From positions 1 through 64,000 of the forward strand of contig JADGJG010000026.1 of assembly GCA_027596195.1 (NCBI GenBank): DNA of 64,000 nucleotides, given 5' to 3'. A model generated the notes under the pieces. That model did not search any database. It saw nothing but the letters and a program-made list of their open reading frames with translations, and was not told the origin of the DNA. The position numbers and the translations under genes were made by a program. This document shows, in pieces, positions 1 through 64,000 of this stretch (position 1 is its first letter; each line of letters opens with the position of its first letter). The stretch is from Podochytrium sp. JEL0797. Lineage: Eukaryota > Chytridiomycota > Chytridiomycetes > Chytridiales > Chytriomycetaceae.

Positions 1-56
<56 letters not shown>
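1..56. repeat. Poly-C homopolymer at window edge
   Basis: 56 consecutive C bases form the left end of the window. No telomeric TTAGGG/CCCTAA unit is seen beside it. It may be a contig-end artefact or a real low-complexity terminus. The sequence from 57 on is ordinary AT-rich promoter DNA. Confidence 0.9.
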
Positions 57-57
<1 letters not shown>

Positions 58-118
58 TGAATAAAAAATTCAATTTTGCCACTATGCACGCCTCCCGAAG
101 TGGGAGATTAAAAAATCC

Positions 119-2321
119 ATGAAGATTGCTTCGACTCTGCTTGCCGTGATGACGGCTACAGCGCTGGGCCAAGCCCCGACACTCGACTTTAGCAACCCAA
201 CGGCGGTCATCAGTGCAGCCAAGGCTGCCATGCCGGCACTCAAGATGTTTTACACGGACGAGCAAAACGGGGCCTGGCTAGGTGATTTTGGGAACTTCTT
301 GCAGTGCAACCAGCTCCTAACCCACCACTGCGGTACCGGCAGAATCGATTGTACAGTGGCATGAATCCGGCATCTATTGGGATGTGAGTTGAATGAGAGA
401 GAATGTTTGAAATTGAGCCGTTTCCTCATACAATCAATCACCAGCTGTTTTACCAATATTTTGCATACACGGGAGACACGACGTACAACGTTTTTGTGGA
501 CACTCAGATGCAAATCAGCGCTGGAACCAACGGAGACTTTTTGGGTGGATTGGGGGCTGGTGTTCAGGTGCGGATAAAAAACCCCACTTACCCCTTTCTC
601 CATCCATTACTCACGCAAGTAATTACTACGTTTATAGGAATCAGGGCGTTGGAATGACGATATCGGTACACTGTTTCCCTTGTTCATGTAAATTGGACCT
701 CAACTGACGTTTCTTTTTTCATTGACCAATCAAAGGATGGTGGGCCACAGCATGTTGAGTAATTCTATTGAAATCGAAATTTAAAGTTTCTTCTTCTAAC
801 CGCTTGTCTTTCTCTGCATTCAGCCATGACGGCCGCTGAAGCCACCACCAACGGAGTCATTGCGCCATTCCTACCAACCCCGGGGGCAAACCCCAAATAC
901 ATTGACGTGACAATCAGCACGTGGAACGAAATGTATATGGACTGGGATTCTGCATGTGGAGGCGGGATTTACTGGTAACTTTTGAAGCCGTTGAACCCCC
1001 CCGGCTCCTGAAATACTGAAATTACAAGCGCCCCAGGGATCGCGACCGTTCAAGCACCAACATCAACCAACGCATCTACAAATCTTCCATCACCAACGCT
1101 CAGTTCATTGAACTCGGAGCCCGCTTGTACGCTCTCACAGGAAACGCGACTTACAAACAACTCGCGGACCAAACTTACACTTGGATGCTCAGCACTGTCA
1201 TCAACCCAACCACTTACGCTGTTATTGACGGTGTTCATGCGGATGCTACTTGTACGCCTTCCACCGAAATGTGGAGTTACCACACGGGTGAACTGATTGC
1301 CGGTCTCGCGTCGTTCTACAAGTCGACCAAAGACCCGCATTACCTGTCGGAAGCGCAACGCCACCTCGGACGTATCCAGTCGTACTTCACCGCTAACAAT
1401 GTCCTCACAGACCCCGGATGCGCGGTCGCGGGAGCGTGCAAGTCTCCGTCAGGATACCTCTGGGGAGTTTACAAAGGCCTCGCTGCGTTATACGCTGCCT
1501 CCGCGGACTCGGCAACGCAGCAAACCATTTCAACCATCATGCAAGCTTCTGCGGTTGCCAATTTCCAGAAATGTAACTCTCAGTGGTACTGCGTTGGCAC
1601 ACTCCCTGCTGGAACTGGCGCAGCTTTCCCCAACGGCACGAACCCGAGGGATCAATTCGAAACTGTAGCGATTTTGAATTCGTTGGCGATTATTTCTGGA
1701 GCTGCGGCGAGTTCGCATGTGCAAGCTGCGGGGGCTCCCGCTGCGGGTGCGGATGCAGGGGCTGGGTCGTCGAATGGGATGTTGTATGCGGAGATTGGGG
1801 GTGGTGTTGCGGGTGTGTTGTTGGTGGTGGGTGTTGCTGTGTTTTATTTCCGCGCTTCAGCGGCGAAGAAGAGGGGGGCTGGTGCGCCTGCACATATTAA
1901 GATGAAGGATGCGGATGAGATGAGGGTGGGTGGTGGTGGGTCTGGGGCTGCTGACTCGGCTCGTGCGGGGATGAGGAACGGTGGGTCACCGCCGCAGCAG
2001 CAGGGGTATGCTCCTCAGCAGGGATATGCACCTTCGCAGGGGTACGCACCTCAGCAGGGATACACCCCTCAACAAGGATACGCGCCTCAGCAGGGGTACG
2101 CGCCTCAACAGGGTTATCCTACCCCAACTGGGCAACAGGGATACGCTCCTCAACCGGGGTACGCTCCTCAGCAGGGATATGCCCCTCAGCAGGGATACGC
2201 GGCTCCCCCGCAGCAAGGGTACGGCCAGCAACCGCAGTATGGACAGCCTCAGCAGGGTCCTCCACTGGTTGGTCAGAGTTACAATTACACTCCGAGACAG
2301 CCAAGGGCTGGGAGTCAGTAA
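119..2321 (+). CDS. GH76 (Dfg5/Dcw1-like) alpha-1,6-mannanase/transglycosidase, membrane anchored, copy 1
   Basis: Exons: 119-281, 343-383, 445-567, 638-665, 736-753, 824-974, 1037-2321 (602 aa). The family acts on alpha-1,6-mannan, and the Dfg5/Dcw1 branch cross-links GPI mannoproteins into the fungal wall. Seen: an N-terminal signal peptide; the W-N-D-D-I-G-W-W motif with the catalytic Asp pair at about residues 116-117; the blocks Y-T-G-D-T-T-Y and W-S-Y-H-T-G-E-L. A single membrane helix follows (about 424-448), then a basic cytosolic stretch and a Gln-Gly-Tyr-rich tail. The catalytic motif is encoded by two micro-exons of 28 and 18 bp. A tandem paralogue follows at 2548. Family call is firm; the exact substrate is inferred. 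Confidence 0.9.
1990..2245 (+). repeat. Degenerate 18-24 bp tandem repeat coding QQGYAPQ-type tail
   Basis: About a dozen imperfect units coding Q-Q-G-Y-[AT]-P-[QS] form the cytosolic C-terminal tail of the first GH76 protein. Units vary at third positions, which argues for protein-level conservation rather than a fresh slippage event. The neighbouring paralogue has only a faint version (Q-Q-G-Y-E, Q-G-G-Y-A-P-Q). Confidence 0.85.
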
Positions 2322-2547
2322 ATTGATATTGAAGGGGGGGGGATTTTTTTGTTAGTGTCGAGCAAACTGTAGCAAATAGAAGAAGAAAACATTTAGAATG
2401 GAAACGTAGATGAATGAGAATGAAAAAGAATGAGATTTCATGTGCCAGATGCAAGGAAATCAACTTCGGATGGCGCGTGTCACCTGATGCACGCCCCAAT
2501 GAAAAGCCCAAATCAAATTTTTGTGATTAAAAAAAAAGATTTTGCAA

Positions 2548-4553
2548 ATGCATCCGTCCGCCGTCCTCGCATTGCTGGCCAGCACTGCATTCGCACAAGG
2601 TCCCTCCATCGATCTCACGAACCAAGCCGCCGTCGTGGCGGCCGCCAAAGCAGCCATGCCTGCCCTGAAGCAGTATTTCGCTGACAACACGCCAGCGGAT
2701 GGAGCGTGGAACCAACCGATTGTGCAGTGGCATGAGACGGGGATCTATTGGGATGTATGTATCTCTGGTTGACCAGACTTGAGCGGGGGGGATCTCGTGA
2801 ACTCCAAATTGAGCGATCGAACTCTTTTGATACCGAGCCACCGGCCCTTGTCCAAAAATATCAGTAACAGTTCATCAACAACACACACAGTTATTCTATC
2901 AATACTATGCATACACGGGAGACGCGACGTACAACGTTTTCGTGGACACGGAAATGCAACTCTCGGTGGGGATCCATGCAGACTTTTTGGACGGGGTCAA
3001 CCCGATGCAACAGGTAAAGCTTTTTCCTCTCCCCCCTTCCTGCATCTCTCCTGCTAATCAAATCGCAATAAATCGATAGCTTGCTGGACGGTGGAATGAC
3101 GATATTGGGTGGTGGGCGACAGCCAGTTGAGTACCTCGTTTGAACGAACGTGCGGACTCGAAGGCGCAAGTGTGTTGAATGTTGACGCCATTCTTTTTTT
3201 ATCAGCAATGACTGCTGCTGAAGCCACTCAAAACGGAATCATTGCCCCGTTCAACATGCACGAAAATGCGAACCCAGAATACGTTAAAGTCACTGCCAAT
3301 ACGTGGGATCAGATGTACATGAATTGGGACGATTTGTGTGGAGGAGGAATTTACTGGTAATTACAGCGTGTAATTTTGTTAATCTTCTCTGTCTCACAGA
3401 TGTCATTGAATTTAACAGGTCTCGTGATCGCACGTCCACGAATCTGAACAACAAGCTGTACAAATCTTCCATCACGAACGCGCAATTCGTTGAGATCGGA
3501 GCCCGTCTCTACGCCCTCACCGGCAACGCAACATACAAGGAACTAGCGGACAAAACTTACAAATGGATGCTCTCCACCGTAATCGACCCCGCAACCTACG
3601 TAGTCATCGACGGAATCTACGCCGACGCCTCCTGCACCAAACAGAACGACCTTTGGAGCTACCACACGGGTGAACTCATTGGCGGGATGGCGTCCTTCTA
3701 CAAAACCACCAAAGACCCCAACTACCTCGCGGAAGCCCAACGCCACCTCTCCCACATCCAAAACTACTTCACCGCCGACAATGTCCTCGTGGACCCCGCC
3801 TGCGCGACCTCGGGCACCTGCAAATCCCCGTCTGGGTACATGTGGTGCATCTACAAAGGTCTCGCTGCGTTATACGCTGCATCCGCAGACGTAGCGACTC
3901 GATCGACTATTTCGACCATGCTCCAAGCTTCGGCGAAGGCCAATTTCGTGCACTGCAACGCGCAGTGGTATTGTATCCGTGACTTGCCGGCTGGTACACC
4001 TGCCACAATGCCCAACGGGACGAACCCGCGTGATCAGTTTGAAACGGTGGCGATTTTGAACGCGTTGGCCATCGTGACGGGGGCCACGGCTTCGTCTCAC
4101 AAACAGGACGCGCCGACGGTGGGGCCTCCGCAAACGGACGAAGCGGATACCAAGGGTCCTTCCAAAATGGTTTTATATGCTCAAATTGCGGGAGGTGTAG
4201 CGGCGGCGTTGGTGTTGATTGGTGCGATCGCGTGGTGTATTCGATCGCGTTCTGCCAAGCAGAAGAGGAGGGAGATGGAGGAGGTTTCTTTTGGGATGAG
4301 CGAGAAGCCTCGTGGGGGGATGAGGAATGCGCCTCCGGTACCCGGATCGCGTCAGCAGGGGTATGAGAAACAAGAGTACGCCCGTCAGCAGTATGATCGT
4401 CAACGTCGGGAGGATTATGGAGGCCCCGCTCAAGGAGGATACGCGCCACAGCAATCGTACGGGCGTCAAGACGAGCCGCAATATCGCCAGCAACGGCAGC
4501 CGGATCAAAACTACAATCATGCACCTAGACAGATGCGATCTGAAAGAAGATAA
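2548..4553 (+). CDS. GH76 (Dfg5/Dcw1-like) enzyme, membrane anchored, copy 2
   Basis: Exons: 2548-2754, 2891-3013, 3080-3125, 3206-3356, 3419-4553 (553 aa). The ATG at 2548 opens a signal peptide with an A-F-A-Q cleavage region. It has the same layout as the upstream copy: W-N-D-D-I-G-W-W at residues 115-122, the W-S-Y-H-T-G-E-L block, one membrane helix and a Gln/Arg/Tyr-rich cytosolic tail. It lacks two introns present in copy 1, one in exon 1 and one splitting the D-I-G/W-W codons; other splice sites match in position and phase. Probable tandem duplicates acting at the wall/plasma-membrane face. Confidence 0.9.
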
Positions 4554-4604
4554 AATAGAAACGAGCTCAAAATAAATAATGTGCATTTGATGGAAAAAAT
4601 TTGA

Positions 4605-5293
4605 ATGAGTTTCACCAAAGTCCGCAGCATTGCAATCCTCGTCTTTCCCGGTGTCGACGATATCGATTTCGTTGGTCCATACAGAGTCCTAAAAGCTGCC
4701 ATGTTGCGCAGTGGCTCTAAACTGGAGCGATGTGATTTGCTCACGTTTGAGCCATATCGAGCGAATGAAACCATCACGACCACTCATGGCTTGCGGTTTG
4801 AGGTGGATGGTGTCTTTGGAGTGGATGAAGCACATCAGTATGACCTTGTGATTGTCCCGGGCGGAGGGTGGGCGGATCGATCGCCCCAAGGTATCACAAG
4901 CATAAACACCCAACAGCTCACTCAAACGCTTTTTTAACAGGCGCTTTCGCTGAGTATCAGAAGGGAAATATCTTGACTCTTCTCCGCACCGCCTCTGCCT
5001 CGAACACTTCCCTTCTCTTTGCTTCCGTGTGCACCGGCGGAATGCTGCTCGCCCACGCCGGAATTCTGAAACCCAACAGCGTTGCATCCACACATCATTC
5101 TGCGCATGTGGAGCTGAGAGCATTGGGTGTGACTGTTGTGGAGGATCGCGTCGTTTTTGATGGCGCAGTCGCGTCCAGTGGAGGGGTCACGAGTGGGATT
5201 GATCTCGCTCTGAATATTGTGAAGCGGTGCTGTGGCGAGGAGTTGGCCGATTCAGTGGCAATGGGAATGGAATACGCGTACTTCAAAACGTAA
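4605..5293 (+). CDS. DJ-1/PfpI family protein (isonitrile hydratase-like)
   Basis: Exons 4605-4890 and 4941-5293 (212 aa). Begins with an I-L-V-F-P-G-V strand typical of class-I glutamine-amidotransferase-like folds. The nucleophile elbow is S-V-C-T-G-G with Cys at about residue 126, followed by T-H-H-S-A and a conserved S-S-G-G-V-T-S-G-I-D segment near the C terminus. This pattern is closer to bacterial/fungal isonitrile-hydratase-like and ThiJ/PfpI proteins than to DJ-1 proper. No targeting signal is seen, so it is probably cytosolic. The 3' end is 10 bp from the convergent channel gene. Confidence 0.85.
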
Positions 5294-5303
5294 GGCAATA
5301 TTA

Positions 5304-8300
5304 TTAAAAAAAGGAGGAGTTTGTCTCAGAGAATCCATTGCTCCGACTTGATTTACCCGCTCCAAACCCAGTGCTATTCGATTCAGTAGTAAAGGCGCCG
5401 AGCAAAGCAATAAACTCAGATGGTTCTTTGGAATGCTGGCTTTTGAGTTGAATCGCTTCTTCCACCTCCTCCATTCTGTCCTCATAGTATTCAATGAGCT
5501 TTTCTGCCAGTTCTGGAAACATTTCAAAGATCAGCAGCAGTTTCCCCCTTGTAAGCATTCGACACTGGCATGGAGTCACTGCCGTGAGAGTGGCATTGCG
5601 CTCCATATCGGCAATCATACTCATTTCACCAAAATATGTTCCTTCGTTGAGATATCCCTTCAAGCTTCCATTGATGCGAATAGATACACGACCTTCAGTG
5701 AGGAAGTACATTTCGTCTCCTGCATGACCCTGCTCACAAATTCTCTCACCAGGTGAAAATGATTTTCGAGTTAAATGAGACGCAATGGTTCTATACAGCA
5801 ACGTATTCAAATTATCCTGTTGGTCTGTCGAATAGAATAAATAAGCGAAATGACACTGCAATTTTCAAAGTTTCACCTCGTTGGAAAAATGGGACCTTCT
5901 TCAAAATCTCTTCGACGCCAAAGAGCATGATTCCAGTCCGAAGCCATGGATTCAACTCTTTGAGAATCTTTTCTTCATCAAAAATCTTGCCTTGGTATTT
6001 GAGACTGAAGGCCTGGCGCACTTTGGTCCCAAGATACACTCCTTCCTTTGGATTCTCCAATTTCCTCGAACGCACATATTCATTCATCTCGTCCATCTGG
6101 CTGATGAATTTCCCAGCTGGACCGCGATTTCCAACTGACATCGAGGAAATCATTCCAGTGACTGCTGCCGCAAGGAAACCTCCAATAATGCAAAAGTAGA
6201 TCTCAGATAATTGTGACTTCAATGTGTCTGGCTTCCAAGCACGAAATGAAACAACAAACTATAAAGTAGTAAAAAAAATGAGGAAAATTGTAAATTCGCA
6301 GAAACAATTTACCGTGTTGGCCATGGCCATCCAAATCCCTTGTACATATTGTTCAATGGGTGTCTTGTCTTCTACGTGAATGTCCTTCCAGAGCGGATCA
6401 TTCCAGTTGATTGATCGCCCAAAGAGAAAGATAAGGCATGCATAGAGATGGATAAACACAACCATGCAGAACAGGAATACAAATAGCGCTTGGAAACTCA
6501 CACCGAATCCTAAAAATACAACCATAAGATTGCGAAAAGGTCACTACATTTGCATTTGTTACCAAACACTCTGCGAAATGACTTTGCAAAGTTTCTATAA
6601 AATGGTATTTTCATAATGTGTGGAAACTGGATCAGCTTGACTGTGCGAATCAAATCGTAAAATGCGGTATCAAATCCAGTTCTTGATCCCAAAATAAGGG
6701 TACCCCAAGGCAACATAGCCATGAGATCAATCACAAAGGTGATGGAAAAGACATTCGCTATTGCTGATTCGAGAAAGGAGCAATGGAACCCCTTTCGGTT
6801 GATGCGCAACGTGATCAAGTTGATCCATAAATCCGCGAAAAGTAAGACAGTCAAGGCCACATTAGAAATAGCTGAGATTCCATTTGAAAAACTGACTGAT
6901 GCAGGTAACACGAAAATCAAATAGAAATGGGCCACTATTTTTTCTCGAATTCAGCTTGATGAAGAGGAGCGGGACAAAATGGAATACCTGAAATCAATGC
7001 CATCCAGTTGTGCTTAAATCTTCCTTCGGGTCGAATTGGTCGAAACAAACACTGAAGAAAACAAAGAGCCGCATTTGATTGCTGGTCCTGAAGTGTGCTC
7101 TTTTGGGAAGATCCTGTCCCTGTTGCTACTGATAACCTTCCCAGTGCACGAGGCAAGGAATCTTCCTCCAACTCCTTCAGCGACAGCTCTGTGAGTGAGA
7201 CTTGGTGTGATGGGCCGATAGAAACGACTCTGGACTTCAGAACTGTATCAGTGGATTCATCTGGGTTGTGTGGCTCCAATAATATCATTTCGGCTTCAAC
7301 AGTTTCAGCATTTCTACGGGGAACCTCAATGGGAATCAAGTTGATTGAAACCCGTCTGGAGGCATTTGAAGGACTTCTCTTGATTGAATTTGCTCGCAGC
7401 AAACTCGAGTTGAGTGACTTCCTTCGATCAAATGTTGCTGCAGTAAGTTTGATGGAATCTCCTCTCACAAGCTCTGGATTGAATGAGTTCCTCCTACTGA
7501 GTATTGAGTGTATTGGCTCAGCAGACTCATTCGCTTTTGGGGTCTTCACTTCTGGAGGAGTTGGCATGGATTTGGGTCTGTCAGCAGTGTTATTAAAAGA
7601 TAACTGTCTGGGTAGCAGCTTTGGTTGCGTCTTCATTTCTGGAGAGAGAAAAAATTCATTGACTGATGGTTTGAGAGAGCTGCTTCTACTCTTGACTCTC
7701 AGTGGAGTTGATGTTGATGAAGGGTCAAGAGAGCTGCTGCGGGTCCTCACTGGAATAGGATCTGAATCTCCTCCTCCTCCTTTGATTATCATTCCAGTTG
7801 ACAGCTTTCGATATATTTTTCCAGTGAAAGACATCTCCACATCCGACTCTTGAACGAATTGGTCTGCTTTTTCATGGTCCTCAACGAAATCGGACACTGA
7901 AATTTTTGGAGTGCTGCCAGTGGATTGTGGATGCTCAGCTGTATAACCTCCAATTTCGCCGTCTTGTGCTGTTGGTCTTCGAGACGTTGGTGTTGATTTC
8001 ACGTTTGTGGATGCAAAATTTGAAGCTCGGCGAGAAACGGGTTCAGAAGCAGAAGCTCCACCAGTGCTTCTGTTCAGTGAAACTGATTGAGTTGGGTAAA
8101 CTGGGAAGAGTCCAAAATTGGATGATGGACTTCCAGCATTATGGGCCTTGAAACTTCCTTTGTCGGCATCTTCCACAATAATCATGGAGTCTATTGACAC
8201 TTCATTGTATTGAAAACTATTTGCACGGCCGATTGTTGGATGGTTGGCGAGAAAAGAGCGTTGAGAAACGCGTCGCCCGGATGGAAATTGATTGGACTCC

Positions 8301-8859
8301 ACGTCTTCAAAAGGTGCAAAGAATTCAACGCGATCTGGAGTGCAGGTAAATCCCAAATCAATTCTTTCATTAATGCTCAGAAGTGACTCGGCGACTGCAG
8401 ATGGCAAATAAACTCCGGGCGGGAGCTCAGATAATTCTTCAGCTGGAGCTTCGAGAATCTTTGAGTGGTGCAAGGAGCTGCGACCGAGGCTCGCAATAGA
8501 TTTGCGTCTACCCTCTGTGACAATCACTGGAACGTTGGCTGCTTTGTCGAGTTCTCTTTTCAGGATCGCTTTCTTTTGTTCGGCTGTGTAATGGACGATC
8601 AGAAACTCTATTTGAGACTGAATTTGGTATAAGCACGCGTCTCAGATCGCTGCGATTCAATGTATTCTCAAACCATGAGAGTCGAGACTGTGTCGCGCTG
8701 TTCCTGAACGCGCCCGACCAAAACTCTCATTGCTCGGATGATCATTTGCTTCTTATCCTCCATGGAGGCAGCAAGTTGCTCAACACCTTCTCCGTCCTCG
8801 GCTCTTGCGGACGAAATGGATTCCGTGCTTGAAAATATCTGATCCTCGGCGTCGGACAT
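5304..8859 (-). CDS. Voltage/cyclic-nucleotide-gated-type channel with CNBD and atypical pore
   Basis: Exons (minus): 8859-8674, 8617-6988, 6934-6563, 6509-6313, 6258-5877, 5824-5304 (1095 aa). A long, Ser-rich, probably disordered N-terminal region (about 590 aa) precedes a six-helix core starting near W-M-A-L-I-S-V-A-H. The putative S4 is weak in charge (T-V-K-L-I-Q-F-P-H-I-M-K). The C-linker and a full cyclic-nucleotide-binding domain follow (about 920-1040), with the F-G-E-M-S phosphate-cassette element and E-R-N-A-T-L in place of the usual R-x-A-T/S. At the selectivity filter the spliced protein reads A-N-T-F-V-V-S-F-R-A-W, with no G-Y-G. The filter straddles the 6312-6259 intron, whose splice sites are good. 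Ion selectivity cannot be assumed. Confidence 0.87.
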
Positions 8860-9037
8860 GGGAAAGACCGGGTGGCAAGGTGGAATTGTCAGGAGAATAC
8901 CAGCACGGAAAGAGGCGAAATCAAAATAATTTTGATTGGAACAGCGGAATTTTACGTTGAACCGCAGGGGTAGGGAGCAAAAACTGGGTGGCGATGACGA
9001 TTGATTTTATGGGGCCAACTTTCATCCAAATTCGAAA
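8860..9037. promoter_or_regulatory. Short bidirectional promoter region
   Basis: Only 178 bp separate the divergent starts of the channel gene and the alcohol dehydrogenase gene, so both promoters must share this stretch. No clear TATA box is seen. Confidence 0.6.
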
Positions 9038-10427
9038 ATGCAAGCCGTCGTTTTCGAAGCACCCTACCGTGTTGCCGTGCGCACTGTGGCCATGCCGTCC
9101 GTGGAGGATCTCCAACCCGATGAAGCTATTGTGCGAGTGGAGCTGGCGGGGTAAGGTGGTTTCAGCGCACCGGATTGGGACCTAACCACCCGCCAGGCTC
9201 TGCGGCTCCGACCTCCACGTGTACCGCGGGGCAGAACCCCTCCCACCTGGCACAGTCATGGGCCATGAGTTTGTGGGGCGGGTTGTGGCTCACCGCGGGG
9301 TTGATGGGAAGGCTTCGCAGTTTGGCGTTGGATCGCGCGTCGTTTCGCCCTTCACGACGAGTTGCGGATTTTGCGTTTCGTGCCGCCGCGGATTCACATC
9401 GCGCTGCGAAAAAAGTTTCTTGTTTGGCTCGGCACTTCTCGGCGGCGCCCAGGCGGAATTCGTCAGAGTCCCGAATGCCTCGGGCACACTGCTGAACGCG
9501 GAGAATCTTTTTGCCGCGGGAAACGCGTCGCCAGAGTCGGCGTTGCTGTGCTGCGATATTCTGCCCACGGGTTATTTTGCTGCACTGCAGGCAGTCTCCC
9601 ATCCAAATATGCATGGAGTGTGGCGAGGAATGTCCATGACTGACGCGCTGTGGTCTCCCGAACGAATCCTTGGCCCCAAAACACCCAACCCTGGCTTGGT
9701 CAATCTTCCAATCACTTTCGCCATCATTGGCCTTGGTCCTGTCGGCCTCTGCGCACTTGTCTCTTTGATCGACATTTTGAAAAGGCCTATCGAGTCTCCA
9801 CTCCGACTCAGCGATGAATCTCTTTCCAAGCGCGACATTCGTATTCTCTTGATTGATGGTGTTAAATACAGACGCAACCACGCCCTCAAGATTGTGGAAT
9901 GCATTCGCGCTTCGTGTTCGGGTTGCTTCTTGAAAACAGCAAGCGTCCAGGCTTTGAATCTTGAAGAGGCCGATAAATGGAGCTCGACGCGCCGCTCGGA
10001 TACATGCGCAGATGCAGTTTTGGAGGTTGGTTTCCTCGCAGCTTGTTTTTGCATGTTTCTGAGCATATCACTCATGCAGGCCGTAGGCTCGCCGGACGCT
10101 TTAAAACTTGCGTATTCGCTCTTACGCCCTTTCGGGGTGATTTCCAGTATCGGGGTTCACACTTCTCCCACCTTCCCGCTCACTGGTGACGATCTGTACA
10201 ACAAAAATGTTGCCCTCGCCTTTGGCAGATGCCCCGTTCGCGCCATCATCCCGCTCGCTTTGGGCACTTTGGAAAGAAGACAAGACATTTTTGGGAAAGT
10301 GGGTGGAATCGGGCTGATTGACCGCGTCGTGCGTGTTGAGCAAGCTGTGGAAATGTACAAACTTTTCGAGGAGAGAAAGGTTGGCAAAGTTTTGTTTCGT
10401 TTCGTGACAAACGACGTCAAATTATAA
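9038..10427 (+). CDS. Zinc-dependent medium-chain alcohol/polyol dehydrogenase-like protein
   Basis: Exons 9038-9150 and 9197-10427 read as 447 aa. 10026-10079 is very probably an unspliced third intron of 54 bp (GT...AG, in frame); removing it joins V-L-E to A-V-G-S-P-D-A-L-K and gives about 429 aa. Seen: catalytic-zinc C-G-S-D-L-H, G-H-E-F-V-G, a structural-zinc-like C-G-F-C-x-x-C...C cluster, and a Rossmann G-L-G-P-V-G turn. Closest in style to fungal glutathione-dependent-formaldehyde-dehydrogenase-like MDR proteins of unknown substrate. Probably cytosolic. Confidence 0.87.
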
Positions 10428-10472
10428 AAAAAACAAGATAACTTGGGATGTTTATTACATTATATAAAGGAA

Positions 10473-12068
10473 TTAACGCACTGGCCTTCGCGCATCTGTT
10501 GGCGGCACCACAATAATGAATTCGACGGGATTTCTGAGTCAAAAAATGAATGGTCAGACACACGATGGGAGACGGAAAACAACAAAAAGCAAACCTATTT
10601 TCCTGTTTAAGCAGATTCAGACTCATCAAACGAGCAAACGTGTTTGTTTGCCTCACACAGTAGAAGACAAACAGTGCAAAACACACGCAACTGACAGCCA
10701 ACGGCATCATAGTGACCCAAAACCATGTTACACCATCCCAATGAGGATATAACGCGCCAAGGCCCCATGATAATGCGCCTCCTGCACTTTGAACCCCCTT
10801 GTAAAACCCAGCATATCGCGAGAGCTCTTCGGGATCGTTTGAAAGTGTCCCAATCAGCCAGTAGCAGAAAGTTTGAAAGAAGGCGTCATACGTTCCGTAA
10901 AACGTGTACAGCACAAACGGTCCCGCCCATTCCGCAGTGTTCTGGACCACATCTGTCTCGTGAATCGGTTTTGAGTTCCAACTGTGCTGGAAAACAGCAC
11001 CGCCGACCGCCATAATGACCGTTGTAACAGCCATGATTGCGGTTCCGACTTTGGCTCGGAAGATGCGATCTTGCCGCGGATTGTCGAGGATCCAGTGGCC
11101 GAGGAACCAAGCGCCTCCTCCCTGGCCAGCCCAGTAGAAAACACCGTTGAGGGCGCTGGTGCGAACTGTGAAGAAGGATTGGAATTTGCTGAATTGGTAG
11201 CTGTAGAACCAGTTGGAACTCAAGAATGGAATCATCTGCCAAAAAGGAATGAGATGAACTAACGCAAAACTGACATCAAAACTGAACATACGAGAACGAG
11301 CATTGCAGGGTTCGCAAACAGCTTCAAAAGTGCAACCGCCTCTTCCCATAAGCTCGTGGAACTACACTCAACCTGCGTCTCATCATCCCGAACGACTTTC
11401 GAAGGATGCACAATCAACAGCGCCACAAGCGACCCACACGACATCAACGCGATAAACACCAAGTACACGAGATCATTGGCCGCATTCGATTGGGACCCCC
11501 ACGATTCCCCCAACGCCACCGCGGATCCAATCACTCCGCCGAGGTTGAAAATGACCCAGAAGATGGCAAAGAAGGTGCCCTTTTGGCCTTCCCCCGGGTA
11601 AGTGAGGCAGATCTGGCCTTGTGCAGCCCAGAGGCACGCGGCACCAAGCCCAAGTGTGGCTCCAGCAGCCACCGAGAAATCGGCGACGGATTGGGGCACC
11701 GATGAGTCAGATTCGGAATTCGAGATGGACCTATGTACGCTATACTGAGACGCAGCGTAGATGGCGTACGTTGATCCACCTGAAAGAAATCCGTTATGCC
11801 GAGCTCAGAGGAATGTGGCACCCGAGCCGAACTCACCGACAACCAGCAGAAGCCGCGGCCCCACCAGGTTATTGAGACCTCCCGCAATGACACCCATGAT
11901 GGCAAAGCATGCATAAACGGCCGCATTCTGCTCGTATTTGAGTTGCGTCGCGAGAGTTTCGGTGCTCAAGGAATTAAGGGCGTTGAACATGCCCGGACAG
12001 AGGAAGCACACAAAAGACACAACGAGAAGTTGTGTCCGAGCATGGTTGAGACTGGCAAAGATCCCCAT
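10473..12068 (-). CDS. UNC93-like major facilitator protein, copy A
   Basis: Exons (minus): 12068-11837, 11779-11292, 11235-10595, 10533-10473 (473 aa). A multi-helix membrane protein of the UNC93/DUF895 branch of the MFS fold. Shared landmarks are W-A-A-Q-G-Q-I-C-L-T-Y-P, G-T-F-F-A-I-F-W-V-I-F-N-L-G-G, S-N-W-F-Y-x-Y-Q-F and S-R-Y-A-G-F-Y-K-G. Substrate unknown. The last 61-bp exon is less certain; without that splice the reading frame would run on into an unrelated tail. Most divergent member of a three-gene tandem array on this strand. Confidence 0.88.
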
Positions 12069-12258
12069 TTTTGGATCTGACGAAAAGTGCGATGGAAGAT
12101 GTGATTTGAATTTTTTTCGCTTGAAAATTTAATTCGAAACAAGAAATGAATGAATATATTCCGTTCAGAGTATTACTGTACACTGAAAGAGGGGGAAAGA
12201 AAGTCGTACGGAAGTGCAGAATAATTTGTACATTTTATTATTTTGGGGGGGAGTTTCT

Positions 12259-13714
12259 CTACTCGTCGAAACTACCCCTCTCCGTCTTGACTTCCGTCAC
12301 ACTCGCATCCGTGTGGTTCTTGACAAACAACTTGGTGTACAACGCAAAGAAAGCGCATGACACAAGGCACGGGATCACCATGACCCAGAACTGAGCTTTG
12401 CTCGTCAACGCGTTCCCCTTCGCAGCCGTAAACGCAAACCCGTTCAAAGCCCACGCAATACCTCCACCAGCCGACTGAGTACCCTTATAGAACCCAGCGT
12501 ACCGCGACAGAGTCTCGGAGTCGTTAGAGATGGCGCCAATCAAGTAGTTGACGTAAGTCTGGAAGAAGGCGTCGTAAAGACCGTAACAGCAGTACAAGAA
12601 CAACGGTCCAATGAACTCGGCCGTGTTGTTTCCAGCGTCAATAACAGTGAAGTTCGGGTCCGCGGCAATGTACTCGAACGCGGCACCGCCTCCAAAGAAG
12701 GCCAGCGTGCATACACTGAGAATTCCACATCCGATCCAGGCACGTGTGATTCTAGGGTATCGGGGGTTGTCCAAGAAGAGGTTTCCAAGAACCCATGCGC
12801 CGACAGCTTGAGACGCCCAGTAGAAAATGGCCTTGAGACCGTCGGTACGACCGGAGAAGAATCCGGCAAATGCTCCGAATTGGTAGGTGTAGAACCAGTT
12901 GGAAGACATGCAGGGAATAAGCTAAAAATGAGAGATTCAGATTAGAATAAGACCTAAGCTAAAAAGGCATTCAAAAAAGAGGACTCACCATGCAAAGCAT
13001 CGCTGGGTTGGTAAAGAGCTTCAAAATCTCAATAAACTCGTGAACCACGTTGGTTGGTGGAGTCTCGACCTCAGTCTGGTCTTCACGAATAATGGTTCCA
13101 GGAGGACGAATGAGGATGGCGACGAACGAAGCAGAGATCATGAACGCGATGAAAACAATGTAAAGAGGAGCTCCGATGGCATATCCACCCGAACCGTGAG
13201 GCCAAGCAAGAATGGTGCCGATAATGTTTCCAAGCACGGCACCCAAGTTGAAAATGACCCAGAAGATGGCAAAGAAGGTTCCCTTCTGGTTCTCGGTGGG
13301 GTAGGTCAGGCAAATCTGGCCTTGCGCAGCCCAGAGCATACCAGCGCAGCAACCGAGGTAGGCTCCTGAAGCGATAGAGAAGGCGTTCGCAGAGTCTGGA
13401 AGTGGGACGGAGGAGTCTCCGTTTTGGATGGCGAATACGTTGTACTGTGCTCCGGCGTAGAGGGCGTAACCAGTTGAACCAATAGCGGCAAGGATACGGG
13501 GTCCCAAAATGTTGTTGAGACCACCAGAGAGGAGACCGATGATGGCGAAGCAGAAGTACAATGCAGCGTTCTGCTGGTCCTTGACGACTTGGGCAGAAGG
13601 TCCCGCGGTGGGGAGGGAGTTGAGGGCGTTCCACATTCCCGGTGACAAGAAGCACACTGAAGAGATGATGAAGACTTGCGTGCGAGCGAGATTGAGATTG
13701 TCCATGAACCACAT
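12259..13714 (-). CDS. UNC93-like major facilitator protein, copy B
   Basis: Exons (minus): 13714-12989 and 12921-12259 (462 aa). Starts M-W-F-M-D-N-L-N-L-A-R-T-Q. The same family blocks as its neighbours are intact, including P-T-E-N-Q-K-G-T-F-F-A-I-F and S-R-Y-A-G-F-Y-K-G-T-Q. It is a fully open two-exon gene, very close in sequence and intron position to the damaged copy upstream (14154-15602), so it is probably the working representative of the pair. A TATA-like element lies about 75 bp upstream of the start. Substrate not predictable. Confidence 0.9.
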
Positions 13715-13782
13715 TGTTTAAGCTAAAGGTGAAGGTGAATGTAGGTTTTGTTGTTTAAATGGCCCTCCTGGCCTTGTGCTCT

Positions 13783-13795
13783 TATATATCCTTTT
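13783..13795 (-). promoter_or_regulatory. TATA-like element of UNC93 copy B
   Basis: On the minus strand a GGATATATAAG element lies about 70-80 bp upstream of the ATG at 13714, a usual fungal TATA position. Confidence 0.5.
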
Positions 13796-13899
13796 TCGGT
13801 GGCACAAAGGACAAGCATGCTTGCTCATTGAAAATGAGGGTTGTCAACAGGTTGTGAGTCAGTTCCGTCAATTTCGCAATTTATAAGCGGCTTTTCAGG

Positions 13900-14030
13900 A
13901 TTTTTGCCAAGTCGCGCGCCACCGAAGTTCGTTGAAAACGGCTTGAAAGCCAAGCCGAGGCGTGCCTCCCGGAAGACGAATTTGGTTTGAAGGGCAAGCC
14001 GAGGCGTGCCTCCCAAATACGACGAAATTG
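13900..14030. repeat. Two-unit imperfect direct repeat, about 45 bp
   Basis: The string AAGCCGAGGCGTGCCTCCC occurs twice (about 13950-13969 and 13997-14016), each preceded by a related GAA...TTG-rich stretch. It lies between UNC93 copies B and C with no convincing reading frame. The rest of 13715-14153 is promoter of copy B and 3' flank of copy C. Confidence 0.7.
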
Positions 14031-14153
14031 GTTGTGAAATTGGTCCATTTTTCCAAGAGACGAAACAAAATGAAAATGTTCAAAACATTCTTTATTAAAA
14101 GCAGTGCATATCAGAAAATATTAACTTATTAAGATGAATACAATATTGCGAGA

Positions 14154-15602
14154 TCACTTGGATTCACCAGCTTCAACAGCCGCGTTCTTGTCATCAGTGA
14201 AATCCTTGACGAACATCTTGACGTACAAGGCAAAGAAGATGCAAGACACGGCACAAGGTCCAGTCATGACCCAGAACTGCTGAATGGTAGTCAACGCGTT
14301 GCCGTTGGCCTGAGTGAAAATGAATCCGTTCAAGGCCCAAGCGAAACCGTTGGCAGCAGACTGAGTTCCCTTGTAGAATCCGGCGTAACGAGAGAGAGTC
14401 TCAGAGTCGTTGGAGACGGCGCCAATGAGGTAGTTGACGTACACTTGGAAGAAGGCGTCGTACAATCCGTAGCAGAAGTAGAGCAAGAAGGGTCCAATGA
14501 ATTTCGGCCGTGTTTTCCGTCGCGTCAATGATTTCGAATCCAGGCGTCGACGCATGGTACTCGAACGCGGCACCACCAGCAAAGAAAGCAATACAGGTGA
14601 TGGTGCAAATGGCGCATCCGTACCAAGCGCGTCTGGTGCGCGTGAAGCGCGGGTTGTCGAGGAGCATGTTTCCGAGACCCCATGCGCCAACGGCTTGAGC
14701 GAGCCAGTAGAAGATGGCCTTGAGTCCGTTCGTGCGACCAGAGAAGTATGCTCCGAAGGGTCCGAATTGGTAGGTGTAGAACCAGTTGGAGGCCATGCAG
14801 GGGACGAGCTGTTTGGTGAAGGAGAGAGGGATTAGAAGACAGGAAGGAAAACTCAAAGTGAAGAATCACTTACAATCGTGAGCATCATGGGGTTGGTGAA
14901 GAGCTTGAGCACCTCAACGAATTCACGAAGAACATTGGTTTCCGGAGTCTCGACTTGAGTCTGGTCCTCACGGATAATAGTTCCAGGTGGGCGAATCAGA
15001 ATAGCAACGAAACAGCCACCAGCCATCAGAACGATGAAAACGAGGTACATGGCATCTCCGATAGCGTATCCAGCAGCACCAGCGGGCCAGGCAAGGATGG
15101 TTCCGATGGTGTTTCCAAGCACAGCACCCAAGTTGAAAATGACCCAGAAAATGGCGTAGAAAGTTCCCTTTTGGCCTTCGGTGGGGTAGGTCAAGCAAAT
15201 CTGGCCCTGGGCAGCCCAGAGCATACCGGCTCCAATACCGACGAGAGCACCGGTGGCAACGGAGAAGGCGTTGGCGGATGAAGGGGGCTCGACAGTGGGG
15301 TCTCCGTTGTTGGTGGATTTGTAGACGTTGTATTGGGCACCAGCGTAGACGGCGTACGAGGAACCACCGATGGCAGCGAGGATACGAGGTCCGACAATGT
15401 TGTTGAGACCACCGGCGAGGAGACCGACGATGGTGAAGCAGAGGTAAAGGGCCGCGTTTTGCTGGTCCTTAATTTGCTGGGCAGAAGGCCCAGCAGTTGG
15501 CAGGGAGTTCAAGGCATTGAACATTCCCGGGCACAGGAAGCACACGAAGGAGATGACGTACACTTGAGTACGAGCTTGGTTGAGGTTGTCCATGAATCCC
15601 AT
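14154..15602 (-). pseudogene. UNC93-like major facilitator protein, copy C, with one-base frameshift
   Basis: Exons (minus): 15602-14874 and 14808-14154. Everything aligns with copy B, including the single intron position. However, at about 14502-14504 the minus strand carries one extra A after the T-A-E codons, moving translation out of frame before I-G-P-F-L-L-Y. Downstream sequence stays open and conserved to the stop in the other frame, so the break is either very young or a base-call error. Removing one base would give a length divisible by three (460 codons). Typed as pseudogene because the sequence as given is broken; a working gene is equally possible. Confidence 0.75.
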
Positions 15603-16261
15603 GATTGGAAGATGTTTGGGTGAGATGATGAGGGAATTGACTTCTCGATTCCCGCGGTTTTTATACTTCGGCGTTGCACCAAGTTCAACTGAGCCACACA
15701 AGGCGGTAACGCGCACAAAAAGGTTCACTCTTTTCGGAATTGATTGCAATCATGTGCGAAATCTCGTAACCGTGACTCCTCGTCGCCAATCTTTCGAACG
15801 AAAAAATCGGGGTATCAGTGGCGGCAAGCTGGAAAGCCCGGAGCGGCTCCGAAACGAGTTTGAAAGTTCAAATTTTGCCGTCGACGGGACGCATGTCTGA
15901 AGGGAGGCGCGAGATAAGAGCACTTTTGGAGAGGCGTGTCGACTTCTAGACACTGCGTGAACTTAGACGTCGTGTTATATTCAAAAAGCATGGACTGGGA
16001 AACTTGATGGGTTGGGTAAACTCGGCGTCGCACACCACCCGAATCGTGGGGGGGCCAACGACGAACAATTATCCCACTATCTCAAGGAGTTCCACTCCAG
16101 TTTTTAAGCGCTTTAACTTTTTTGCCCCTTTTATTTCCAGCGTTCTGTTCAAAATTTGAACCACGTTGGGTTTGCGATAGTATGGGCTATTTTTGCGCTA
16201 TTTCAATCCCTCAAAATGAGACGCATCGCGTCAAGATCCATCTCTAAATTTTTTCGTAACA
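15603..16261. promoter_or_regulatory. Divergent intergenic region with a TATA box for UNC93 copy C
   Basis: 659 bp between the starts of UNC93 copy C (minus) and the GRF-finger gene (plus). A minus-strand TATAAAAA sits at about 15667-15660, about 60 bp from the copy C ATG. I see no credible coding exon here. Confidence 0.5.
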
Positions 16262-16906
16262 ATGCGGTGCCGCAAGCGAGAAAAGAACGACCTCGGCCAA
16301 TACATCTCATGCAATGAAGAGTGCACCGAGAGCACCTCCAACAGCGCGGCGAACCCTGGCAGAAAATACTGGAGCTGTCCAAAGCATGTTTTCTCACACT
16401 GGGTCCCCGGATCCTCCGCTTCAATCCCGGCTCCCGCCACTCCCGTCAGAGACTACCCGACCTCCCCCTCCTCTCGATACACTCCCTACACTCCCGTTAC
16501 CCCACAAAAGCCCCTCCACCAGCATCAGCCACCGGCGTACAACCCGTTCAACGACGAGGAATCGCAAGGCGGATCGTCCTCTTCGCGCAACTTTGTCTCT
16601 CCACCCTCATCCCAGATCCCGCTCGATCTCAACTTTTACAGCAGTGAAGACGTCGGCGGCGACACGGAGGATGAGGAAACTGTGACTGTTCGCCGTGAGT
16701 CCTCGACCGCAATCAGCAAAGTCTCGAGCCTCCTGAACAAGGTTCTGGCGGAGAATACAAAGTTGAAGAGAGAGAACGAGAGACTCAAGCGGGAAAAGGA
16801 GGCGGGTGGTGCGGCTGCTGAAGCCGCCGCGTTGAAGGAAGAGGTGGCGCGTTTGAAGAAGAATATCCGCAAGCTGACTGACGTCATAAATGCGCAGGGG
16901 GAGTGA
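16262..16906 (+). CDS. GRF-type zinc finger plus coiled-coil protein, copy 1
   Basis: Single exon, 214 aa. The N terminus has a C-x-K-R-x-K-N-D-L-G-Q...C-x-x-x-C...N-P-G-R-x-Y-W-x-C-P pattern ending H-W, matching the single-stranded-nucleic-acid-binding GRF zinc finger (residues about 1-45). A Pro/Ser/Tyr-rich linker, an acidic T-E-D-E-E-T box (about 138-144) and a Lys/Glu/Leu-rich coiled coil (about 165-210) follow. A paralogue is at 38581-39228 and a decayed piece at 37535-37692. Function unknown; nucleic-acid binding and self-association are inferred from the domains. Confidence 0.8.
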   Translation: MRCRKREKNDLGQYISCNEECTESTSNSAANPGRKYWSCPKHVFSHWVPGSSASIPAPATPVRDYPTSPSSRYTPYTPVTPQKPLHQHQPPAYNPFNDEESQGGSSSSRNFVSPPSSQIPLDLNFYSSEDVGGDTEDEETVTVRRESSTAISKVSSLLNKVLAENTKLKRENERLKREKEAGGAAAEAAALKEEVARLKKNIRKLTDVINAQGE

Positions 16907-17214
16907 GCATTAGTGTGGTCAAATTTCCTGAAGGTCTTTGTGAATGATCGTTTTTTTTGCGTTGAGGTTGCACTTTCCTTTTTCCTTCTCCCTTTCTTTG
17001 CGTATTATTATTGCTGAATAGATGTGATTTGCTGACACCAAACTCACCTTGTATCCCGGTTCGAAGCCGTGGCTTCGGAACGCGTGCCGTTCAAGCTCCT
17101 TTAAAGCGGGACCGTCATTTTGATTTCGGTTCATTCGACCCAGGCAAATCAAGGTGCATAACACAATTATTTTACAGCTACACACATCAAATTGATTTTC
17201 TGAATTCACGAAAC
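16907..17214. other. Convergent 3' flanks, no gene seen
   Basis: About 300 bp between two converging genes. It contains G-G-C-T-T-C-G-G-A-A-C-type short motifs also seen near 23410, but no open frame of note. Confidence 0.5.
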
Positions 17215-18071
17215 TCAAAACGTGTTCCCCACAAAACTCCTTTGCACCCTCCTCCCCTCTCCCTCCCCACTCTCAAACAACACCTCTCTCTCTTCCCCCA
17301 AAGCGATCACCTCCTCCCTCCTCCTCAACGCCGCCGTCCTTCCTCCCCACAACCCCTCCGTCGAAATAAACCCCCGCACGCGTGAATACCCCACCTCCGC
17401 GTTCACGCGTCGCCAAAACAGCGGGATACCGAAACAAGTCCCAACTCCAAACGCTACCGCCATAAGCCAATACGATACCCCGAGTGACCCTGCGGTGTGT
17501 CCAAAGTCGTTGAAGTAATCCACCCCCGCTTGGTTTTTGAACACGCCGAAGGAGATGAGGGCCGAGAGGTGGGAGGTGGAAGTGAGGAGGAGTAGGGTGA
17601 GGGAGGTGAGTTTGAGGAGGCGGGAGCGTTTGGTGGGTGTGTGGGGGAGGAGGTAAGTTATGTAGTACCACGCGAGTGTGGATCCGAGGGTTGAGAAGAC
17701 GGTCGCTGCATGGAGAAAATCAGCCGTGCGAAATGGAATGTGGAAACAAAGTGGAGGGGTTTGTTGCTCTTACCCATCACGGCAAACACCCGAAACACAC
17801 CCAACGCCAAACAATACCACGCTCCACCGCATTGCATTTGGTCGATTTGGCAGAACTTGCCGCTACATGCTCTGGCGTAAAAGACTCCGTATCCTCTGGG
17901 GTGATTTTGAGAAAAAAGGAAATGTTGGACAGATTGAAGGCGTACGTACACGTTGTAACTTGGCGTGTCGACCACATACCATCCATACGTTCCCACTGCA
18001 CTGGCTGTCAAGATGGAAGACAAGACCAACGGCAGCACAGACGAGTGCAACCACGATCCAAGGACTCCCAT
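17215..18071 (-). CDS. Four-helix membrane protein, claudin/SUR7-like, copy 1
   Basis: Exons (minus): 18071-17950, 17895-17774, 17705-17215 (244 aa). Four hydrophobic segments; the first loop has G-W-Y-V-V-D-T-P-S-Y-N-V then G-Y-G-V-F and several Cys (A-C-S-G-K-F-C...C). It ends in a charged cytosolic tail. The first intron, in phase 2 right after Y-N, is shared with the two upstream paralogues. Layout fits the PMP22/claudin/SUR7-PalI group of tetraspan proteins, but similarity is too weak to name a function. Confidence 0.75.
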
Positions 18072-18215
18072 TATTTCTGGCCTAAAAATGAAAATGAAAC
18101 CCCAAACAGAAAATTGAAAAATACTGCCTACTAGCTTTCATGACAAATGCAGAGAAGAGGAAGGCAAGATATGATAGATAAATTATATACGCCAAAAGTC
18201 ACAGACATGAAACCT

Positions 18216-19166
18216 TTAAACCTCCTTTCCCAACTTCCACATTACCCCCCAAAATGCAGCCGACCCCACGACCCCAACCACCAACCCCACCACCATCACT
18301 ACAAAACTCGATCCCACCCCTCCAAACGCGCTATTCGGCAAATTCCCTTGCACCCCACCACCCCCACTCAACACCTGTCCGCTCACGAAAAACCCACTGA
18401 CGCCCGGCACGGCGACTCCTGCACTCGCTTGGTTGATGAACATGGTGAATGCGACGATTGAGAGGAGTTGAGCGAGGAGTGTGAGGAGAAGGAGGGTGGT
18501 TGTGATGCGTTTGATGGTGGTTTGGAGGACGCGGGTTGTGGCGAGGGCGAAGAGGTGGAGACAGACGAAGGGGAGGGAGAGGATGGATAATGCGCATGCT
18601 AGAAAAAAAGCGAATGGAAGTCAGTGACGAGGGGGTGCGGGGGTTCCCTCCGAACCTGTGATTGCCAAGACTTGGAACGCTGAAAACAAGGAACAGAATC
18701 CCGCATTCGTGCACGTGTATCCACCCGTTTGACAGACCGGTGTCGTTGGTCCTCCCGTAAACACCGTAGTGGGTTGGCTGGCCGAAGCCGCGCAATTGAT
18801 TTGCGCTTCAAACACGCCGTAATTTCTGACAAAGCCCTGAACGTTAGAAAACCATTACCAAGGAATAAAGAAAAAATGGGAATCTCACGAATTGTATCCC
18901 GGCACATTCACCACGAACCAATTCAACCCCCCTGTTGCTGCCAAACAAAGCGCCATTGACGCCATGAGAATCATCACGGCCACACCCATCAGAACCGCCA
19001 CGCGTTTATCGAGCGTAGGCATTGGGAGGTTGCGTTCGTTGGGCTGCGAGATTCGGGTTCGCGCGAATGTCGAGGGGGCCGTGTTGAGGCGGGTGAGTGA
19101 GACCCGGTTGAAGTTTTTGTCGTAGTAGATGGGAACGGAGGACGTGGGGTATGTTTTGGTAGTCAT
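18216..19166 (-). CDS. Four-helix membrane protein, claudin/SUR7-like, copy 2
   Basis: Exons (minus): 19166-18889, 18825-18656, 18598-18216 (276 aa). The ATG at 19166 (M-T-T-K-T-Y-P) is preferred over an in-frame one further up because it starts the soluble N-terminal region shared in style with copy 3. Helix 1 is followed by N-W-F-V-V-N-V-P-G-Y-N-S and then N-Y-G-V-F with Cys-rich loop residues. Three more helices follow, with a Gly-rich extracellular stretch before the last. The acceptor at 18826 was chosen because the alternative loses the conserved Cys loop. Confidence 0.75.
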
Positions 19167-19489
19167 GATTGTGGTTTGACTTAACTTTTTGGAATGAATA
19201 ATGAAGAGGGCACTGTGTCCGAAAATTAGATGTCGGCCAATTTTCATCGTAACTTCATTTTACCCCCCACTTCTCGAATTAAGTCATTATCAAACAATTT
19301 GAAGACGTGACCATCCCATAATTTATCTTGCAAAGAGTTCTCGATATAGATCATAGCGATTCCAAGCAAAAACGCGCTCTCCTCTTGAGAATTCCAACCC
19401 CCCCCCATGTCGCGAGAATCCGTTTCCAACGCACTAACATTTCTATGCGAAAAACAAATCTACTAAACGAACGTGAAAAAGAACACTCC

Positions 19490-20604
19490 TCAAAGATACG
19501 CAAACCGACTTTCCCGCTTCCCACCCACCACCGCCGCCGCCACCCCTTCGGCCACATACTGCATCCCATCAATCACAACCACAGGTCCACCCCTCGACTC
19601 GCGCGGGATATACCCAATCCCATCAATCACCACCCTCTGATCCCCTTGTATCACCACCCCTACAGGAGCATCCCGGTTTCTCAAGCCACCTCCATACCCC
19701 TTCACCACCACCGTCCCCAATGCACTCACACCTCTCCACACCCACCAACCTACGACTCCACTTATCATGCCCACGAGACACGCGGCAATCATGCAGTAAA
19801 AACTGGCCGCGTAACCACCCGCGGATTCGAACGGAATCGCCGCGCCGTTTGTGATCGTCGTGCTCAACGGAACCAGAGAACTCGTCAACGCGTTGGTGGT
19901 AGAGGGAGTACCCGCTTGTCCCACCACGGCGCTCCACAACGCGAGACTCAATACCTCGCTCAAGAATGTGACGCAAACGGTTGCCAGTGCTGTCAGGTGG
20001 ATGCGTTGACTTAGGAGGGATGCGTGGTGTCCATTCCAGAGGGAGACAAACAAAATAAGAAAGAGAACAAGGGCAAGGAAACTCAGAATACACGCGAGGA
20101 CGGTGAAGGTTTGGAAAGCCGTGAGGGTTGGGCAGAAGGTGCCCGTGCATGTGTATGGGGTGGAGGTGCAAGTGAAGAGTGGGGCGTTGAGTGGGGTGAG
20201 GCCTGTGGTGAGGCAGGTTTGGGTAGAGAAGAGGCCGTAGGTTCTATTTTGGTGGGGGTGCGAGTTCGTTTGTTGAGGGATGAGAATACGAAATGAAAAG
20301 AAGAGACTTACGCAGAGTATCCAGAAGTATTCACCGAAAACCAATTCGGCATACCAGCCGCCACGACCACCAGAACCGCAGAACCAAACAACAACAAAAT
20401 CGCGACCGCGAGTGCCACGAGGAGTCGTTTGGGAACGGTTTCAGGGAGATCAGGGAGAGAAACATGATTGCGCGTGGATGCGGGGAATGTGTAGGATTCG
20501 TTGTTCATGGTGCCAGGGTCCGCGGCAGCGGAGGAGTTTGCTTGCGCTTGTCGTTGCGAGAGGGGGCGCGGGCCTTGCGGTGGGGTGCTCATTCGAAAAC
20601 TCAT
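19490..20604 (-). CDS. Four-helix membrane protein, claudin/SUR7-like, copy 3
   Basis: Exons (minus): 20604-20312 and 20243-19490 (348 aa). Has P-N-W-F-S-V-N-T-S-G-Y-S-A at the end of exon 1 and T-Y-G-L-F at the start of exon 2, the same phase-2 junction as its neighbours. The first extracellular loop has four Cys in T-C-T-S-T-P-Y-T-C-T-G-T-F-C, followed by helices 2-4. The cytosolic tail contains repeats of V-V-I-D-G-[IM]-x-Y. A second possible start lies 12 bp downstream (M-S-T-P-P-Q). It lacks the second intron of copies 1 and 2. Confidence 0.75.
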
Positions 20605-21302
20605 CTAGGGTCTACAAGTCTAAAAAGAGGAGGGAGTTTCTGGTAGGAAAAAAAGAGGTGCCTCTGATCGTTTTTTGATGGGTCGCTCTGATACATTTTT
20701 GGCGTGTCGCTTGTTTTTGCTGGTTTTGATCAAGGAAATTTCATAAAGAAAGCTGATCATTTCGTTTTTTATGATTAATAGATGCGAAATTAGACATGCG
20801 TTGGGGGAAAAGGAAATGAAGTATCGCTGTGAATCTTTTCTCTTTCTCAAGGTGCCACGTTCTATAAATCGCCAACGTCTTGTCGTTCGGTCGACGCATT
20901 CGGGAGGGTGCACCAAGTTTTTATGAAAGGCACTTAAGATTGGCGGGACTAACTGCGATCTAGATATCCTGCCATCCACTTTACCGGACGTATGCGGTCA
21001 TTGCCGATATGATATTGGAGTTGAAAGAGCCCCAAAACGGTGCCTAAGCGTGCGTGGCAGTTCACACTGTCCGAACTGGCTCATAGATCGAGCACTGCGA
21101 GCATCGACGCGACGCTGACAAAAATAGATTTTTGGATTGTTTCTCTTTACGTTTGCGGCTTGTCTGTCAATTCATGCTCCAAGTTGCGATCCTTCGATGC
21201 ATGTGATGAGAGTAGTCTTCCGTTACTTTGGGAAAACAGGGTTGTTTCATAATAACTGGAATGTGCGAAATTGAACTTTTTTTTTGACGACTTATCATCG
21301 GA
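20605..21302. other. Divergent intergenic region, no gene seen
   Basis: Nearly 700 bp between the divergent starts of the tetraspan array and the SH3 protein. Minus-strand frames here are open by chance and show no recognisable protein. Presumably holds both promoters. Confidence 0.5.
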
Positions 21303-23321
21303 ATGAGCGACACCTCGACGTCGGCCCCACTGCTCCTCCTCAGCAAGTCTGAGTGCAACAACTTTGCGACTGCGTGTGAGGCAGCAGCGCCGAGCAAGTG
21401 CAACGGGTCGTTTGCGTATGCCTGGTGAGTGAGCACTCGTTGACCTCGCCGTGCCTGGCACACCCACCCCTCACACACTTCCTTCCCTAGCTACCCCGGC
21501 ACCACCGACGCCTCTCTCGAGGGCGCCCTCAACTACCCCGCTGGGATCTGCGCACGCTGCCTCTGCAACGGCAAGACGCCGATCCTCGCGGACATGTCCT
21601 GCATCGACACTCCCGCGCCCGACGCCACTGGCGGCGGAGTGATCCAGGGCGGCGGCAGCGGCGCCACTTCACCCGTCTCAGGCTCGCCCGCCGTGATGCC
21701 AATGCCCACTGCCTCTGCGTCTCCTCTCGGCGGCCCTGGTTCGACCTCCAATGTGACCATTCCGCCGCCGGGAAACCAGGCCGCGCCCTATGCCCTGCCC
21801 CTCTATCTCTCGCTGTCTCTCGTGGCTGCCGTGTGTGCGGGCGTGGCCGTCTTTTTCTACATGAAGCGAAAACCGAGAGAAAAGGACAACGAAGACAAGG
21901 ACCCCATCAACCCCACTCTTGGCCGCAAAAACCAATTCCTGCAGTCCATCTGGACAACGACTACAACTACAACCACAAGCAACGATTCAACCACTACCGT
22001 CACAGTCGTGTACCCCCCAGGCGCACCCCCACCCCCAACTTCAACAACGTCAGACCCCTCCACCAACGAAAAAACAACCACAACAACCCTCATCCACACG
22101 CCCTACCTCCCCTCAGACTCCTTCCTGACCCCTTCCTCCTCCTCCGCATCCCCACCCGCGAATCAACAATGGACACTCGAAGAGCAATGGCGCCACGAGC
22201 AATACCAAGCCGCGGTGCAATGGCACCAATGGCAACTCAAGCAAAAGGAATGGCAAGCCGAACAACGCGCTTATTACCTCGCCAAAGAAGCGGAACGAAA
22301 ACTGCAAGCTGCCCAATCCCCACCCGTTTCAGCTTCGACACTCACCCCTACCACGCATGCTTCCGATGACTCCGTCTCTTCCGAAACGAACCCGCACCCA
22401 CCCCTCCCCACCACCACCTCCGACCCCTCTCCCCCGCCGCGCGGCCGAAAACCAATCGGCCTCCTCGGCGCGGAAGGATACCGCCCAAGCCCGCTCCGTT
22501 TCCAATCCACCCTCGCCCCCGACAACGAAAGCATCCTTTCAAAACGATCCCGCGTGAGTTCCATGTTTGATTCGGGGTCTCTCTTGATTCAAGAGCTCAA
22601 GCAGTCAATCTCGCGGTCGTCAACGGTGCATTCGCGGAACGACAGTTTGAGGAGTTGTGAAGGGAGGAGTAGCTTGATTGTGGCCACGAGTCCCGAATGG
22701 AGTGCGCCTACGGATCTTGTGCGGGTTGGGAGTGTGTCTACGGGTGGTGGGAGCACTTATACAAGGCGTGCGAGTGTGAGGAGTAAGATGGACAGTTTGA
22801 GGAAAGGAAGTGGGGGGGAATCGGATCTTACCATCACGTCTACGACGTTTGCACTTGGAGAAGATGTGTCGGTTGTCACGATGCAGAGTATTGGACAGGA
22901 TGGGGTTGCTGTTACGAGTCAGATTTTGCAGTCAGTCAATTCTGCGGCAAGCGGGACGTTGAGTCCGAGAATGTTGTCGCCTTCGTTGTATTCCGGGTCG
23001 TTTGACGCTCATGACGCGAATGCACCCGCGCCAGCGTATGAAGCTGTGGGGAGTCCATTCCATCCCACCACGTCCCGCATCTGCGAGGAACCCGAGTCTT
23101 CGTCGGATGCGACGCTGCAAGACGATACCCTTCTCGAAGACGACCTCCAAATGAAATACACCGTTAAACACGCGCACATTCCCGCGTTGGAGGATGAACT
23201 CGCGTTGGAGGAAGGGGATGAGGTGGTTGTGTGGCATATTTTGGAGGATGGGAATTGTGAAGGGTATTGTGTGGGAAAGAAGGAGAGTGGGTATTTTCCT
23301 GTCAAAAGCGTGTTGGGGTGA
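21303..23321 (+). CDS. Single-pass membrane protein with Cys-rich N-terminal segment and C-terminal SH3 domain
   Basis: Exons 21303-21424 and 21491-23321 (650 aa). The N-terminal part has eight Cys in about 65 residues (S-E-C-N-N-F-A-T-A-C...C-A-R-C-L-C-N-G) but no clear signal peptide. A membrane helix is near residues 165-190 (Y-L-S-L-S-L-V-A-A-V-C-A-G-V-A-V-F-F-Y), followed by a basic stop-transfer. The long Ser/Thr/Pro-rich cytosolic part includes a poly-Thr run and a Gln/Trp/Glu-rich helix. The last about 55 residues form an SH3 fold (E-D-E-L-A-L-E-E-G-D-E-V...G-Y-F-P-V-K-S-V-L). Topology resembles fungal Fus1/Sho1-type scaffolds or sensors. Confidence 0.8.
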
Positions 23322-23814
23322 AGTCGTGTGTATGGACGCGTTCTTTCTTTTTCTTTGTCGTTTTTCATTTGTATCTTATCAAAAACCTTCATTCCGTTTA
23401 CCTTCATTGAGTGGCTTCGGAACACGTGCCATTTCGACCCGTTGTTTTCACGAGCTGGCGCGTTATTTACGAGCCGTCACGTCTTGTCATCAGACCTCCG
23501 GGAAAACACGTGGATACGAGGACAGGGGTCCATGTGTGCGTCACTTCTAAAATACGAGCCGAACCCTTCGTTCCCTCGTAAAGATAAGGCCAACTTGGAC
23601 CTCTCGTGTGTGACCTCCCGTGTGATCCCCCCTCCTTCCCCCATCCCGACATTGAAGCCAAGAACGCAACATACTCTCAACCACTCGATGTGTCTTGTCC
23701 AATCGACCAAAACACGTGTTTGCTGCTCCTTTTTCCACTTGACCCCATGAGGTCCCCTCGAGGCTCGAACCAAAGCAGGCGCGAAAATTTTGCAAAAAAA
23801 TCATCACCCAAAAA
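23322..23814. other. Intergenic region with E-box-like CACGTG sites
   Basis: 490 bp upstream of the helical-repeat protein. Contains at least three CACGTG hexamers (near 23421, 23507 and 23714), possible bHLH sites. No exon seen. Confidence 0.4.
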
Positions 23815-25567
23815 ATGCCAGCGCTCGAAACCACCACTGCAGTGACTACACCACCGCACTCGTCCGTCAAGGCCCTCGTGGGCGCGGGATACTCTGCCGT
23901 CAAGGACGTGGCCGTCGTAAGTCCCTCTTCCTTCCCTCAGAAATAGAGCGCAAAAAAACGTGGGAATGCTTGGGTACCTCGTGGGTCATACAACTCCCAA
24001 CTAAGTCTGCCCCGATCCGCACCGATCGGAGTGTATCGGATTCGCATGCGTTAGGAGAGGTGATCGCGAGTGGGGAGGAGCTTATCGGACGTGCGGATCG
24101 GTTGCTGCATGAGAAGGGGGTGTTCACGGCTTCATTTTTGTGTTTGGGGTTTTCGCACGAGGGGCCCCCTTTTCCCGCGCAACGCCAAAAAACGAATATC
24201 CTTCACCCTGCACACCGCATTCTGTTAACACCACCGCACAATACAACCAACAGATCATGGACCCGTACGTCCCCGCCACACAAACCCTCCAATACGTCGA
24301 AACCACCGCTGCCACCGCCCAATCCTTTGCCACAAAGCAAAGCACACTTGCCACGGAAGCCGCGCGGGGCCAGATCCTGCAAGCCGTTGAGATTAAGGAT
24401 AAAGCCGTCGCGCAGGGATTGGAGTTGTTTGAAAAGAGTGGCGCGAAGGGGGTTGTTGGTGGTGCTACGGAGAGGGTTGAAGGGGTGAGGAGGGTTGTGG
24501 AGGGGGTTGTGGAGGGGGTGAAGGCGAGAGGTGAGCTTTGTTTTTTTTTGTTTTGACTGGTTTGTTTTGTGTGGGGGCGGAGTGGAGATTGTGCACAGGG
24601 GGGGTCCCAGGTTGTTATTTTCTCGGCGATCTCGGGATGTTGACGGGAGTCAAATTTTCGGGAGTTTGGGAGCGAGGTTGCCGCTTGTAAAATGCGTTTT
24701 GGAGGACCTTCCCCGTGCTCAAAAAATTGCGCAATCTCCACTCGTGCCGCACCCAAAACTTTTTTTGGCCTTATCTCTATCTACATACTCATTCTTCTAT
24801 TTTCTTCCCCCTCCCCATTGCACAGCCTTGCAAAGATACCAGGCCACATACCACCTCGCGAACCGCGTGGTCCACGCTGCTGCCGACGTGGTGCTCGCCT
24901 ACACGCCCAAAACGGCCGTGGATCTCGTGAACCAAGCCATGCAGAGTGTTGACGCTGTCCGGGTGGATGGGATTCAAGGGTTGAAGGGTCGTGTTCCTGA
25001 TTATGGTGAGTGAAAGTGTGCCTGCCCCCCCCCCCCCCCGCGCCCTATTTATGGTTCTCACCACGACATCTTGTAGTCCTCACCTCGGCCACGCGCTCGT
25101 ACGAAATCTTTGACTCCCTGACTCACTCTGCGCATCTCCAATCTGTTGCGACGCGTCAAACCATCGACTCTTCGCTTGCATCCCTGTCGACCTCGATCCA
25201 CACGACCACGGACCAAATCACCAATACCCTCGCCGCCACCTCGCAGCAACTCGCGAATACCTTTGAACACAAGAAGCAAGAAACTCTTGACGCCGTGCAC
25301 GCTGGGCATGGATACATTGTGTCTCGCGTGAATGGAACCGTGGAGTATATGGTTGCTGTGCCGGCTGTGAAGGCGCTTTTGGCGCGGTTGCCGGCTGTGA
25401 ATGGGTGGGTTGTTAGTGTGAATGCGGGGGCGACTGCTGCTGGTGTGAGTGTTGTTGGGGAGAAGAGTGCGGGGACTTCGGATAGCGGGGATGATGAGAA
25501 GACCAAGGTTTCGGATGATGTGGAAGAGGAGAGTAATGAGAGTGATGCGGGGTTGGAGATGAAATGA
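23815..25567 (+). CDS. Amphipathic helical protein, possibly perilipin/apolipoprotein-like
   Basis: Exons 23815-23916, 24006-24119, 24254-24530, 24826-25005, 25077-25567 (387 aa). No known motif is certain. The protein is Ala/Val/Thr-rich with long amphipathic helices and few Cys or Trp. Recurrent V-x-x-x-V-x-E-G-V patterns and a short acidic tail (D-D-V-E-E-E-S-N-E-S-D) suggest a surface-binding protein of the perilipin type. The 24120 donor (GTGTTC) is weak, so exon 2/3 joining is the least sure point. A 15-base C tract sits in the last intron. Confidence 0.65.
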
Positions 25568-25876
25568 GGGGATTTTTGTCCTCAGTGTGGGTTGTGTGTG
25601 TGTTTGTTTTTCTTTATTCATTTTATTATTTGTTGGTATTCACACCCCGCACCACCTTTCCACGCTTTCCCTGCACTTTTTTTTTGCTTTTTCGCGTTGA
25701 TGGGGTTATGGCGGGGGGGTGGATATTGCGCTTTGGGGAGCACTGAGCAGGGCCGGGGTCCATTTGTGTTTGGATCACTTTTTGTTGTACAGATTTTGAG
25801 AAAGAATTTTGAAAAAACCATTGCTTTCTATTGGTGGAGAGCGGATCCAAAAACGCAAAGAACAAATAAATTCAGG

Positions 25877-26060
25877 TCGCGGATTCGGCACACGCTTTGC
25901 TGGCTACCACTCCTCTGACGTAACCTCTCCACAACCTCATTCCTTATGCAGTTTCTGCCCTGCCCGCCCTACCACCACTATATCAGCCAATCGAATAACC
26001 CTCGATGTTTCCATACGAACACACACCTCCGTGCTTACCTCTCTTCACGGAAACGAACCC
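25877..26060 (+). pseudogene. Decayed partial copy of the OsmC gene 5' end
   Basis: This stretch repeats the first about 170 bp of the OsmC gene at 26690: both share GGATTCGGCACACGCTT, CTCTCC-CAACCTCAT, CGCCC-ACCACCA and a T-L-D-V-x-x-R-T-H-x-x-V-L region. It then breaks off before the OsmC core. It has no start in the same place and ends in unrelated sequence. It is a 5' fragment left by a tandem duplication about 0.8 kb upstream of the intact gene. Confidence 0.75.
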
Positions 26061-26664
26061 GACTATTTTTTTTCAAAACCATCGAACTATAGTTTCCGCT
26101 AGCCAAAATCCCGTTTCTATAGTCCCATTTTATACGGCTGCGAGAGTGGAGGGAGCAAGGGTCCAGCAACGGCGGGTTCCATTTCTGACGTGTTTGTTTG
26201 GCGGGGCTCGCGTTTTCGTCCTGTGGGGTTTCGTGCACGAGGAATTCACTTGGGAACCCAGAGGAGGGGGGTTCGCGTTTTCGTTCAAAAATTTGCCCGT
26301 CCTCAGCCCAAGGGAAGGTCCCTTTCTTTCGATATTGACAATATATGAATCGGAGAAGGGCATCAAGCATTTCAAGGGGGGAAGGCCACCAACGTCGCTT
26401 GCTGTGTTTTTGTATTTTGTAAAAACGCTCTTACATATAAAAAGTATTTGGAAAAAGTTCTCGGGATCAACGCCTCTCTCCAGCAGCTACCAAATCGGAC
26501 GCGGTCAGCTTTTCCTCGTCCAACAGCAGCAAGCGCCAAACTGTTAAATCCGGTCCGAAAGTGGACAAAAACGGCTAGAACTTTATGAGCCACATGGTAG
26601 AGTGTAAGAAATTTGGTCTGAAAAGGCTTGCAGTCGCGAAACAAAACAAAAAAAACTTGGCATC
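26061..26664. other. Intergenic region, no gene seen
   Basis: About 600 bp between the OsmC relic and the intact OsmC gene. One long chance frame crosses it, without recognisable features. Probably the OsmC promoter. Confidence 0.4.
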
Positions 26665-27261
26665 ATGCATTTTCGATCACCCACTTTCTCGCGGATTCGG
26701 CACACGCTTGGCCGCCTTCCACCACTTCCACGTCGCAGCCTCTCCGCAACCTCATCTATTACGCAGTTCTCCCCCGCCCGCCCAACCACCACCATCTCCG
26801 CCACGTGGAACACCACATCCCGCAACCAATTCACAACACTCGACGTTCCCACGCGCACACACTCTCCCGTTCTCATGTCTCTGGACCCCGCTGATCCCGG
26901 AGTGTGTCCCATGAACATGGTGTTGATGGGACTCGCGGGATGCACGGGGATGCACGTCAAACACGTATTGAACAAGAAACGCATTTCTGTGAAGAGTGTG
27001 GATGTAGTTGTGACGGGGCAGAAGCGGGAGGGTGTGTTTTCGGGTGTGTTTAGCGGGTGGGAAGGGGTGCATGTGGAAGTTGTGGTTGGGTTGCCGACCT
27101 TGCCGTTTGGGCCCTTGGGGGAGGCCGATCGGGAAGCGACTCAAGCGAGGGAGGAGGAGGTGCAGAGGGTCGTGGGCAAGTGTGTGGAGGAGTATTGTGG
27201 GGTTAGGGAGACGATTGTAAGAGGAGTGGACGGTGTGAGGTGGGGGTGTAGGGTTGTGTGA
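26665..27261 (+). CDS. OsmC/Ohr-family peroxide-reducing protein, probably mitochondrial
   Basis: Single exon, 198 aa. The first about 45 residues are basic, Ser-rich and lack acids (S-R-I-R-H-T-L-G-R-L), like a mitochondrial presequence. The OsmC fold then starts (T-I-S-A-T-W-N) with the signature G-V-C-P-M-N-M-V-L-M-G-L-A-G-C-T carrying the reactive Cys. A second conserved Cys lies in V-G-K-C-V-E-E-Y-C-G-V near the end. The family reduces organic hydroperoxides using lipoyl or thiol donors. Confidence 0.85.
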   Translation: MHFRSPTFSRIRHTLGRLPPLPRRSLSATSSITQFSPARPTTTISATWNTTSRNQFTTLDVPTRTHSPVLMSLDPADPGVCPMNMVLMGLAGCTGMHVKHVLNKKRISVKSVDVVVTGQKREGVFSGVFSGWEGVHVEVVVGLPTLPFGPLGEADREATQAREEEVQRVVGKCVEEYCGVRETIVRGVDGVRWGCRVV

Positions 27262-27644
27262 TTGAGAGGGATGAACGCGTTTGATTGAAGGAGGTTCGAA
27301 CAACCTCGTTTGATTAAGGCCATTCAAGGGGTTGTGATTTGTGAGAAGTTCCGCTGCGGTATCCTGGGCATGATGGCCTGGGTGTTTCATTCTCATTACG
27401 GTATTTACGACGAGATTAAATTATTTGGGTTTAGAATGCTTGATTGGCAGTATTTATCGCAAAGGGGGAGTTTTGGAAAGTGCATTATCGCGGTTAAGTG
27501 GATCGTAGCGCACGAGAAGGTCTGCGATTGCAATTGGAAAAAGTTTGTAATCTCCCCGGGTTCGACTCCAAATGAACCTTGGCCCAGCCATAAAAAGGCC
27601 ACTGTCCCCCACAAAATTTTCAACCAAACCGCAGCAAATCACAA
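27262..27644. other. Intergenic region, no gene seen
   Basis: 383 bp holding the promoter of the next gene (TAAAAAGG about 50 bp upstream of its ATG). A tRNA-like B box occurs near 27560 but no cloverleaf forms. Confidence 0.4.
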
Positions 27645-28791
27645 ATGACTTCACGCCAGTCTCTCGACGACAACGCATTCCTCAAGATGTTCAAAAAGAA
27701 CCGCCGGCCTTCCAACGTGGCCTCCTCCGACCTCCCCGTCCCACGCCTCCGACCCCAATCCGCCACCACCGAGTCCACGAAACCACACCGCCAGAGCTTC
27801 ATGGACGCCCTCAAGGGTTCCCGCAAGTCCAAGACGGATCTCAAAGCTGGGACGACTCAACTGCAATCGCAACAACCGCTTGTCGTTCCTGTTGAGCGGA
27901 CATCAGTGCTCCGCACTCCGACTCCCGACCTTGTGGCTAATCGTGAACGGAACCAGTCGGACGTGAATTCGATTGATTCTCCTTGCGTTGCGATTGTGTA
28001 TGATCACAGTGATCCGGAACAGACGCCTGACTTTGATTGGTCAGCGATGGCGCATGGAGGGCGTTCAACCCCGGATACGATTCGATCGCTGTCCGTGAGT
28101 CACGTTGATAGCAAAGTCGAGAATTACCACATGCCCGAACAAGACCAACCAATCCCTGAGCAATTGCCAGAGGTGAAAATTCAGCAACGACCTGTCAGGC
28201 AATTCAGCTATCAGTGAGTACTTTTAAAAAGTCACCCAATCTACTTGTATTCTAATCATTTTCCCTTCCACCACAAGATCCATCTACGATTCCAAAGCAA
28301 GCAGCACCCCCTCCTCCCTCCTCACTTCCGACGACGAAGACGCGCGATTCAATCAAATCTCAACACCACCCCTCACCCTCGCGCGCAGCAAAGACGGCCA
28401 CTACACTATCCGCGCCACAACCCCCGCCGCCGAACTCTACCTCCGCCGTAAATCCCTCACTCCCGAAATCTCCGACCCCGTCCCTGAAGACGCCCAACCC
28501 GAAGACTCGCACTTCAAACTCAAAAGATCCCGCGGCACGATCCATAACATGAACATGCTCCCGATGCTTACTGCCATGGACGAGTTTGACGCGAGTATGG
28601 CGGGTGAAGGGGTCGTGGTGGTTCCGAAACGGATGGGGGATACAGGTGAGATGAGTCGGCCGTTTGTGCAGTTGCTGGAGATTATGTGTGAAACGGCGAG
28701 TCATATTGCGGATTATGAGGATGAAGAAGGGGGGAAGTCGAGTTATAAGGGGGTTGAATCTCGTAGTGAAAAGTTTATTGCGATTCGTTAG
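27645..28791 (+). CDS. Uncharacterised disordered protein, possible outlying member of the LLETY family
   Basis: Exons 27645-28213 and 28278-28791 (360 aa). Not recognised. The N-terminal half is basic and Ser/Pro-rich with F-M-D-A-L-K-G-S-R-K-S-K. The phase-2 intron follows Q-F-S-Y and exon 2 opens S-I-Y-D-S, matching in phase and local sequence the introns of the genes at 29154, 36246 and 41459. A helical L-L-E-I-M-C-E-T-A-S-H-I segment near the C terminus may be a diverged version of their L-L-E-T-Y helix. Likely intracellular; no signal or membrane helix. Confidence 0.7.
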
Positions 28792-29153
28792 TTTTTTTGT
28801 TTATATTCCCTGGGGCGATGAATAAATGCGCCATTTTGTATCAAAGACACATGCAATAACGTTTCGGGGAATCATTCATGGGAATCTATGGCTTTGTCAG
28901 TGTGGTGGGAAACGGGAGGGCTTGCACGTTTCGGACGAATGCCGGACTGAGGCGATATGGTCGACGCCGTGGAGACTCGATCGCCCAGGTGCACTCTGCT
29001 GTTCTCATGCTTTCTTTTTTGGAGGAGAAAATGAACGAAAGAGAAGCTGCGCGTTGGTCATTCGAGTGAGTCATTTATCGGACAAGAAAAAAAACAGGTT
29101 GGAATACCCCCACAAACCCCCTTTTGTAGAACCCCTTCCCCGCAGAACCCCCC
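28792..29153. other. Intergenic region, no gene seen
   Basis: 362 bp between two same-strand family members. An AATAAA-like site at about 28820 could serve the upstream gene. No exon is evident. Confidence 0.4.
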
Positions 29154-30442
29154 ATGCCAATCGAATATCCACCGCCCCCTTCTTCAAGAAAACCAGGGCC
29201 CAACAAGGGTCTTCCGATGCAACGAATGGCTGAGAATCCTGCCAAGCGCGCAGCGTTACACAAGTTTGATCGTGTCAAGGAGACGTTCAAGCGGATCAAG
29301 AAGCGCATGTCGATGCCGGTGGTGTTGGGGTCGAGTCAATACGATGGGGTTGCTCGGAATGGCTCCGTTCTGGGAAGCAGACTGCGTCCGGTTTCAGAGG
29401 CGGATTCTGCTGCGGTTCAAGATTCTGCTTTGGCGGGATCAGATACTACTGGGGTGTCATTCGAGCATTCAGACCTCGTTTCTGAAATCTATCCAATTCT
29501 GAGTGAGCATCTGTCTGGTCCGCAAGTGTTGGTGGCGTCCCCGCGACAGTCAACGGCGGACTTCACCTCGGCCCAAGCGCCCCTTTCAGCGACCTCAACA
29601 GTTGCTTCCTCAACACGGGCACATCCACCCTACAAACATTTTCTGGCCCCACGTCGCTACTCGTTCAGGTGAATCATATTCAGAATCAAACGCGTCCCTA
29701 TTACTAATCTTGATCGCGCAGCTCCCTCTTTTCCGAACCCCCTCCCGCGCAGAGATATTCATCCGACACCCCATCAATCGACTCCGAATCCAAAGACTGC
29801 TTCTGGACCGACCCCACCCCGCATTCCCTCCCCGCGTCTCCCATCACAATCTCACTCCACTCCCGTTTTTCATCGTTTGGAAACACGAGCCCCATCCTCC
29901 TCTCCAATCTTCCCATGACGTTCGCATCTACCGCGAATACGTACCCGGTTTCGGAATCGCGCGTGTTGTTGCTTGAAACGTATTGTGCGTTGATGGATGA
30001 GTTGTCGGAGTACTCGGATTCTCCTCATACGACGATCGTGGATCGAATTCAGGCTCAGTTGAATCCGTCTGTGTTGTATCTCGAGTTTCTGTTGGACTTG
30101 TTGGAGGAGTTTCCGAAAGTGGTTGCTCGAGAGGCGCTCGACAGCCCCACCAGCTCTTCCGCGAGCACCTCCATCAAGTCTGTCGAATCGAGCTTTCTGG
30201 ATGAATGCAGGGCAGCGACTCCATGTTGCTCGGAAGACGGGTCCTCGATTTCCGATTTCAGTCCACCATCGGTGGACGTTTTCCCGGTTGGAATTGTTGA
30301 GGATGGTCATGTGGGTTTCAAGGTTGCGGATGTGAAGGAGGGTGTGGGGCGTGCGGGAAACGCTCGCAAGATTGGCAAGAGAAAGTCGTTCCAAGAGGGA
30401 ATGAAGGAGCTGTTTCAGTTCCTCCGAAATCGCAGTAATTGA
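29154..30442 (+). CDS. LLETY-family protein 1 (uncharacterised)
   Basis: Exons 29154-29668 and 29722-30442 (411 aa). Parts seen: a Pro-rich start with K-G-L-P-M-Q-R; a basic helix V-K-E-T-F-K-R-I-K-K-R-M-S-M; a phase-2 intron between R-R-Y-S-F-R and S-S-L-F-S. Then a Ser/Asp-rich region, the helix L-L-E-T-Y-C-A-L-M-D-E-L-S-E followed by L-E-F-L-L-D-L-L-E-E-F-P, and a C-terminal helix M-K-E-L-F-Q-F-L-R-N. All these parts recur in the gene at 36246, and most at 41459. No known domain recognised; Ser-rich regulation and protein binding by the two helices are guesses. Confidence 0.8.
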
Positions 30443-30543
30443 AGTCGGAGATGGTTTTATTGGAGTTTTGGAATATATTTAACGGATTGGGTTTTATTTC
30501 GCGTATAATAAATACATCGCTATCGTTTTATAAAAACTCAACC

Positions 30544-31302
30544 TCACTCAAACACACTCTTGAAAAACGCAGCCATCAAATCAACAGCCTCTGTCGCTTT
30601 CGCGCTCTTCAAATCATCCGAGAAATCAGCTCCAGCACCTACGCAACCATGAGGCATATCCTCGAATCTCCGATGAACGCTTTTGGCATTGATGCCAGGA
30701 TTCGCCACCACCTCAGCAAACAATCCGTTCATGAGCCCTTCGTCCTCGCCTTTCGAGGGCAACAAACAAATTGGAACGCGAAGGCACCGTCCGTCGTTGA
30801 TTTCAAGGCGAGAAGGATGCGCCACAGCGACGGCCTTGACAGAGGCAAACCCGGGTCCCGTTTCACTCCCACCAACAACGGCAATCTTGCCTCCCCAACA
30901 GAGACCCAATAGTCCGACTTGGGAAACGTTGTGCTCTTTTGTGAGCCAATCGAGCGACTTTTCCACGTCAGGTTTGATCTTAGAGTCATAATCGAGTTGC
31001 GTTTTGATGTATTCCATCACGGCTTCCCTGCCTTGATCCATGTGAACGGGGGAGCCTTTGAAAAAGTCGGGGATCAAGACGTGACAGTTAAGGGTTGCGG
31101 CGAGCGAGTCGGCGATTTGTTTTGGGTTTGGGTGCATGCCGTGGATGTCGAATATGAACAGGATGGCCTTGTTGGAGGTGGCAGGGGGTGAAGCATAGTA
31201 GTCAAGCCCTTCAGTAATGGCGCTGGCCATGGTTCCTTTGGGGGTGTAATCCGAGTGGAGAGGGCGGATTGCGCAACATTCGGCGGAAAGAACGATCGAC
31301 AT
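30544..31302 (-). CDS. Dienelactone hydrolase family protein
   Basis: Single exon, 252 aa, the usual size. The G-L-C-W-G-G nucleophile elbow puts Cys at about residue 135, and M-P-H-G supplies His at about 218. An acidic residue in K-G-E-D-E-G (about 186-187) completes the Cys-Asp/Glu-His triad. F-D-I-H-G-M-H-P matches the oxyanion region. The family hydrolyses dienelactones or related esters in the cytosol; eukaryotic substrates are mostly unknown. The 3' end converges with LLETY-family protein 1 at about 100 bp. Confidence 0.88.
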   Translation of the reverse strand: MSIVLSAECCAIRPLHSDYTPKGTMASAITEGLDYYASPPATSNKAILFIFDIHGMHPNPKQIADSLAATLNCHVLIPDFFKGSPVHMDQGREAVMEYIKTQLDYDSKIKPDVEKSLDWLTKEHNVSQVGLLGLCWGGKIAVVGGSETGPGFASVKAVAVAHPSRLEINDGRCLRVPICLLPSKGEDEGLMNGLFAEVVANPGINAKSVHRRFEDMPHGCVGAGADFSDDLKSAKATEAVDLMAAFFKSVFE

Positions 31303-31324
31303 TTTAGAAGTTATTTATTTACAT

Positions 31325-32362
31325 TCAGTTCATTTGCCAAAACATGGCTCTAATATCGCAGTGGAAATACAAAATGAAGGACGGCGTGACCAAACAATCC
31401 ATCACCGCCGCGACACGGGCAATGCAGTTCCACAACACGTAATCCCATTGATCGTATTCCCCGCCAGTCATCTCCACGTACTTCAACTGAAACAGGTACG
31501 CTACCATGGGAAGGTAACATACAACTAAACACCCGCTCATGATGGCCGAATGGAAAAGAATTCGCCGTTCAGCGAGCGCGAGTGCATGACGCGTGTGATG
31601 AGGAAGCAGTGGCCCTTCATACCCGCTTTGAATCATCCATAGTTCCACCACGCCGATATTCTGTCGAAGAATCTTGGTGGAGATGTAGAATGTTCGGACG
31701 TAAAGCGAAACGGTGAATGTGAGGCCGCAACAGAATCCAATGGCCATCTCCCAGAACCACAATTCGACCTGAATCCCGTTTCCTGATGGTACCAGTCCAT
31801 CCACACTGGGTGCGGTGGCAAAGAGGCAGGCTTCCATTATGAGAACGAGTAGATTTGCCAGAATCCATGCCAAGAAATAGTTGGCGCTCGACTGGATAGA
31901 CGTTCCTTGAATCAGAAAGTATCTTTCCATCGCAAGACACACGTTTCCGCTAAATATAGAAACCTGGAGGCTGGAGGATTAGTTGGGACTTTGCGAAGGG
32001 AACCGATGGGTCCTCACCATGACGAGGGACGAGACAATCGCAAGAATACTCTTTGGCATTGCTATTGTCTGAGAATATTCAAGAATCCCATACACAACGC
32101 CGAAGGTGCTCCACCCAAAACACATGCACAGAAGGAATATCATGATCTGCGTGATTCGGTCAAACACCAGCGTACCACGACGCTGAAACACGACAGCCAA
32201 GATGTATCCGTTCACCAGACTTGCAAGACAAAACAGCGGGTAACAGATGTAAAACTCGGCAAAGTACAACGGGGCATATGCAGTGATGTTTGAAACTCGG
32301 GGATCCGATGGCAGAATCGCTGGATTCAGGGCAATGAGGGCTTCCGTGACTGGGTCGAACAT
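31325..32362 (-). CDS. Solitary rhodopsin-like seven-helix receptor
   Basis: Exons (minus): 32362-32018 and 31963-31325 (327 aa). Seven hydrophobic helices; helix 3 ends L-A-M-E-R-Y-F (the E/D-R-Y class A signature), helix 6 has V-V-C-Y-L-P and helix 7 has D-C-L-V-T-P-S-F-I-L-Y-F in place of N-P-x-x-Y. The N terminus, before helix 1, has one N-I-T glycosylation site. It is much diverged from the six receptors at 49570-56908 but shares the A-M-E-R-Y-F motif and an intron just before it. Ligand unknown. Confidence 0.8.
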
Positions 32363-32795
32363 GTTTTTAGAACAAGATTTCACGAATTCGCGTTTCACTT
32401 GTCGCCACAAAAAGATGCGCAGCAGATTTGATTTTTCTATTTTCGGCAATCGAGAAGATTTCGAACCGCAGTTCCCTATCCATTTCTGGTTTCCCTTATG
32501 CTTGGCTTTTCCTCATATGTACATTAGAAACTTTTTCCAAGATTGACTCTGATTCTTCACCGGCAACCCGCTCCACCCAAGCCGTGTGAAATACTAACCT
32601 CATAAACGCCGTTCGAGTCTTGACGCTCTGGTAGATCCAAAACCGCGAATCCTTGTCTACCTCCATCATTTGACGCGCGAATCCGTTTTATTGGCCGTGA
32701 AAGGAAATACCGATCCGAAATCGCCTCCGTTGGTGGTTCCCGGATCAGCCATCATTCCTCCCTGGCTCACCTAAATAAGACTTAAATGGAACTCG
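32363..32795. other. Intergenic region, no gene seen
   Basis: About 430 bp upstream of the solitary 7TM gene. Minus-strand frames in 32560-32760 are short and interrupted; I could not join them into a gene. Confidence 0.35.
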
Positions 32796-33168
32796 TTGTT
32801 GGACTCGCAATATCTTGACGCGTCTTGCGCGAATTTACTTCCCCTCTTGCTGTCTTACATCAATCGTCTTGTGAAATCTCTATACGCGTGCGTGCGTGCT
32901 CTCCGGAGTTTGACCCCCATTTCACCAGCACCACCTGACCGCTTTCCTCTGCGGTACCTCCCCGGGGAGCTCTGGGCGTTGATTGCTTAGAAATTTCGTT
33001 CTCGTCTTGACTTGTTTTATCGCGGCGCGCAAGAACTAGAGGACGATTACGCGGTTTTTTTGATTGCCAGATGAACCCCCCGCTACCCGGGGCTCGCGTG
33101 GATCTGGCCGTGTGGCAGAAGAATTGAGGACGTTGTTGGAAACGTTGGTGGAGTGTGGGGCGGAATAA
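32796..33168 (+). pseudogene. Possible decayed F-box-type gene fragment
   Basis: A plus-strand frame ends R-Y-L-P-G-E-L-W-A-L-I-A, like the start of an F-box, then hits a TAG. The same frame continues K-F-R-S-R-L-D-L-F-Y-R-G to a second stop near 33074. Another frame is open to 33168, reading A-E-E-L-R-T-L-L-E-T-L-V-E-C-G. It could be a broken gene or one whose short introns I failed to place. Confidence 0.3.
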
Positions 33169-33232
33169 TTTAAGGCGATCGACGGCGCATTGCGATGCGA
33201 CATATTTATTCCATAAAAAGATTCATGAAATC

Positions 33233-34799
33233 ATGCCCCCCCAAACAAGCGAACAAGATTTGGCCGATTTCTTGCACCCAACTTGCATGGGAACAATGCG
33301 TCGCGACCCTCTAAAAACACGTGTGGCCGCAAAACGTGTTTTCCAACTTGTTCCTCACCACGTGGTCGGACCAAAAAGAAAAAAATCCCCTTCGGAATCC
33401 ATCTCCACTCCGCCCCCGTTACGAGCAATGCCATCCCCGCTCCTCGCCAGCGTGACCTCCCTTGTGTACCAAAGCACACGGCGCATCGTGCACCGTGATG
33501 CCGTGGTCACCAAGGCCCTTACAACAGTGGGGATCCAGCGCGAGACTCCAGTGTCCCTATATCACGAGCTACACGGCCACGGGAAGCACAAGCTCCTGTT
33601 CATCACAGGATGGGCCGGCTCATGCGACAACTGGCGGTTTCAGACCGACTTCTTTGGACAGCATGGCGACTTTGAGGTGAGGGGGGCGGAAAGTGTGTAA
33701 TGCTTCGAAGATTGTTGATCGACTGATTACAACCCCCCCAGGTGTGCATCTACGAGAACAGGGGCAGTGGGTTCAGTTCGGCCCCAAAGGCAAACTACCA
33801 GATGCGGGATATGGCGCAGGATGCCGTGGATCTGATGGACCAGTTGGGATGGAAGAAGGCGCATGTTGTGGGTGTTTCGATGGGTGGAATGGTACGCTAT
33901 ACAACCACTGCCCATATCACATCACTCACCATCCAAGCCTTTAGATTGCACAAGAACTGGCCCTCCTCGCCCCCTCTCGCGTCGAATCACTCACCCTTGC
34001 ATCCACATGTGCATCCCACGCACTCCCTCCGATTCGAAACATCCCGTGGCTCCTGTCCTCCTTCACCCAGATCCTGTTTGGCCTTGCCAAGCCGAAAAAC
34101 CTCATGCCCTTCTTTCTCTATTCCCGACGATGGTTGAACCTCCCCGCCCCGAGAGACAGCGGATACTCATCGAACCTCGAATACATGCTCAAATTCCACG
34201 GCGGAAGAATCGACAGTCGCCCTCCGCAAAGCTTTGTTAGCGCCATCCGTCAACTCATGGGAATTGTTTCGTTCCACATCAGCAAAGACCGGCTTATGGG
34301 GCTCAAACAGTATTTCCTCAAGAGCGCTATCCCGGCCATGGTGATTCACGGGACAGAGGATGCTCTCGTTCATTTGAAAGCGAGTTGGAATTTGGCGACG
34401 CTGTTGGGGGCTCGATTGGTGGTGTTTGAAGGACGTGGACACGCGTTGAATCATGAGGATATTGACTTGTTCAATCGGTTGTTGTTAAGGCATTTCTATA
34501 CGGCGATTCTGGCGGCAGGTGCGCCCGGGGTGGCGGGGGCTGGCATTCGCAACAGCAGCTTGGAGGAGGCGGCGAGGCGGGCTGGATGGTTTTGGAAACA
34601 GAATGTGGTGGGTACGTTGGAGAAGCAGGCAGCCGCGACAGTGGCGCGTATTCAGGGGAACATGGTTGGAGTTACAGAGTGGATTGTGGGCATGTTGTTT
34701 CGCAAAAAAGATGGAGCTGCTGTGAAGCCGCTTGCTGTGGAGGTGGAATGGCTTTCTGCGGCCTTGACAGATCCGGAGCCTCTTGCTGTTAAAAAATAA
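33233..34799 (+). CDS. Alpha/beta hydrolase fold protein
   Basis: Exons 33233-33676, 33742-33891, 33945-34799 (482 aa). Triad visible: Ser in G-V-S-M-G-G-M (about 194), Asp in G-T-E-D-A-L-V (about 337), His in G-R-G-H-A-L-N (about 364). The oxyanion region is I-T-G-W-A-G-S. The first about 65 residues are basic and unconserved, so translation might instead start at a later ATG such as 33428. A TATA-like stretch lies at 33200-33220. About 100 residues after the His form an extra helical tail with no known domain. Substrate unknown. Confidence 0.82.
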
Positions 34800-34816
34800 A
34801 AAATAAATAAATTAAA

Positions 34817-35737
34817 ATGCTCGCCCAGCGAAACCGACGCGGGATCCGCAACGAGGTGGGACCCCACTTTCTTTCCGTGTTAACTCACTCCACTCCCTAG
34901 GAATGGTACCTCTGGGAACAGGATCCCTCTCACGATGAGAGTGCCAGTGAACTCGCTTCTCGGCTCCTCGCATCTTCCGACTCTCCGTTGTGTGTGCAGT
35001 CCGTGATCCAGGCGCTCGTGCGCAGAGACCCAGCGAGTTACAAGGACGTGGCGATGCTTCCTTTGGGCTGCGATGTGGACGCGAACGTGTGGCAGTGCGA
35101 ACAGCTGAGGTGAGTGCGATCACTCCTGTGGTGTTTCTGAACTCATTTTCTACTCAGACAAACGTGCCTCGAACTCAACCAGCTCGTTGCTGCCCTGCTG
35201 CCAGAATGTCTCCCCGCCGCTGAAAACTGCAGCGAAATGAAGGCCGGTGAATGGCAGTATCTCTGCGCCGCCCACCCGGATCCGCAAGCCTGTTCCGCCA
35301 TCGACTACATTATCCACACTATCGACTCTACCACTGCGCTGCTCAACAACCCAAAATATTTCCCATCGAGGTGCGTGGTGCGCTTGTGCTTGGCTTTCGT
35401 CCGAAGAATCACACTCTGAACACACCCGCAACAAACACAGAGTCACCATCCCAACCACCTCCCAAAAGCACTTTGCCAGCATCGCACGTCGACTGTATCG
35501 CGTGTTTGCCCACGCGTGGTATCACCACCGCGAGGTGTTTGACGAATTCGAAAATGAGTCGCATTTGTACAAGCGGTTTCTGTATTTTTCAACGATCGAG
35601 TTCAAGGTTTGTTTGTTTTCTTTTATCCTTTGTGGTCGCCTCTTTTGTGCGCGTGATTTTTATTCACAAACCCGTGAAAACAGTTGATTCCCAAACAGCT
35701 TTTGACGATCACAGACACGTTCGACGTGACACAATAA
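34817..35737 (+). CDS. MOB4: MOB4/phocein, STRIPAK kinase-phosphatase complex subunit
   Basis: Exons 34817-34855, 34901-35109, 35158-35370, 35441-35606, 35684-35737 (226 aa, the family length). Typical blocks: V-W-Q-C-E-Q-L-R-Q-T-C-L-E-L-N, W-x-Y-L-C-A-A-H-P, C-S-A-I-D-Y-I-I-H-T-I-D, L-L-N-N-P-K-Y-F-P-S-R, and R-R-L-Y-R-V-F-A-H-A-W-Y-H-H with zinc-binding His residues. The first coding exon is only 13 codons. MOB4 sits in the STRIPAK complex, which in fungi controls cell fusion, polarity and development. It starts 18 bp after the upstream hydrolase stop, so its promoter must lie inside that gene or be very short. Confidence 0.93.
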
Positions 35738-36245
35738 AAGCCTATGATTTAGATACCTTCAATTGCTCACTTTAAGAAACTCTGCCGTAATCCTTTTTCC
35801 TGCCTCAAACTTGTGACACCTGAATATCGAATTTTTTTGAATCGAAAAGCAAACAAACGCGCAGTTCGGGACTCAATTATAGTTTCCTCATATCATAGGG
35901 GTCTGGTAGAATTGTATGGTAGTGTTGGCACGAATCAGGGCGAATTGATCAGGAATTGATTAGGGGGCTTGAAATTTCTGATTTCCTTTTTTGAACGGTT
36001 CGAATATTCATTGTTGAGCAACTTTCGCGATAATGTATGGGATGATAAGCCGATGACTGTACATTTCATTCATCTAGCTTTAAACTTTGTAGGAAATCAC
36101 ATGTGGCTGATTAATGGCTGGCGTCAAATCACATTCACTTTACGGGCATGAATGAATAGCGCGTAACATACTCTCCTTTTCGTTAATTCGGTTAAAACGC
36201 AACGTGATTCCCCCACCCAAAACTCCATTTTCTCCCAATTCCCCA
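35738..36245. other. AT-rich intergenic region, no gene seen
   Basis: 508 bp, AT-rich, with only short chance frames. Serves as promoter of the next LLETY-family gene. Confidence 0.45.
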
Positions 36246-37452
36246 ATGCCAGAACGGACCGTACCACAACCGGAATCCCCACCGCCTACGTTGGCGCGAA
36301 GAGGGTCTACAAAGAGTCTCCCGATGCAGCGAGTTGAGGCTGAGAATCGCGTCAAGAATGTTCAAACGGTTGGAGGTCGCATCAAGGAATCTTTCAAGGA
36401 ACTCAAGCGCCGAATGACCATGCAGAATGGAACAACCTCGAACCGGAACGATGGAGCCATCTCGGTTCACTCGCGTGAGGTTCCCGTGGCGGATTCGTGT
36501 GTGGCCCAAGTTTCCGTCTCTGGGATGACTATCGATGCTCGAGAGGGAATCTGCGAAGAGCTGTATAGCTCTTCTGATCTTGATGTGATGACTTGGTCAG
36601 GAGAAGTGGCCGATTCTATATCACCCGAGAGCGATTCTCCTTTATCGCGAGTTCCAGACACGTACCAGCATCTACTGGCGTTGCGTCACTACTCCATGAG
36701 GTGAATCCGACGCATATTTTATCATCAACGCCTTTAATTAATCACCATTGAGTAGTTCCCTCTTTTCCGCACAGCAGCAGCCGCCGTCCGCCGACTTGGA
36801 AACCATCTACTCCGAATCTGACAATGACGACGACTTTTGGGACGACGCGAGCTCTCCTTTCCTACTTTCACACGCGTTGGTGAAGTCGCCGTCGCTCACT
36901 CTCACCTTTTCCACGATCGGAAACACGACCCCACTCCTTGCCTCCTCCAAGAATCCCGTGGATTTGCAATTGTCCGCGGAGGATTCTAATCCTGTCGTCC
37001 CAAAACTCTCGGAATCCCACACTCTACTGATCGACACGTTTTCTATGCTGATGGACGAGTTGTCGGACGTCTCGGATCTGTCCGAGTTACCTCTGGCACA
37101 AGTGCAAGTCAAGCCCAGTCTGTCGCGGATGTATCTCGATTTTCTGTCCGACTTGCTGGAGGAGTTGCCGCCTGCTCGTCCGACAATACAGTTTATGCCG
37201 CGCAACACTCCAACCACGAGCACATCAAGCTTGTTTGCAGGGCTGAACATGGAAGAAAGCACTTCCTGGTCGAAATGGGACGCATCGATTTCGGAGGATG
37301 TGGGCTTCAACTTGTCAATGCAGAGTGGGGATTCACGTGGAGAGGGGTTTCGCGCGAGAAATAGTCTCCAGTTCGGCAAGAGCATGTCGTTTGATGATGA
37401 GATGAAGGAGATGTATCGGTTCATGTGCAACCACAGAGAACTCTTGAATTGA
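36246..37452 (+). CDS. LLETY-family protein 2 (uncharacterised)
   Basis: Exons 36246-36700 and 36756-37452 (383 aa). It matches family protein 1 block by block: K-S-L-P-M-Q-R near the start; basic helix I-K-E-S-F-K-E-L-K-R-R-M-T-M; phase-2 intron between R-H-Y-S-M-R and S-S-L-F-S. Then F-W-D-D in an acidic stretch, the helix L-I-D-T-F-S-M-L-M-D-E-L-S-D, Y-L-D-F-L-S-D-L-L-E-E-L-P, and a C-terminal M-K-E-M-Y-R-F-M-C-N. A second in-frame ATG 42 bp upstream is absent; the alternative start there would be GTG. AATAAA lies 30 bp after the stop. Confidence 0.8.
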
Positions 37453-37534
37453 GTCGCGGCAAGAAATGTGTGTAAATGCTATTTAATAAAGATAGGATTC
37501 GATTTGAACAATTCCGAACTGCAGTTCAAAGCAA

Positions 37535-37692
37535 AGCATCGAGTCGCGAATCTCCACTGCTTCAGGAATCTCCTTTTCCTACACCAGTGCAGCGATTTCC
37601 CCAGCCACCGCTATTCCACCTCAAAATCTGAACTACAGCACCTTGTTAATGTCGCCGGAAAAATCGCAGCAAACAGTCGCAGTTTGCTCGTC
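37535..37692 (-). pseudogene. Remnant of a GRF-finger/coiled-coil gene 3' end
   Basis: Two stretches match the intact gene at 38581-39228 in order. One, at about 37633-37692, codes D-E-Q-T-A-T-V-C-C-D-F-S against D-E-E-T-A-T-V-L-R-D-F-S. The other, at about 37535-37620, matches the end of the coiled coil at DNA level (shared GCGATTTCCC and CACCGCTA-TCCACCT). The sequence between, coding the middle of the coil, is deleted. The first stretch is now the tail of the broken gene at 37633-38461. Confidence 0.7.
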
Positions 37693-38461
37693 CTCCAGAG
37701 CAGGTACCACTCCCGTGTAGCGCAAGAAAATCTCATCGAGTGCGCGGCAGCGGGAGGAGAAACGAGCCACGTATCCCTCGCGGCGTGAGTTGCAATACTC
37801 AATCCAAGCAATGTGGGCTTTGTAGAAGGACTCGAAAGGGACGTGCGGGTTTGCCTCGGCGAACTTGGTGACCATTGATGTGTAGACTGCGAGCTCCTTG
37901 ACCCGTTCACCATGTAGATCAGGTTCATGCAGTCGACAAGCTTTGCCCAAGCACGGTGGAAATCGGGCCACGTGTTGATGAGATAACGGCCAGACTTTGT
38001 AAAGAACTCGGTCATGAGCGCGTTCTTGCCTGGGAACGTGGAGAATGGCTGGGAGGAGTAAGGGTCCAAGTAATCATGGACATCGAGGATCGACTCGAGA
38101 AAGTCCGGGATGCGACGCGTGACCAAATACCTACACTTGCAGCGAGTTTTCAAAAAGGGACGTGAAATGCAGGATGGATGGCAGATTCGATCGTCCATAT
38201 TGGGATTGGATCGTGACTGGAGCAGCGTCGAAGTCGTTCCATACACGGAATGTTGGTGTCGAAACTTTCGCGGGCTTCGTGAGGCGGATCGGCGAGCATG
38301 ACAAACTCTTCGGAATTCGAATCGTCGCCTCGTTTCGTCACTAATGGCTCGACAAACTCGGCGACTGCGAAGATCGACTGGCTCATTGCAGCCTCAGTGG
38401 GGTGCTCCCTTTGAAGGAAGGCAAGGTCTTGGAACGTGGTGCTCTTGAGCTTTCGATCCAT
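37633..38461 (-). pseudogene. Uncharacterised gene with two single-base frame breaks, 3' end fused to a GRF-gene remnant
   Basis: Starts M-D-R-K-L-K at 38461. The frame breaks at about 38153-38157 (a T run on the minus strand, one base short) and again near 37906-37910 (a short G run, one base short). Around each break the flanking frames read on without stops and look like one protein: ...H-P-A-F-H-V-P-F then T-R-C-K-C-R-Y-L; ...C-M-N-L-I-Y-M-V then K-E-L-A-V-Y-T. Both are homopolymer losses, so base-call error is as likely as decay. No domain recognised; the last about 19 residues come from the GRF-gene remnant. Confidence 0.6.
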
Positions 38462-38580
38462 AATGGAATGCTTTCGTGCAGAAATCAGAATTGTATTTTC
38501 AATTTTAATTTTTATGCAGGCACAGGGCACTAAGAGATCACGGACACACCTCCAGCAACGCATCCACCACTCTGTCAATC

Positions 38581-39228
38581 TCATTCGTCTTGATCAATTC
38601 TGATAAGCAATGTCTTCATCAGGTCACGAATCTCCTGCTTCAAAGATGTCTTTTCCTCCTTCAATCCGGCGATTTCCCGAGACACCGCTACTCCACCTGG
38701 CGTCTCCGCCTCCCCCTTGAGCTTATCGTGCTCTCTCTTCAACTGTGCATTTTCCAGCAGAGCTTTGTTCATGACGTCGGAAGCGTTGCTGATAGCGAGG
38801 GAAAAATCGCGGAGAACGGTCGCTGTTTCCTCGTCCTCTGTGTCACTCAAGTCTTCCTTGCACTCTAACGGGTTGAAATAGAGAGGAGTATTTGACGACA
38901 GTGGAACGGTGGTGTTTTGCGATGAGGGTGATCCATTTTGCGTTGACTGCGACCCGCCCGTGTCTTCGAATGGGGTGAGCTGCTGAATGTGGCTTGTTTG
39001 CTGAGAAGCGGTGTAAGTTGAGTGGTCTCCGACGGCCGCGGCGCTTTGGGTGGCGGAGGCATCACCGGTGGGAACAGGGGTGTCGATCCAGTGCGAGAAG
39101 CCATGATCGGGGCAACACCAATACGGTCTGCCGGGGTTCTTTTCACTCCTGGAGATCCACTCTTTGCACTCTTGGGTGCAAGCAACGAGCTGGCCGAGTT
39201 CGTTCTTGTCGCGCTTTTTGCAACTCAT
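38581..39228 (-). CDS. GRF-type zinc finger plus coiled-coil protein, copy 2
   Basis: Single exon, 215 aa. C-K-K-R-D-K-N-E-L-G-Q...C-T-Q-E-C...N-P-G-R-P-Y-W-C-C-P-D-H ending H-W gives a GRF finger like copy 1 at 16262. A Ser/Thr/Gln-rich linker, an acidic T-E-D-E-E-T-A-T-V box and a Lys/Glu/Leu coiled coil to the C terminus follow. Same length and architecture as copy 1, 22 kb away on the other strand, and source of the remnant just downstream. Confidence 0.8.
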   Translation of the reverse strand: MSCKKRDKNELGQLVACTQECKEWISRSEKNPGRPYWCCPDHGFSHWIDTPVPTGDASATQSAAAVGDHSTYTASQQTSHIQQLTPFEDTGGSQSTQNGSPSSQNTTVPLSSNTPLYFNPLECKEDLSDTEDEETATVLRDFSLAISNASDVMNKALLENAQLKREHDKLKGEAETPGGVAVSREIAGLKEEKTSLKQEIRDLMKTLLIRIDQDE

Positions 39229-39635
39229 TTTTTTTCAACCTGGAATTGCTGTGGAATTGCCCAAGCTTTGGAACACCCGGCAACATCTCGGCAGCTCCAA
39301 AGCCAGGACGCACCGCATTCTCTTCAGCCAGCTACATCTTCAAGTCAATTTCCCCTTCATCAATTTTTCATTTTGTCCACACTCCCAACCCCTTCCAAAC
39401 GCACCTTCAAACTTGCTCGCTGCTTTCATCCCCGACGATCCTGATCCCTTCAAAATTGGTTACATAATTATTTTTTAATGGCTAAATGTAAAGGAACTCC
39501 GTTACAAAACAACAGCTCCACCAATATACAACGGAACATGTCACTTCAAATAATTATTGGAAAGTGAAACTAGATATATTCATCAATTCTATGCTTTTTC
39601 AAAAAAGAAAATAAATGTAAAGTACAATCGACATT

Positions 39636-40055
39636 TCATCTTCTAGCCGCGACGGGTGCCTCCACACCAGCCTCCTCGCCATCACGACGACCCGGGTTCA
39701 TCATGGCACAAAACTGCTGCATGCACCACCTGGCTCTCTTTACCGGTTCCCCCGTAACAGGGTCCACCGCGCGCTTATGCGTGGCGGCAGTCTCCTCCAC
39801 GGTGGCAGGAGCCTCGCCAATAACAACAACAGGCTCTTCAACGACCGAAGCAACAACGACAGCGGATGGGAGATCTGGAACAGCCTCAGGGACAGACGCG
39901 TCATCGCGGCTAAACATTTTCCTCATCCCTTCCCTGCAGGACTCCGTCACGCAATATACGTTTCTCTTTTGGACTACTTGGCTGGTGGATTTGTCGATGG
40001 GGGATGGGGCGGCCAAGGCAAAGGTGGCAAAGAGGAGGATGTTGGAGAGCTTCAT
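39636..40055 (-). CDS. Secreted peptide-hormone-like precursor, copy A
   Basis: 139 aa, single exon. The signal peptide ends near A-L-A-A (about 16). Dibasic KR sites fall at 30-31, 94-95 and 106-107. The last KR releases A-R-W-C-M-Q-Q-F-C-A-M-M-N-P-G (108-122), followed by RR. The first KR precedes a different segment, N-V-Y-C-V-T-E-S-C-R-E-G-M-R-K (from 32), that keeps the aromatic-C-x4-C core. An acidic Val/Glu/Pro spacer separates them. The layout (signal peptide, spacer, Kex2 sites, small Cys-bridged peptide) is that of fungal alpha-pheromone or metazoan neuropeptide precursors. TATAAAG at 40121-40115. Confidence 0.8.
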   Translation of the reverse strand: MKLSNILLFATFALAAPSPIDKSTSQVVQKRNVYCVTESCREGMRKMFSRDDASVPEAVPDLPSAVVVASVVEEPVVVIGEAPATVEETAATHKRAVDPVTGEPVKRARWCMQQFCAMMNPGRRDGEEAGVEAPVAARR

Positions 40056-40593
40056 TGTTTTGGAGGGGAAAGGTGGTAGTTTTGGTTGTGGTTGAGAAGG
40101 GGAAGAGGGCCGCTCTTTATACCTGTTTTTCTACGCGCCGCTGGATTTCAAGTTGTGAAACAAGGAAGGTGTCGGTGGATCAATGGGTCAATGGGTCAAT
40201 GTGTTTAAATGCGGGTGTGATTGGATGAAATAAATTTCACGGGGAGATAAGGAGCACGTGGAAATTGCGGGGATTCCTTGGACTTTCTTGTTGAGGGCCA
40301 AAATACTGAGAGAACTTTGAGCCGCAGTTACAGCCATGGTGGCGATCGGACTCTGGTGAAAGGGTTCGTGATGGGATTCCTTAGCCCAAACCTCTAGGAT
40401 CAAGAGCTGGGGAAAAAACTTTCAAACCGCAGTCGTGACAATAGATGCGGCCACAAGTCCCCTTTTTCATGTGCTATACCCAGGGGGGTGGGAAGCGGGA
40501 CCAATCCCCCTTGAAGCACGGCACTTTCCACTGTCATGATATCTTGATTCCTTTAATTAAACCCCCCAGTTCCCAACATCTTCTCACGTTCAA
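40056..40593. other. Promoter of precursor A and 3' flank of the next gene
   Basis: 538 bp. The part up to about 40440 belongs to the inverted duplication; 40440-40593 shows nothing recognisable. Confidence 0.45.
40115..40121 (-). promoter_or_regulatory. TATA box of peptide precursor A
   Basis: TATAAAG, 60 bp upstream of the ATG, in a block nearly identical to that before precursor B. Flanking matches extend about 200 bp upstream, including short tandem GACCCATTG units. Confidence 0.7.
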
Positions 40594-41097
40594 TTAACTC
40601 GTCGGAGTCGCGAAATTCGTCCACCCCGTCCGCGTCACCCCGCCCGTCATTTTCGTTTTGACAGTCAGCCAACTCTTCTCTCCCGCCGCTTTCGATCCTC
40701 GCACCCCAACCTCAAACGCCACAACCGCATACGTCGTAACCCCCTCAATCCTCAAATCAGTCCTCACACTCGGCTCTAAAAACACCCTCTCCCAAAACAC
40801 AATCTGGTACTGTCCCGCCCTTTGCGGAGCGGAAAACTCGAACCTCAACGGTGTGAGCAGTTCCGTCTCGTTTTGGATGTGGTTTTCGTAGATGAGGACG
40901 TTGCCGGGCTCGAGACGCGCTTTGATCCATTGCGTGTGGGTTGTGGGTGTGTTGGTGGCGAGGAATGTGCATTGGATGGGGTCGTGAGGAGGGAAGGTTT
41001 GGGGTGTGGTTGTGTTTGGGGTGAGGATCGTGATTGCGTGGGTTGTGTGGATGAGGAAGAGGAGGATCAGATGTGGAAGGAGTCTGTTGACTAGCAT
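40594..41097 (-). CDS. Small secreted protein, possibly KNH/Kre9-like beta-sandwich
   Basis: 167 aa, single exon. Starts at 41097, where a signal peptide begins (L-L-P-H-L-I-L-L-F-L-I-H-T-T-H-A). The mature part has several N-x-T/S sites, an F-P-P-H-D-P-I-x-C start and one W-I-K-A-R-L block, with beta-strand-like alternation and no GPI tail. It resembles one domain of Kre9/KNH-like wall proteins only loosely; I do not recognise the family with confidence. Confidence 0.65.
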   Translation of the reverse strand: MLVNRLLPHLILLFLIHTTHAITILTPNTTTPQTFPPHDPIQCTFLATNTPTTHTQWIKARLEPGNVLIYENHIQNETELLTPLRFEFSAPQRAGQYQIVFWERVFLEPSVRTDLRIEGVTTYAVVAFEVGVRGSKAAGEKSWLTVKTKMTGGVTRTGWTNFATPTS

Positions 41098-41458
41098 TTT
41101 GTTTTTGTCACGAAATTCGCGATTCAAACCTGTCAAAATTGATTTCAACCTGTCAAAGTTTGGGGTAATATGGAGAATTGGGATCTAGTCCAGGTAGAGA
41201 GGGATAGCGCGCACATGCATGCATCAGGTGACCTTGCCGCCAAAACGTGCCGCTCACGCGTCCGCAACAAAGCAATCAAAGTAATCAATGTCTTCCCTCT
41301 CAATTGGAACCTGCGTATTCCTGTGCTCCACTTTTCCTCTGTTGATTTCGATTTCACTCGCAATTTGAAATCCGTTGACAAACCAGTATCGTGGGTCGGG
41401 TGCCCAGGAGGGGGAGTCGATCCTGTTTCGGAAATCAAAAAAAAAATTGGCAATCAAA
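41098..41458. other. Divergent intergenic region, no gene seen
   Basis: 361 bp between the small secreted protein and the next LLETY-family gene. No exon seen. Confidence 0.4.
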
Positions 41459-43113
41459 ATGATCTCTCATCTCCCCGCGACCACCAACGACTCCCCCCGC
41501 CGCCCCTCCACCTCTGGCACCACCAGCACCCCCGCCAAACGCATCTCCGGGCTCTCCTCCCAACGACCACCCGCCGTCAAACCACACGGCTTGAAATCCG
41601 CCTTCAAAGGCATCTTCAAGCCCCCTGCTTCTTCTGCCTCGTCCAAGAAGCAACCGGATGTCAAGATTGTGTCGTATTCGGCGCATAAGAAGGCTGTGGT
41701 TGTAGAACCGGTGGAGAAGGAGAAGGAGGAGGTGTGGATGCAGGTTGGAGATGCACCACCTCGAGGTGACAGTTTACCGCCGTCGGTGAACGTTGCTTCA
41801 GCACTTTCAGAGGCGTACAAGGACAAACTGTCCAAAAAGTACACGTACAGGTAAGCTGAATCGGGAGGTCACAGGCGACCCACCTACGCACTCAAAATCT
41901 CTTTCATTAATGAACATCCAACCCCCCAACAAACACCAGCTCCGTCTTTACGAAACACGAATCTCTCGGGAGACCATACACTGAACCGGACCTCGATTCC
42001 TTCTCTTACTCGGAACCGTCACACCACCTTCCTTCCATCTTTACAACCCTCGATCGCGACGATATGGAACCCACCGACTTGTTGGATGACGGAGAATACG
42101 TCCTCTCGGGAACAGAATATATTGACCGCTTCGATGCTGCGCATGGCCCAGACTCAGCTGATACGGAGTCACTACATACAATCCATAACATCCGCATGCT
42201 GCCCCCGCAGGACCCACCTCCCGCAAACCCGCGGCCTGCCCCCTTCTCCCCCATCACAGACACAAGGAGAAAATCCACAGGCCATATTGCACTCCTCGAA
42301 ACCTACGCAGACATCATGGGAGAAATCTCTGACCTCGTGCCACCACACGAGATGGAACTCTCCCCTCCTCCTGCGGCGCGGAACCGACGGTCTTCTATGG
42401 CGAATTTGGAGGCATTGTTGGAGAATATGGATTTGAGTTACCTTCCGGAGGAAGAACACGTGTTACGGTCTGTGCCGAGTTCGTATTCGATTTTGAAGGC
42501 GTATGAGGACAGTGAGGGGCGTGATGGTGAGGAGGAGGAGGAGGGAAGGGAGCTGGATGGGGAAGTTGTGATTGAAGAGTATTTTGTGGAACATTGGGTT
42601 CCGTCACGGATGAGTGCTGCTTCGTCAGAGGGGGCGGAAAGTCCTGCCGTGACGCCACGGCTTGAAACGGTGGACGAGGTTGTGGATGATGTGCCGGTAT
42701 CCGCTGACGGCAATAATGACGCGGAAACATCCCCAACCCTTGTCTCTTCCTTCGAGGTACCCGTCGCAGCGGAAATTGACATCTCCTCCCGCCGTTCGTC
42801 TGCCGATGACTCAGACACAGGCCTCAGTGACGCGTCTGAACACTTGATCGTGTCTAAAGTAACCCGTGTGGTGACGCTCTCGCGCAACAAGGACGTGACC
42901 AAAGTGCAGGTGCGCGTGGAGCCGCTTGGGAAAGTGGCCGCGACGCCGGGCAAGATGGTTCGACGCGCTTCGCAGGTGAATTTGAGGCAGATGGTGGTGG
43001 AGGAGGATGAGGGGAAGGGGAAGGGTGGGCTGGTGGTGGTGGCGGCTGGGAAGAAGGGGGAGAAGAGGAAGAGTGGGTTGTCGCAGTTTTTGAATTTTTT
43101 GGCGAGTCATTGA
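41459..43113 (+). CDS. LLETY-family protein 3 (uncharacterised)
   Basis: Exons 41459-41850 and 41940-43113 (521 aa). Exon 1 carries a basic A-F-K-G-I-F-K patch and ends K-K-Y-T-Y-R; exon 2 opens S-S-V-F-T, the same phase-2 junction as family proteins 1 and 2. The helix L-L-E-T-Y-A-D-I-M-G-E-I-S-D lies about a third of the way into exon 2, followed by a second Leu-rich helix (A-L-L-E-N-M-D-L-S). The C-terminal half is acidic, then basic, ending S-Q-F-L-N-F-L-A-S-H. No known domain. Confidence 0.78.
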
Positions 43114-43379
43114 TGGACTTTTGCCAACTCCTTTTATATGTATATATGAAAAGTGTGTGGTGGACAAGGAATACAGAAAGATAGTGACTGGACACATTCA
43201 GGATTTGATGAAAACTCAATTATGCAATGGGTTAAAAATTTCATTACATACAACAGAAATTCATTCGCGGAATTGGCACAGATGACAAAGGAACGAACGA
43301 ATGAATCAATTGCAACTTCATTAGCTTGTCGTCAGTGTCTCCTCCCACCAAAATAAACGAAAAACAAACCCTCCGAAGA

Positions 43380-44267
43380 ATGGCGCACACGATGCGCGCC
43401 ACCGCCACTTTCCCACCGCGCAAACAGTCGCTCGACTATGCCACGTCCCGACCCGACTTGTCGCATCCCTTGAGACTCGAAATCAGCCCCGAAACGACAC
43501 CGCGTCGCGGATCAGATACCTCTGCCCACGAGAACCTTCTTGAAACGTATTCGGGTCTCCTTGAAGAGCTCACGGATCTGATGGAAGAATCGACAAAGCG
43601 TTCTTCTCTACAGCTACCGCCACTGGTCGGCAATACCACTGCGACGACAGCAATGCACAATCCCAAACAAGCACTCACCCAACTTCGCGACATGCTCAAA
43701 AAGATGCCCACCCCTCTCTCAAACACTCCGACGCTACGATCTGCGGTCTCGCCTGTAACACCACAACCCGTCACTACACCACAGCATTCCGGAACACCCA
43801 AGGAAAGCTGGTGGCACCATCACCACAACCTTGCACCGCCACCAAATCCTCCAGTGCTTCCGGCACCGTCTAGTCAACTCACTACCACCGCGAAGGAGAT
43901 TAAAAAGACGACAAGCACAGTCATTCCGCCGCGAAGTCTGAGTCTGCCACACAACCAGCCGGCACCCTTCAACAAGGGATACAAAGACTCTGACATGTGC
44001 ACACTCGATGATGGAAGCGAATATTATCAGATTTATACGATTGGAAGAAACGCGGACGATCGCGGCGAAAGTGTGTGGTCGAGTGTGATCGAGTCGCTGG
44101 ATTTGACGGGGTTGGAGATGTCGCCGGATGGGATGGATAACGATGAGTTGGTGATTGGTATGATTGAGGCGGGGGGTGGGGATAAGGTTGGTGAGGGAGG
44201 AATGAAGGGGGTGGGAGTGGGAAGCAAGAATTTGATGGAGCGGGTGACTGGGTTATTGCAATTTTAA
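43380..44267 (+). CDS. LLETY-family protein 4 (uncharacterised)
   Basis: 295 aa read as a single exon. Carries L-L-E-T-Y-S-G-L-L-E-E-L-T-D (about residues 53-66) and a second helix A-L-T-Q-L-R-D-M-L-K-K-M-P, as in its relatives. The long Pro/Thr/His-rich middle and a C-terminal M-E-R-V-T-G-L-L-Q-F also fit. It lacks the exon 1 basic region and the shared intron; an upstream exon may exist, since the frame is open back to 43326 next to a possible acceptor at 43334, but I could not place it. Confidence 0.7.
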   Translation: MAHTMRATATFPPRKQSLDYATSRPDLSHPLRLEISPETTPRRGSDTSAHENLLETYSGLLEELTDLMEESTKRSSLQLPPLVGNTTATTAMHNPKQALTQLRDMLKKMPTPLSNTPTLRSAVSPVTPQPVTTPQHSGTPKESWWHHHHNLAPPPNPPVLPAPSSQLTTTAKEIKKTTSTVIPPRSLSLPHNQPAPFNKGYKDSDMCTLDDGSEYYQIYTIGRNADDRGESVWSSVIESLDLTGLEMSPDGMDNDELVIGMIEAGGGDKVGEGGMKGVGVGSKNLMERVTGLLQF

Positions 44268-44368
44268 CAAGCATTTGTGTACAGTATTATATAAAGCGGA
44301 TTGATGGGAAGAAAGCCCATGTGTTGCCCGATCTCTCCTGAAAGTTGAACAAAAAAACGGCACTACGC

Positions 44369-45979
44369 ATGACATCGCACACTTTCGCTGTGCACACCTA
44401 CACAGGGCCTGCGTTCTGCTGCTACTGTGAGAGATGCAGTGTTCACCCAGACGTGGCTAATTTTAACGACACCCACCACCAGGCCAGCGGCTCCTCTGGG
44501 GCCTCGTTGGACAGGGCTCGCAGTGTTCCTTGTGCGGCGTCGATGCGCACAGAGAGTGTGTTGCGGCGCACCCAAACGCAAAGTGCGACGCCGTCCGAGA
44601 AAGTGTCACGCGGCAGCCAATCGAACAACAACCCACTCTCCTCGAGGACTTTGCCGCCCAGACCGTCATCTCCGCGGCCTCGAAGCAGCGCCAAACCGAA
44701 CTCCAAAATCCACCTCTCGACCTCGTCTTCACCACTCCAAAAAACACTCTGAATTTCGTGTCGCGTCTGACTCAAGTTGTCGATGCCTTTGAAGCAGTTG
44801 AGAATCTGCTGTGCTGGAAGGACTCCTCAAAGACTGTGCTGGCAATGGCTGCCTGTTCCGTCGTGTGTGAGTCGATGCCCAGTCGCTGTTGAATCCTCCC
44901 TGATTCCCCTTTCCTATCCCTATCCCACAGGCCTCTTCCCGTCCGTCCTGACCATTGCCCCGCAACTCATGATTCTATCCTACCTCGTCTCCGCCTACTT
45001 CATCAAAGCAAAATACGAAGCCACCCTCAAAAACAACCCACCCACAACCCCAACAACCCCCACCTCCACCCTCAACCAATCCGCCGCCTACCTCCGCAAC
45101 CTACAATTCATTCAAAACCAAATGGGCCTTTTTGTCCAAACCCATGACGCCCTCGAATCCGCGATCCGCGATTTCCAAACTTACACCGACACACACCCTT
45201 CCCAAACCCTCCAACTCCTCGTCGCCTCCTCCTTTCTCTCCATCGCAACCGTTTACTACATCCCAATTCGATTCCTCCTCCTCGCATCCATCTTACTCAT
45301 CTTTTCCCTCAACTCCATCTACTTCCGAGCCATCCTCACAACCCTCCCTCCCCACCTCTTCAAATCACTCACCACTCGTGTCGACATTCTCCGCGAAGGA
45401 ATCCACGCCGCAGCAGCATCGCCTGCTGGAGCGGACTCCCTCGTTCACGTCTCGTTATGGGAAAACCAACGCTGGTGGGCCGGACTCGGATGGATCCCGC
45501 ACCTGTTTGGTTCCGAACGGTCACCTTGGAGTGACGAGTCTGGTAACATAGCGAGACCGCATAAAGACGTGTACGTGCTTCCTACCGATACGGGCGTCGG
45601 CACGTGGACGTGGATCGATCTCGAATGGACGCTTGATTTTGAATGGGGGAATGTGGATTTGAAGGAGGGTTGGTTGTATAGTAATCATGTGTGGGAGGAA
45701 GGTGGGGCGAATGTGAGGTTGGGGAGTGTGACGAGGCGGAGGTGTTGGGTCAGAAGGATGCGGTTTGTGCCTGCTTTTGGGGTTCAGGTTGTGGCCAAGA
45801 TGTTGCCGGGGTTGGGTACCCCGTTAGGTGTTCCGTTGGGTGGGACTGGGGGTGACGGAGATGCGAGTTTTGCTGGACCTTCTGGATCGGGCATGACGAA
45901 ACGGACGAGTTTGAAGGTGCGTTTGGAAGGAGTTGGTCAAGAATCGGTTGCATCGAGTGGAGACAAAAAGAAACAATAA
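44369..45979 (+). CDS. C1 domain plus DysF (Pex24/Pex30-type) membrane protein
   Basis: Exons 44369-44438, 44483-44866, 44931-45979 (500 aa). Residues about 4-52 form a C1 finger: H-T-F...F-C-C-Y-C-E-R-C, then L-W-G-L-V-G-Q-G-S-Q-C-S-L-C and H-R-E-C...K-C. Two hydrophobic regions (about 150-175, and a paired hairpin about 250-290) follow, in the position of the reticulon-like segments of Pex30-family peroxins. The rest is DysF-like: V-S-L-W-E-N-Q-R-W-W-A-G-L-G-W, then W-x-W-I-D-L-E-W-T-L-D and R-R-R-C-W-V-R-R-M-R. Such peroxins shape ER-peroxisome or ER-lipid-droplet contacts; a C1 domain would add diacylglycerol binding. Confidence 0.82.
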
Positions 45980-46249
45980 AAGATGAGGCATTGATGAAGG
46001 GGAAATTTGAGGCATCTTGCGGCTGAGAGTGTAATTGCGGCTCTAAGAACTTTCCCAGCTCTTGCCCCCTCAACGAAGAAAGTCGACAGTCCCTCAATTT
46101 TGATTAAATTTCCACGTGCTCCTTGTCTTGTCCCTTAAAAATTGCGTCCAATCACACCCGCATTTGAACACTTTGACCCATTGGCCCATTGATCCATTGA
46201 TCCTTCCTTGCTTCACAAATGGAAATCCAGCGGCCCGTGCAAAAAGAGG

Positions 46250-46256
46250 TATAAAG
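46250..46256 (+). promoter_or_regulatory. TATA box of peptide precursor B
   Basis: TATAAAG, 61 bp upstream of the ATG at 46317, inside the block GGTATAAAGAGCGGCCC shared with precursor A. Confidence 0.7.
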
Positions 46257-46316
46257 AGCGGCCCTTTTCCCCTTCTCAACCTCAGCCAAAACTACCACCT
46301 CTCCCTTTCCAAAACA

Positions 46317-46739
46317 ATGAAGCTCTCCAACGTCCTCCTCTTTGCCACCCTCGCCTTGGCCGCCCCAGCTCCCATCGACAAATCCACCGGTGAAGTCGTC
46401 CAAAAGAGAGCCAGGTGGTGCATGCAGCAGTTTTGCGCCATGATGAACCCGGGTCGTCGCGACGACGGATCTGTCCCTGAGGCTGTTCCAGAGCTCCCCG
46501 CTGTTGAAGCACCCGCTGTCGTTGTTGCTCCAGTCGTTGAAGAGCCCGTGGTTGTCGCCGAGGCTCCTGCTGTCGTGGAGGAGACTGTCGCCGCGCAAGA
46601 AGGTGCAGTGGACCCTGTTACGGGGGAACCGGTCAAGAGAGCCAGATGGTGCATGCAGCAGTTTTGTGCAATGATGAACCCGGGTCGTCGTGATGGTGAG
46701 GAAGCTGGTGTGGAGGCTCCCGTCGCGGCGAGAAGATGA
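46317..46739 (+). CDS. Secreted peptide-hormone-like precursor, copy B, two identical peptide units
   Basis: 140 aa, single exon. The signal peptide ends near A-L-A-A. The same 15-residue unit, A-R-W-C-M-Q-Q-F-C-A-M-M-N-P-G, occurs twice (about 32-46 and 109-123), each between a KR and an RR. The units are separated by an acidic P-V-V-E-E-P spacer and the tail is G-E-E-A-G-V-E-A-P-V-A-A-R-R. Kex2-like cleavage at KR and trimming of RR would free a peptide with one C-x4-C pair and a C-terminal Gly (a possible amidation donor, if the organism has that enzyme). Strong promoter similarity to copy A suggests co-expression. Confidence 0.82.
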   Translation: MKLSNVLLFATLALAAPAPIDKSTGEVVQKRARWCMQQFCAMMNPGRRDDGSVPEAVPELPAVEAPAVVVAPVVEEPVVVAEAPAVVEETVAAQEGAVDPVTGEPVKRARWCMQQFCAMMNPGRRDGEEAGVEAPVAARR

Positions 46740-47163
46740 ACATGTCGATTGTAGTTTACATTTAATACTTTTGAAAAAGCATAGAATTGAAGAATAAATC
46801 TAGTTTCGATTTGCAGATATAATTTGAAGTTGTGCGAATACAGTGTCAGGGTGGATGGTGCCTCAGCAGAGACTCTTGTTTGGAATGGAGCTCGTCTGTG
46901 GTTCAGTGTGCATTCCCTGGGATCGTGAGGGCAGCGTCCATTAAATTGCTGTTCTTCACGATCGCCACGCTTCCCATAGTGATGAATCCATCATTCCCTT
47001 GATCAAAGCCGCGTTGATATTCGGCACTAACTTCCTAAACAGCAACTCTCAGACTCAAATAAAAATAAATGCAATTTATTCGTCAAATGAGCAAAGTAAA
47101 CTGGCAGCCAATGAATGTGAAATATAGAAAAGAAATGCCTGCGAAGTCAAACCTCCCATCCAC
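46740..47163. other. Convergent 3' flanks, no gene seen
   Basis: 424 bp. The first about 75 bp belong to the inverted duplication; the rest shows no frame or RNA gene I can support. Confidence 0.45.
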
Positions 47164-47616
47164 TCAGTCGCTCTTGGCGTAAGCCTCGTAACCCTTCTTG
47201 TAGTTCTCTCGGTGAGGGGCGTAGTTGGATTCCTTGGAGTAGTAGCCGGTGGAGTAGTCGGACTCGCCGTAACTCTTGTCGTCACCGTATTCCTTGGACT
47301 CCTCGTGACCGTACTCAACCTTGCCGTAGTAGGACTCGTCGTCACCGCGCTTGTAGTAGGTGGGAGCGTGCTTGGACTCGTATCCCTTGTTGTAGCTCTC
47401 GCGGTGAGGAGCGTAGTAGGCCTCCTTGTGGTACGAGTCGCCGTCGTAGCTCTTGTCGTCGCCGTAGTATCCCTTGGAGTAGTTCTCCGTCTCGCCGTAG
47501 CTCGTGTATTCGGGATCATGCTTGTATTCCACTGACTCGTAGTCCTCGTTGCCAGCGACAGGAGCAGTCGAGGCGCGAAGGACCAGGGAAAGAAGGATGA
47601 GTGAGGAGAGTTTCAT
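47164..47616 (-). CDS. Tyr/Lys/Glu/Ser-rich small secreted protein with internal repeats
   Basis: 150 aa, single exon. Signal peptide K-L-S-S-L-I-L-L-S-L-V-L-R-A-S-T-A. The mature part is built of imperfect units such as Y-A-P-H-R-E-[SN]-Y-x-K-G-Y-E and Y-G-D-D-K-S-Y, with about a fifth Tyr and no Cys. Such composition suits a wall, adhesive or cross-linked extracellular matrix protein; that is inference. A single K-R occurs (Y-K-R-G-D-D). A TATATAAA element lies about 55 bp upstream of the ATG on the minus strand. Confidence 0.75.
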   Translation of the reverse strand: MKLSSLILLSLVLRASTAPVAGNEDYESVEYKHDPEYTSYGETENYSKGYYGDDKSYDGDSYHKEAYYAPHRESYNKGYESKHAPTYYKRGDDESYYGKVEYGHEESKEYGDDKSYGESDYSTGYYSKESNYAPHRENYKKGYEAYAKSD

Positions 47617-47929
47617 TTGATGCTTTTTTTGGTTTAGGGGCCTTTGTGGAGGGCCGAATTCGAGCGCCTTTATATATGTTTTGGAAGGGGTTGAGGGGTT
47701 ATGCTGATTGTATCAAGAGGGTCTCCCGAGGCGGGGAAAGGGGAAAGATCGAGGGAGAAGGGGCTGCCGACCAACGACTAGATGAACCTCAAGAGTAAAT
47801 TTAAATCTTGGTTTCGCGGGACAAGTTCTACAGTGAAAGCGATTTATTTTGAAAAAAAGCACCGGAAACAGAAGCAAAACCCATCCACGCAAAATAATGC
47901 CAGCTAAAACAGCAACGAAAAATCAAAAA
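47617..47929. other. Promoter of the Tyr-rich gene and 3' flank of DMC1
   Basis: About 313 bp with a minus-strand TATA element near 47672. No exon seen. Confidence 0.4.
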
Positions 47930-49369
47930 TCATTCCTTGGAATCAATAATGCCGCCTTCGGAAATCGCGTAAATTGCCTCGGCTTCAGGGACAGAACTGT
48001 ATGTTGGATCGAAGAATCAATGTAAGCCAAACCCTTCAATAATGGGGGAGCAGAGATCAAAAAGCCAAACTCACGGGGAATCCCAAATCTTGCAGATTCT
48101 CGACTCGCCGCGACCTTTGCGAAGATACAGTCTCGTGGTCGAAGCGTGGGCGAGCACGTGTCCTCCGATGGGTTTCTTTGGGTCTTGCACGAACGACATG
48201 CTGGCACCTGCAAGAGTACAGCTCAGAATGGGCCCTGTTCGCGTAATACACACACAAACACACACCTGGATCCGCAGTCATTTGGTTCGTGATGAACACC
48301 GCAATGTTGAACTCTTCGGCAAGCTTCGTCAATCTCGCGAGCATCTGTCCGAGCTTCTGCTGTCTTTCGGCAAGCTCGCCACGCCCAGAATAGTCCACGC
48401 GAAAGAGGGCCATAATGGAATCCACAATGATGAGACGGAAACCGCCTTCGACGCATCTTGCTCCGACTTCCATGATGAGGTCCTGTGTTGGAAAGGAGGG
48501 GGAAATGATAAATGGACGCGTTTCGTTTGAGACAACAAGACTCTGAGCCAGACTCACCATCTGCTGCTCACAGTTGAATGCACGCGCAATGGCAATGTTT
48601 TCGAGCACGGCTTCTGGGTCCAACCCGAAACGCGTGGCGATGGATGTGATTCTGTCGTCGCGAAAGGTGCCCTCGGTATCAATGAAAATGACTCGTCCAC
48701 TGGCTCCGCCTTGGTTGGTAGGGAGTTGTGCCGTGACGCACAGCGTGTGCGAGAGTTGGGTCTTTCCGGTGCGGAATTCCCTATTTGATTTGTCAGCTCG
48801 TTTCGGACACGCCGCCAAGCACTCAAAACACGCGAAACGCACCCAAATGCCTCTGTGATGCTCGCACTCTCAATGCCCCCGTTGAGAATCTTGTCAAACT
48901 CCTTGCTCCCCGTGGTGAGTCTGAAAACGTGTCTGCGTTTGACGGAGACCTCTGTGCCCGTCAGGAATCCCTGCGGAAGAAGCTTTGCGGCGGCTTCCTT
49001 GATCTTGTCGACCTTTGCGTCCGACATTCCCTTGATCTTGCTGAGGTTGCGCACGGTCGTCATTTGGACGCCCTTTTGGCGCCGTGAGTTAAGATGCCTG
49101 GGGCAATGGCAAGTGGAAACGAAACTCACTCGGATCGTCTGGATTCCAGCGGCTTTGAGCTTCGCGATGTCAGCCACGTTGATGCCGCAGGACGCCAGCT
49201 TGTCGATCTCCATAATCTCCTAGGTTTGGGCAGGATGGGCCAGGATGCGTTAGAACCTGGCAGGCGATGGGAACGAACAAGCACACCAACACACCTCCTG
49301 CTCGTCATCCTCCTCCTCTTGTTGCTGGGGGTCGCCGAGGTTCTGGACGCGTTGGTCTGCGGATTGCAT
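47930..49369 (-). CDS. DMC1: Meiotic recombinase DMC1
   Basis: Exons (minus): 49369-49295, 49219-49130, 49072-48843, 48780-48558, 48482-48266, 48207-48075, 47996-47930 (344 aa, normal length). The helix-hairpin-helix start [11 protein letters not shown] and I-Q-T-I-R-G-V-Q-M-T-T are DMC1-like. Walker A is G-E-F-R-T-G-K-T (about 132-139) and Walker B L-I-I-V-D. Further marks are [27 protein letters not shown] and [15 protein letters not shown] and the end G-G-I-I-D-S-K-E favour DMC1 over RAD51. It forms nuclear filaments for meiotic strand exchange, so the lineage retains meiosis genes. Confidence 0.93.
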
Positions 49370-49569
49370 GGCTGTTGATGATTGGTTGGGGGTGGTGAGG
49401 TGTTTGGCTGATTCGAGGAATCTTTTCGATTTGTCCGAAAGCCAAGAAATGCCCCTTTTATACCCCCAATTTATGAAACAGAGAAGCCAGCAGCAAATTA
49501 CACGGAAAGAATTTATACGAATGAAATAAGGGCGAAAAGTAAAATAAGACGACGTCAACCCCGCCCGAT

Positions 49570-50683
49570 TTAATACTGCCAGAACATCATGGCCTCACGA
49601 ACCTCCTTCTTGAACAGAAACACAAGGAGAGGTGTAATAACAACATCAGCAGACAGTAAAATCACGCTGATGGAGTAAAGAATCCCAGTCGGGTCAAACA
49701 GGGACAGAAACCCGTACGTATATGACTTGATTTCGAAAGAGAAGAAGGGCGCGTAGCAAATGAGCAGTGAAACAGACAGCATCAGGCACTTGGTCAGAAT
49801 TTGCCTCTCGACTCGGTGTCGCACCAAGCCGAGCGTCTCCGGGTCGTCCTTGTTTTGCCCGTCTCTCTCGGACATGAAGAAAGTCGCAAGTGCCGGGTTC
49901 TCGTCGAACTGCCGTGAAGAGTAGCGGTACGTGCGGGTATAGAACCATGCAATGAGAATGATGGTCATTCCGTAGCAGAAGGACGCGACCACGACCCACG
50001 TGGACCGTTGGGGTTCCATGTCTGGTTTGATTCCATCAAAGGTGGTGGAAGTGGCAAACATCCAGACGACTGCCCCAATACAGATGGTGGTGAAAGTGTA
50101 TAAGGCGGCGTAAAGCTGTTTGGACCACGGGTGATCCTTGATTTGAAAGTATCGTTCCATGGCCAGGTGAATGTTGAGGCAGAAGATGGTGATAATCATG
50201 ATGTTACTGTTCAAAAGACGAGAAAGCTCGTTTAGATATCCAATATTCGGTTTGCGGGTCAAGCCCAGATCAAGGCAAGATCTCCGTCTGCAAACACAAA
50301 GCTCACCTGAACGCTGCCGCTCCGGCATTCTGGTAAGGCAACATGTTCAGGCCTTGCAAGCTGTGGGTGACGGCACGCCCTGTGGCCCAGACAAAGCAGA
50401 TGGCCACGAGACCGAAAGTGAGACGGTCCATTGACGTCTTCACCAACCGCTTGTAATCGAAGCAACTCGCAAACAGGATCGTGCCGTTCATGACCATCCC
50501 GGCAGCATAGATGTACAGCAGAATTGTGACAACGGTGGCTTGAGAGAGGGCTGGAGGTGGCAGTGTCGCAGCGATCGCCATCTGCGCTGGTGTGAGGCAG
50601 AAGTTGGGAGGCAGGCCGCGCGGGAGGTGGGAGGCGAATCCGGGCGGATATCCGCAGTTGGCAGAAGTCGTGGAGGCGTTCAT
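49570..50683 (-). CDS. Rhodopsin-like 7TM receptor, array copy 1
   Basis: Exons (minus): 50683-50307 and 50206-49570 (337 aa). The extracellular N terminus has C-G-Y-P-P-G-F-A...L-P-R-G-L-P-P-N-F-C-L-T-P, with two Cys likely bridged. Seven helices follow: L-A-M-E-R-Y-F at the end of helix 3, L-L-I-C-Y-A-P-F-F in helix 6, D-V-V-I-T-P-L-L-V-F in helix 7, then K-K-E-V-R-E-A as a helix-8 start. One phase-2 intron sits at the start of helix 3. Subfamily I with the next two copies. Ligand unknown; G-protein coupling is suggested by the E-R-Y motif. Confidence 0.83.
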
Positions 50684-51036
50684 TTGAGTTGGCGATGAGG
50701 TGGTGATCAAGGCGTCTTCAGTTGTAAAAAAATTCAGGCGCAATCGTTTCGCGAGGATCTCCTTTGCATCTCTCATTGATATCCCCATGTGCACGCGAGA
50801 TCCCCTCGCAATTGAGTTTTCCCGGTACGGCAATTGATCGTAGAAGGGTTGGTTCGCACTACCACTTCATGTCTCGTCCGCGTCCGCATTCTTGGCCCAC
50901 CCGCTTCGATGGGGGGTGGCGTTCGCACTACATAAATTTCATTTCCGATATCGTTGATCAATTGCCACCATGGCAACAGAATATAATATTACTACCGCAC
51001 CGATCGAATTTATGTAAAGGGAAAAGAAAGAAAAAG
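50684..51036. other. Intergenic region inside the receptor array
   Basis: 353 bp between copies 1 and 2, presumably the copy 1 promoter. No exon seen. Confidence 0.4.
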
Positions 51037-52105
51037 TCAAGGCGTCCCCTGTCTCGTCCAAACAAACACCTCGCGAACCTCCTTTCTAAACAAAAATACT
51101 AATAAAGGCGTAATCACGACGTCGGCAGCCAACATAATCACGCTGCAATCATAATATAGGCCGGTCGGATCAAACAGGGGCAGGAATCCGTATGCGTACG
51201 ATCTCATTTGATACGAGTAGAAGGGCGCGTAGCAAATCACCAGCGAAAGAGACAGCATCAAGCACCTGGCCAAGATTTGCCTTTCGATGCGGTTGCGCAC
51301 CAATTCAAGTGCCTCTGGGTCGTGCTTGTCGTCTCTATCCGACATGAAGACAGTCACAAGCTCCGGGATCTCTTCAAACTTCTTGGAGTAGAAGCGGTAT
51401 GTGCGGAAGTAACAGCTTGCGATGAGGGTGACAGTCATGGCATAATAACTGGACGCGACGACCACCCAAGCTGTGCGTTGCAGATCACCGTCGGGCTTGA
51501 TTCCGTCGAAAGTTGTAGAAGAGGCAAACATCCAGACAACTATGCCAATGCTGAGGGCAGAAAATGAATACAAGCCGGCATAGTACAACCGCGACGCCGA
51601 ATGGTAACTCTTGACTTGAAAGAAGCGCTCCATGGCTAGGTGCGCGTTAAGGCAGAAAATGCAAATAACCATGACACTGCTGTGTAGTCGTTAGGATGCA
51701 TTCTCGAAAAGAACGGAATGCTCACCAAAACGCTGCAGCTCCAACATTCTGCAAAGTGAGTGTGCCTGAGCTTTGGAACTTGTGAAAGACTGTGCGGCCA
51801 ACAGACCAAATGAAGCATATGCTGACTAATCCACAAGTAATTCTATCCATTGTTGTTTTCAAAAGACGCTTGTGGTTCCAATAAATAGCCAATATAATCA
51901 ATCCATTCATGGCGATTCCAGCAGAGTAAATGTACATCAGGATTGAGATGACTTTGGAAGCAGAGAGGGCCGGGGGTGGCAGGGTGGTGAGGATCACAAT
52001 CTGCGCGGGAGTGAGGCAAGAGTGTGGTGGGAGTCCGGGCGGGAGGGTATCAGCAAGACCGGGCGGATATCCGCAGGTGTCGTTTCGTTGCGATGCAGCA
52101 TTCAT
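51037..52105 (-). CDS. Rhodopsin-like 7TM receptor, array copy 2
   Basis: Exons (minus): 52105-51726 and 51676-51037 (339 aa). Same N-terminal plan (C-G-Y-P-P-G-L-A...L-P-P-G-L-P-P-H-S-C-L-T-P) and same phase-2 intron as copy 1. Helix 3 ends L-A-M-E-R-F-F, so the tyrosine of E-R-Y is Phe here. Helix 6 has V-I-C-Y-A-P-F-Y and helix 7 D-V-V-I-T-P-L-L-V-F. The start at 52105 follows a GTG two codons upstream that is not an ATG. Confidence 0.83.
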
Positions 52106-52282
52106 TTCCACTTCCCCGATGAATGAATTGAATTTATTTCGTCAAATTCCAGTCAAATTCATCCGCCACTTCTAATTGATTGACTAATGCAGCAAAACTT
52201 CTAATTCAAAATTACAGCACCAGCATGCTCGCCTTAACTTTCTGTTACGCCTCCACAGTTTATTTTGAACGTTGAGATAGGC

Positions 52283-53372
52283 TCACTTCCAGAACATGAA
52301 AGCCTCGCGAACCTCCTTTCGAAACAAGAACACCAACAAAGGTGTAATCAAGACATCAGCCGACAGCAAAATCACAGTGATGGAGTAAAAAATCCCAGTC
52401 GGATCAAACAGAGGTAGAATTCCGTACGCGTATGACATGATTTGATATGAGTAAAAGGGCAAGTAGCATATGACCAGTGAAAGAGACAGCATCAGGCACC
52501 TGGCCAAGATTTGCCTTCCGACTCGGTGTCGCACCAAGCCGAGCGTCTCGGGGTCGTCCTTGTTCTTGCTGTCTCTCTCGGACATGAAGAAGGTTGCGAG
52601 CGCTGGGTTCCCGTCGAATTGCCTGGAGAAGAAGAGGTATGTGCGGGTATAGAACCACACAATGAGAATGATGGTCATTCCGTAGCAGAAGGTCGCGACC
52701 ACGACCCACGTTGTGCGTTGCGGATCACTGTCGGGCTTGACTCCATCGTACGTGGTTGTATCAATAAACATCCAGACGACTGCCCCAATACAGATTGTGG
52801 TGACAGAGTACAAGCCGGCATACAGTCGCGACTCGCAGGGGTGATTCTCGATTTGGAAGCATCTCTCCATGGCCAGCTGCACATTGAGGCAGAAAATTGA
52901 CAAGATCATGATGTTTCTATTTTTCATGTATTTAGAATTGGAAGAACTGAGCTTAAAAAAACACAAATCGGGGCAAGGAACGGAATACTCACGAAAACGC
53001 GGCAGCTCCCGCATTCTGCAAAGTCAGTACGTTCAAGCCTTCTAACCCGTGAAAGAGTGCACGGCCAAAGGACCAAACGAAGCAGACACCAACAAGTCCG
53101 AAAGTAAGTCGATCCAACAACGTTTTCAAAAGAGACTTGTGGTTCCAGCAGCAGGCAAACAAAATCGATCCGTTCATAACTACTCCAGCTGCGTAAATGT
53201 ATAGCAGGATTGTGACAACTGTGGAAACAGAGATGGCCGGGGGTGGCAGGGTGGTGAGGATAGCAATCTGCGTGGGAGTGAGGCAAAAGCTTGGTGGGAG
53301 ACCGGGCGGGAGGGAAGTGGCAAGTCCAGGAGGATATCCGCATTGGTCGTTGGGCGGCGATGGAGAGTTCAT
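52283..53372 (-). CDS. Rhodopsin-like 7TM receptor, array copy 3
   Basis: Exons (minus): 53372-52993 and 52916-52283 (337 aa). Subfamily I N terminus (C-G-Y-P-P-G-L-A...C-L-T-P), seven helices, and the shared phase-2 intron. Helix 3 ends L-A-M-E-R-C-F, replacing the E-R-Y tyrosine with Cys, which may alter activation. Helix 6 V-I-C-Y-L-P-F-Y and helix 7 D-V-L-I-T-P-L-L-V-F. Closest to copy 1, with long stretches of identity in the third cytoplasmic loop (F-F-M-S-E-R-D...D-D-P-E-T-L-G-L-V-R-H-R-V). Confidence 0.83.
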
Positions 53373-53466
53373 TTCCCCTTCTGCGATGAATGAATTTTGA
53401 ACGGGAATTCGAGTTGATAAAATCTGTGATATTCTACAATGGTCGCCTTCCTTCCCTTCAAAAAAT

Positions 53467-54524
53467 TCACTTCCAAAAATACAAAGCTTCACGCATCTCC
53501 TTCTTGAAATACAAGACGAGCATCGGTGTGACCTGGAAATTTTTGAGCAAATTGGCGCAGACAAGGAAAAACAAACGCGAATGAAGCGACGTACCACCAT
53601 GTCAACAGCCAGCATGATAGCTCCGGCAAAAAAAAATTGACCCTGAGGATCATACGCTGCGATATTACCGCTGTTTGCCACAAACAGAACGCTCCAAGTG
53701 AACAACGGCAGGTAGCAAATCACCAACGAAATGGAAAGGAGCACGCATTTGATGAGAATCGTTCTCTCTGATGGGGTGAATGAATGATGAGCTTTGCAGT
53801 GTGGCTAGTCGCACTCCCAAATCGTACCAACTCGCAGCCGAATAAGCTCCAGAGTTTCCATATTGTTGTTCCGCTCATCACCCTCCTTCATGAAGAAGGT
53901 CAACATCATTGGATTTTCGCGGAATTGGCGTGCAGAGTAGCGGAATGTCCGCACATAACACCAAATCATGATGAGGACAGTCCCCACGAACGTGGCAATG
54001 ATTTCACTGATCCACATGGTTTGTTGCAGCGTATACTCGGGTCCGACGCCGTTGCTTGGCTTCATATTGAATTTTCAGCGAATACTGCGCGATCAGTCAT
54101 CAGGGGTCCTCACCGACGTCGAGAAGGCGTAACAAACTATCCCTAGAAAGACAAACATCACGGAATACAGCGCCGTGAACAACTGCCTCGCGTATGGGTG
54201 CTCCCTTATTTGAAAGTACCGCTCCATGGCCAAACTGCCGTTGAAGAAGAAGATCAACACGAGGCACAGGTTTGAGAAAGCGGCACTCGTGGGATCGCTG
54301 TGTGCGAGATTTCCAACGCCCTGCATGGTTTCGATCACGACTCGGCCGAGGGACCAGATGAAGGAGACGAGGAGGAGGGCGAATGTGATACGGTCCATGC
54401 GGGATTTGAGAAGCTTCTTGGGGAACAGGGCCGATGCCGCCAGGCAGACGCCGTTCAAGAGGGTCGCAAGGCCGTAGACGTACAGCTTGATCATGATGAC
54501 CTGGTCGAACGTGAGGACGAACAT
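53467..54524 (-). CDS. Rhodopsin-like 7TM receptor, array copy 4
   Basis: Exons (minus): 54524-54114, 54059-53828, 53767-53595, 53532-53467 (293 aa). Subfamily II: almost no extracellular N terminus (M-F-V-L-T-F-D-Q straight into helix 1). L-A-M-E-R-Y-F, V-I-C-Y-L-P-L-F and D-M-V-V-T-P-M-L-V-L-Y-F mark helices 3, 6 and 7. Three introns, at different places from subfamily I. The acceptor before exon 2 (at 54060) was set by alignment with copy 5. Confidence 0.8.
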
Positions 54525-54708
54525 CGGGCTGCGGGCTGTGGGACGAAAAGTGCGGAGAGATCTGGATCTCTGTCGGGCGCCGTGCCGCCTTTCTCTTCTT
54601 CGAACCAAATTTTTTCCCCTAAATTTTTCAAATTGATGAAATTGATTGTGATAGCGAATTAATATTGTGTTGCTATATTCTATCATATTCTACAATGGTT
54701 GCCTTTCC

Positions 54709-55713
54709 TCACTTCCAAAAATACAAAGTTTCGCGCATCTCCTTCTTGAAATATAGCACAAGCATCGGCGTAACCACCATGTCAACAGCCAGCATGATCG
54801 CTCCGGCAAAAAAGAATTGACCCTGTGGATCGTACACTGCCGCGTTGCCGTTATTGGCCACAAACAGAACGCTCCAGATGAACAACGGCAGGTAGCAAAT
54901 CACCAAAGAAATGGAAAGGAGCACGCATTTGATGAGAATCGTTCGCTCTGATGGGGGTGAAATATGAGTTTTGCAAGGCGGCAGGTCACACTCCCAAATC
55001 TCACCAACTCGCAGCCGAATAAGCTCCAGAGTTTCCATATTGTTATTCCGCTCGTCGCCCTCCTTCATAAAGAACGTCAACATCATTGGATTTTCTCGGA
55101 ATTGGCGTGCGGAATAGCGGAATGTCCGCACATAACACCAAATCATGACGAGAAGAATCCCGACGAATGTGGTTATGATTACACTGATCCACATGGTTCG
55201 TTGCAGCGCGAAATCGGGTCCGACACCGAATCTGCTTGTCTGTAAACTAATTAATAGGGAATCGAGCGAATACGGCGTCGTGATTTAATCACGGGTCCTC
55301 ACCGACGTCGAAAATGCATAACAGACGATCCCCAGAAAGACAAACATCACAGAATACAGCAGCGTGAACCACTGCCTCGCGTATGGGTGCTCCCTGATTT
55401 GAAAGTACCGCTCCATGGCCAAGCTTCCGTTGAAGATGAAAATCACGACGAGGCACAGGTTTGAAAAACCGGCACTCGTGGGATCGTCTTGTCCGAGATT
55501 ATCAACACCCTGCATGGTTTCGATCACGACTCGGCCGAGAGACCAGATAAAGGAGACGAGGAGGAGGGCGAATGTGATGCGGTCCATGCGGGATTTGAGG
55601 AGCGTCTTGGGGAAAACGGCCGACGCTACTAGGCAGACGCCGTTCAGGAGAGTCGCAAGCCCGTAGACGTATAACAGGATCATGATGACCTGATCAACCG
55701 TGAGGATGAACAT
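54709..55713 (-). CDS. Rhodopsin-like 7TM receptor, array copy 5
   Basis: Exons (minus): 55713-55303, 55239-55005, 54947-54709 (294 aa). A near-twin of copy 4 through most of its length, with identical loop blocks such as R-Y-S-A-R-Q-F-R-E-N-P-M-M-L-T-F-F. It lacks the last intron of copies 4 and 6, so helix 7 (D-M-V-V-T-P-M-L-V-L-Y-F) is read straight through. E-R-Y intact. Confidence 0.83.
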
Positions 55714-55847
55714 CGGGCTGCGAGACGGAAAGTGGGGAGAGATCTGGATCTCTGTCGGGCGCTGCGCCTCCCACTTCTCTTCTTCGAACCACTGCTGATT
55801 AAAAATTTCTGTCGAGCAAGAATACGAGCTTTGATTCAGGCATCGAA

Positions 55848-56908
55848 TTATTTCCAAAAATACAGAGCCTCACGCATTTCCTTCTTGAAATACAAAACGA
55901 GCACCGGCGTCACCTGGAATTCAAAGGTTATTCCTTGCTGTCCCGCCTCGCGAAAACAACTCACCACCATATCGACAGCCAAGAAAATCACCCCGATAAA
56001 GAAGAATTGCATGTCTGGATCAAATATAAGAGGGTTGCCATTGTGGTAGGCGAACAGGAGGCACCACGAGAACAGCGGCAGATAGCAAATCACCAGCGAA
56101 GCAGAAAGAAGGACGCATTTGACGAGAATCTGGCGTTCTGAATAGAAGCCATGCAGCTCAGGCCATGTAATCACCAAAACACGCGTTTGCAAAGTATCCT
56201 CACCGACTCTGAGGCGAATGAGTTCCAGATTTTCCGAATCATCCCATTCCTCTCCTTGCTTCATGAAGAATGTCAGCATGGTTGGGTTCTCGCGGAATTG
56301 TCGTGCAGAGTAACGAAACGTGCGAGTGTAGCACCAAATCATGATGAGGAGAATTCCAAAAAACGTCAACATGAGTTCTCCGATCCACAAATTCATCTGC
56401 AGCGAAGAATCAGGCCCAGCACCGGTCAAACTCGTCTATTAAATTAAGGGTTTACAATGGGCTTGGGATGGGCTTGTCAAAACCAAGATCTCACCGAAGT
56501 TGAGAAGGCGAAAACAACGATTGCGAGGAACCCTGCCATCACGAGATACAGTGCCGTGAACAGCTCCTTCCCCAATGGATGCCCCTTGATCTGAAAGTAC
56601 CGTTCCATCGCCAAACTCCCGTTCAAAAAGAAGATGAGGACAATACACAGGTTTGAGAATCCCGCACTGCACGTATCGCTTTGGGCGAGTACATGGCGAG
56701 CCTGCATCGATTCGATCGCTACCCGTCCCAGGGACCAGAGAAACGAGACGAGGAGGAGACCAAACGTGATGCGGTCAATACGGGATTTGAGGAGTTTCTT
56801 GGGGAACATGACGGATGCGAAGAGACAGATTCCGTTCAGGGCGGTACCGGCGGCATAAGTATATAATAGGATCAATATGACCTGGTCATTGGAGAGTGAG
56901 AGATCCAT
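55848..56908 (-). CDS. Rhodopsin-like 7TM receptor, array copy 6
   Basis: Exons (minus): 56908-56495, 56435-56204, 56137-55965, 55913-55848 (294 aa). The most diverged subfamily II member but with all the same landmarks: L-A-M-E-R-Y-F, V-I-C-Y-L-P-L-F, D-M-V-V-T-P-V-L-V-L-Y-F and K-K-E-M-R-E-A-L-Y-F-W-K at the end. Intron positions match copy 4. The start at 56908 (M-D-L-S-L-S) gives the same short N terminus as copies 4 and 5. Confidence 0.83.
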
Positions 56909-56989
56909 GATTGGTGAGCCACAGGAGAATTTTAACAAGCTTGTTGATTAAATTTCGATCGCGGATCTCATAATTTAATTGAATTGAAA

Positions 56990-57190
56990 AAGAAAATATA
57001 CAATAAACATCGGGGGAATGAGGACGTCCACCGACAGGCGCATGACACACGCATAGAAATATGCACCATTGGAATCAAATGGAAATGTAACAAAGCAGAA
57101 ACGAGACGGAGCATCACGCATTTAATCAACACTTGGCGTTCCAAGGTGTCCCGATGCAGCTCGAGAGATTCGTGGTCCATATCAATCATG
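56990..57190 (-). pseudogene. Truncated 7TM receptor relic
   Basis: On the minus strand, S-L-E-L-H-R-D-T-L-E-R-Q-V-L-I-K-C-V-M-L-R-L matches the loop before helix 6 of the array copies. Then, in another frame, A-Y-F-Y-A-C-V-M-R-L-S-V-D-V-L-I-P-P matches helix 7. Helix 6 and all upstream helices are missing. It has no start and is evidently dead. Confidence 0.75.
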
Positions 57191-57316
57191 TTCTGGGAAA
57201 AACTTGACGGCGCGTGGCCTTGTACTCAACTTTCATTCTTTCTCCCCTGCTCTGCTTGAGGAATGATTCTTTTCTCTCATGATCGTGTAAATCTTGAGCG
57301 TAAATCTTCGCCAGGA

Positions 57317-59547
57317 ATGAGACCCCCAGCACATCTCGCGGCAATATCCACCCTCTTCGCCCTCTTCCACTCCACCCATGCAGCACCTTTCAATTTCTTT
57401 GCAGAAGAAATAGCCATCGAAAACGACGCGTTTCTCCACCACTCGGTGCGAGACATTGAGATTCAAGACGACTCCCAACTTTCCCCCGGGATTTCAAAAC
57501 GCAATTTCGACGCTGCCGGAAACGGAATCACGTTCCCCACGACGGCGCAACCCTTGTCCCTGGGACAGTCGTACGTGTTCAAGTTTATCACGGCCAACCC
57601 GGTTAACTGGGATACGATTACTGTGGATTTGTATTTCGTCCAAGTGAGTCGTCTGTTTTGCAAGCGCGTTGCATCTCAGCCGAAACAAACCTCATTGCTT
57701 TCGCGTAGGATCAACAATACTTTGTCACCAATCTTGTCCAAATTGATCCGTCTGAAGCTTTGGACCCCCGCAATGCGCTTGCTGCCAGCATTCCCGTCAC
57801 GATTCCAGTTTCCGTCGGAACGGGATCTCTCTACATTGTCAAAATCTATGGAAAAGATAAAGGCACAGGACTAGTGTTTAGCCTTCCAGACTCTTCGTCC
57901 TTTTCGATAGTGAATCCCTATGGAGGTGAGGCCGATTTTTATAGTCAAAACACTCTGATTCGTTCTGATTAGGAGAGTGGAACCACCCTGCTACTTCCGA
58001 TGTTTGGTTCACTGGCAGAACGTCTGTTCTCAACTTTGTTTTGGGAAGTCAATTCGTCACTGCGCAAACGTGAGCCACACCATTTATCTCCATTTACTCC
58101 CCGAAATTACACTCGATTTGATTATTCACCCTCATGCATGCAGAATGAGACTCGAGGCAACAGGAATCACCTTCGACCGCACCGTTCCCATCGTGCAAAG
58201 CATTCCAATCACCCCAAGCATGACTCTCGGATTCCCGTCGACCCTCTCGCTCAACATTCCAATTTGTTTTGATGCTTCTTTGGTTGGTGCATTATTCAAA
58301 TCGCCCCCGAAAACTCATGTCGCCTGTGCCATATTAGGCATTTTACGTCCGATTCGTTCCAAATGATGGGCCATTCGCGTCACCTGCCAATCGAAGTTTA
58401 GGCGCCTTGTCGCAAGGATACTCTCTCCCCTCCGACACGTAAAACAAAAAACCCCCACATCCTGCATTTCCACCAAGAATCACTCACGCCCCCCTTCCCT
58501 CCAGATTTATCCTCTATACCAGCGCCCTCCTCACAAACTACAACCTCCTCCTCAACATCACCCTCCCCACCCTCCCCACCCCCCTCAAATCCAACACAAT
58601 CACCTCCCTCTTCATCAGCACCCCCGTAACCCTCACCTGGCGATACATGATCCCCAAACCCGGGGTATCAAACTGGAACGTGGATCTCTATTCCTGCGGG
58701 GACACGAGCGCCCATTTTGCGGGTATGAGAGTGTTGACGGGGAGTGCGGTGACGCAGTTCACGTGGACACCGGATCAGACTGTTCCGGCGGGGCTGTATT
58801 ATTTTAGGGTGTGGGGGTATGCGAGTGGGAGTGTGGTGACGGATCAGGTGGATGCTGTGAGTCAGATTAGTGGGGTGTTTACGGTTGTGAATCCGGTGAT
58901 GGCGCCTGTTTTGAGTTGAGTTTTTTCGTTTCTGTGGAGAAGGGGGTGATACTGGTAAAAGCTGACGTTTCTATTATAGAAATCACGGCACTTGCGGCGC
59001 CGAATTGGAATCTGGGTTGCAGAGCCAACGTGACGTGGAACGTGACGCAAACTACCACAGGAACGGATATCCTTGGCTGGGAGATTGATTTGTACCAAAA
59101 CTCGAGTAAGTGCGCAGCCTAAATTTATAGAACCGAAAAAAACTCACTTCTCCTTCAACAAAAGAATCCTTCAAATTTGTCCAAACCCTCACCAACACAT
59201 CCTCCCTTCCCGCCAACACCACCTGGACCCTCGTCCAAATCCCGCTCAACATCCCCACAGGATTCGACTACTTTGTCCGCGTCCGCGCCCTCCTCGATCC
59301 ATTGCTCTACCCCAACCAAGACGTTGGAAACATCACGTCGTGGTTCAAAATCAACCAGGCCCCACCCGTTGCGTCGCGCAATTCTACTGTGGCGAATTTT
59401 GCAGAGAATGTGCAGAGGCCGAGTGGGAATGGGACGTCGGGGCAGCAAACAGGGAATCCGAATCCGTTCCCGAATCGAGGGGAGGTGGGTGTGTCGGTGG
59501 CGTACGCGTTGGGTTTGGTCGGGATGGTGTTTGCGTTCACGTTGTAA
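57317..59547 (+). CDS. KNH/Kre9-like GPI-anchored wall protein with repeated beta-sandwich domains
   Basis: Exons 57317-57643, 57709-57925, 57973-58069, 58144-58282, 58338-58438, 58505-58914, 58980-59105, 59165-59547 (599 aa). Signal peptide H-S-T-H-A-A. Three or more domains of the Ser/Thr-rich KNH type follow, each with a T-W-x-[VY] core strand pattern (V-T-L-T-W-R-Y, V-T-W-N-V-T-Q-T) and a Y-F-V-R-V / F-Y-V-R-F-V-P-N-D-G-P-F strand. Many N-x-S/T sites. The C terminus is a small-residue omega region plus hydrophobic V-S-V-A-Y-A-L-G-L-V-G-M-V-F-A-F, fitting GPI anchoring. The family supports beta-1,6-glucan assembly or wall organisation in yeasts. Confidence 0.8.
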
Positions 59548-59634
59548 AATTTGGTAGAGAGACGGGTAGAGAGACGTGCAGCATTTCATTTTAGAATAAA
59601 GAAAACGCGAGAAATCTATTAACTTTCTACAATA

Positions 59635-61911
59635 TCAAATCGACCGAATCAAATCCTCATACAAAGTAGGTACATGATCTCCCAACATCTCCCCCCCAAA
59701 CACCAACTCCCCAAACACCCCACCCGCCTCCGGCCTTTCCACCTCCCTCACATCCACCCCTCCCTCACGCTTCGATACCCAAAATGACCTCCCTGTGGGA
59801 TACAACTTGCGATTCTTCATACACGCATCGACCATGTCCGTATTCACGCGTGTCAAGAGGGATTCTTGTTCCCGTGAGACCGTGGCGCCGAGAGTCGCCT
59901 TCTGCGCGGCGTATTGAGAAATGAGGCCAGATGCCATGTGAGGCGTGCGATGCATATATGCCACAACATTCGTCAAGTCGCGGATGGACCCCAAACTCAA
60001 ATTCGGCACAAAGTCGTTCCCAACAACCACGTTTGTGATTAACGAGTTGAATTCGGTCGCGTATCGCGTTGTGTTGTTGTCTGTGTCCACACGTGCGATG
60101 ATGGCGGGGGTTGCGTACGAGAAACAATGGATTCTTGTGTCGGCAGGGAACCCAGTCTCGGGTCGTACTCGACCCGTCCGCGCGTCGCCCCATTGAAGGG
60201 TGATTAAACTCGCGAGTCCCGCGCCGAGGGAGTGGCCTGTCACAATGAGGCTGTACCCCGGATGCGCTAGGAGACCTTCAAGCACGGCTTCGTACACGTG
60301 AGGAGGGGTGGGTGTGGTTTTGAACGGGTTCGGGAGCCCGTTTTCGCGCGCTTGATGGGTTTGCGCGGCAATGAGAGTGGACCATTCGGTGGCGGGGAGC
60401 GTGAAGCGCGTGGCGGCGGCGTGCATTCCGCTGTGGACGATGTATGGGGTTTCGTTGATGGTAATGGGGGTGTAGGAGCATGTGAGGTCGACGAGGAGGT
60501 CGTGGAGGGAGAGTGTGCCGCGGAGGCAGAGGACGACGGATTGGTTCGGGTGGTCGAGGATGAGGTAGAATGTGGGGTTGTAGTGGGATGTGTTTTCGGG
60601 GAGGAGGCGTGGGACGGAGGAGATGCTGGAGAGGAGTTGGTTTTGGGTGGATTGTTTGTTGTGGTCTGTGGTGTGAACGATTTCGGGGAGGGGGCGAGTG
60701 GTGTAGTTTGAAAAGAAGGCGTGGTTGGGTGAGACTGATTGGCTGGATCCACGCGTGTTGTGGAAGTTGAGCTCGTTGTCGAGGGTCATGGAGGAGGGGT
60801 TGAGGACGTTGATGGCGAGTTTTCCATAGCTTCCAGCGGCGAAGCGGACGTAGCGGCGGATGTTTTGGAACAGGCGAGAGGCAGAGAGGGCACTAAAGTC
60901 GTCGAAGCTTTGATTGTTGGCGTCGAATGCTGTGTGCGAGAATTGAGTGGGTGGTCGGAGGTGAAAACGACGCGTGAAAACAGGACATACCGCTTCCAAT
61001 GTGCCCAAGCACCACTGAATCATCCACATTCCCATCGACAATCACACTCCCTTCCTCCACTTCGCCCAATTCCTCAATATCCGCATTCGCAACCCCCAAC
61101 CCGAGATTCGTTTCAGCATCACCCCGCCTCTCAGCAGCATCCAACGACCCCAACAACGACTCGGAACACTCTGCCAACGCACGCTCCTCATACGACTTGA
61201 TTGCCAACCGCTGCAAACAAATCCACCCCGTAATCGACTTCACAATCTCCACTGCCCCGATCGAATTCAATGTGCGTTTGGGCGCCGTAACAGCAGAAGA
61301 CGCTTCCACAACCATTGCATCCCCTTCCTCCACCTCCATCAACACCGGCGACTCATCAGCATCCAAATCGCGCTCCAACTCGCGTTGCACCAACCCCGCA
61401 AACTCCTCAATCGCGCGACTCATTTCCGTGTCCCCGAATACGTTCCCAACTCCATCAATACCCTGCGACGCAGCATCGAGACCCAAGTTGGTGAAATACT
61501 CTCCGACACGGATCCCCGCGTTGGAGATCTTGTCGGCGGCGAAGAGCGTTGTGGAGAGGATTCCGGTCGGTTCGATGCCCGAGTGGTCCACGACTGCGCG
61601 GGCCACGTTGATGCTCGTGCTTGTGGCATATTTGGCGAATGAGAATCCGAATTGGGAGACGAGTTTGGCAGTGTTGAGGGCAAAGGCCTGTGTGTTGGGA
61701 GAGGTTGGCAATCGATCTCGAGGGGCGTTAAGGAAGCACTTACCAGGCCGTCTGTGACGGTAGATACGGATTCGCGGATGCCGGGGCCTGGGGCAGGTGG
61801 TGATGGGGGCGTGGCGAGGGCGACTGTGCCTGCGGTTTCATCAACGGGGTCTTCGAAGATCATCATGGTGTCGAGAGAGTGTACGGAATCGTCGGGTTCG
61901 GATGCCATCAT
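59635..61911 (-). CDS. Class 3 lipase, sn1-diacylglycerol-lipase-like
   Basis: Exons (minus): 61911-61744, 61687-60991, 60929-59635 (719 aa; an ATG 3 bp further in is equally good). The N-terminal half is helical with no clear membrane anchor. The catalytic half has V-V-L-C-L-R-G-T-L-S-L-H-D-L-L-V-D-L, the pattern of sn1-DAG lipases, and G-H-S-L-G-A-G with Ser at about 522. Likely Asp is in V-G-N-D-F-V-P (about 594) and His in G-D-H-V-P-T-L (about 706). Expected to hydrolyse diacylglycerol or monoacylglycerol lipids at membranes. The start pairs back to back with the LCB2 promoter region. Confidence 0.87.
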
Positions 61912-62757
61912 TATAAGGCGCTTTTCGGATGATTCCAGGGTGATTCGTGGGGCGCTGTGATTCGAGATCTGATTGTTTCGTGTGCCAAGCGGAGAAATTG
62001 AGGGGAAAATTGATTGCCTCGTGGGCCAGAAGCTTCGAAACAAGCGCGTCAACGTGCGGACTTTGGATGAACAGGATATCGCTTTATTGCTATTGAATCG
62101 CCTGCAACGGATAAGTCGATTGGCTTTTCTTTTCCTTCCATTAAAGATTGAACTGTAATTTAATTAAAGATTTGAAAATTTCATCTGCGTGGATGTCGCT
62201 GAACCAAGCGCGTGTTAAAATGCGAATCCCGTTTATTCCATAACTTGAGATATAACACTGAAAACGCGAGTATAGTTGTTCGAATTTATTGTCCAAGAAT
62301 TGATGTGTAATCCCAGATTGAAAAGATACGATATCATCGTTGATAACACAATTTTGACGCAGTTTTTTGGCTTCGATATTTAACTTATTCACATTTCTCA
62401 GCGCCTATGCCGGACGGTAGGACTTGCGGAGATGATGAATCAGGAAAGAGAAAATCGGTAACAACACGTCATTTGTCAGTCATTTGTCGTCTCTATTTCG
62501 AATCGCAAGGAGAAATTTGATGTGACATTTGCTGTTGAGAGACGTGAAACGGAGTTGAAACAGCATATTTTCAAATCCACCCCGCCGGTTTTCTCAAGCG
62601 GGCCCACCTTGGAGGAGACGTCAAAGAAAGAACCCGCCCAGCGTTTAAAAGCCATTGGAATTTTCTTTATTCAGCGCCTAGTTCTTACAAATCCAAAAAG
62701 TGAGTGATATTGTGTTTTCGACAATTTCGCTGATTCCCAAAAAGATACTTCTTCAAA
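61912..62757. other. Divergent intergenic region, AT-rich
   Basis: About 846 bp between the lipase and LCB2 starts. It has one 83-codon minus-strand frame (62141-62392) with AT-driven composition and no recognisable features. I see no RNA gene. Confidence 0.4.
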
Positions 62758-64000
62758 ATGGGCAAAGGAAGCCGCGCACACTTCGCTTCGACAAAGACTT
62801 TGCCGGTTTCTTCGAGCGACCTTTTGACACCAACGCTCCTCGATGCGCCCCTTGGTCTCTTCAAGACACTCGAGGGCGAGGCCGCAGCCGCCTCGCCTTC
62901 CTTGTCGGTCCAAGAAGACCTCGGCGGCTTTGTCCGGCGCAGTGGCGAGGCCCTCGAGCACTGCATCGAGAAGACGCCGCTGCACGTGCTCATCACAACG
63001 TATCTGTCCTACTTCATCCTGATCATCACAGGTCATGTCAGGGACTTTTTCGGCTTCCGCATGAACCCAATGGGGTATGAGCATTTGCGGAACAAGAATG
63101 TAAGTTACTAGCACTAGTAGTTCTACTCGTTGTATATTGACAATTCAAATTAAACAGGGCTATGCTCCCCTCAACTCCGGCTTCGACACCTTCTACCACC
63201 GCCGCCTCTACGTCCGCATCCGCGATGTCTTCAACCGCCCCACCACAAACGTGCCTGGCCGCACCGTGACCCTCCTCGAGCGCGAGTCCAAGGACTACAA
63301 CAAATCCTCGTACCTGACCGGAAAGACCCGCGAGGTCCTCAACCTGTCGTCATACAACTATCTCGGCTTTGCCCAGAACGAGGGGCCCTGTGCAGATGCT
63401 GTGGAAGCGTCGATCCGAAAGTGAGTAAATTGGTCGCATCACTCATCTCCACAACCCCAATTTTTTTGGCGGGTCGAAGCATCGTGTCCCGTCCCGCCCC
63501 GAAATTTCATACCAACTGACTCACTCCCACCATTACAACTCCATCCCAGATACGGCGTCTCTAGTGGAGCTTCCCGCTTTGACACTGGTTCCCTCGACCT
63601 CCACTACGAAGCCGAATCTCTCATAGCCCGCTTCTTGGGCAAAGAAGCCTCCATGATTGTCAGCATGGGGTTCGCCACAAACTCCACCACCATCCCCTCC
63701 TTCGTCTCCAAAGGCTCCCTCATCATCTCTGACGAACTGAACCACTCCTCCCTCGTGTTTGGCGCGCGTGTCTCGGGCGCCGGAATCCGTGTCTTCAAGC
63801 ACAACGACATGGAAGATCTCGAACAAGTCTTGCGGGATGCCATCTCCCAAGGTCAACCCCGTACACACCGTCCCTGGAAAAAGATTCTCGTCGTGGTGGA
63901 AGGGTTATACAGCATGGAAGGAAACATTTGCAACCTTCCCGGGATTGTGGCCTTGCGCAACAAGTACAAGTTTTACCTGTACCTCGACGAGGCGCACAGT
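62758..64000 (+). CDS. LCB2: Serine palmitoyltransferase subunit LCB2 (partial, runs off window)
   Basis: Exons 62758-63099, 63158-63420, 63550 to beyond 64000. First step of sphingolipid synthesis: serine plus palmitoyl-CoA gives 3-ketodihydrosphingosine, in the ER. Seen: a membrane helix ([16 protein letters not shown]); F-Y-x-R-R-L-Y-x-R-I-x-[26 protein letters not shown]; and [11 protein letters not shown]...L-D-E-A-H-S, which holds the PLP-contacting Asp. The PLP lysine lies past the window end. A second partner subunit, LCB1, is not in this window. Confidence 0.93.

Follow-up and report, generated by a model that had tools for sequence, protein, structure and literature searches.

A dispersed family of putative Kex2-processed peptide precursors in the chytrid Podochytrium sp. 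JEL0797

The chytrid Podochytrium sp. JEL0797 carries a family of small genes that most likely encode a secreted signalling peptide of the KEP class, processed by Kex2 and Kex1. A probability of roughly 60% can be given to this reading. One member, precursor A, lies in a window of 64 kb, which is the whole stretch of DNA that was analysed (Table 1). In its product a leader is followed by a short pro-segment ending in KR, the peptide unit ARWCMQQFCAMMNPG, RR, a spacer, KR, a second copy of ARWCMQQFCAMMNPG, RR, and a short tail. The two units are identical, with 15 residues each, and occupy residues 32-46 and 109-123. Dibasic pairs start at residues 30 (KR), 47 (RR), 107 (KR), 124 (RR), and 139 (RR), and the spacer of 58 residues has a net charge of -13.

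A sequence-only reading of this DNA had described the open reading frame as a secreted multi-unit precursor in a zoosporic fungus. The coordinates and content of the 140-residue frame, read from ATG to TGA, are borne out, as are the two identical units between KR and RR, the acidic spacer, and the overall layout of leader, units, and dibasic sites. The claimed signal peptide corresponds to a signal-like leader, judged only by its hydropathy (peak 2.61 at residues 6-16). The organism is indeed a zoosporic fungus, since database names identify it as Podochytrium sp. JEL0797, a chytrid.

From this layout a route to the mature peptide can be proposed. A kexin would cut the precursor after KR and RR, much as yeast frees its mating signal from a larger precursor. 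A reservation is that the RR after the units is followed by Asp, though Kex2 tolerates this. A Kex1-like carboxypeptidase would trim the basic residues, releasing the 15-residue peptide, which would probably carry a single disulfide linking its two cysteines. The peptide may then act as an intraspecific signal that a surface receptor recognises, perhaps one of the adjoining class-A GPCRs. We infer secretion, cleavage, the disulfide, and the signal function. Release of a 15-residue peptide is very probable, the chances of its being an intraspecific signal are about even, and a role in mating is unlikely. A structure model of the whole of precursor A has no confident fold (mean pLDDT 48.5, from a shallow alignment of 5 sequences only), as is expected of an uncut precursor.

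Table 1. Positions of the precursor genes, their promoter features, and the GPCR-like genes in the window.
Feature	Position	Strand	Remarks
Precursor A, two-unit secreted-type peptide precursor, 140 aa	46317..46739	+	ORF, ATG to TGA
Signal-like leader MKLSNVLLFATLALAA, precursor A	46317..46364	+	sequence; hydropathy only
Unit 1 = ARWCMQQFCAMMNPG, precursor A	46410..46454	+	KR before (46404-46409), RR after (46455-46460)
Acidic spacer rich in Val/Ala/Glu/Pro, precursor A	46461..46634	+	constrained less than unit 2
Unit 2 = ARWCMQQFCAMMNPG, precursor A	46641..46685	+	KR before (46635-46640), RR after (46686-46691)
Tandem CCATTGAN octamers, precursor A promoter	46170..46204	+	promoter comparison
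TATAAA, precursor A	46250..46255	+	present in 5/5 aligned precursor promoters
Precursor B, 139 aa	39636..40055	-	first unit diverged, C-x4-C kept; second unit identical to that of A
Tandem CCATTGAN octamers, precursor B promoter	40176..40202	-	promoter comparison
Tandem array of class-A GPCR-like genes, six copies and a fragment	49573..57141	-	candidate receptors only
GPCR copy	49573-50683	-	two or more exons/matched stretches
GPCR copy	51061-52096	-	two or more exons/matched stretches
GPCR copy	52286-53372	-	two or more exons/matched stretches
GPCR copy	53470-54524	-	two or more exons/matched stretches
GPCR copy	54712-55758	-	two or more exons/matched stretches
GPCR copy	55851-56899	-	two or more exons/matched stretches
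GPCR fragment	56993-57141	-	same family
Distant single member of the array's GPCR family	31328..32512	-	25-26% identity

Eight related precursor loci can be found in this organism, two of them within the window. Seven come from searching the 24.4 Mb assembly at the protein level and reading the 9 hits; the two weaker ones (C263, E 0.055; C197, E 0.13) were not accepted as members. The second precursor in the window, precursor B, had been missed by the sequence-only reading; its first unit is NVYCVTESCREGMRKMFS and ends in SR-D, not RR. Contig C617 has three loci: one cut by the contig end (C617a), one with the single unit GGERCRPGYCGKPP followed by RR (C617b), and one with two identical units (C617c). 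The locus on C924 has the units SKWCAQQFCAMMNPG and ARWCMQQFCAMMNPG, and that on C959 is degenerate, with a stop within its second unit. The eighth member, P0005, has the cysteine-free unit GGAMLSNNGFVMMNPG and lies on an 8,585-base contig that was unmatched in the assembly search and seems to be missing from the assembly. The C-x4-C spacing is kept in four different unit sequences (ARWC, SKWC, NVYC, and GGERC types) and gone from P0005 and from the first unit of C959. With the first unit replaced in B and altered in C924, a different single unit in C617b, a degenerate C959, and a P0005 without cysteine, the family appears to be partly changing or decaying.

The copies are scattered, each in a block of some 0.5-0.75 kb. 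In the best-matched pairs, the gene and roughly 90-210 bases on each side are in common. Because the flanks otherwise differ, the copies are read as dispersed paralogs and not as alleles. A comparison of open frames found no neighbouring genes that recur among the precursor contigs, save the precursors themselves.

Evidence for constraint on the peptide is provided by its second copy. The test covers the 20-residue cassette KR-unit-RRD in A, B, C617a, C617c, and C924, leaving out C617b, C959, and P0005, whose units differ. Among its variable sites in these five loci, 7 are synonymous and none is nonsynonymous, whereas the spacer has 26 synonymous and 27 nonsynonymous ones (Fisher p=0.013, with changes counted as independent although the loci share ancestry). 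Since the second unit changes only synonymously while the spacer changes in both ways, the 15 residues and both dibasic sites look to be held by selection at this position. The first unit is freer: among the four loci of the test set with a whole first unit, A and C617c have it intact, C924 has it with slight changes, and B has another unit in its place. A pooled test of the seven ARWC copies gives 10 synonymous and 0 nonsynonymous sites (p=0.0034; 10 and 4 if the SKWC unit is added), but it is circular because the copies were picked for their identity, and the second-unit test is relied on instead. A DNA pattern for ARWCMQQFCAMMNPG occurs 7 times in the assembly versus 0 times in a reversed control, with all 7 occurrences in reading frames of this one protein family. 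These counts, the shared frames, and the synonymous-only differences in the second unit place the unit beyond chance.

Conservation, which had been proposed as a check on the peptide, is therefore strong for the second unit among five paralogs and weak for the first, and no relative was found outside this organism. Single-sequence and profile searches of 5.8 billion proteins (8000 candidates were scored in the profile search) agree in their result: five proteins, of which three carry the name of this organism and two come from the window itself. The database does include related chytrids, yet no relative of the precursor was found among them, which counts against a signalling peptide. No exact string of the unit was found in the main texts of open-licence PMC papers. 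The earlier remark that the unit resembles no known peptide thus stands in the protein-database and literature searches made.

Kexin-like genes, which it had been suggested to look for, are found in the genome. One, on contig C967, encodes an S8 (subtilase) and a P domain and is cut by the start of the contig. Two places on C90 also have P domains above the cut-off; the matched stretch there contains one stop, which may reflect introns. Serine carboxypeptidase matches lie on seven contigs, in 19 stretches. On C304 they form an array of three copies, two apparently whole and one degenerate. For the C304 enzyme, in a copy joined from exons, the best solved relative is yeast KEX1 (140 bits), followed by cathepsin A (130.6) and carboxypeptidase Y (112). 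KEX1 trims Lys and Arg from Kex2 products. NCBIfam gave no match on the C304 carboxypeptidases, and a better Kex1 counterpart may exist on the other six contigs, as only the matches of C304 were read.

The C304 array is linked to the precursors by a promoter element. In the promoters of A, B, C617c, and C924, CCATTGAN is repeated in phase, two or three times by a strict pattern, and its first copy lies 70-73 bases upstream of TATAAA. The element is thus present in four of the five precursor promoters examined; the fifth, that of C617b, has TATAAA without octamers. A 19-base pattern was written from these promoters, so that hits at precursors arise by construction and only those on C304 are informative. 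With at most one mismatch, the pattern is found 7 times in the 24.4 Mb, at precursors in 5 cases and at the C304 array in 2, and never in the reversed control. With at most two, there are 13, of which 6 are at precursors, 3 on C304, and 4 elsewhere, and the control has 1. At this setting C304 is the only carboxypeptidase contig with the element, which stands before each of the three copies. In only one of these promoters is a near-exact element joined by TATAAA, 59 bases downstream of the first octamer; a second promoter has TATTAA, and the third has neither. The link was noticed after the fact, and since the three copies are tandem duplicates it amounts to one coincidence, not three. Nevertheless, in our judgement an accident seems unlikely for so rare an element at this enzyme class.

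Other occurrences of the element are few. In a scan of 140,783 bases in eleven sequences, the only two-octamer match away from the precursors and the C304 array is on C617 at 12607 (-), where no gene was recognised. Outside the window, at C27:34287 (-), a two-mismatch element lies about 80 to 100 bases before the start of an OPT oligopeptide-transporter-like gene (18.6 bits, below the cut-off). At the three other two-mismatch hits, a reading of 411 bases each showed nothing recognisable. All 5 window hits with up to 3 mismatches are at the two precursor promoters, and none is near the GPCR genes.

The GPCR array begins 2.8 kb from precursor A. Between the two lies a Rad51-family recombinase gene (48057-49219, -), which we take to be DMC1-like. 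Relatives of the GPCR family are found in Rhizoclosmatium, Siphonaria, Entophlyctis, and Physocladia, and the motif MER[YCF], at the E/DRY position of TM3, is kept in all 11 aligned proteins. Rhodopsin-class GPCRs with ERY have been described earlier from chytrids (PMC3251606). The modelled structure (mean pLDDT 79.5) shows the seven-helix, class-A fold of GPCRs, an assignment that is weak by sequence alone. For instance, Pfam 7tm_1 is below threshold in one of the three GPCR stretches scanned (24.7 of 30.5 bits) and absent in the other two, and a sequence-profile search matched no PDB chain. When folds are compared, 49 of the best 50 of 618 PDB matches (E up to 0.001) name class-A receptors, and the remaining one is titled only a peptide receptor complex. 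By our own count, 37 of these 50 are peptide receptors, in a PDB that is itself rich in peptide receptors.

That these neighbours are the receptors of the peptide is a hypothesis only, and an unlikely one. Matches of the GPCR family occur on 19 contigs of the 24.4 Mb, in 48 stretches, and just one of the four precursor contigs has them. By chance, about 0.09 GPCR-bearing contigs would be expected in 115 kb (an estimate). Because of this figure, and because the window is generally rich in tandem duplicates, the linkage is not counted as significant. Examples of such duplicates are a GH76 pair (1020-4550, +) and a repeated UNC-93/MFS-like family (10420-15749, -).

Further open reading frames of the window can be described. 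A small, secreted-looking frame rich in Tyr, Ser, and Asp (47164-47616, -; MKLSSLILLSLVLRASTAP...) has two long half-repeats around a single KR. Four frames on the forward strand (29714-30442, 36742-37452, 41914-43113, and 43305-44267) have, by eye, an LLETYxxLMDELSD-like motif; the first two are 28% identical. None of the five has a Pfam match.

Several other explanations of the family have to be weighed. The peptide could be an exported effector, antimicrobial, or antagonist aimed at another organism, such as an algal host, bacteria, or competitors. Multi-copy, changing, species-restricted small secreted cysteine peptides would be typical of effectors, the first units do vary between loci, and other Podochytrium species are named as diatom parasites in PMC10643281. 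However, five loci keep the second unit unchanged although their spacers differ, which suits an unchanging receptor more than an arms race, and at most one disulfide is possible per unit. Overall, an effector is rather unlikely. A structural or surface-coating protein with the units as building blocks, either cleaved like Rep1 of Ustilago or uncleaved, is less probable still. Surface peptides of the Rep1 type are cited in the KEP papers (PMC6339444, PMC7329392), but each protein here has two units only, the long spacer is weakly constrained, and there is no confident fold, on a shallow alignment.

The two remaining explanations are very improbable. One sees in the units the core peptides of a ribosomally made, cyclised natural product like ustiloxin, a dikaritin. 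Precursors of this kind have core repeats flanked by Kex2 sites and surface in the same KEP-type screen (PMC7329392). Against this, UstYa (PF11807) has no match above the cut-off in the genome, where one fragment reaches 17.1 of 25 bits; as the same search is also without a match in all 14 control genomes, its absence here is weakly supported. The other, slightly less probable again, regards the frames as a dispersed short sequence without product. It would fit the dispersal in blocks with otherwise unrelated flanks, and the degenerate locus on C959. It does not fit the purely synonymous variation of the second unit in five loci, nor the conservation of TATAAA and the promoter element. Because the unit is constrained and the promoter element is shared, the case for function is better than usual, and a processed signalling peptide is preferred.

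Such a peptide would be a tangible candidate signal molecule for chytrids, fungi whose signals are largely unknown. It has a definite sequence of 15 residues that can be synthesised, and possible receptor genes and a possible regulatory element lie beside it, which makes peptide signalling directly testable in a chytrid. A full module would combine a multi-copy C-x4-C peptide, a co-regulated Kex1-like array, and, as receptors, a linked and expanding array of class-A (animal-type) GPCRs. This combination is improbable. If true, the module would represent in fungi what peptide-GPCR signalling is in animals. It would not depend on STE2 or STE3 and would be a candidate for a signal of mating or aggregation among zoosporic fungi.

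Known systems resemble the family to different degrees. Precursors of amidated neuropeptides in animals are alike in their dibasic sites and in the Gly before RR, which is present in the ARWC and SKWC units (Gly is also found in P0005). They are unlike it in that two loci have variant units without Gly before the dibasic site (GGERCRPGYCGKPP-RR of C617b and the NVYC...MFSR unit 1 of precursor B), and no peptide-amidating enzyme was recognised. The missing Gly speaks against an amidated neuropeptide precursor, and the suggestion that the unit could end in an amide is not supported. The search, made for the monooxygenase half only, found one copper type II monooxygenase gene, outside the window at C542:11.8-13.1 kb, with its N-terminal domain over the cut-off and its C-terminal domain under it. 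Its only solved match is dopamine beta-hydroxylase (E 0.00022), and an enzyme of this type is, to our knowledge, unusual in a fungus.

Alpha-type precursors of ascomycetes, such as PPG1 of Trichoderma, share the leader, the Kex2 sites, and short two-cysteine peptides starting with WC. Here, the units are not preceded by the XA or XP of Ste13, KR being followed by AR, SK, NV, or GG, and the host is a chytrid. An extra KR in precursor B is followed by AV, and RR-DA stands behind a unit in C924 and P0005. Membership among the ascomycete alpha pheromones is not supported, as the core WCMQQFC is without the Gly and second Trp of the consensus WCxxGxxCW (PMC3068285). STE2 is placed only in Ascomycota in a 2025 survey (PMC12842992). 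STE2 and STE3 had no match in the genome, in a search equally silent in all 14 control genomes.

In the P/R mating locus of basidiomycetes, peptide genes and receptor genes likewise lie only kilobases apart. The pheromones of basidiomycetes are lipid-modified and act through STE3, whereas here class-A GPCRs adjoin a secretory-pathway precursor, and the linkage is seen at one of four precursor contigs only.

The closest likeness is to KEPs, in which a signal peptide likewise precedes repeated, near-identical peptides between dibasic sites. It is drawn from the description of the class, and the features found here are the signal-like leader (by hydropathy), two identical units flanked by KR and RR, and a kexin in the genome. 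According to PMC6339444 and PMC7329392, KEP types are mostly unique at genus level, and KEPs are reported from Chytridiomycota. The two units of this family are under the three repeats required by a 2019 survey, a screening threshold and not a biological definition; some alpha-pheromone precursors also have fewer, as stated in that survey (PMC6339444). A further difference is the promoter element, which this family has in common with a Kex1-like array.
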